Assembly (NCBI GenBank): GCA_016870535.1 | Contig: VGBK01000011.1 | Span: 1-34,750 of the forward strand | Reading direction: 5' to 3' | Origin: Actinomycetota bacterium | GTDB taxonomy: Bacteria; Actinomycetota; Acidimicrobiia; Spongiisociales; UBA11373 | DNA length: 34,750 nt | Part shown: positions 1 to 34,750 of the stretch, piece by piece | How positions within the stretch are numbered: the stretch's first letter is position 1 | How the letters are laid out: each line of letters starts with the position of its first letter | Position numbers and translations under genes: made by a program | Notes under the pieces: model-generated | Told to the model about the DNA's origin: nothing | What the model saw: only the letters and a program-made list of their open reading frames with translations | Database searches by the model: none

Positions 1-476
1 CCGGCCACGAACGGCAGGCCGAAGCGCTCGCGCGCCTCGGCGAGCAGGTCGAGGCCGGCACGCCCCAGCCCCTGGAACGAATAGGGAGAGGTGCGCGGCT
101 TGAAGGCGTCGCCCCGCAGCAGGGACGCTCCGGCGGCTTGCACCGCCGCGGCGGCGGCGAGGATCTGCTCTCGACTCTCCACCGCGCAGGGCCCGGCGAT
201 CACCGTGAACCCCCCGCCGCCCAGGCGCGCCGCGCCCACCTCGACCACGGAGTCGGCGGGTTGGTGGTGACGGCTCACGAGGCGAACGGGGGAAGCCAGG
301 TGGAACACCCGCTCCACACCGGGGAGGGCCTCCCAGGCGGGTGGAGGCACCGGGTGCGGCACTCCCGCGGCTACCACCACCCGGCCCGCCTGGGTCGTCG
401 CTTCGGCGGATCCGCCGGCGGCGCGCAACCGATCGAGGACCTGTTCCAGGTCGGCGGGCGCGGCGGCGGCGTCCAT
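1..476 (-). CDS. aroF: 3-deoxy-7-phosphoheptulonate (DAHP) synthase, N-terminal part; gene continues beyond the window's left edge
   Basis: Reverse-strand translation includes ...[70 protein letters not shown], the characteristic DAHP synthase core, preceded by a ferredoxin-like N-terminal domain ([20 protein letters not shown]). Start uncertain (ATG 476 or GTG about 518). Confidence 0.9.
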   Translation of the reverse strand, partial: [158 protein letters not shown]

Positions 477-597
477 GACGATGATCAGGGACTCGCCCCC
501 GTTGCTGCCTGCAGCCACTTGCCGTACCTCGCTATCCCGGCGAGCAAGATAGTCCCCCGCCGGTGCTGTCCCTTCGGCCGCCGCGCCGGACGCGAGT

Positions 598-620
598 GAG
601 GGGCCCCGGCGGGGCCCCTC
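598..620 (-). terminator. GC-rich hairpin downstream of the DUF4332-type gene
   Basis: Perfect inverted repeat GAGGGGCCCC-GGC-GGGGCCCCTC, 20 nt past the stop of the minus-strand gene at 640; no T-tract. Confidence 0.5.
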
Positions 621-639
621 ACCACCCCACACCGGTAGT

Positions 640-1044
640 TCAGTACTCCACCATGGGCGGCAGGGTCTTGGCATGAGCCACCCAGCGGGCCACCATGGAC
701 TCGGTCGGCAGCCGGCGCACCAGGCGCTTCTTCTCGTTGGTCTCGGTCATCTTGGCCAGGAGGCTCACCGGGTTCCGGGTACGCAGCTCCTTTACCGTGT
801 CCACCCCGGCCGCTTCGAGGAGATCGGAGTACTCCTCTCCCACACCCTTGACCCGGAAGAGGTCGGCCCGGTTCACCCACTCCAGGATCTGATGCTCGCT
901 GAACCCCGAGGCGGCGGCGAGTTCCTTGCGGCCCTTGCGAGTGGCGCCCGCCTTGAGCAGCGCCTCGGTGGTGCGGACCCGCAGCTTGCGCAGGGTCGTC
1001 GCGCTCTTGACGCCGATCCCCTCGATTGCATCGATGGACGCCAT
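640..1044 (-). CDS. DUF4332-type helix-hairpin-helix domain protein
   Basis: MASIDAIEGIGVKSATTLRKLRVRTTEALLKAGATRKGRKELAAASGFSEHQILEWVNRADLFRVKGVGEEYSDLLEAAGVDTVKELRTRNP...; repeated HhH-like IEGIG / VKGVGEEYSDLLEAAGVDTV segments. Confidence 0.8.
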   Translation of the reverse strand: MASIDAIEGIGVKSATTLRKLRVRTTEALLKAGATRKGRKELAAASGFSEHQILEWVNRADLFRVKGVGEEYSDLLEAAGVDTVKELRTRNPVSLLAKMTETNEKKRLVRRLPTESMVARWVAHAKTLPPMVEY

Positions 1045-1124
1045 GGTGCTCCTTTCCCGCCGGCCGGCGCCGGCTGGTGTCTCAGCGCGGCAGAGGCAGC
1101 ATAACCGAAGTCCGGTAGGGGCCC

Positions 1125-1715
1125 TCAGGGGCGCCGCAGCAGCTTCTGGAAGTCGGCGGGGGTGTCGATGTCCACCGGGGCGGGGTGGTCGAACCGCACC
1201 TCGTGCACCCACGCCGGGTGGGCCCGCCACAGGGAGCCGGCCCCGGCGTCCCCCTCCAGGCTCATCAGCCGCGCCCACAGCCGGCGGGCCACCAGTGCCG
1301 GGTTGCCCCTCTGGTAGCGATAGCGCGGCACCACCGCCGGCCGCCCCGTCTCCTCGGCGGCGCCGAGCAGGGCGGAGGGCACCTCGGCGGGGATCTCCGG
1401 CTGGTCGCCCAGGGCCACGAAGGCCGCCTCGTAGCGGGGATGGCGCGAGAGCAGGTCCAGGCCGACGCGCAGCGAGGCGGCCAGGCCCTCTTCCCATTCG
1501 GGGTTGAGCACCACCGTCGCCCCGCCGAAGTCGACCCGGTCCAGGATCTCCTCGGCATGGGCGCCCAGCACCACGACCACCCCGGCCACCGGCCACCGGG
1601 CCACCGCGCCCACGACCCCCTCCAGCAGGGGCCGCCCCTGCCAGTCGAGCAGTTGCTTGGGCTGGGCCAGCCGGCGCGAGCCTCCGGCGGCCAATACCAG
1701 GGCGGCGGCGAGCAG
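1125..1715 (-). CDS. MobA-like NTP transferase / molybdenum cofactor cytidylyltransferase-type protein
   Basis: LVLAAGGSRRLAQPKQLLDWQGRPLLEGVV ... ALGDQPEIPAEVPSALL ... RGNPALVARRLW ... VDIDTPADF. Frame has a stop 4 codons upstream of CTG 1715; TTG at 1694 would cut the first beta strand. Confidence 0.85.
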   Translation of the reverse strand: MLAAALVLAAGGSRRLAQPKQLLDWQGRPLLEGVVGAVARWPVAGVVVVLGAHAEEILDRVDFGGATVVLNPEWEEGLAASLRVGLDLLSRHPRYEAAFVALGDQPEIPAEVPSALLGAAEETGRPAVVPRYRYQRGNPALVARRLWARLMSLEGDAGAGSLWRAHPAWVHEVRFDHPAPVDIDTPADFQKLLRRP

Positions 1716-1821
1716 GCGGTCACCTCACGGTCGAGAGCAGCCCACGATAGATTATGCCGGCGGGCGGAGCCGCGACCTACCGACCGGGCGACTCGGCCAC
1801 CGCGGCGGGTAAGGAGCGCCG

Positions 1822-1974
1822 TCAGCGCCCGGGCGGGTGGAACGCCACCGGGGCGCTCACCCGGGCGGCCCCGCCCACCTGGGCGCACTCACCGCCACCG
1901 GGGTCGACCGCTCCCCCGCACTCGTCGCCGCGACACCGAGGGCGCCCGGCCCGGTAGGTGCTGTCGCTCCCCAT
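1822..1974 (-). CDS. Possible 50-aa small protein
   Basis: MGSDSTYRAGRPRCRGDECGGAVDPGGGECAQVGGAARVSAPVAFHPPGR, ATG preceded by G-rich SD-like sequence; lies in an otherwise unexplained gap between two minus-strand genes. No homology recognised. Confidence 0.35.
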   Translation of the reverse strand: MGSDSTYRAGRPRCRGDECGGAVDPGGGECAQVGGAARVSAPVAFHPPGR

Positions 1975-2036
1975 CCCCCCGCATGCCGGCGCCGCCCCCG
2001 GGCCCGCGGTTGACCCCTGCTTGCCGCCGGGACGGG

Positions 2037-3182
2037 CTACGTCTCGATGCCCGCCACCGCGAAGCGCACCGTGGCCCCCGCCTCGAAGTGGCGCAGTTCG
2101 GTGGCGGCCAGCACGTAGCGCACCGTCCCGCCTGCCGCCCGGACGCCCTCGGCGGCCGCATCGAACAGGTCGGCCACCCGCCGCGTGGCCGCACCGCAGG
2201 AGGCACAGGATGCCCCCTGGCGCGCCAGCCACCCGCAGGCCGGGCAGGCCACCCCCGGGACCGTGTCCCCCGCGTCGAGGAGCAGCAGTTCCACCGCGTG
2301 CTGGTTGACCGCGTCCAGGACCCGGTCCAGCCCGAGAACCCCCCGGCGCCGGCTGCCGGCGGCGTCGAGGAGGTCGGTCACCAGGCCCTCGTCGACGCCC
2401 CGGTCGTACTCCTCGGCCAGCGCCTCGCAGTGCCGCCGGATGTCGGCGGCAGTAGCCGTGCGGGGATCCACCACGAAGGTCCCGGCGAGAACTGCCGCCA
2501 GGTCGGGGGGCAGTTCGGCGGCCACGCCGTCGACGTTGGCCGGATTGCCCCCCAGGGCGAGCAGGTCGAACTCCCCGGAGCGGGACAACTCGGAGAGCCG
2601 CGCCGCCACCCGGCGGAAATGCCGCCGCGCCACCTCACCCGCCCGGCGGCTCGCCCCATGCTCGGCATAGCCGGCGAAACCGCCGAAGTTGCCCTTGCGC
2701 ACCTCCTCCTCGGCCATCACCTCCCAGGATTCCAGGGCCCCCATGCAGAAGCGGTAGATCGAGGCCAGACGCCGGTCGACGACCACCGCGCAGTAGCGCC
2801 GGAAGTGAGCCAGCATCGCCTCGAGGGGGCCCAGGTAGGGGGAGGTATCCACCACTGCCCGGTCGCGCACCGGGGCCGGCAGGCTCACGTGCTCCTCGAG
2901 GCCGACGGCGGAGCACACGAACAGGGCGGCGCCCCGTCCCAGGTCGGCGGTGATCTGGTCGGCCATGGCGACCGCCCGGTCGAGATCCCGACGGATCTCC
3001 CCGACGGCCTCCTCTCCCCACTCGGCGGCTGCTTCCCGCCGCGGGTGGGTCAGCGCCTTCAGCCGGGTGGGAACGGCCCGCCTCTGGTCGAGGTCGGGCC
3101 CCAGGCCCACGTAGAGGGAGACCACGGGGTGGCCGGCAGTGTCGGCGCCGCGCAGGCGCTCGACGGTGCTTCGATCGAGCAA
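2037..3182 (-). CDS. Bacterial/archaeal eRF1-like (baeRF) family protein with Cys4 zinc-ribbon motif
   Basis: eRF1-like three-part layout: VSLYVGLGPD... N-domain, KGNFGGFAGYAEHGASRRAGEVARRHFRRVAARL central segment, DLLALGGNPANVDGVAAELPPDLAAVLAGTFVVD, then LDRVLDAVNQHAVELLLLDAG...CPACGWLARQGASCASCG. Confidence 0.7.
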   Translation of the reverse strand: MLDRSTVERLRGADTAGHPVVSLYVGLGPDLDQRRAVPTRLKALTHPRREAAAEWGEEAVGEIRRDLDRAVAMADQITADLGRGAALFVCSAVGLEEHVSLPAPVRDRAVVDTSPYLGPLEAMLAHFRRYCAVVVDRRLASIYRFCMGALESWEVMAEEEVRKGNFGGFAGYAEHGASRRAGEVARRHFRRVAARLSELSRSGEFDLLALGGNPANVDGVAAELPPDLAAVLAGTFVVDPRTATAADIRRHCEALAEEYDRGVDEGLVTDLLDAAGSRRRGVLGLDRVLDAVNQHAVELLLLDAGDTVPGVACPACGWLARQGASCASCGAATRRVADLFDAAAEGVRAAGGTVRYVLAATELRHFEAGATVRFAVAGIET

Positions 3183-3343
3183 GACACCTCCCGCTCTCGG
3201 TGCCCGAAGCCTAATGGGGGCCGAGTGGGCCGATTCGGCCAGAGGCCCCCCGTGGTCCCGGCCGGGCAGGGACCGATGGCCCCTGGCGCCCCGCCCCCTG
3301 AGGTGCCAGGCTATGCGGGACGCGTCGCAGGAGGTTGGTCGCC

Positions 3344-4456
3344 GTGATCGTCGGGGTTCCCGCCGAGATCAAGCCGGATGAGTACCGGGTGTCGATGACC
3401 CCGGCCGGGGTGCGCGAGCTGACGGCTCAGGGGCACCGAGTGGTGGTACAGAAGGACGCCGGGCGCGGCTCCTCCTTCGACGATGCCGCCTACGTAGCAG
3501 TCGGGGCGGAGATCCTGCCCGGCGCCGCCGAGGTCTTCGGCGCCGCCGACCTCATCGTCAAGGTCAAGGAGCCCCAGCCGAGCGAGATCGCCATGCTGGA
3601 GCCCCGCCATGTGCTCTTCACCTACCTCCACCTGGCCGCCTACCCGGACGAGGCGCGCGGGCTGGTCGGGTCGGGAGCGACCGCCATCGCCTATGAGACG
3701 GTGGCGCTGCCCAACGGCTCCCTTCCCCTCCTCGCCCCGATGAGCGAGATCGCCGGACGCATGGCGGTGCAGGCCGGGGCGCATCACCTGGAGCGCACCC
3801 ACGGCGGACGCGGGGTGCTGCTGGGCGGTGTGCCCGGGGTGGCCCCGGCCCGGGTAACCGTACTCGGCGCCGGCACCTCCGGGTCCAACGCCGCCATGAT
3901 GGCCGCCGGCATGGGAGCGCAGGTCGTCGTCATGGACATCAACGTCGACCGCCTCCGCCACCTAGACGAGTTGTCCTGGGGACGCCTGTTCACCGTGCAC
4001 TCCTCGCGCCACAGCGTGGGGGAGTACGTCGCCTCCTCGGATCTCGTCATCGGAGCGGTGCTGGTGGCCGGCGCCCGCGCCCCAGTCCTGGTGAGCGAGG
4101 AGCAGGTAGCCTCGATGCGCCCCGGCAGCGTGATCGTGGACATCGCCATCGACCAGGGCGGTTGCCTCGCCACGGCCCGGGAGACCACCCACCACGACCC
4201 GGTGTACAGCATCCATGGGGTGCTGCACTACTGCGTGGGCAACATCCCCGGGGCGGTCCCCAACACCTCGACCTGGGCCCTGTCGAATGCCACCTTGCCC
4301 TACGTGGTGGCCCTCGCCGGCGGCCTCCCACAGGCGGTGACCGTGCACCCCGAACTGCTCGGCGGCATCAACGTGGCACAGGGCAAGGTGACCCACCGCG
4401 CCGTGGCCGACTCGCTGGCCATGGAGTTCGCCGACCCGGCGACCGTCCTCGGCTAG
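3344..4456 (+). CDS. ald: Alanine dehydrogenase
   Basis: MIVGVPAEIKPDEYRVSMTPAGVRELTAQGHRVVVQKDAGRGSSF ... GAGTSGSNAAMMAAGMGA ... VIVDIAIDQGG ... VGNIPGAVPNTSTWALSNATLPY; SD AGGAGG 9 nt before GTG. Confidence 0.96.
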   Translation: MIVGVPAEIKPDEYRVSMTPAGVRELTAQGHRVVVQKDAGRGSSFDDAAYVAVGAEILPGAAEVFGAADLIVKVKEPQPSEIAMLEPRHVLFTYLHLAAYPDEARGLVGSGATAIAYETVALPNGSLPLLAPMSEIAGRMAVQAGAHHLERTHGGRGVLLGGVPGVAPARVTVLGAGTSGSNAAMMAAGMGAQVVVMDINVDRLRHLDELSWGRLFTVHSSRHSVGEYVASSDLVIGAVLVAGARAPVLVSEEQVASMRPGSVIVDIAIDQGGCLATARETTHHDPVYSIHGVLHYCVGNIPGAVPNTSTWALSNATLPYVVALAGGLPQAVTVHPELLGGINVAQGKVTHRAVADSLAMEFADPATVLG

Positions 4457-4556
4457 CGCCGGGCGGCGACACGGCGGCGGGCGATCCCGGGGCGGCGGCT
4501 CCGAGTCGAGACCCGCGGCACCCCTCGGCTGAGGCTGCCCGGCCTCGGGGCGGGCA

Positions 4557-4574
4557 CGGCGATAGCGATCGCCG
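4557..4574. terminator. Possible bidirectional terminator between convergent ald and HTH genes
   Basis: Perfect inverted repeat CGGCGAT-AGCG-ATCGCCG between convergent stop codons at 4456 and 4580. Confidence 0.35.
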
Positions 4575-4579
4575 CCGCC

Positions 4580-4804
4580 TCAGGAGCCCGGACGGGGCAC
4601 GCGCTCGTGCGCCTCGAGACGGCGGGCGTTGAGCCAGTCCTCGAAGTCCCCGCGGGCCACCCGCCACTCGCGCCCGAACTTGACCGCAGGCAGTTCGCTC
4701 GAGCGGAGCACCCGGGTGACCACGAAGGTGGACACCCCCATGTACTCGCAGATGTCGGCGACCGACAGCCACTCCTTGCCCAGGTCGACCGTGATCCTGT
4801 CCAT
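4580..4804 (-). CDS. Small helix-turn-helix (excisionase/MerR-like fold) DNA-binding protein
   Basis: MDRITVDLGKEWLSVADICEYMGVSTFVVTRVLRSSELPAVKFGREWRVARGDFEDWLNARRLEAHERV, classic HTH_17-like pattern. Confidence 0.85.
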   Translation of the reverse strand: MDRITVDLGKEWLSVADICEYMGVSTFVVTRVLRSSELPAVKFGREWRVARGDFEDWLNARRLEAHERVPRPGS

Positions 4805-4912
4805 CGCCCCCAGCGTATGGGGGTCGAGGGCCGCTGGCAAGGGTCACGACAACGGGGGTGGGCGGCCCGTACGGAAGCCCTCCCGCCGCTCGCCCCCTAC
4901 ACTCCGGGCGCC

Positions 4913-5548
4913 ATGGCTCCGCCCAAGCCCAAGAAGAAGCGGCGTTCCCGCTCGGACCCGGCGCGCCGCGAGGCCGCGGCGCGGCGCGACGAGGCCCGCC
5001 GCCGCGCTGCCGAAGAGCGCCGCCGCCAACAGGAGGCGGCCGAGCGTCGCCGCCGGTTGAAGAAGCGGGCCCGCCGCCTGGCCCTGCCCGTGCTGGTGGG
5101 GTTGGGGGTGGTGGTGGCTGCCGTCTTCCTCTTCCGGCCCGACAAGGAAGTCACCGGGGTGGAGCGACTGGGCACCGCGGACATCATGGCCGCCCTGGGC
5201 TACCCGGACGTCGCCGTGCCGGTCGATTCCCTCCCCGGCCCGGTCTGCGGCGTGGCGGAAGTGCTCACCGCTGAGCAGTTGCTGGCCGACCTGCGAGCCG
5301 GAGCCGTGGTGCTGTTTCACCGTCCCGACGACGCGGCCACCCTCGCCGCCCTGGAGGCCCTGGCGAATGCCTACGAGTCCCACTTGGTGATAGCCCCCAG
5401 CGATCGCCTCAACCGTCCGGTGCTGGGGGTGTCCTGGGGGCGGCGCCTGGCCTTCGACTCGGCCGACGATCCGGCGGTGGCCGAGTTCGCCACCACCTAC
5501 CGGCTCCGCGGTCCGGCCACCGCCGACTGCCCGCTGCCCGGCGCCTGA
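4913..5548 (+). CDS. DUF3105-like single-pass membrane protein with long Arg/Lys/Ala-rich cytoplasmic N-terminus
   Basis: MAPPKPKKKRRSRSDPARREAAARRDEARRRAAEERRRQQEAAERRRRLKKRARRLALPVLVGLGVVVAAVFLF... followed by extracytoplasmic domain with AGAVVLFHRPDDAATLAALEALANAY. Confidence 0.65.
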   Translation: MAPPKPKKKRRSRSDPARREAAARRDEARRRAAEERRRQQEAAERRRRLKKRARRLALPVLVGLGVVVAAVFLFRPDKEVTGVERLGTADIMAALGYPDVAVPVDSLPGPVCGVAEVLTAEQLLADLRAGAVVLFHRPDDAATLAALEALANAYESHLVIAPSDRLNRPVLGVSWGRRLAFDSADDPAVAEFATTYRLRGPATADCPLPGA

Positions 5549-5605
5549 GGGCCTCTCAGCCGGAACCGCTCAATGCCCCGGTGACTAGTGCCGATGCACT
5601 AGTCC

Positions 5606-6583
5606 GTGACCACCAGCACCGCTCCGCGTCGTCCCGGCTGCCGCGCTCCCTCCACGGGGGCCGGCGAGCGCCGGCGCGGCCGGCTGCCCATCACCCTGGG
5701 CGTCGTGCTGGTCAGCGCCGTCGGCGGCCTCGACTACCTCACCGGCGCCGAGGTCTCGGTGAGCCTCCTCTATGTGCTGGCGGTGATGGCGGTCACCTGG
5801 GTAGGGTGCCGGCGCCACGCCATCCTGGTGGCCCTGCTCGCCGCCGCCGAGGGACTGGCCGCCCAGGCCGTCCACGGCACCGCGGTCGCCCTCACCCTCC
5901 CCATCATCTGGAACGCCCTCACCGACCTGGTGGTGCTCGTCCTGGTGGCGGTGCTGCTCGACTCGCTGCATCGCGCCGTGGAGCACCAGCGCCACCTGGC
6001 GGCGGTGGATTCCCTGACCGGCGTCCTCAACCGCCGCGCCTTCGAGATCGCCGCCGAGCGGGAGCGCCTGCGCGCCGCCCGCCACGGCACCACCCTGAGC
6101 CTGGCCTACCTGGATGTGGACCACTTCAAGGCGGCCAACGACCGCCTGGGGCACCACGCCGGTGACCGGGTGCTCGCCGCGGTGGCCCGGGCCATCACCG
6201 GCGCGGTGCGCGGCACCGACCTGCTGGCCCGGGTGGGCGGCGACGAGTTCGTGCTGCTGCTGCCCGAGACCGACGCCCGCGAGGCCATGAACGTGGTGCA
6301 GCGGGTGCGGGCGGCGGCGGCTTCCGGTGCCCGCGCCGCCGGCTACCCGGCGGCCCTGTCGGCGGGCATCGCCACCTTCCGCTACCCCCCCGAATCGGTG
6401 GATGCCATGCTGGCCGCCGCCGACGACCTCCTCTACAAGGCCAAGCAAGCCGGCCGCGACCGGGTGATCGGAGCGGTGGCCTCCGGCCCCTGGCCGCGCT
6501 GGGCGGCGGCCTCGCTCCTCCCCGACCCCCGCGCCCTGCACTCCGACCCGCGGGTTCTCACCCCGTCCGCCGGGCCGCGCTGA
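5606..6583 (+). CDS. Diguanylate cyclase (membrane segments plus GGDEF domain)
   Basis: DSLTGVLNRRAFE ... LAYLDVDHFKAANDRLGHHAGDRVLAAVA ... RGTDLLARVGGDEFVLLLPET; N-terminal hydrophobic segments. GTG start at 5606. Confidence 0.93.
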   Translation: MTTSTAPRRPGCRAPSTGAGERRRGRLPITLGVVLVSAVGGLDYLTGAEVSVSLLYVLAVMAVTWVGCRRHAILVALLAAAEGLAAQAVHGTAVALTLPIIWNALTDLVVLVLVAVLLDSLHRAVEHQRHLAAVDSLTGVLNRRAFEIAAERERLRAARHGTTLSLAYLDVDHFKAANDRLGHHAGDRVLAAVARAITGAVRGTDLLARVGGDEFVLLLPETDAREAMNVVQRVRAAAASGARAAGYPAALSAGIATFRYPPESVDAMLAAADDLLYKAKQAGRDRVIGAVASGPWPRWAAASLLPDPRALHSDPRVLTPSAGPR

Positions 6584-6715
6584 GCCGGCGCCTCCGGAGC
6601 GCGAAACATCCCCTCGACGGCCCTCTTGAGTCGCGCCTCCCCGGCTGATACCTAGACGTTGCCGCCCGGCCCGTGCGGGCCCACTCCCCCGGCGGCCGCA
6701 TCGGGAGGGAGCACG

Positions 6716-7018
6716 CTGGAGCCGCTGGGACACCCCGACCTGGCCGCCCTGGGCCGCCGCCTGCGCCGCGAGATGGACGAGACCCTGGAGGCCGAGCAGA
6801 GCGCCGCCCGCGCCGCCGCCCGCCGTCGCCGCACCCTGCGCGACCTCTTCCTCACCCTCGAAGACCGCGCCGACCTCGCGGCGGTGTGGGCCCTCGACGG
6901 CCGCTGCTATCGGGGCCGGGTGCAGGCGGTGGGGGTGGATCACGTCGCCCTGGCCTCCGCCGACGGCACCCGGGTTCTGGCCCTGGCCCACGTGGTGGCG
7001 GTGGAGGTGCTCCCGTGA
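6716..7018 (+). CDS. Small first-gene protein of the Tad operon; helical N-terminus plus possible Sm-like beta-barrel
   Basis: LEPLGHPDLAALGRRLRREMDETLEAEQSAARAAARRRRTLRDLFLTLEDRADLAAVWALDGRCYRGRVQAVGVDHVALASADGTRVLALAHVVAVEVLP; 4-bp overlap (GTGA) with next gene. SD GGGAGGGA 5 nt before CTG 6716; alternative TTG 6659. Confidence 0.7.
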   Translation: MEPLGHPDLAALGRRLRREMDETLEAEQSAARAAARRRRTLRDLFLTLEDRADLAAVWALDGRCYRGRVQAVGVDHVALASADGTRVLALAHVVAVEVLP

Positions 7019-7617
7019 AGTTCAAGGCGCTGCCGTTGCACTTCGACCGCCGGACCGCGCTGGGCCTCGGCCTGGCCCTCGTCGCCGGCATCCTGGTGTT
7101 CTCGATCACCCGCCCCCCGGCCACCATCCCCGTCCTGGTCGCCGATGGCCCCCTGCCCGCCGGGATCCCCCTGGGTGACCTGCCCGTCGGCGTGCGCCGG
7201 GTGGCCGACGCGGCCGGCTTGGTGGCTGAGGACGCCGCCGCCGACCTGGAAGGGTGGACGCTGGCCGCCCCCCTCGCCGCCGGCGAGCCTCTGCTCCCCT
7301 CCCTGCTGCGCTCCCCCGAGCGCGGCGTCCGGCCCTTCGTGCTGGCCCTCTCCCTGGAGCGCGACCGCGCCGTCCTCGGGGAACTTCAGGCCGGCGACCT
7401 GGTGGACGTGTACGTGACCGTCACCGGCGACGCGGGCCCCCCGGAAGCCCGCCGGGCGGCGGAGGCGGTCTACGTGGTGGCGGTGGGGGCGCCCGTCTCG
7501 GGCCTGGCCGGCGAGGCGCGCGTCGACCTCCTGCTGGCGGTGGATGACGCGCTCGCCGCCGTCCTGGTCGCCGCCCGCGCCCAGGGGGATCTCGACCTGG
7601 TGCGGGTGTCGCGGTGA
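7015..7617 (+). CDS. cpaB: CpaB/RcpC-like SAF domain Flp pilus assembly protein
   Basis: N-terminal TM, then PVLVADGPLPAGIPLGDLPVGVRRVADAAGLV...LEGWTLAAPLAAGEPLLPSLL (SAF) and LQAGDLVDVYVTV; position directly before tadZ/tadA. Confidence 0.8.
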   Translation: MKFKALPLHFDRRTALGLGLALVAGILVFSITRPPATIPVLVADGPLPAGIPLGDLPVGVRRVADAAGLVAEDAAADLEGWTLAAPLAAGEPLLPSLLRSPERGVRPFVLALSLERDRAVLGELQAGDLVDVYVTVTGDAGPPEARRAAEAVYVVAVGAPVSGLAGEARVDLLLAVDDALAAVLVAARAQGDLDLVRVSR

Positions 7618-8657
7618 CCCCGCGGGTCGCCACCGTCCTGTCGGCCCGCGACTGGGAGAGCGGCCTGGTGGTGCAGGCCAAGGAGACCGCCGAACTGCGT
7701 CTGGTGCTGCGGGCCTACCGGCCGGAGGAGGTGGAGGAGGAGGCCCACCGCCTCGACGTGGTGGTGGCGGGAGCCGAGACCACCTGGGTGACGCCGGCGC
7801 GCCTCGCCGCCTGGCGCCGTCGCGGCCTGCGGGTGGTAGGCATCTTCCCCTGCGGCGACGACCCCGCTCGCCGCCGCCTGGTGGCCGGCGGAGCCGACCG
7901 GGTGCTCCCCGACGACACCCCGGCCGGCGAGGTGGTGCGCGTCATCCGCCTGCTGCAGCCGGCGACCGCCGTGGCCCCGGCCCCGGCCGCCGGCCGGGTG
8001 GCCCTGGTCACCGGCCCTCGCGGGGCCCCGGGGAGGACCGAGGTCGCCCTGGCCCTCGCCCTGCGCTGGGCCGCCCGGCAGCGCACCCTGCTCCTGGACC
8101 TCGACCTCGACGCTCCCGGGCTGGCGGTGCGCCTGGGACGGGCCCCTCGCCCCGACCTCCTCGACGCCGCCGAGGCGGTCCACGAGACCGGTGCCCTGCC
8201 CCCGCGCCTGGTCGTTCCGTTCGGGCCGCTGGGCGTGGTGGTGGGCTCCACCCGACGCGACGACGGCCTCCTTCCGCCGCACGCCGCCGCCGACGTCGCC
8301 GCTGCGGCCGCCGCCCTGGCGGAGGTCGTGGTGCTCGACGCCGGCGCCCGCGGCGGTGACGACCCACTGGTGAAGGGAGCCGACCTCGCCGTCCTGGTGG
8401 CCGAGGCCTCCCCCGTAGGACTGGTGCGCGCCGCCCGCCAGGTGGCCGACTGGGCCGGCCCGCAGCCGCATCTCGTGCTCAACCGGGTACGCGCCTCCCA
8501 GGCCGCCGAGGTAGTTGCCGCCGCCCGGCGCTGGACCGGGCTCGAACCGGCGGCCGTCGTCCCCGAGCGCTCCGCCATCACCGCCGCGTCGCGCGCCGCC
8601 CGCTGCCCCGCCCGCTCCCTGCACCGGGCCCTGCGTCGCCTGGAGCCCCGAGGGTGA
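7614..8657 (+). CDS. tadZ: TadZ/CpaE-like MinD-fold protein with degenerate Walker A
   Basis: Receiver-like N-domain followed by VALVTGPRGAPGRTEVALALALRWAARQRTLLLDLDLDAPGLAVRLG; followed immediately by tadA. Confidence 0.78.
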   Translation: MTPRVATVLSARDWESGLVVQAKETAELRLVLRAYRPEEVEEEAHRLDVVVAGAETTWVTPARLAAWRRRGLRVVGIFPCGDDPARRRLVAGGADRVLPDDTPAGEVVRVIRLLQPATAVAPAPAAGRVALVTGPRGAPGRTEVALALALRWAARQRTLLLDLDLDAPGLAVRLGRAPRPDLLDAAEAVHETGALPPRLVVPFGPLGVVVGSTRRDDGLLPPHAAADVAAAAAALAEVVVLDAGARGGDDPLVKGADLAVLVAEASPVGLVRAARQVADWAGPQPHLVLNRVRASQAAEVVAAARRWTGLEPAAVVPERSAITAASRAARCPARSLHRALRRLEPRG

Positions 8658-9661
8658 GCCAGCACCGGTTCGGGTTCCTCGCCTCCCTGCTCGACGATCC
8701 CGACGTCGAGGAGATCATCGTGCTCGGCGGCCGTCGGACCTTCGTGGTGCGGGGCGGGACCAAGGAACTGCTGCCCGAGGTGGCCGACCCCGAGCAGGTA
8801 CGCCGCATCGCCGACCAGTTGCTGGCCGGCACGGGACGCCGCCTCGACCTGGCCGACCCCATCGTCTCGGCGCAGCTGGCCGACGGGAGCCGGGTGCACC
8901 TCACCGGGCCACCGGTGACTCATGCCGATCGTCTCAACATCCAGGTGCGCAAGTTCGTGCTCCGGGCCGCCCGCCTCGAGGACCTGGCCGGCCGGGGCGC
9001 CCTCGCGCCCGACGCCGCCCGCCTCCTGGCCGAAGCGGTGCGCGCCGACCGCACCATCCTGGTCGCCGGGTCCCCGGGGGCGGGCAAGACGACGCTGGTC
9101 AACTGCCTCCTCGCCGAAGTCCCCCCGGAACGGCGTGTGGTGACCTGCGAGGAGGTCTTCGAGGTCCAGGCCGACCTGCCGGACATGACCCAGATGCAGA
9201 CCCGGCCCGCCGGCCTGGACGGCGGCGGCGCCATCACCCTGCGCGACCTGGTGCGCGAGGCGCTGCGCCAGCGCCCCGATCGCATCGTGGTGGGCGAAGT
9301 CCGCGGCCCGGAGGCCCTCGACATGATCATGGCCCTGAATGCCGGCTGCTCCGGCTTCGCCACCCTCCACGCCAACTCGGCGCGCGACGCCCTCGAGAAA
9401 CTGGTGGGTTACTGCATGCTGGCCGGGGAGAACGTGGCCGAGGCGTTCGTGCGGCGCGCCGTGGCGGCGGTGGCCGACCTGGTGGTATTCCTCCGCCGCA
9501 CTCCGGCGGGGAGGCACGTCGAGGAGATAGTGGGGGTTCCCTCGCAACTCGAAGCGGGGGTCTTCACCACCGAAGTGCTGTGGGCCCGCCAGGGCGGAGG
9601 GAGCCACCGGAGAGCCACCCCGGCGAAAGCCGCCCTCGCCGCCGCCGAGGTGGGCCGATGA
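8654..9661 (+). CDS. tadA: TadA/CpaF family secretion ATPase
   Basis: LNIQVRKF ... VAGSPGAGKTTLVNCLLAEVPPERRVVTCEEVFEVQ ... RQRPDRIVVGEVRGPEALDMIMALNAGCSGFATLHANSARDALEKL. Confidence 0.95.
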   Translation: MSQHRFGFLASLLDDPDVEEIIVLGGRRTFVVRGGTKELLPEVADPEQVRRIADQLLAGTGRRLDLADPIVSAQLADGSRVHLTGPPVTHADRLNIQVRKFVLRAARLEDLAGRGALAPDAARLLAEAVRADRTILVAGSPGAGKTTLVNCLLAEVPPERRVVTCEEVFEVQADLPDMTQMQTRPAGLDGGGAITLRDLVREALRQRPDRIVVGEVRGPEALDMIMALNAGCSGFATLHANSARDALEKLVGYCMLAGENVAEAFVRRAVAAVADLVVFLRRTPAGRHVEEIVGVPSQLEAGVFTTEVLWARQGGGSHRRATPAKAALAAAEVGR

Positions 9662-10458
9662 GGGGCGCCGCGGTGCTGCTCGCCGCCGCCGCCGCCGCCG
9701 TCCTGGCCGGCCTTCCCCTGCCCCAACTCCGCCGCCTGCCTCGCCTCCGCCCCGCCGCCGCCGCCGGCGGCCTGGCCGCCGGCGGAGGGTCGGCCCTGCT
9801 GGCCCTCGGCCTCGGCGGCAGCCCCGCCGTCGCCGGGGCGCTGGGCGTCATGGGCGCCGTCGTCCCCGCCCTCATCGCCCGAGGCCGGGCCCGCCGCGCC
9901 GTGGAGCAGGCGGCGGGCCGGTGGCCCGACTTCCTCGCCGCCCTCCGGAGCCGCCTCTCGGCCGGCGAGTCCCTCCCGGACGCCGTCGCCGCTGCCGCCG
10001 CCGCCGCCGGCCACCGCCTCGCCGCCCTGGCGCGGCACCTCAACGAAGGGACCGCCGCCGGCCGGTCGTTCCCCGCCATCCTGGCCGAGGTCAGAGCCGA
10101 GTGGGCCGACCCCCTGGCCGACCGCGTCCTCACCACCCTGGCCGCCGCCGCCGGCATCGGCGGGGAGCGGGTGGGCGCCGTGCTGGGAAGCCTCGCCGGG
10201 TCGGTCGCCGACGAACTGCGCCTCCGTCGCGCCCATCACGCCGCCCTCACCGAGCAGCGCCTCACCGCCGGGGTGGCGCTCGCCGCCCCCTGGGCCCTGC
10301 TTCTCCTCACCACGGCCACCAACCCCCAGGCGGCGGCGGCCTACGCCACCCCCACGGGCACCCTGGTGGTCCTGGCCGGCTTCGGCGCCACCTCGGCCGG
10401 CTTCTGGCTGTCGCGCCGGGCAGCGCGCCTCTCGCTGATGCCGAGGGTCTTCACATGA
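9658..10458 (+). CDS. tadB: TadB-like inner-membrane platform protein
   Basis: Internal ATG at 9658 overlapping tadA stop; hydrophobic N-terminus, WPDFLAALRSRLSAGESLPDAV...DPLADRVLTTLAAAAGIGGERVGAVL, T2SSF-like. Confidence 0.85.
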   Translation: MRGAAVLLAAAAAAVLAGLPLPQLRRLPRLRPAAAAGGLAAGGGSALLALGLGGSPAVAGALGVMGAVVPALIARGRARRAVEQAAGRWPDFLAALRSRLSAGESLPDAVAAAAAAAGHRLAALARHLNEGTAAGRSFPAILAEVRAEWADPLADRVLTTLAAAAGIGGERVGAVLGSLAGSVADELRLRRAHHAALTEQRLTAGVALAAPWALLLLTTATNPQAAAAYATPTGTLVVLAGFGATSAGFWLSRRAARLSLMPRVFT

Positions 10459-11249
10459 CGGCCGCCCTCGCCGCCGCCCTGCTCGCCGGCACCGGCCTCT
10501 TCCTGGTGACGGTGAGGCGCCGGCCCCTCACCCTCGGCGAACGGGTCGGCGGTTTCCTCAGCCCGGCCCCCGGTCCCCCGCCGCAGGAGGTCCCGCGCCG
10601 GAGGCTCGGGCCCGAAGGGGTAGCCCGCCTGGCCGCCGCCGGCGCCGGAGCCGGGGTGGGCGCGCTCCTCGCCGCCGGCCACCTCTTCATCTCCGCCACA
10701 CCGGCGCAGGCCCCGGCTCTCATCGGACTGGGCGCCGGCGGCGGAGTGCTCCTCCACCGCATCCGCCGGAAGCGGACGGCGGAGCAGAGGGCCTCCCGCC
10801 TGCTGCGGGAGCTGCCCACGGTGGCCGACACCCTCGCCCTGTCGGTGCTGGCGGGCGAGTCGGTGGGCGGCGCCGTCGAGCGCTTCACCGCCGCCTCCCG
10901 GGGGATGGCCGCCGAGGAACTGGCGGTGGTGCTGGCGGCCCACCGGGCCGGCGACGGCCTGGCCGATGCCCTCGCCCGGGCCTCGGCCGAGGCGGCGCAC
11001 CCCGAGGCGGGGCGCCTCTACGACCTGCTCGGCCACGCCCACCGCACGGGAGGACGCCTCGCCGAGGCGCTGGCCGACCTGGCGGTGGACTACCGCGCCG
11101 CCCTGGCGCGCGACCTGACCGCCGAGGGGGGCCGCCGGGCCCTGGCCTCCTACGGCCCCATCCTGGCCCTCATGGTCCCCGTCACCCTGCTCTTCCTCAT
11201 GTATCCGACCCTGGCAGGGCTCGGCGCCCTGTCGTCCCCCTACCCGTGA
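10455..11249 (+). CDS. tadC: TadC-like inner-membrane platform protein
   Basis: ATGA overlap with tadB; LLRELPTVADTLALSVLAGESVGGAVERF...LADLAVDYRAALARDLTAEGGRRALASYGPILALMVPVTLLFLMYPTL, T2SSF-like. Confidence 0.87.
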   Translation: MTAALAAALLAGTGLFLVTVRRRPLTLGERVGGFLSPAPGPPPQEVPRRRLGPEGVARLAAAGAGAGVGALLAAGHLFISATPAQAPALIGLGAGGGVLLHRIRRKRTAEQRASRLLRELPTVADTLALSVLAGESVGGAVERFTAASRGMAAEELAVVLAAHRAGDGLADALARASAEAAHPEAGRLYDLLGHAHRTGGRLAEALADLAVDYRAALARDLTAEGGRRALASYGPILALMVPVTLLFLMYPTLAGLGALSSPYP

Positions 11250-11261
11250 AAGGAGCAACCC

Positions 11262-11447
11262 GTGCTCGCACTATTCGCCTGGATCGCCGCCCACCGCAGC
11301 GACGACCGGGGCGTCACCACCGTGGAATGGCTGGGCATGGCCGCCATCGCGGTGATCATCGTCGCCTTCCTTCTCCCCCAGGTGCGCAGCGGCGCCCGGG
11401 ACATCTGGCAGTCGGTCACCGGCCACCTCTCCGGCATCTTCCCCTAG
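11262..11447 (+). CDS. flp: Flp-type pilin
   Basis: MLALFAWIAAHRSDDRG|VTTVEWLGMAAIAVIIVAFLLPQVRSGARDIWQSVTGHLSGIFP; prepilin-type cleavage motif with Glu at +5 and hydrophobic segment; SD AAAGGA. Confidence 0.88.
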   Translation: MLALFAWIAAHRSDDRGVTTVEWLGMAAIAVIIVAFLLPQVRSGARDIWQSVTGHLSGIFP

Positions 11448-11803
11448 ACCGGGGCTCGGCGATCATCGAAGGCCTGGCCGGCATGGTGCTGGCCTTCGTG
11501 CTGCTCACCCTCATCGTCCAGGTCGCCGGGGCGGCGGTGGCGCGCCACACCGCCGAAGCGGCGGTGAGCGCCGGGGCGCGCCGCGCCGCCCGCCCCGGCG
11601 CGGTGGCCGCCCAAGAGGAGCACCGCCTCGCCGCCGACCTGGCCGCCGCCCTGCCCGGTGCCACCGGCGTCCGGGTGTCCGTGGACCTGCGCCCCCGCCT
11701 GGCTTTGGCCACCGCCAGCTTCCGCTGGCGGCCCCCGGGCCCCGACTGGCGGCCCTTCACCATCGCGGTGCGGGCCGCCGTGCCCCGGGTCGTGCCGCCA
11801 TGA
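11405..11803 (+). CDS. TadE-like minor pseudopilin
   Basis: LDRG|SAIIEGLAGMVLAFVLLTLIVQVAGAAVARHTAEAAVSAGARRAARPGAVAAQEEHRLAADLAAALPGATGVRVSVDLRP...; start uncertain: no ATG/GTG/TTG near the leader; CTG 11405 or distant ATG 11327. Confidence 0.8.
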   Translation: MAVGHRPPLRHLPLDRGSAIIEGLAGMVLAFVLLTLIVQVAGAAVARHTAEAAVSAGARRAARPGAVAAQEEHRLAADLAAALPGATGVRVSVDLRPRLALATASFRWRPPGPDWRPFTIAVRAAVPRVVPP

Positions 11804-12153
11804 GCCGGGGCAGTGCCCTGGTCGACACCCTGGTCGCTGCCTTCGTCACCGCCCTGCTGCTGCAGGTGGCGGCCGGCGCCGCCCATCTCCAGGCGGCCGG
11901 GGAGCAGGTGCAGGAGGCGGCCGTTGCCGCCGCGGCCTGGACGGCCCGCCACGGCGACCGGGCGGGAGGCCTCACCCTGGCGCAGGCGCTCGCCCCCGAC
12001 GCCGACAGCGTGGCTCTCCGTTTCGTCCCCGAGGGAGTGTCGGTGGTCATCCGCCGCCGCGTCCCCCTCATAGGGCCGGGCGGGGAGGTGGCGCCGCTGG
12101 TGGTGGGACGAGCGGTCGTCGGCGTCAGCCCCTACCGGAGCCGCCGTGAGTGA
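11800..12153 (+). CDS. Second TadE/pseudopilin-like protein
   Basis: MSRG|SALVDTLVAAFVTALLLQVAAGAAHLQAAGEQVQEAAVAAAAWTARHG...; ATGA overlap with upstream gene. Confidence 0.75.
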   Translation: MSRGSALVDTLVAAFVTALLLQVAAGAAHLQAAGEQVQEAAVAAAAWTARHGDRAGGLTLAQALAPDADSVALRFVPEGVSVVIRRRVPLIGPGGEVAPLVVGRAVVGVSPYRSRRE

Positions 12154-12541
12154 GCGCGGCACCGTGCTGCCCGTCCTCGCCCTGCTCATGGTGGGCGGCG
12201 CCCTGGCGGTGGCTCTCGCCGTCGAGGTGGGGCGCGCCACCGCCGCCTGGCGCGAGGCTTCGTTCGCCGCCGACGCCGCGGCGGAGGCCGGCGCCGCGGT
12301 CCTCGACCCCGCCCAGGCCTACGAGGGCCGGATCCGCCTCGATCCTCGGCTCGCCGAGGCAGAGGCGGTGGCCGCCGCCCTGGCGGCTCGCCCGCGCCCG
12401 GGCCGTCGCGCCGCGGCGGCCGCCACCGCGGCCCGGATCTGCGTCACCGTGCGCCAGCCGTTCCCCCCGGGGCTGCTGGCGCCCTTCCTGTGGACCCGGC
12501 AGATCGTCACCACCGGCTGCGCATCGCCGCGCCGCGGCTGA
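12146..12541 (+). CDS. TadG-like pilus assembly protein
   Basis: MSERGTVLPVLALLMVGGALAVALAVEVGRATAAWREASFAADAAAEAGAAVLDPAQAYEG..., typical helicase/secretion-neighbourhood TadE/TadG-like layout; overlaps upstream gene. Confidence 0.78.
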   Translation: MSERGTVLPVLALLMVGGALAVALAVEVGRATAAWREASFAADAAAEAGAAVLDPAQAYEGRIRLDPRLAEAEAVAAALAARPRPGRRAAAAATAARICVTVRQPFPPGLLAPFLWTRQIVTTGCASPRRG

Positions 12542-12716
12542 AGCGACTCGCCGCCGAGCCCGTCCGCGCCGGAGCGCCTTCCTCGGCCCCGGTCCCTCTC
12601 CGCGCCCCGGCGGCCTCCCCGTCCGCCGTCGTTGCTCGCCGGGCGTCCCGGGTCCGGCTCCCCCCTTCTTTCGGCCCTGGCGGCGGCCCCCCCCGCCGGG
12701 CAGGCTGCTCTCCGGC

Positions 12717-13286
12717 ATGACCTTCTCCCCGCAGACCGAGGACCGCCTGCGGCAGGCTTTCAAGCACCTGAACCGCTTCATGGTGCTCATGTTCCGCCTG
12801 GGCCTGGGACGCCGGCTGCAGTTCTGGCCGCGGGTCACGGGGCAGATCCTGGTGCTGGTGCACCGCGGGAGGAAGACCGGCGTCACCCGGCGCACCCCCC
12901 TCAACTTCGCCTGCGTGGACGGCGACCTCTACGTGCTCGCCGGCTTCGGGGCGGTCTCCGACTGGTACCGCAACGTCAAGGCCCGACCCCAGGTGGAGGT
13001 GTGGATGCCCGACGGGTGGTGGGAGGCGGTGGCCGAGGAGGCGAGCGACCATCCCGAGCGGCTGCGGATCCTGCGAGCCGTCCTGGTGGGCAGCGGCTTC
13101 GCCGCCTACGCCTTCGGAATCAGCCCCCGCCTCCCCGACGAGCGCCTGGCCGAGATCTCCACCGGGTACCGCCTGGTCCACCTGCGACGCACCGCGGCTC
13201 GCACCGGCCCGGGGGGACCGGACGACCTGGCCTGGGTCTGGCCGGCGGCGGCCTTCCTGCTCCTCCTCCGCCGGCGGCGGCGCTAG
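12717..13286 (+). CDS. Nitroreductase/deazaflavin (F420)-dependent family (DUF385-like)
   Basis: ILVLVHRGRKTGVTRRTPLNFACVDGDLYVLAGFGAVSDWYRNVKARPQVEVWMPDGWWEAVAEEA, characteristic of the Ddn-like split barrel family. Confidence 0.88.
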   Translation: MTFSPQTEDRLRQAFKHLNRFMVLMFRLGLGRRLQFWPRVTGQILVLVHRGRKTGVTRRTPLNFACVDGDLYVLAGFGAVSDWYRNVKARPQVEVWMPDGWWEAVAEEASDHPERLRILRAVLVGSGFAAYAFGISPRLPDERLAEISTGYRLVHLRRTAARTGPGGPDDLAWVWPAAAFLLLLRRRRR

Positions 13287-14089
13287 ACCGCCAGGTCGCG
13301 TCGTTCCAGCGCCATCCCGCCGAGCACGGGCAGCGCCACGACCACCGCCGCCAGCACCCCGGCATGCGCCCACTCGATGCCGTTCAGCAGCGGCGCCGCC
13401 GCGGCGTAGTAGTACCAGGGAGAGGCCTTCTGGAAGGTTCCCAGCCACGTAACGATGTCCGCCAGCGAGAACACCAGGTAGGCGGCCAGCGCCGCCGCCG
13501 ACGCCGCCGCAATGGCCATCCCGCGGCGCCCGGTGGCGGCTCCCACCCCCAGCGCCAGCGAGCCGAACACCAGGGCGATGAGCACCGCCCCCAGCGTGGC
13601 GGCCGCCAGGTACCCGGGATCGAGGCCCATCCCGAAGGCGGCTCCGGCCACGAGGATGGCCAGGTAGTTCACCAGGCCGATCAGAGAAGTGAGAGTGGCC
13701 ATGGCGGCGAACTGCTCCCCCAGCCACCGGCGCCGCGACAGGGGCCCGGCCAGCATCAGGTCCAGGGTGCCCTCCTCCTCCTCGCCGGCTACGGCCCGCG
13801 CCCCGAAGCCGACGGCGAAGATCATTAGGAGCAGCGGGAGCACCAGCGAGAACAATTCCATGTGCAGGAACCCCGGCCCGGTGCCCAGCGAGATCCCCTC
13901 GACCATGTTGAACATGGCCCGCAGCGCCTCGGGGTAGCTCTCGAACACCTCCTGGAACCGGGCGGCGTTGTCGGAGAAGGTGGGAAAGGCGCTGCCCAGG
14001 AAGAGCAGGTACACGAAGGAACCGCCCACCCACCAGGCCAGGGCGCGCCGCCGGCTCCAGATGGCCGCACCGAACACGCTACGCAGCAT
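13283..14089 (-). CDS. ABC-2 type transporter permease
   Basis: MLRSVFGAAIWSRRRALAWWVGGSFVYLLFLGSAFPTF...AVAGEEEEGTLDLMLAGPLSRRRWLGEQFAA; multiple TM segments; adjacent to ATPase. Confidence 0.88.
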   Translation of the reverse strand: MLRSVFGAAIWSRRRALAWWVGGSFVYLLFLGSAFPTFSDNAARFQEVFESYPEALRAMFNMVEGISLGTGPGFLHMELFSLVLPLLLMIFAVGFGARAVAGEEEEGTLDLMLAGPLSRRRWLGEQFAAMATLTSLIGLVNYLAILVAGAAFGMGLDPGYLAAATLGAVLIALVFGSLALGVGAATGRRGMAIAAASAAALAAYLVFSLADIVTWLGTFQKASPWYYYAAAAPLLNGIEWAHAGVLAAVVVALPVLGGMALERRDLAV

Positions 14090-14978
14090 CGCCCGCCCCC
14101 TCGTAGTAGCGCAGGAACAGGTCCTCGAGGTCGGCCTCGTGGCTGACCACGTTCACCACCTCGTGGCGGGCCGCCGCCTTCACCAGGGCGTCGATGGACC
14201 CCACCGTGGTGGCGGTGAGCAACCCGTCCTCGACCACCACGTCCTGCACTCCGGGCAAGGCGGCGAACTCGCCCGCCGGCACCGGCCCGGCGAAATGGAT
14301 CTCCAGGCGGCGCAGCGCCTTCGCCTTCAGGGCTTCCAGGCCCTCGACCACCACCAGGCGCCCTTCCCGCACGATGCCCACCCGGTCGGCGATGCGCTCC
14401 ACCTCCCCGAGCACGTGCGACGACAGGAAGACGGTACGCCCCTCGGCCTTCGCCTCGGCCACCAGGCGGTAGAACTCCCGCTGCATCAGAGGGTCGAGGC
14501 CGCTGGTGGGCTCATCGAGCACCAGCAGCCGCGGGGAGTGCATGAAGGCCTGCACCACTGCCACCTTCTGGCGGTTGCCGCGCGACAGGTCGCCGATGGG
14601 GCGGTCCAGGTCGAGTTCGAAGCGATCCGCCAGGGCCTCTGCCGAGCCCGGGCCGTCGAGGCCGCGCCGGTGGCCCAGGTGGACGAGCAACTGGCGGCCG
14701 GTCATCTTGCGGTACAGGGCGGGATCGCCGGCCAGGTAGCCGATCTGCCGCCGCACGGCGGGGCCCCCCGACCGGGGATCCTGCCCCAGCACCAGGGCGC
14801 GCCCCGAAGTCGGCCGGATCAGGTCGAGGAGGAGGCGGATGGTGGTGGTCTTGCCCGCCCCGTTGGGCCCCAGGTAGCCGAAGACCTCCCCCGGGTACAC
14901 CTCCAGGTCGAGCCCGTCCACCCCCAGGTTCTTCCTGTAGTACTTGGTGAGGCCCTCGAGCCGGATGACCGGTTCCAC
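14079..14978 (-). CDS. ABC transporter ATP-binding protein
   Basis: VEPVIRLEGLTKYYRKNLGVDGLDLEVYPGEVFGYLGPNGAGKTTTIRLLLDL ... LSRGNRQKVAVVQAFMHSPRLLVLDEPTSGLDPLMQREFYRL. Confidence 0.96.
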   Translation of the reverse strand: MEPVIRLEGLTKYYRKNLGVDGLDLEVYPGEVFGYLGPNGAGKTTTIRLLLDLIRPTSGRALVLGQDPRSGGPAVRRQIGYLAGDPALYRKMTGRQLLVHLGHRRGLDGPGSAEALADRFELDLDRPIGDLSRGNRQKVAVVQAFMHSPRLLVLDEPTSGLDPLMQREFYRLVAEAKAEGRTVFLSSHVLGEVERIADRVGIVREGRLVVVEGLEALKAKALRRLEIHFAGPVPAGEFAALPGVQDVVVEDGLLTATTVGSIDALVKAAARHEVVNVVSHEADLEDLFLRYYEGAGDAA

Positions 14979-15021
14979 GAGGTCCCACCCTAGAACGACG
15001 GGCGTCAAGGCGGGCTAACGG

Positions 15022-15885
15022 CTAGGCCGATCCCCGGGCGGCGGCGACGCGGTCCCGGGCGATCTCCAGGTAAGCGGCCTCGGTCTCGTAGCCGACGAAG
15101 TGCCGCCCGGTCTCCACGGCCGCCACGGCGGTGGAGCCGGATCCCATGAAGGGGTCGAGCACCAGATCACCTTTGAAGGTGTACAACTCGATGAGGCGCC
15201 GCGGCAACTCCACCGGGAAGGGAGCCGGGTGGCCGATGCGGCGGGCCGAGGCCGGGGGGATGTTCCACACCGAGACGGTGGCCTCCATGAACGCCTGCCG
15301 GGAGATGGTGTCCACGCCCTGGTGGAGACGGCGAAACGACCCCTTCGATGCCACCAGCACGTACTCGTGGACATCACGCAGGGTGGGGTTGCGGGCCGAG
15401 CGCCACGACCCCCAGGCACACGAGCCTCCGGCCCCCTGAGCCTTCTGCCAGACGATCTCTCCCCGCAGCAGGAACCCGAGGTCCTCCAGCAGGGCCGCCA
15501 CCCGGTGGTTGAGGGCCAGGTAAGGGCGCCGCCCCAGGTTGGCCACGTTGACCGCCGCCCGGCCCCCCGGCTCGAGCACCCGGTGAGTCTCGCTCAGCAC
15601 CCGCTTGAGCAGGCCCAGGTACTCGTCGAGGCTGAGGTCGGCGTCGTAGTCCTTGCCCACGTTGTAGGGGGGCGAGGTGACCATCAGCGCCACGCAGTCG
15701 TCGGGCAGTTCCTCCATGGCCTCCGAGGACCGGCAGATCAGGGTGTCCAGCACCTCAGGCGGAGGCGCCACCGGGGGCCCGGGGCGGGGCGGCGCGGCCG
15801 ACGCCACCATGCGGCGGGAATAGAAGCGGCGGGCGTCGTGCCCTTCCCGCTTGCCCGCACCGAATGAGGCCGTCTCCGTGGACAT
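15022..15885 (-). CDS. DNA (N4-cytosine / N6-adenine) methyltransferase, apparently solitary
   Basis: VALMVTSPPYNVGKDYDADLSLDEYLGLLKRVLSETHRVLEPGGRAAVNVANLGR ... FPVELPRRLIELYTFKGDLVLDPFMGSGSTAVAAVETGRHFVGYE. Confidence 0.94.
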   Translation of the reverse strand: MSTETASFGAGKREGHDARRFYSRRMVASAAPPRPGPPVAPPPEVLDTLICRSSEAMEELPDDCVALMVTSPPYNVGKDYDADLSLDEYLGLLKRVLSETHRVLEPGGRAAVNVANLGRRPYLALNHRVAALLEDLGFLLRGEIVWQKAQGAGGSCAWGSWRSARNPTLRDVHEYVLVASKGSFRRLHQGVDTISRQAFMEATVSVWNIPPASARRIGHPAPFPVELPRRLIELYTFKGDLVLDPFMGSGSTAVAAVETGRHFVGYETEAAYLEIARDRVAAARGSA

Positions 15886-15927
15886 GGCGCGCCTGAACCT
15901 CCGGAACCGGGCGTCACCGTAGCCGAC

Positions 15928-15936
15928 TTATCCACA
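15928..15936. promoter_or_regulatory. Perfect-match DnaA box TTATCCACA upstream of the DNA methyltransferase gene
   Basis: Exact 9-mer TTATCCACA at 15928-15936, 43 nt upstream of methyltransferase ATG at 15885. Confidence 0.4.
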
Positions 15937-15959
15937 GCACCCGCGGAAATCGCCGCGGC

Positions 15960-16520
15960 CTACTCGGCGCGGGCCTTCTCGGCCGCCCGCCGCAGCCCCC
16001 CCGACGCCGCCTGCAGGGCTACCTTCCCCCAGGCGGCCACCTCCCGCACCGCGCCCCCCAGCCACCGCCACCGATCGGCCCCGCCGGGCCCACGGGCCGG
16101 GTCTCCCCCCGCCGTCAGTCCCATGCGGCGAAAGAGGAAGAGCGCCCGGGGCAGGTGATAGCGGTCGGTGACCACCACCACCCGGTCCCACCCCCCGGCC
16201 CGGGCCAGGCGAGCCACTGCCGCCGCCTGCGCCAGCGTGCTGGTGGATTCCTCCTCGAGAAGCAGGCGGTGCTCGGGCACCCCCAGGCGGCGGGCCAGAT
16301 CGGCCATGACCGAGGCCTCCGAGACCCCGGCGGCCCCCACCCCGCCCGTGAGCACCAGCCACCTCGCCCGGTCTCTCCGGAGCGCCTCCACCCCGTGCGA
16401 AACCCGGCGCCGCACCGCCGGCGCCGGGTGCCCGGGGCCGAGCACCTGGGCACCCAGCACCACCACGGCGTCCGCCGCGCCGGCACCCGGGTCTCCCTCG
16501 GGGGGAGTCCCGCGCCTCAC
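15960..16520 (-). CDS. YdcF/SanA (DUF218) family protein
   Basis: ADAVVVLGAQVLGPGHPAPAVRRRVSHGVEALRRDRARWLVLTGGVGAAGVSEASVMADLARRLGVPEHRLLLEEESTSTLAQAAAVARLARAGGWDRVVVVTDRYHLPRALFLFRRMGL. Confidence 0.88.
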   Translation of the reverse strand: MRRGTPPEGDPGAGAADAVVVLGAQVLGPGHPAPAVRRRVSHGVEALRRDRARWLVLTGGVGAAGVSEASVMADLARRLGVPEHRLLLEEESTSTLAQAAAVARLARAGGWDRVVVVTDRYHLPRALFLFRRMGLTAGGDPARGPGGADRWRWLGGAVREVAAWGKVALQAASGGLRRAAEKARAE

Positions 16521-16657
16521 TGCCCGATCACGGCGCCAGCCTACGAGAGGACCGCAGCAGATGGGGCCGGCCCGAGTGGAATAGGCCCCGCCCGGCGGGT
16601 ATAGTCCCGGCGGCTCAAGGCGCGTGGGGTCGCGCACGACTCCTCTCGCCCCGGCTA

Positions 16658-16677
16658 GCCCGCCGGCTTCGGCGGGC
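16658..16677 (+). promoter_or_regulatory. Hairpin in the 5' leader of the sugar-binding protein gene
   Basis: Perfect 8-bp stem GCCCGCCG-GCTT-CGGCGGGC ending 27 nt before the ATG at 16705. Confidence 0.4.
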
Positions 16678-16704
16678 AGTGATCCCCTAGAGAGGAAAGC
16701 ACGA

Positions 16705-18018
16705 ATGCGTAAGCACTGGAAGGTGCTCGTAGGCCTGGTGCTGGTGCTCGGTCTCGTAGCCGCCGCCTGCGGCGACGACGCCGCCACCACCACCGCGGCC
16801 CCCACCACCACCGCGGCCCCCACCACCACCGCGGCCCCCACCACCACCGCGGCCCCCACCACCACCGCGGCCCCCACCACCACCGCGGCCGCGGCGCCCC
16901 TGCTGGTGTGGGCCGATGAGACCCGCGTGCCGATCATCGAGGCCGTCGCCGCCGAGTTCCAGGCGGCTACCGGCGTGCCGGTGCAGGTCGAGCTGGTCGG
17001 CTTCGGCGACATCCGCGCCAACATGGTCCAGCAGGCCCCGCTCGGTGAGGGTGCCGACGTCTTCATCGGCGCCCACGACTGGATCGGCGAACTCGTGGTG
17101 AACGGCGTCGTGGAGCCCATCGAGCTCGGCGGCCGCGCCGCGGAGTTCTTCAACGTGGCGCTCGACGCCTTCAGCTACGACGGCAAGCGCTACGGCCTGC
17201 CCTACGCCATCGAGGCCATCGGCCTGTACCGCAACACCGACCTGGTGCCGGACGCCCCGGAGACCTTCGAGGACCTGCTCGCCATCTGCGACGAGCTGGG
17301 TGACACCGTCGACCAGTGCCTGGCCCTCCCGGCCGGCGGCGACGCCTATCACCACTATCCCTTCCTGGCCTCCACCGGCGGGTACATCTTCGCCTGGGAC
17401 GGCACCTCGTACGACCCGGCCGACGTGGGCCTCGACACCGCAGGCGCCATCGCCGGCTTCGAGTTCTTCGACGGCCTCGTCAAGGACGGGTACATCGATC
17501 CCGCCGTGGACTACGGCGTGATGACCAACCTGTTCTACAACAACCAGGCCGCCTTCATGTGGACCGGCCCCTGGGCCCTGCCCGACGTGAAGGCCGCCGT
17601 CGCGGCCGGCACGCTGTCCGGCTACGCCACCAGCCCGCTGCCCGACATCCTGGACAACACCGCCACCCCGTTCGTGGGGGTGCAGGGCTTCATGGTGAAC
17701 GCCTTCAGCGAGCAGAAGGCCCTGGCCCAGACGTTCGTGCTGGACTACATCGCCACCGTCGATGTCATGACCCAGCTGTACGAGGTCGGCCTGCGCGCCC
17801 CGGCGCACATCGACGCGTTCAACGCCGTCGCCGCCGACCCCGACGTCCAGGCCTTCGGCGAGTCGGCCTCCGCCGGCAACCCCATGCCGAACATCCCCGA
17901 GATGTCCTCGGTCTGGGGTGCCCTGGGCGACGCCGTTCAGGCGATCTACACCCAGAGCGCCGATGCCGCCACCGCGCTGGCCACGGCCGCCGCGGCCGTG
18001 CGCGAAGCCATCGGCTGA
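16705..18018 (+). CDS. malE: Maltose-type extracellular solute-binding lipoprotein
   Basis: Lipobox LVLGLVAAACGDD; LLVWADETRVPIIEAVAAEFQAATGVPVQVELVGFGDIRANMVQQAPLGEGADVFIGAHDWIGELVVNGVVEPIEL...FFNVALDAFSYDGKRYGLPYAIEAIGLYRNTDLV...; followed by malF/malG-type permeases. Confidence 0.94.
   Translation: MRKHWKVLVGLVLVLGLVAAACGDDAATTTAAPTTTAAPTTTAAPTTTAAPTTTAAPTTTAAAAPLLVWADETRVPIIEAVAAEFQAATGVPVQVELVGFGDIRANMVQQAPLGEGADVFIGAHDWIGELVVNGVVEPIELGGRAAEFFNVALDAFSYDGKRYGLPYAIEAIGLYRNTDLVPDAPETFEDLLAICDELGDTVDQCLALPAGGDAYHHYPFLASTGGYIFAWDGTSYDPADVGLDTAGAIAGFEFFDGLVKDGYIDPAVDYGVMTNLFYNNQAAFMWTGPWALPDVKAAVAAGTLSGYATSPLPDILDNTATPFVGVQGFMVNAFSEQKALAQTFVLDYIATVDVMTQLYEVGLRAPAHIDAFNAVAADPDVQAFGESASAGNPMPNIPEMSSVWGALGDAVQAIYTQSADAATALATAAAAVREAIG
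16786..16890 (+). repeat. In-frame 18-bp tandem repeat ACCACCACCGCGGCCCCC (about 6 units) encoding TTTAAP linker
   Basis: Five identical full copies (16786-16875) plus a sixth partial copy, direct reading. Confidence 0.95.
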
Positions 18019-18039
18019 GCCGCAGCCACCACGACTGAA

Positions 18040-18073
18040 CGCTGCGGGCGGGGCTCCGGCCCCGCCCGCAGCG
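18040..18073 (+). terminator. Strong intra-operon hairpin between malE- and malF-type genes
   Basis: Perfect 15-bp stem CGCTGCGGGCGGGGC-TCCG-GCCCCGCCCGCAGCG, 21 nt after malE stop; no T-tract. Confidence 0.7.
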
Positions 18074-18136
18074 CGTGCGAGGGCCGGCACCACGGCACTA
18101 GCATCCCCGCCAACCCGAGAGGAAGGGCACAGGGAG

Positions 18137-20017
18137 GTGAGCTTCTTCCGGCGCCACGGGCCGGGCTGGTGGATCCGCTTCTTCGGCCTGGCCTTGCTCG
18201 ACGGCATCGTGATCGCCCTCATCCCCACCTTGTGGGAGCAGCGCGCCACCGTCGCCCTCGTCTGCATCCTGGTGGGGGCGGCCGGCATCAACTACATCTT
18301 CCTCTCCAGCCGCACCATCCCCATCCGCTGGCTGGTGCCGGGCCTCTTCTTCCTGGCGCTCATGATGCTCTGGCCCATCGTGTTCACGGTGTACATCGCG
18401 CTGACCAACTGGTCCACCGGCAACTTCATCACCAAGGACCAGGCCATCGACCGTCTCACCGAGGGCGGGGCCTACCTCATCGAGACCGAGGATTCGCCGC
18501 TCGCCGCCATGTACCTGTATCGGGACCCGAGCATCCCCACCACCCGGCTCGACCCCATCGCCGATCTCAAACTCCTCGTCGTCACCGACCTCGGCGAGTT
18601 CTTCTACGGATCCCCTCGCCTGCGCACCGCCCCCGCCCCCGACGAACCCGAACTGGAGTGCTGCGTCTCCCCACGAGTCGACGAGGAGCACGCCGCACGC
18701 CTGGGAGCCGAGAGCCTGGCCGAACTGAACGCGGTGGACGAAGACGGCGACGGGATCCCCGAAACGATCGGAGGGCACGCCAAGCTCCGGCTGCTGGACA
18801 TCGGCACCGTCAGCGGCGTCCTGGACCAGTTGGTACTCGACGTCCCCGGCCGCGGCCAGGCCCGGGCCCGCACCTTCTCCTCCGCGGTCCTCGCCGAGCA
18901 GCGCTTCGTCTACGACCGGGCCCGGGACGCCCTGATCGACCGCCTGAACGACGATGCTCTCTGCCCGGCCCAGGGGGCGTCCTTCGTCTGCGCGGAGCGC
19001 CGGGTCGACCCCGGATGGCGGGAGTTCCAGGGCTTCGACAACTTCACCCGGATCGTCGGCGACGAGCGCATCCGCACCCCGTTCCTGCGCATCTTCGTAT
19101 GGAATGTGATCTTCGCCGCCGCGGTGGTGCTGCTCCAGTTGAGCCTGGGCATGGCCCTGGCACTGACCCTCGACGACCGGCGCATGAAGGGCCGCGGGCT
19201 GTACCGCTCGCTGCTGCTCATCCCCTGGGCCGCCCCCGGGTTCATCGTGATCCTGGTGTGGCGCGGCCTGCTCAATCCCTCCTTCGGGCCGGTCAACAAC
19301 CAGTTGGAGGCGCGCTGGCTGGCCGACCTGTCCCGCTCCACCTGGCCCCGCTGGCTGGTGGCGGTGGCTCTGGTGGCCTGCGCCGCCGTCCTCATCTGGA
19401 TGGCGTCGGGCATGCTGCGCCGCCGCCGCTGGTTCGCCACCTTCTTCTCACTGGTTGGGGCGGCCGTAGTGGCCTGGTTCGTCTACAAGATCCTCGGCCC
19501 CGGGTTCGCGGTGCGCAACGTGGGCATCCCCTGGGTGCAGCCCGGCGACTGGTTCTGGTCCAAGGTGGCGGTGATCGTGGTCACCATGTGGCAGGGCTTC
19601 CCCTACTTCTTCCTCATCTGCACCGGCGCCCTGCAGGCCATCCCCTCCGAGATGAAGGAGGCGGCCAAGGTCGACGGCGCCTCGCCCTTCCAGGTGTTCT
19701 GGAAGGTCACCTTCCCGCTCCTCATGGTGGGCATCGCCCCGCTGCTCATCGCCTCCTTCGCCTTCAACTTCAACGCCTTCGTCAACATCTTCCTGCTCAC
19801 CGCAGGAGGGCCTCCGGTCGCGGGCTATGCCGTGCCCTTTGGGGAGACCGACATCCTGATCTCCTTCGTCTTCAATCTGGCGGTGGAGAGCGGCCGGGGC
19901 GGCCAGTACGCCCTGGCGGCGGCGGCCACCTTCTTCATCTTCTTCATCGTGGCCACCATCTCGGCCATCAGCTTCCGCTTCACCCGGAGACTGGAGGAGA
20001 TCTATGGCAGCCTCTGA
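18137..20017 (+). CDS. malF: MalF-type sugar ABC transporter permease with large periplasmic loop and extra insertion
   Basis: FDNFTRIVGD...VWNVIFAAAVVLLQLSLGMALALTLDD...YRSLLLIPWAAPGFIVILVWRGLLNPSFGPVN...TMWQGFPYFFLICTGALQAIPSEMKEAAKVDGASPFQVFWKVTFPLL (EAA loop). GTG start 18137 preceded by GGGAG. Confidence 0.92.
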   Translation: MSFFRRHGPGWWIRFFGLALLDGIVIALIPTLWEQRATVALVCILVGAAGINYIFLSSRTIPIRWLVPGLFFLALMMLWPIVFTVYIALTNWSTGNFITKDQAIDRLTEGGAYLIETEDSPLAAMYLYRDPSIPTTRLDPIADLKLLVVTDLGEFFYGSPRLRTAPAPDEPELECCVSPRVDEEHAARLGAESLAELNAVDEDGDGIPETIGGHAKLRLLDIGTVSGVLDQLVLDVPGRGQARARTFSSAVLAEQRFVYDRARDALIDRLNDDALCPAQGASFVCAERRVDPGWREFQGFDNFTRIVGDERIRTPFLRIFVWNVIFAAAVVLLQLSLGMALALTLDDRRMKGRGLYRSLLLIPWAAPGFIVILVWRGLLNPSFGPVNNQLEARWLADLSRSTWPRWLVAVALVACAAVLIWMASGMLRRRRWFATFFSLVGAAVVAWFVYKILGPGFAVRNVGIPWVQPGDWFWSKVAVIVVTMWQGFPYFFLICTGALQAIPSEMKEAAKVDGASPFQVFWKVTFPLLMVGIAPLLIASFAFNFNAFVNIFLLTAGGPPVAGYAVPFGETDILISFVFNLAVESGRGGQYALAAAATFFIFFIVATISAISFRFTRRLEEIYGSL

Positions 20018-21188
20018 TCCGGGCGCAACGACTGCGGTGGAGCTCACTCGCGTGGGCAAGACGCGTCGCCACATGAGCCCGCGCCGCTACTTCCGCGAGA
20101 TCGGCTGGCGGCACCTGGTAGGGCTGGTGGCCCTGGCCTTCGCCCTGTTCCCCCTCGCCTGGGTGATCTCGTCCTCGATCAACACCGTCGACACCCTCAC
20201 CACGGCCCGCTTCATCCCCAAGTCGACCACCTTCAACAACTACGCAAAGCTGTTCGAGGGGTGCAGTTGGGACGCCGGCCTGCCGCCTTTCAAGTGCGCC
20301 AACACCACCCCCATGCCCATCTTCCTGTGGAACTCGGTGAAGATCGCCCTCATCGCCGCCACCATCCAGTTGGCCCTGTCCGCCCTGGCCGCCTACTCGT
20401 TCGCCCGGCTGCGCTGGAGGGGCCGCCGCATCGGCCTCATCGCCATCCTCCTCATCCAGATGTTCCCCCAGTTCCTCGCCTTCGTGGCCCTCTTCCTGCT
20501 GCTCGACACCCTGGGGCAGACCTTCGGGACGGCCACCCAGGTGAGCCTCTGGGTGGTGGCCGTCCCCCTGGCGGCGATCACCGCCCTGGTGGCCCTGGTC
20601 GCCAGCCGCTCGGACTGGCAGCGCTCCGCCAAGCGCAGCGCCTACATCGCCGCCGGGGTGGGAGGGGCGGTGCTGGCCTGGGCGCTGATCGGGCAGTTCG
20701 CCGACACCGTCTGGCCGTTTGTGGCGAACTACCAGGTGACCATCTTCCCCCGCATCAGCCTGGGCACCCACACCGGCCTGGTGCTGGTCTACCTGGGCGG
20801 CGCCATCGGGGTGAACACCTGGCTGCTGAAGGGCTTCATGGACTCCATCCCCACCTCGCTCGACGAGGCGGCCAAGGTGGACGGGGCCAGCGAGTGGGAC
20901 GTGTTCTCCAAGATCATCGTGCCGCTGGCCCGGCCCATCCTGATCGTGGTCTTCATCCTCACCTTCGTGGGCCTGTACAACGAGTACATCCTGGCCAGCG
21001 TGCTCATCCGCGACGTGCAGCAGTTCACCTATGCCACCGGGTTGGCGCTGTTCGTGGAGAGCGAGTACGCCGCCAAGTGGGGCCAGCTGTCGGCCGCCGC
21101 GGTGCTGGGCACCATGCCGATCCTGGTGATCTACTGGACCCTGCAGGACCGGATCGTCGGCGGCCTCAGCGGCGCCGTCAAGGGGTAG
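20004..21188 (+). CDS. malG: MalG-type sugar ABC transporter permease
   Basis: FNNYAKLFEG...FLWNSVKIALIAATIQLALSALAAYSFARLRW...IQMFPQFLAFVALFLLLDTLG...NTWLLKGFMDSIPTSLDEAAKVDGASEWDVFSKIIVPLARPILIVVFILTFVGLYNEYILASVLIRD. Confidence 0.94.
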   Translation: MAASDPGATTAVELTRVGKTRRHMSPRRYFREIGWRHLVGLVALAFALFPLAWVISSSINTVDTLTTARFIPKSTTFNNYAKLFEGCSWDAGLPPFKCANTTPMPIFLWNSVKIALIAATIQLALSALAAYSFARLRWRGRRIGLIAILLIQMFPQFLAFVALFLLLDTLGQTFGTATQVSLWVVAVPLAAITALVALVASRSDWQRSAKRSAYIAAGVGGAVLAWALIGQFADTVWPFVANYQVTIFPRISLGTHTGLVLVYLGGAIGVNTWLLKGFMDSIPTSLDEAAKVDGASEWDVFSKIIVPLARPILIVVFILTFVGLYNEYILASVLIRDVQQFTYATGLALFVESEYAAKWGQLSAAAVLGTMPILVIYWTLQDRIVGGLSGAVKG

Positions 21189-21213
21189 CCGGGAGCCGCC
21201 GCCCGCTCGACCC

Positions 21214-21378
21214 TCAGGCCGGCGTGGGAGCCTGCCCGGGGGCAGCAGCAGACGCCGCCGTCTCCTGCTGCGCGATGGCGATGATCTCCTCCCAGTCGTG
21301 CGCCAGGGCGCACCGCCCGCACAAGTTCTGCCGGTCGCGGGTGGTCACCGCGTCGGCCCCGCAACGGGAGCACCGCAT
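21214..21378 (-). CDS. Small zinc-ribbon-like protein (CxxC...CxxC)
   Basis: MRCSRCGADAVTTRDRQNLCGRCALAHDWEEIIAIAQQETAASAAAPGQAPTPA; two CxxC pairs. Confidence 0.6.
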   Translation of the reverse strand: MRCSRCGADAVTTRDRQNLCGRCALAHDWEEIIAIAQQETAASAAAPGQAPTPA

Positions 21379-21467
21379 GGGCCTTCTCCTCGGGTGTCGG
21401 CTGAGGGTCAATCGGCAGCGGGGCGGCCCAACTTGACGGTCCGGCCCCCCGCGCCGATCGCGCCGCC

Positions 21468-23612
21468 TCAGCCTCTCAGCACCCGCTCCGCCAGGATCAT
21501 GGCCAGGTCCTTGACGGCCACCTCTTCGTCTCGGCCCAGGTCCTTCACCCCGTCATCGAGCATCACGTAGCAGAAGGGGCATCCGGTGGCGATGGTGGCC
21601 GCTCCGGTGGCCAGCGCCTCCTCGGTGCGCTCCACGTTGACCTTCTTGCCGGTGTGCTCCTCCATCCACATCTGGGCGCCACCCGCTCCGCAGCAGAAAG
21701 AGCGCTGCTTGGTGCGCTCCATCTCGGCGAGCCGTCCGCCCGCCGCCCGCAGCAGCCGGCGCGGGGCGTCGTACTCGTCGTTGTGCCGGCCCAGGTAGCA
21801 CGGGTCGTGGAAGGTCACCTTGCCGTCGGCCTTGCCGTTCGGCTTGAGCCGGCCCTGCTTGATGAGGTCCATGAGGAACCGGCTGTGGTGAATTACCTCG
21901 TAGTGCCCGCCGAACTGCGGGTACTCGTTGGCCAGGGTGTTGAAGCAGTGCGGGCACTGGGTGATGATCTTGGTCACGCCCGCCTCGTTGAGGGTGGCGA
22001 TGTTCTGCAACGCCAGCGTTTGGAAGAGGTACTCGTTTCCCGCCCGTCGCGCCGGGTCCCCGGTGCAGAGCTCCCGGGGGCCCAGGATGGCGAAGTCCAC
22101 CCCGGCGGCATGCAGCAGGCGGGCGGTCGACAGGGTCACCTTGCGGTTCCGGTCGTCGAACGACCCGGCGCAGCCCACCCAGTACAGGTACTCGGCGGTG
22201 ACGCCGGGCTCCCCCAGCACCTTGACCGGGAAGTCCACCTCACGGGTCCAGGCGGCCCGTTCCTGCTGGCTCATCCCGTAGGGGTTGGACGAGTTCTCCA
22301 TGCTGATGAAGGCGTTCCCCAGCTGGCTGGGGAAGTCGGCCTCCATGAGGGCCAGGTACCGCCGCATGTCGAGGATCTTGTCGAGGATCTCGATGTCCAC
22401 CGGGCAGACCTGCTCGCAGGCCCGGCAGGTGGTGCAGGCCCACAACTCGGCGGCGGTGATGCGCTCGAACACCGAATCCGAGCCGACGGTGATCTCGGCG
22501 TCGACTCCCACCGGCGGGGAGACGACGGGGGAGCCGGTGCGCGTCATGACCTCGCCGAGTTTGAGCACGATCTCGCGCGGGTCCAGGGGCTTCCCGGTGT
22601 GGTTGGCCGGGCACACCGAGGTGCAGCGGCCGCAGATGGTGCAGGCGTCGGTGTCGTATAGCTGCTTCCAGGTGAACTCCCCGACCTTGGACGCGCCCAC
22701 CGTTTCGATGTCGGTGGCCTCGAGCAGGTTGGGCATCTCGCGCATCGCCCCCTTGGGCCGGGTGCGGGCCGAGAGGGCCATGTTCACCGGCGAGGTGATC
22801 AGGTGCCGCAGCTTGGTCACCGGGAGCACCACCACGAAAGCACCGAACGAGACGGCGTGGACAATCCAGGCGACCTGGTGCGCCACCCGGGCGGACTCGG
22901 CGGAGAAGAGGTAGGAGAGGTACCAGCCGGCGAAGGACCACACCTCGTAGGGCGGCCGCCCTTCCAGGCTGAGCCGGGCGGCCTCGGTGAGAAAGCCGGT
23001 GACCCCGATGGCGAAGAGGAGGAACAGGATCCAGGCGTCCTCCGGCTTGGTCTTGGTGCGCAGCCGCAGCGGGGGGAACAGGTAGCGGCGCGCCGCCGCT
23101 CCGACGACTCCGGCGATGAACACCAGGCCGGCGATCTCGAGGACGAACGAGTAGCCCTGGTAGAACCCGCCTTCCAGGAACTTGAGGTTGTTGGGCAGCA
23201 GGTGGTCCAGTTCGAGGGTGGCGGTGCCCAGAAAGAGCACCACGAAGCCGTAGAAGATCATGGCGTGGAAGACCCCGGTCACCCGGTCCTCCAGGACCGA
23301 GGCCATGGTGACCCCGCGCAGGAACTCCTTGGCCCGGCGAGCCCACATGCCCAGGCGCCGGTCCTTCGTCCCCCGCTCCCAGTTGCGCGCCCGCAGCGAG
23401 AACAGGTACACCGCCACGCCCAGGGCGAGGCCGGTGGCGACGTAGAAGAGGATGATCAGCGGCTCCGGGATGTTGCCGAAGATGTGGCGCCCGATGTCGA
23501 ACTTGGGCTTGGCGGGCAGCAGGCTGAGCGCCCAGAAGCCGAGCGTCACCAACGGCATGGCGACGGCCAGGGCGAGCAGCAGACGGGAGACGGTGAGGCG
23601 GCGCTTCTCCAT
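21468..23612 (-). CDS. Membrane-bound Fe-S oxidoreductase (HdrD-like CCG domains, Rv0338c/EMO-type)
   Basis: N-terminal multi-TM domain with conserved His; CTICGRCTSVCPANHTGKPLDPR and CTTCRACEQVCPVDIEILDKILDMRR (2x4Fe-4S); YWVGCAGSFDDRNRKV...LCTGDPARRAGNEYLFQ and FHDPCYLGRHNDEYDAPR...SFCCGAGGAQMWMEE. Confidence 0.92.
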   Translation of the reverse strand: MEKRRLTVSRLLLALAVAMPLVTLGFWALSLLPAKPKFDIGRHIFGNIPEPLIILFYVATGLALGVAVYLFSLRARNWERGTKDRRLGMWARRAKEFLRGVTMASVLEDRVTGVFHAMIFYGFVVLFLGTATLELDHLLPNNLKFLEGGFYQGYSFVLEIAGLVFIAGVVGAAARRYLFPPLRLRTKTKPEDAWILFLLFAIGVTGFLTEAARLSLEGRPPYEVWSFAGWYLSYLFSAESARVAHQVAWIVHAVSFGAFVVVLPVTKLRHLITSPVNMALSARTRPKGAMREMPNLLEATDIETVGASKVGEFTWKQLYDTDACTICGRCTSVCPANHTGKPLDPREIVLKLGEVMTRTGSPVVSPPVGVDAEITVGSDSVFERITAAELWACTTCRACEQVCPVDIEILDKILDMRRYLALMEADFPSQLGNAFISMENSSNPYGMSQQERAAWTREVDFPVKVLGEPGVTAEYLYWVGCAGSFDDRNRKVTLSTARLLHAAGVDFAILGPRELCTGDPARRAGNEYLFQTLALQNIATLNEAGVTKIITQCPHCFNTLANEYPQFGGHYEVIHHSRFLMDLIKQGRLKPNGKADGKVTFHDPCYLGRHNDEYDAPRRLLRAAGGRLAEMERTKQRSFCCGAGGAQMWMEEHTGKKVNVERTEEALATGAATIATGCPFCYVMLDDGVKDLGRDEEVAVKDLAMILAERVLRG

Positions 23613-23738
23613 GGGCCTTTCCCTCGGGGCTGCCCCGGAGTCTAAAGGAGTGTTAACCGGGCTTCACCTCGCCGGCGGCGAGCGCACCCGGCGCGCCGGT
23701 GGCGGCCCTCGCCTCAGCCCCGGCCGCGCGGGCGCGCG

Positions 23739-24896
23739 TCAAGTGCGACGCGAGGTGCCCCGGGCCGCCGCTTCCCAATACCCCTCGATCAACGCCGCGG
23801 CGGCGGCATCCACGACCGCCGAGGTGCTCCCCCGCCCGAGGCTGAGCCGTACGCTGCCCAGGGCGATCGCGGGTTCCAGGCCCATAGCGAGCAGCACCTC
23901 CGAGGGGCTGGGGTCCTCCTCATGGCAGGCCGAACCGGTGGTGGCGGCCACCCGCGGAGTCGCCGCCAGCACGCTGCTGCCGCCGACTCCGGGGAACGAG
24001 ATGTTGAGGGTGTTGGGCAGCACCCGGCGCGGATGACCGTTGCGGCGCAACCCCGGAATGGCGGCGCGCAGGCGCTCCCAGAGCCGGTCCCGTTCGCGCG
24101 CCTGACGGGCGGCCTCTGCCTCCAGATCTGCCCCGGCACGCCGGCAGGCGGCGCCCAGGCCCACGATGGAAGCCACGTTCTCCGTTCCCGGGCGCCGCCC
24201 CTGCTCCTGCCCCGCCCCGCGCAGCACCGGGCCGAGACGGACGCCCCGGCGCACGTAGAGAGCGCCCACCCCCTTCGGCGCGTACATCTTGTGCCCGGCG
24301 ATCGAAAGCAGGTCGATCCCCAACTCGTCCACCCGCAGCGGCACCTTGCCCAAGGCCTGGGCCGCGTCGGCGTGCGTCACCGCTCCCCGGGCGCGAGCGA
24401 TCTCCGCCAGTTCTCGCACCGGCTGCAGGGTGCCGGTCTCGTTCTGCGCGAGGATGACGGTGAGCAGCGCGGGCCCGTCGTCCAGGAGGGCTGCGGCCTC
24501 GTCCAGAGACACCAAGCAGTCGCCGTCCACCTGCAGGCGATCCACCCTCCAGCCCTCCCGGTTGAGCCAGGCGCACGGTTCGGCGGTGGCCGGGTGCTCC
24601 ACCACCGTGGTGACCACCGCGCGCCGGGCGGCGGCCGCCGCCACCCCGAGAATCGCCAGGTTGTTGGCCTCGGTCCCGCCGGAGGTGAAGACCACCTCGG
24701 CCGGCAGCGCTCCGATGAGTGCGGCCACCTCCTCCCGGGCGGCGTCGACCGCCGACCGGGCTCTCTTCCCCGGCGCGTGGCTGCTGGAGGGATTGCCGTG
24801 GTGGGTCGTCAGGAAGGGAAGCATGGCTTCCAGCACTTCGGGCAAGAGGGGAGTGGTGGCGTTGTGGTCCAGATAGATCGGCTCGGTCTCGGGCAC
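23739..24896 (-). CDS. Cysteine desulfurase (NifS/IscS family)
   Basis: MPETEPIYLDHNATTPLLPEVLEAMLPFLTTHHGNPSSSH ... VVFTSGGTEANNLAI ... HADAAQALGKVPL ... LLSIAGHKMYAPKGVGALYVRRG ... TTGSACHEEDPSPSEVLLAMGL ... SVRLSLGRGST. Confidence 0.96.
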   Translation of the reverse strand: MPETEPIYLDHNATTPLLPEVLEAMLPFLTTHHGNPSSSHAPGKRARSAVDAAREEVAALIGALPAEVVFTSGGTEANNLAILGVAAAAARRAVVTTVVEHPATAEPCAWLNREGWRVDRLQVDGDCLVSLDEAAALLDDGPALLTVILAQNETGTLQPVRELAEIARARGAVTHADAAQALGKVPLRVDELGIDLLSIAGHKMYAPKGVGALYVRRGVRLGPVLRGAGQEQGRRPGTENVASIVGLGAACRRAGADLEAEAARQARERDRLWERLRAAIPGLRRNGHPRRVLPNTLNISFPGVGGSSVLAATPRVAATTGSACHEEDPSPSEVLLAMGLEPAIALGSVRLSLGRGSTSAVVDAAAAALIEGYWEAAARGTSRRT

Positions 24897-25048
24897 GAGT
24901 TCCCTCCACTGGAGCGGGCACAGTGCTGCCTCGTCATGGTACGGAGCCGGCGCGCGCTAGGTTCGGCCGAGACCGGCGGGCTGCCACCCCGTCCCGGAAT
25001 CGCCACCGGATTACCCTCCGCGAGCGCTGCCGCCGGATCGGAGATGCC

Positions 25049-25228
25049 ATGGCCACCACCCTGTTCATCCTCAACGACCCTCCCTACGGCACCGAGCGCA
25101 GCTACAACGGCTTGCGCCTGGATATCCGCGGCATCCGGGACGAGAAGCCGGCCGAGGGATGCGGGCGCGGCGCCCTGGAAGGACTGGCCGAGTGGACCCA
25201 GCAGGCCGACCGGGTGCTGGTGTTCTGA
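25049..25228 (+). pseudogene. Internally deleted DsrE-family protein (59 aa); remnant or miniaturised form
   Basis: MATTLFILNDPPYGTERSYNGLRL | DIRGIRDEKPAEGCGRGALEGLAEWTQQADRVLVF: both ends match full-length (about 115 aa) DsrE-like proteins, the middle and GTCMDARG-type catalytic Cys region are missing, frame kept. Confidence 0.75.
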
Positions 25229-25237
25229 AGCCGGCAA

Positions 25238-25939
25238 GTGGAAAACGAACCGATCACCGTTGCTCCGGAGGACTACCGGCGCTGGCGCGCCCGCCCGCTG
25301 GGGGCTCTCACCGAGGCTCGCGAGATAGCCCTGGTTCTGAGCACCGCCGGGCCGCTCGCCGGCCGGCATCTGCTGGATGTCGGCTGCGGCGACGGCACCT
25401 ACGCCATAGCGGCCGCCCGCCGCGGGGCCGTCGTGTCGGCCGTCGACCGGTCGGCCGGGATGATCGACGCCGCCCGCCTCCGGGCTCGAGACCTCAGAGT
25501 GGCCGTCGAGTTCTGCCGCGCCGATGCGACCCGGCTTCCCTTCGCCACCGGCACCTTCGACCTGGTCACTGCGGTCACCGTGCTGTGCTTCGTGCCCGAT
25601 GCCGGCTCGGCCGTTCGGGAGATGGCTCGCGTGCTGGCCCCCGGCGGGAGGCTGGTCATCGGAGAACTGAATCGATGGAGCACCTGGGCCGCCTGGCGGC
25701 GCCTGCGTGCCCGCTTCGGCTCGCCCCGGTGGCGGCACGCCTCGTTCCGCTCACCCCGATCTCTGGCCCGCCTCATCCGGGACTCCGGGCTGGTGCCGGA
25801 GCGGGTGCGGGGAGCCATCTACTACCCTCCGCTCCCCTTCCTCGCCCGGGTCATGGGACCGGCCGAGCGTCCTCTCCGCGCGCTGACCACCGTAGGAGCG
25901 GCGTTCCTCGCTGCCGGGGCGGCCAAGCCTGCCCCGTAG
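25238..25939 (+). CDS. Class I SAM-dependent methyltransferase (UbiE/Methyltransf_11 type)
   Basis: AGRHLLDVGCGDGTYAIAAARRGAVVSAVDRSAGMIDAARLRA...VEFCRADATRLPFATGTFDLVTAVTVLCFVPDAGSAVREMARVLAPGGRLVIGEL. Confidence 0.93.
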   Translation: MENEPITVAPEDYRRWRARPLGALTEAREIALVLSTAGPLAGRHLLDVGCGDGTYAIAAARRGAVVSAVDRSAGMIDAARLRARDLRVAVEFCRADATRLPFATGTFDLVTAVTVLCFVPDAGSAVREMARVLAPGGRLVIGELNRWSTWAAWRRLRARFGSPRWRHASFRSPRSLARLIRDSGLVPERVRGAIYYPPLPFLARVMGPAERPLRALTTVGAAFLAAGAAKPAP

Positions 25940-25992
25940 TGGGGCACCGGCGGCCGCTAGGGCCCCTCCCCTCGACCCGGTGCCGCCCGGGC

Positions 25993-26301
25993 TCACCCCG
26001 CCAGGGCGCGCGCCAGCCAGTAGGCGGCCACCCCTCCCGCCAGCACCCCCGGCAGCGACCGGCGGGTCAACCAGCCCCCGCCCACCGCCCCGCCGAGAGC
26101 GGCATACCCGGGCACCGGGTCCTCCAAGCCCCCGGGGACCAGCAGCGTCGCGGCCGCCAGGGACACGAACAGCGCCAGCGGGAACCGCTCCAGGAAGCGG
26201 GCGAGGCGTCCGGCGGGGGCCGGCCCCGCCCGAGCCAGGAACGACACCCGGCAGCCGTAGGTGACCGCAGCCATGCCCAGGACCACGAGCAGCTCAGTCA
26301 T
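25993..26301 (-). CDS. azlD: AzlD-family branched-chain amino acid transport protein
   Basis: MTELLVVLGMAAVTYGCRVSFLARAGPAPAGRLARFLERFPLALFVSLAAATLLVPGG...; overlaps azlC by 8 bp. Confidence 0.85.
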   Translation of the reverse strand: MTELLVVLGMAAVTYGCRVSFLARAGPAPAGRLARFLERFPLALFVSLAAATLLVPGGLEDPVPGYAALGGAVGGGWLTRRSLPGVLAGGVAAYWLARALAG

Positions 26302-26962
26302 CGGGAAGCACCGCCCCCACGGCCGCGGCCACGACGGCGGCGGCGGTGATCCGCCAGGCGCTCGGCAGAATCGCGGCACCAAAGGTCGCTCCCGCGGCGA
26401 GGGCGGCCACCAGCAGATCCCACCGGCTGCGGACCAGCGGGGCCGCCAGGCCCACGAACAGCACGGCGAAGAACACCTCCGCCCCCCAGGCAGCCGGGTC
26501 GAGACGGGCCCCGAAGGCCGCTCCGGCCGCGGTGCCTGCCAGCCACCCGGAAAGCAGCAGCAGGTCCGCCGCCGCCTTGTAGGCCACCAGGTCCGGTTCG
26601 CCGCGGCGCGCCGCGGCCACGGTGAGCCCGAAGGTCTCGTCGACCAGGACCCAGGCCAGAGCGAGGCGTACCCGCGGCGGCCGGGGCCCCACCAGGCCGG
26701 CGAGGCGCGCCGACATGGGGATGTGGCGCAGCGCCAGCCCCGAGGCGGCCACCAGAACGGGCCCGGCCCCCGCCCCGGCCAGCCCTACCCAGGCGAACTG
26801 CGCCGCCCCGGAGACCACCAGCGCCGAGGCCAGGATCACCAGCCAGGTCGCCAGGCCCGCCTGTACCCCGAGGATCCCGTAGGCGACCCCAAAGGCGCCG
26901 ACGGCGACGAACAGCACCAGGCCGTCGCGCAGCCCCCGGCGAAAGGAAGGGCTGCGGAGCAT
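26294..26962 (-). CDS. azlC: AzlC-family branched-chain amino acid permease
   Basis: FRRGLRDGLVLFVAVGAFGVAYGILGVQAGLATWLVILASALVVSGAAQFAWVGLAGAG...LRHIPMSARL...LVDETFGLTVA. Confidence 0.92.
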   Translation of the reverse strand: MLRSPSFRRGLRDGLVLFVAVGAFGVAYGILGVQAGLATWLVILASALVVSGAAQFAWVGLAGAGAGPVLVAASGLALRHIPMSARLAGLVGPRPPRVRLALAWVLVDETFGLTVAAARRGEPDLVAYKAAADLLLLSGWLAGTAAGAAFGARLDPAAWGAEVFFAVLFVGLAAPLVRSRWDLLVAALAAGATFGAAILPSAWRITAAAVVAAAVGAVLPDD

Positions 26963-26990
26963 CGGGGGATGGTAGAGGCCGGCGGCTGCT

Positions 26991-27016
26991 CCCTCTCCCG
27001 GCCTGCCGGGAGAGGG
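26991..27016. repeat. REP-like palindrome copy A
   Basis: CCCTCTCCCGG-CCTG-CCGGGAGAGGG, perfect 11-bp stem, followed by CCGGGAGCGAGGA tail. Confidence 0.7.
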
Positions 27017-27149
27017 CCGGGAGCGAGGACCGCCGCCCCCTCCCGGCCTGCCCGCACCACGAGGCCGCCCGCCGGCGGCCGGCCCCTCTCCTGCTCACGC
27101 GGGAGGAGATGCTCTCTGTCCCCCTCTTCCCGCGGCTACACCGAACGCG

Positions 27150-27177
27150 CCTCTCCCGGCCAACCGGCCGGGAGAGG
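27150..27177. repeat. REP-like palindrome copy C
   Basis: CCTCTCCCGGCC-AACC-GGCCGGGAGAGG, perfect 12-bp stem sharing the CTCTCCCGG/CCGGGAGAG arms of copy A, followed by TGCCAGCAACGAGGG tail. Confidence 0.7.
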
Positions 27178-27201
27178 TGCCAGCAACGAGGGCCGGGGCC
27201 C

Positions 27202-27924
27202 CTAGCCGGTGATCCCCAGTTCCCGCTTGAGCTCCTCCAGCTTGGCATCGGCCTGGGAGACCGAGATGGCCTCGCGCAGCTCGACCTCGGCCCCCTCCGG
27301 GGTGGCCTCGCGCAACTCGGCACGCGCCATGGCTTCGGCACGCCGCGCCTCGATCTTGTCCTCCACCTTGTCGAGGCTGACCGCCTCGTCGTCGAAGGTG
27401 GCCGACATGGACTCCACGGCCTTGTTGACCGACTCCTGCATCTTCGCCTGCTGCAAGGCGCCCAGCAGCTCCATCCGCCGGGCCGCCAGCTCCTGCAAGC
27501 GCATGGCGTTCTGCTGCACCGCCCGCTTGGCCGCCTCGGCCTGGGAGGCCGCCGTCTCGTACTGGCTCTTGAGGGACGCCAGGTTGTTCTCGGCGGCCTG
27601 CAGGCGCATCGCCACCCCCTGGGCGGTGCGGGTCCACTTCTCGGCGGCCGCGCCGTCGCCGGCGGCGGTGGCCTCCTGGCCCTTCAGCAGCGCCTGCTTC
27701 GCCAGCTCGCGGGCCTCGCCGGCCTGGGTGGCCGCCCGCTCGATCTGGCTCTCCAACTGGGTGCGGTGCGCCACCACCTTGGCCGCCTGAGTGCGCAGCT
27801 CTTGATCACGCTTGCGCGCCTCGGTGATGGCCTGCTCGATCTCGATCTCCGGGTCCATCATCTTCTCGGCCTTGGTGCGGAAGAGGGTCTTGAGGTAGCC
27901 CCAGAGACGCTTGAAGAAGCCCAT
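27202..27924 (-). CDS. pspA: PspA/IM30 (Vipp1) family envelope-stress protein
   Basis: MGFFKRLWGYLKTLFRTKAEKMMDPEIEIEQAITEARKRDQELRTQAAKVVAHRTQLESQIERA...YETAASQAEAAKRAVQQN...; ATG 27924 has SD AGAAGG with 6-nt spacing. Confidence 0.92.
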   Translation of the reverse strand: MGFFKRLWGYLKTLFRTKAEKMMDPEIEIEQAITEARKRDQELRTQAAKVVAHRTQLESQIERAATQAGEARELAKQALLKGQEATAAGDGAAAEKWTRTAQGVAMRLQAAENNLASLKSQYETAASQAEAAKRAVQQNAMRLQELAARRMELLGALQQAKMQESVNKAVESMSATFDDEAVSLDKVEDKIEARRAEAMARAELREATPEGAEVELREAISVSQADAKLEELKRELGITG

Positions 27925-27938
27925 GATCATCCTTCTCT

Positions 27939-27960
27939 AGATTGCCGGCAGATTGCCGGC
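27939..27960 (-). promoter_or_regulatory. Perfect 11-bp tandem repeat just upstream of pspA
   Basis: AGATTGCCGGC x2 (27939-27949, 27950-27960). Confidence 0.45.
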
Positions 27961-27994
27961 TCAGTGTAGGGAATCGCCGCTCCCCAGCGCCGAA

Positions 27995-28020
27995 GGCGCG
28001 CCCACTTCGCCGGGCGCGCC
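27995..28020 (-). terminator. Hairpin downstream of the TPM-like gene
   Basis: GGCGCGCCC-ACTTCGCC-GGGCGCGCC, 9-bp perfect stem about 50 nt past stop at 28071; alternative small hairpin GCGCC-GAA-GGCGC overlaps it. Confidence 0.4.
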
Positions 28021-28070
28021 CGCTACAGCCCCCGGGCCCCCTCCGCGCCCCGGTGCCGACGGCGCCGCGG

Positions 28071-29387
28071 TCAGCGACGCCGCTGGATGCCGGTGCGGCC
28101 CCCCCGCGCCCGGCCCGCGGACCCGGATCCCCCCATCCTCGGCCGGCCCGCCGACCCGGATCCCCCCATCCTCGGCCGGGCCGGGGCCCCGCCCGATCCC
28201 GAGCCCCAACTCCCCGAGGTGGGTCGCGGGCCCCAGTCGTAGGAACGCGGCTGGCCCATGCCCCCGACGATCACCGCGAAGACATCCAGCCAGGAGAAGC
28301 CGCCGCCCCCGTATGAGCGGGGGGCCGCCGGGGCAGGAACCGGCCGGCCCTGCACCTCGATCATACGCGGATCGGGTTGCTCGCCGCGTCGCAGCTTGGC
28401 GGCGTCGGCGGCGCAGACCCGCACCGTCTTGTTGCCGGCGGCGGTGCGCACCTCGGCCTCCTCGAACGGGCCCTCGTGCGTGGGGTCGAAGAAGCAGGCG
28501 TGCCGCTCCTCCTTGGCGGGGCGCGGCGGCACCGGCTTCCCCCCGGCGAGGGCGGCGGCGGCGTCGAGTTGCCAGCGGGCCTCGTCCAGGCGGGCGCTGA
28601 TCTCTTCCAGACGCGCCAGTTCGGCAGCGCCCTCGTAGGACTCCGCGGCCTCGGTGAAGGTACGGCTCGCCTCCTCCAGATACTGATTGTCCTCGCGCGT
28701 CTCCGAAGCGGCGACCTCGTCGGAGATCTCGAGGATGGTGTTGGCCATGGCGTCGAGTTGAACCTTGATCTCCCGGCGGGCCTCCTCGACGGCGCGGGCC
28801 TTGCTCTGCGCCGCGCTCTTCGACTGGCGGCGCGCCGCCCACACCACCAGCAGGACCAGGCCCCCCACCAGGACGAGCAGCACGACGAGGCCGGTCTTGC
28901 CGCCTCCCCCGCCGGTCGTGGCCCCGCCGTCCTGCCCGCCGTCGACGGGCGCCCCGATGAGGGAAGCCACCACCCCCTCCACGAACTCGACATCGCCGCC
29001 CGGGGTGGCCAACCCGGCGTCGAGGGCCCGTGCCAGCGCCGCCGGGTCCTGGTCCCAGGTGGCCCACCCGGCCGTCGTCTCCGCCTTCACCAGCACCGTG
29101 CCGTCGCCGAGGCGATCGAGCACCGCATCGGCAAAGGTGGTCGCCCCGCCCGGAGGGTCGTCCATCAGGAGCACCACGAAGAGGCGCACCCCGGCGCTGC
29201 CCGCCCGGGCCACCGCCGCCGAGATCCGGCCCTCGTCGGCCGGGAGGCCCGGATCGATCCAGTACCCGTTGTCGCCCACCCGGGCGGCGACCTGGTCGGG
29301 GGTCTGGGCCCCCGCCGGAGCCGCCACCGCGACGAGCAGGCCCACGAGGACCACGAGCAGGAGCAGACGCCGCATCATGGCGACCAC
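28071..29387 (-). CDS. TPM-domain-like (TLP18.3/Psb32/MOLO-1-type) membrane protein with coiled coil and Gly/Arg-rich tail
   Basis: Signal peptide MRRLLLLVVLVGLLVAVAAPAGA; VAARVGDNGYWIDPGLPADEGRISAAVARAGSAGVRLFVVLLMDDP; central TM GLVVLLVLVGGLVLLVVWAARR; C-terminal RPRMGGSGSAGRPRMGGSGSAGRARGGRTG. Confidence 0.7.
   Translation of the reverse strand: MVAMMRRLLLLVVLVGLLVAVAAPAGAQTPDQVAARVGDNGYWIDPGLPADEGRISAAVARAGSAGVRLFVVLLMDDPPGGATTFADAVLDRLGDGTVLVKAETTAGWATWDQDPAALARALDAGLATPGGDVEFVEGVVASLIGAPVDGGQDGGATTGGGGGKTGLVVLLVLVGGLVLLVVWAARRQSKSAAQSKARAVEEARREIKVQLDAMANTILEISDEVAASETREDNQYLEEASRTFTEAAESYEGAAELARLEEISARLDEARWQLDAAAALAGGKPVPPRPAKEERHACFFDPTHEGPFEEAEVRTAAGNKTVRVCAADAAKLRRGEQPDPRMIEVQGRPVPAPAAPRSYGGGGFSWLDVFAVIVGGMGQPRSYDWGPRPTSGSWGSGSGGAPARPRMGGSGSAGRPRMGGSGSAGRARGGRTGIQRRR
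28113..28178. repeat. Two tandem 33-bp copies encoding the (RPRMGGSGSAG)2 tail
   Basis: GCCCGCSGACCCGGATCCCCCCATCCTCGGCCG at 28113-28145 and 28146-28178 with one mismatch. Confidence 0.9.
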
Positions 29388-29450
29388 TCTAGATGTCAGG
29401 CCTCAGGAAGCGGGACCGCCGCCGGCGGCCGGCGCCGGGCGGCCGCTCTC

Positions 29451-30362
29451 TCAGCGTCCGAACAGCGCGCGGGCGAAGAACCAGAGGTTGGCCGGCCTCT
29501 CGGCCAGGCGGCGGGTCAGATAGGGGTACCACGATTCGCCGTACGGAAGGTAGACCCGCACGGCGTGGCCGGCGGCGGCGAGGTCGGCTTGCAGCGAGGG
29601 ACGGATCCCGTAGAGCATCTGGAACTCGAACGGCGCCTGCCGCGAGCGCCCCAGGTCGGCGGCGGCGGCCACCAGACGGTGGTCGTGGGTGGCCACCGCG
29701 GGACGCACCTCCTCAGCGGCCATCAGCATGGCGAGCAGGGAGCGGAAAGCCTCATCCACCTGGGCCCGCCGCCGCAGCGCCACCGCCTCCGGTTCGTCGT
29801 AGGCCCCCTTGCACAGGCGGAGGTGCCCGCCCAGGGGCAGCACCCGGGCCAGGTCGGACGGAGTGCGGTGCAGGTAGGCCTGCAGCGCCAGCCCCAGGTT
29901 GCCGTGATCCGCCTGCACCCGGCAGTACCGGGCGACGGTGGCCTCGGTCAGGGCGCTCTCCTCCATGTCCACCGTCACCGTGGTCCCCACCGCCCCCGCC
30001 CGCACCGCCAGGGCGCGCAGCGACTCCTCGGCCAGGGCGTCGTCGAGACCCAGGCCCAACTGGGTGAGTTTCACCGAGATGTTGGCCTGCAGGCCCTCGG
30101 CGCCGATCCGGTCGATGCAGGCCAGGTAGTCGTCGCGGGCCTGGACGGCCAGGCGGGTATCGGAGACGTGCTCCCCCAGGTGGTCCAGGGAGACGAGGAA
30201 GCCCCGGTCGTTGAGGTGCCGCGCCACCGCCACCGCATCTTCGAGGGCCTCCCCCGCCACGAAGCGGGTGGCCACCCGGCGGCCCCAGCCGCCGGCGGTG
30301 AACACGCGGCGCACCAGGCGGCGGCGGGTGATCGCCAGCACCAGGCGGCCCAGGAGGCTCAA
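29451..30362 (-). CDS. Proline dehydrogenase (monofunctional PRODH)
   Basis: GFLVSLDHLGEHVSD ... ANISVKLTQLGLGLD ... VTVDMEESALTEATV ... LGLALQAYLHRTPSDL ... LRLCKGAYDEPEAVAL ... VATHDHRLV ... FEFQMLYGIRPSLQADLAAAGHAVRVYLPYGESWYPYLTRRLAERPANLWFF. Confidence 0.95.
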   Translation of the reverse strand: MSLLGRLVLAITRRRLVRRVFTAGGWGRRVATRFVAGEALEDAVAVARHLNDRGFLVSLDHLGEHVSDTRLAVQARDDYLACIDRIGAEGLQANISVKLTQLGLGLDDALAEESLRALAVRAGAVGTTVTVDMEESALTEATVARYCRVQADHGNLGLALQAYLHRTPSDLARVLPLGGHLRLCKGAYDEPEAVALRRRAQVDEAFRSLLAMLMAAEEVRPAVATHDHRLVAAAADLGRSRQAPFEFQMLYGIRPSLQADLAAAGHAVRVYLPYGESWYPYLTRRLAERPANLWFFARALFGR

Positions 30363-30384
30363 CGGGCCTCCCCTCGGGGAGCCC

Positions 30385-31203
30385 TCAAGGCTGCTCCACG
30401 GCGCGCCGCCCCAGTTCTCGGGACCGCTCGGCCGCCGCCCGCACCGCGTCGGCCACCAGGGCCCGGAAGCCGCGCTCTTCGAGCACGTGGACCGCGGCGG
30501 CGGTGGTGCCGCCGGGGGAGGTCACCTGGGCCCGCAACTGCTCGGGCCCGGCGTCGAGATCGGCCAGGAGCATCCCCGCCCCCCGGGCGGTCTGCTTCAC
30601 CAGGCGCTCGGCGGCATGCCGGGGGATGCCCTCCCGGATGGCCGCTTCGATGAGGGCCTCGGCGAGCAAGAACATGTAGGCCGGGCCCGTCCCCGAAACC
30701 GCAGTGACGGCGTCGAGCAGATGCTCGTCGAGGGCGATGGTCTGGCCCACCGACTCGAGGACGCCTACCGCCGCCCCTACCGCCTCCGGAGAGGCGTAGC
30801 GGCCCGTGCAATAGGCGCTCATGGCCTCGTCGAAGAGGGCCGGCGTGTTGGGCATGGCCCGCACCACCGGCACCTCGCCGAAGGCGTCCTCGAAGCGGCG
30901 GGTGGGCACCCCGGCGGCGAAGGACAGAATCACCTGGTCGGGGGTGATGGCCGGCCGGATCTGTTCGAGCAGGGCGGGGACGTCGCCGGGCTTCACCGCG
31001 ACCACCACCACGCGATGGCCCCGGACCGCCTCGGCGGCGTCCAGCAGCGTCCGCACTCCGATGCGCAGTTCTATCTCGGTCTGGCGCTCGGGGCGCCGCG
31101 CCGCCAGCACGAGTTCACGCCGTCCCCAGCCGGCGCGGAGCAGGCCACCGGCGAGCAGTTCGCCCATAGCCCCGGCCCCGAGGATGGCCACCTTGTCGTG
31201 CAC
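30385..31203 (-). CDS. proC: Pyrroline-5-carboxylate reductase
   Basis: MHDKVAILGAGAMGELLAGGLLRAG ... VVVVAVKPGDVPALLEQI ... VILSFAAGVPTRRFE ... VVRAMPNTPALFDEAMSAYCTG ... AVSGTGPAYMFLLAEALIEAAIREGIPRHAAERLVKQTARGAGMLL ... VTSPGGTTAAAVHVLEERGFRALVADAVRAA. Confidence 0.96.
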   Translation of the reverse strand: MHDKVAILGAGAMGELLAGGLLRAGWGRRELVLAARRPERQTEIELRIGVRTLLDAAEAVRGHRVVVVAVKPGDVPALLEQIRPAITPDQVILSFAAGVPTRRFEDAFGEVPVVRAMPNTPALFDEAMSAYCTGRYASPEAVGAAVGVLESVGQTIALDEHLLDAVTAVSGTGPAYMFLLAEALIEAAIREGIPRHAAERLVKQTARGAGMLLADLDAGPEQLRAQVTSPGGTTAAAVHVLEERGFRALVADAVRAAAERSRELGRRAVEQP

Positions 31204-31227
31204 GGCCGGGAGTATATGGCCGGAGCC

Positions 31228-33324
31228 TCACCCCGCTGCCGGACGCAGCCGCATCCGGGCGTCGAGAGCGGCGGCTCCTTCGCCGACGGCGTGGACCCGC
31301 ACCGGGTTCAGGTCCAACTCGATGATCTCGGGGAAGTCGGTGACCAGGCGGGTCACGGCGCGGATGACCTCTATGAGGGCGGGGAGATCCGAGGGAGCCT
31401 GCCCCCGGCGTCCCTCCAGGATGGGGAAGACCCGCAACTCGCGGAGCATGGCCTCGGCGGTGCGGCGCCCGAAGGGGGCCACCCGCAGCGAGGTGTCGCC
31501 CAGCAACTCCACGAAGATGCCGCCCATCCCCACCAGGATCACGTGGCCGAAGTTGGGGTCGTGCTTCGCCCCCACGATCAGGTCGCGCCCGGCCGGGGCC
31601 ATCGGCTGCACCAGCACCCCGGAGACCGCCGCTCCCTTGGCCCGGGACGACGCCGCCGCCATGATCTCGAAGTAGGCGGCGCGGACCCCCTCCTCCGAAC
31701 GGAGGTTCAGCTGCACCCCGCCGAAGTCCGACTTGTGAGCGATCTCCCCGCTGACCACCTTGAGGACGACCGGGTAGCCCAGTTCTTCCGCGGCGGTCAC
31801 CGCGCCTGCCTCGTCGACGGCGAGCCGGCCCGCCACCACCGGTATGCCGTAGGCGGCCGCCACCGCGATGGCCTCCTGGAGCAGGGGATCCCGGCCCTCG
31901 CGGCGGCAGCGCTCGAATACCGTCCGTACGGCCGCAGCGTCGGAAGGCCCGTCGGGCCGCCCGGCGCTGGGGGCCATCCCCCGCCCGAAGTCGCGCAGCA
32001 GAGCCAGGGCGCGCACCGCGTCGAAGGGCTCGTCGAAGATCGGGCCGGGGAGGATCCGCTTCAGGCGGGTGACCTCGACGGCGGCGGTGTTGGCGTAGAC
32101 CGCGATGGGCTTGTCGGCTTCCAGGGAGATGCGATGCAGGCGCCGGAACAACTCCTCGGATCTCGGCCCCTCGTACCCGCTGACGTAGGTGTGAAGGAAG
32201 ACCATGCCGTCCACCCCGGGCATCCCCAGCGTGGCCTCGGCGAGGTCCCCGTACACCTCGAGGTCGAACAGGTCGCCCAGATCCATGGGGTTGGTGAGCC
32301 GCACCACCTTGGCGCGGAAGCGCTCCTGCACCGCCTCCAGGAAGTCGGCGGGCAGGGTGGCCAACTCGAACCCGTTCGAGTCGCAGTCGTCGGCGGTGAT
32401 GACGGCGTGGCCCCCGGAGCGGGAGAGGACCGCCAGGCGGTTGCCCCGCAGCGGGGGCAGGGCCAGGGCCTTGAGGTAGTGCACCAGGGTCTCGGTGGAG
32501 CGGAAGCGGGCGATGCCCACCTGACGCAGGGCGGCGTCGACCACCCGATCGTCGACGGCGAGGGCGGCGGTGTGCGAGGCCGCCACCCGGCCGGCGGCGG
32601 CGCCGATGTTCGCCTTGTGCACCAGGATCGGCTTGTCGGTGCGCCGGGCCAGTTCCATCAGCCGCCGCCCGTCGCTGATCCCCTCCAGATACATGCAGAT
32701 GATGTGGGTCTCGTGGTCTTCGATGAGGTACTCGAGCAGGTCGTTCTCGTCCACATCCAGCTTGTTACCCATGGACACCAGCTTGGCCACGCCGAGGCCC
32801 TCGCTGGTGAGGGTGTTGAGGATGCTCAGCATCACCCCGCCGCTCTGGCTGAGCACCGAGATGCCCCCCGCCGGGACGGAGGGGTCGAGGATGCCGAAGG
32901 AAGTCGCCAGGCCCAGGCGCCGGTTGATCACCCCGAGGCCGTTGGGGCCGATGAAGCGGATGCCCCAGCGCGCCGCCGCTTCCTTCACCCGCTCGGCGAG
33001 GCGCCGCCCTTCCTCCCCGAACTCGCTGAACCCCCCGGTCTCGACGACCACGCGGCGCACCCCCTTGCGGCCGCACTCCTCCATGATGCCGGGGATCGCC
33101 GCCGCCGGGGTCAGGATCACCGCCAGGTCGACCTGGTCGGGGATGTCCTCGACCGACCGGTAGATGCGCCGGCCGTACAGCGACCCGCCCTTGGGGCCCA
33201 CCTCGTAGACGATCCCCCGGAAGTCGAAGGCGAGCAGGTTCATCGAGATCGTCCTGCCCAGGTTGTCCGGTTCGTTGGAGACCCCCACCACCGCCACCGT
33301 CTCCGGCTCGAAGAAGCCCCGCAT
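31228..33324 (-). CDS. Acetate/acyl-CoA ligase family (ADP-forming), fused alpha-beta
   Basis: FFEPETVAVVGVSNEPDNLGRTISMNLL ... LAVILTPAAAIPGIMEECGRKGVRRVVVETGGFSE ... GPNGLGVINRRLGL ... LSQSGGVMLSILN ... SHTAALAV ... YGIPVVAGRLAVDEAGAVTAAEELGYPVVLKVVSGEIAHKSDFGGVQLNLRSEEGV (ATP-grasp). Confidence 0.95.
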   Translation of the reverse strand: MRGFFEPETVAVVGVSNEPDNLGRTISMNLLAFDFRGIVYEVGPKGGSLYGRRIYRSVEDIPDQVDLAVILTPAAAIPGIMEECGRKGVRRVVVETGGFSEFGEEGRRLAERVKEAAARWGIRFIGPNGLGVINRRLGLATSFGILDPSVPAGGISVLSQSGGVMLSILNTLTSEGLGVAKLVSMGNKLDVDENDLLEYLIEDHETHIICMYLEGISDGRRLMELARRTDKPILVHKANIGAAAGRVAASHTAALAVDDRVVDAALRQVGIARFRSTETLVHYLKALALPPLRGNRLAVLSRSGGHAVITADDCDSNGFELATLPADFLEAVQERFRAKVVRLTNPMDLGDLFDLEVYGDLAEATLGMPGVDGMVFLHTYVSGYEGPRSEELFRRLHRISLEADKPIAVYANTAAVEVTRLKRILPGPIFDEPFDAVRALALLRDFGRGMAPSAGRPDGPSDAAAVRTVFERCRREGRDPLLQEAIAVAAAYGIPVVAGRLAVDEAGAVTAAEELGYPVVLKVVSGEIAHKSDFGGVQLNLRSEEGVRAAYFEIMAAASSRAKGAAVSGVLVQPMAPAGRDLIVGAKHDPNFGHVILVGMGGIFVELLGDTSLRVAPFGRRTAEAMLRELRVFPILEGRRGQAPSDLPALIEVIRAVTRLVTDFPEIIELDLNPVRVHAVGEGAAALDARMRLRPAAG

Positions 33325-33377
33325 GTGTCCTACTCCCGAGGTAACGCGGCCGCCACCCTAGGCCGTCCCGGCGCTGC

Positions 33378-33800
33378 TTGAATCCGCTGGTGGCCGCCCT
33401 CCCCGTCGACGCCCAGATCACCTTCCTGCCGGTGGCCGACCTGGGCCGCAGCGCCGCCTTCTACGAAGGGGCCCTGGGCCTGGCCCTGGTCGTCGACCAG
33501 GGGACCTGCCGCATCTACCGGGTGGCCGGGGCGGCTTACCTCGGGGTCTGCGAGCGCTCCGGCGCGGCGGCCGCCGCCGGGGTCATCGTCACCCTGGTGA
33601 GCCCGGCGGTGGCTGCCTGGCACGAACGCCTGACCGCCGCCGGGGTGGAGGTGGTGGCCCCTCCCTCCTTCAGCGAGCAGTACCACATCCACCACGCCTT
33701 CTACCGCGACCCCGACGGCCACCTGATCGAGGTTCAGGAGTTCGCCGACCCGGCCTGGGCCGGCCCCCCCGCCCGGCGGCCGGGCCGGCCCGTCTTGTAG
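33378..33800 (+). CDS. VOC/glyoxalase-bleomycin resistance superfamily protein
   Basis: AQITFLPVADLGRSAAFYEGALGLALVVDQGTCRIYRVAGAAYLGVCERS...YHIHHAFYRDPDGHLIEVQEFADPAW. Start TTG 33378 or the GTG a few codons on. Confidence 0.9.
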   Translation: MNPLVAALPVDAQITFLPVADLGRSAAFYEGALGLALVVDQGTCRIYRVAGAAYLGVCERSGAAAAAGVIVTLVSPAVAAWHERLTAAGVEVVAPPSFSEQYHIHHAFYRDPDGHLIEVQEFADPAWAGPPARRPGRPVL

Positions 33801-34495
33801 CCGGTGGCCAGTTGGTGACGGGCCTCCCGCACCGCGATGGCGGGCAGGGCCCGGCCGTGTTCCTCCAGGAAAGCGGTCACCTCGGCCGGGCATCGCCGGG
33901 CGTAGGCCCGCAGCACCCACGAGATCGCCTTGGGGATGGCGGCCTCCCGATCGTCCGCCCGGGCCAGCACGATCCCGGCCACCTGAGGCCACCAGCAGAC
34001 GGCGTCGGGGCGCCGCGCCGGGTAGACACAGCCCACCAGGGCCAGGCGGCGCAGCCATGGGTTCCGGCGGTGCGCCAGGCGCTCCAGCGCCGCCAGGCGG
34101 GTCCCGGGGTCGGCCGCCGCCCAAGGGCCCAGCACCCGGGATCCGACGTTGTCGGTGGTCTCCCAGTTGTCGAGGAGCGCCGCCCAGCGATCCAGGCGGC
34201 GCAGCCCGAAGGCGCACCCGGCTTCCCGGTGGCGCCCCACCAGCATGGTGGCGAGCACCATCTCCTCTCGAACGGCGCGCCGCCACAGGGCGTCGGCCAG
34301 AGAGAGCACCTCCTCGGCAGCACTGCCGGGGTGCTCCCGATGCCAGGCGCGCGCCAGGCCCTCCATCTCGCCCAGGCGCGCCCCGTGGAAGGGCCGCGCC
34401 GTGCGGATGACCGGCGCCGGGTCCACCGGCACCGGCGCCAGACGGCGCAGGGCGGCGCTCAGGCGGTCGGCTTCGGCGAAGGCATCAAACGGCAC
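33734..34495 (-). CDS. AlkD-like DNA alkylation repair (HEAT-like) protein
   Basis: LDRWAALLDNWETTDNVGSRVLGPWAAADPGTRLAALERLAHRRNPWLRRLALVGCVY...AIPKAISWVLRAYARRCPAEVTAFLEEHGRALPAIAVREARHQLATGYKTGR. Start uncertain (GTG 34495 or upstream to 34546). Confidence 0.82.
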   Translation of the reverse strand: MPFDAFAEADRLSAALRRLAPVPVDPAPVIRTARPFHGARLGEMEGLARAWHREHPGSAAEEVLSLADALWRRAVREEMVLATMLVGRHREAGCAFGLRRLDRWAALLDNWETTDNVGSRVLGPWAAADPGTRLAALERLAHRRNPWLRRLALVGCVYPARRPDAVCWWPQVAGIVLARADDREAAIPKAISWVLRAYARRCPAEVTAFLEEHGRALPAIAVREARHQLATGYKTGRPGRRAGGPAQAGSANS

Positions 34496-34575
34496 GGCCC
34501 TCCTCGACGGGGTGAGGCTACCGTCGGCCGGGACCGCCCCGGGCAAACCCCTCAGGGCCGCCGGTCCCGCCGCCG

Positions 34576-34725
34576 ATGCCCTTCCCCGTGCTGCTCCTGG
34601 TGTGCCGCAACTGCGCGGGCGTGGTGGTCTTCGGCCCCGACGGCTGGCGCCATCGCGACCCGGGCGCCCCCTGTCCGATCCTGGCCGTGGCCTGGCCGCC
34701 TCCCGGCACCACCGAAGGCGACTAG
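34576..34725 (+). CDS. Possible 49-aa small protein
   Basis: MPFPVLLLVCRNCAGVVVFGPDGWRHRDPGAPCPILAVAWPPPGTTEGD; CxxC motif, no homology recognised. Confidence 0.35.
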   Translation: MPFPVLLLVCRNCAGVVVFGPDGWRHRDPGAPCPILAVAWPPPGTTEGD

Positions 34726-34750
34726 CCGGGCCCCGGCTCCCGACGGGTCT

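Follow-up and report, generated by a model that had tools for sequence, protein, structure and literature searches.

A 59-aa dsrE-family ORF upstream of a methyltransferase gene is probably an inactivated relic of a YchN-like dsrE

The 59-aa ORF at positions 25049–25228 (+) of the window, the 34,750-nt stretch of DNA analysed here, is in all probability an inactivated relic of a YchN-like dsrE gene, and an ordinary gene relic within a decaying cluster of sulfur genes. We favour this reading because the short form occurs a single time among the matches listed, intact dsrE genes stand in the same order elsewhere, conserved C-terminal residues have been lost, the sulfide:quinone oxidoreductase (SQR)-like partner is missing and a DsrE fold is not predicted for the product. 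The same grounds bear out the 'deletion relic', one of the two readings offered in a preliminary description made from the sequence alone.

Extent of the deletion

The position, length and letters of the ORF given in the preliminary description were reproduced exactly from the window sequence, as were its intact frame, its ATG start and its TGA stop. A Shine–Dalgarno-like site (GGAG) lies 5 nt 5′ of ATG 25049. The same reading frame is also open 5′ of this codon, with a GTG at 24719; however, the codon-position GC of that upstream stretch (0.72/0.80/0.59) differs from that of the two coding parts (0.50/0.46/0.96 and 0.80/0.49/0.89), making ATG 25049 the sensible start. The product, MATTLFILNDPPYGTERSYNGLRL-DIRGIRDEKPAEGCGRGALEGLAEWTQQADRVLVF, consists of two halves joined at a deletion junction (Table 1).

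Alignment with full-length homologues showed that the 59 residues correspond to residues 1–24 and 83–117 of a 117-aa YchN-like DsrE orthologue, the intact relatives of this DsrE being about 115–117 aa long, in agreement with the length of about 115 aa first put forward. The claim of a DsrE-family ORF with a clean in-frame internal deletion is thus upheld, as both ends align to DsrE, but two of its details needed adjustment. The gap spans A25–M82 of the orthologue and therefore comprises 58 codons (174 bp, in frame) rather than about 55 residues, and the second half, while indeed the C-terminal segment, starts with the D of C-M-D-A-R-G, within the Cys motif rather than past it.

Against PF02635, the ORF scored 26.3 bits, above the gathering cut-off of 22.7, with the best stretch covering profile positions 82–116 only (the C-terminal 35 residues). 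Residues 4–24 are each the commonest residue in their column among 76 full-length homologues, and the profile score of the N-terminal half equals or exceeds that of every one of the 76. Judged by these sequence comparisons, both halves match DsrE beyond chance. Over its whole length, a full-length orthologue can be aligned with Escherichia coli YchN (PDB 1JX7; E value 9e-20); the window ORF likewise matches both ends of the family but, unlike YchN-like DsrE proteins, lacks residues 25–82, the C-G-T-C motif and half the fold.

DsrE-family proteins act via a conserved active-site cysteine, a point demonstrated in other groups of this family (PMC4175335). Both cysteines of the CxxC within VCGTCMDARG fall inside the deleted part (residues 25–82), leaving the ORF without an active-site cysteine and confirming the earlier remark that the catalytic Cys region is gone. 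Nor does the 59-aa form retain the complete α/β fold of about 115 residues: with structural elements assigned from an AlphaFold2 model of the full-length orthologue, strands β2 and β3 and their connecting helices are absent from it, as are the latter half of helix 1 and the two cysteines of CGTC.

Table 1. Features of the dsrE relic and its surroundings (window coordinates)
Feature	Position	Strand	Basis
Desulfurase–dsrE–methyltransferase block, about 2.3 kb	23672–26007		Absent at the corresponding site of the congener G001
Intact NifS/IscS-like cysteine desulfurase, divergent to the dsrE relic	23739–24896	-	PF00266, 244 bits
5′ part of the dsrE relic, residues 1–24 (β1 and first half of α1 of YchN-like DsrE)	25049–25120	+	Residues 4–24 are the majority residue in 76 homologues
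Deletion junction (CGC CTG / GAT ATC CG), net loss of 174 bp	25114–25127	+	Comparison with full-length genes at L082, L085, L009, L046 and L071
3′ part of the dsrE relic, equivalent to residues 83–117, and stop	25121–25228	+	PF02635 positions 82–116
Intact class I SAM-dependent methyltransferase, 233 aa	25238–25939	+	PF08241, 94.3 bits

Occurrence of the short form and state of the remaining sequence

The preliminary description had proposed looking for the same short form in related genomes, and this search returned none among the genomes sampled and the matches listed. Four other genomes of the family (14 genomes) carry this DsrE, all of them at full length, and it is present in 25 of the 395 genomes sampled from the class, the source genome counted; no other match crossing the junction was detected in that class sample. 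A scan of junction-spanning peptides against 84,980 species genomes returned at least 447 relatives, with no instance of the same short form among the best 80, and none was found in plasmids. Set against the full-length orthologues in the family, and against the gene order at L046 described below, the ORF is a disrupted form of an intact ancestral gene. Several dsrE copies in other draft genomes (L008, L016, L035, L041 and L069) are frame-broken or cut off, through either decay or sequencing errors. These were rejected as instances of the same deletion, since they resemble frameshifts or truncations.

Neither a full-length copy nor the missing middle part was found in the source genome, where the cut copy is the only one of this DsrE type. 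This bears on whether the organism in fact has a full-length dsrE from which 174 bp were lost in assembly or from the reads. The source assembly is a draft in 322 contigs, of which the window is one, and this leaves some room for such an artefact, but we regard it as quite improbable: the two sides of the junction share only about 3 bp, too short for repeat collapse, the middle part is nowhere else in the genome, and an assembly gap does not explain the changed residues that lie away from the junction.

These changes lie in the C-terminal half, where 5 of the 35 post-junction residues (A84I, E91K, L92P, T100A and E103G) occur in none of the 76 homologues, L92P placing a proline at a nearly strict leucine site. 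By comparison, any intact homologue has at most two residues unseen in the others. The profile score of the C-terminal half (59.0) is lower than that of every intact homologue (minimum 62.6), the sole score beneath it being that of L008, whose C-terminus is frame-broken. The unseen residues number 0 of 21 scored N-terminal positions vs 5 of 35 C-terminal ones, a difference that is not significant (Fisher p=0.085); those in the C-terminal half would fit relaxed constraint. With the same relatives as input, AlphaFold2 modelled the full-length orthologue at a mean pLDDT of 93.2; for the 59-aa form the mean was 61.4, with residues 13–18 and 23–33 below 50.

The second reading of the preliminary description, a functional, miniaturised and non-catalytic DsrE subunit, fares badly in the light of these data. 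An intact frame and a conserved N-terminus are what such a protein would have; however, the cysteines and two central strands are gone, the predicted fold is poor, conserved C-terminal residues have been lost, the genome has no full-length DsrE of this type to act as a partner, and the form was seen once only across the matches listed, the class sample and the plasmids. We consider it most improbable. The relic resembles ordinary in-frame-deletion pseudogenes in that its active site was lost by internal deletion and conserved residues were lost in the rest, but differs from ordinary pseudogenes in that start, stop and frame are intact, so that gene prediction would yield a protein of 59 aa. 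The intact frame and start, the Shine–Dalgarno-like site, the codon-position GC and the undrifted 21 N-terminal residues count against a relic and leave room for a retained role.

Gene neighbourhood and local history

The closest counterpart to the window order was found in a Candidatus Lambdaproteobacteria contig (L046; JACQHH010000184.1). There, dsrE is full length; a homologous methyltransferase gene begins 8 nt beyond it, and an SQR-like gene comes next. The methyltransferase of the window is 59 % identical to the one directly after that full-length dsrE, and the gap between the two genes is 9 nt in the window; what sets the window apart from L046 is the cut in dsrE and the lack of the SQR-like gene. 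The full-length dsrE–methyltransferase pair in L046 indicates that the two genes were paired before the deletion occurred, and the window pair is therefore best read as inherited, with dsrE cut afterwards.

Among relatives, the gene after dsrE often encodes an SQR-like flavoprotein; in several, a cysteine desulfurase lies close by, and sometimes so does this methyltransferase. The flavoprotein in question is the product of a 393-aa gene after dsrE, for which assignment as a PLP enzyme was considered and rejected. A close SQR-like gene is absent from both the source genome and its congener G001; all that either has is a 32 % paralogue shared by the family. The window desulfurase is closest to TIGR03402 (NifS), yet scores under the TIGR03402 cut-off, and its homologues are often located near dsrE (L010, L011, L014, L074, L076, L047 and others). 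More broadly, a YchN-like DsrE, an SQR-like flavoprotein, a NifS-like desulfurase and a class I methyltransferase recur as a set across phyla in varying combinations (L046, L010, L011, L014, L018, L037, L074 and L076). A literature search found no description specific to this DsrE/SQR-like/desulfurase/methyltransferase cluster.

Only one congeneric genome, G001, is available for comparison. Window positions 13474–23671 and 26008–31242 are collinear with its locus L127 at 78–82 % DNA identity, with 79 bp (L127 10231–10310) in place of the 2.3-kb block. The sulfur-handling cluster (desulfurase, dsrE and methyltransferase) would either have arrived at this site in the lineage or have been lost, perhaps with relocation, in G001. 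A related desulfurase (69 % aa identity) is located at the end of another G001 contig; a further product of that contig resembles, by eye, a serine recombinase.

In G011, a member of the same family, the methyltransferase after the SQR-like gene is truncated and frame-broken (L098 7408–7603, G011:C21) while dsrE is full length; together with the losses in the window, this remnant suggests that the cluster has decayed more than once in the family. Elsewhere in the source genome (L158 3660–6453, G000:C18), separate genes for an SQR-like flavoprotein, a DsrC-like protein and a DrsE_2 protein lie close together. This flavoprotein–DsrC–DrsE_2 module may make the cut DsrE dispensable and its loss tolerated.

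The deletion and the downstream methyltransferase

The sequences flanking the deleted part in relatives (CGCCTGGCC and TGCATGGAC in L071, and likewise in L046) share only TGG, which would fit a deletion at short homology. We infer the mechanism, the order of events and the lack of function as follows. A 174-bp deletion between these short matching bases would have taken codons 25–82 of dsrE, the in-frame outcome arising by chance and leaving the methyltransferase downstream undisturbed. Without β2, β3, the linking helices and the CxxC, the product should neither form the DsrE fold nor carry a persulfide, and the remaining sequence would be drifting. By chance, one deletion in three leaves the reading frame intact. 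Since that outcome also avoids polarity on the methyltransferase, survival of the relic needs no special function.

The methyltransferase starts at GTG 25238, 9 nt past the dsrE stop, the spacing given in the preliminary description, and the Shine–Dalgarno sequence before this GTG is weak. No methyltransferase start further upstream and no promoter-like or terminator-like match in the relic/methyltransferase region were detected. Such an arrangement, along with the in-frame state and the equally tight spacing in L046, would accommodate a sub-case of the relic in which the 59-aa frame has been repurposed as a leader ORF, its translation bringing ribosomes to the methyltransferase GTG and setting the methyltransferase level, and is kept purely for translational coupling; selection would then maintain frame and stop codon while no longer acting on the DsrE fold. 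We think this unlikely, given that the one-in-three chance accounts for the frame and that the narrow gap goes back to the ancestral operon. If true, it would offer a small, clean example of a relic retained for translational coupling.

For annotation, the relic carries a warning: Pfam calls the ORF DsrE above threshold even though the sulfur-binding cysteines and half the fold are gone, so that a survey of sulfur-metabolism genes would list a carrier which, judging from its sequence, should be unable to work.
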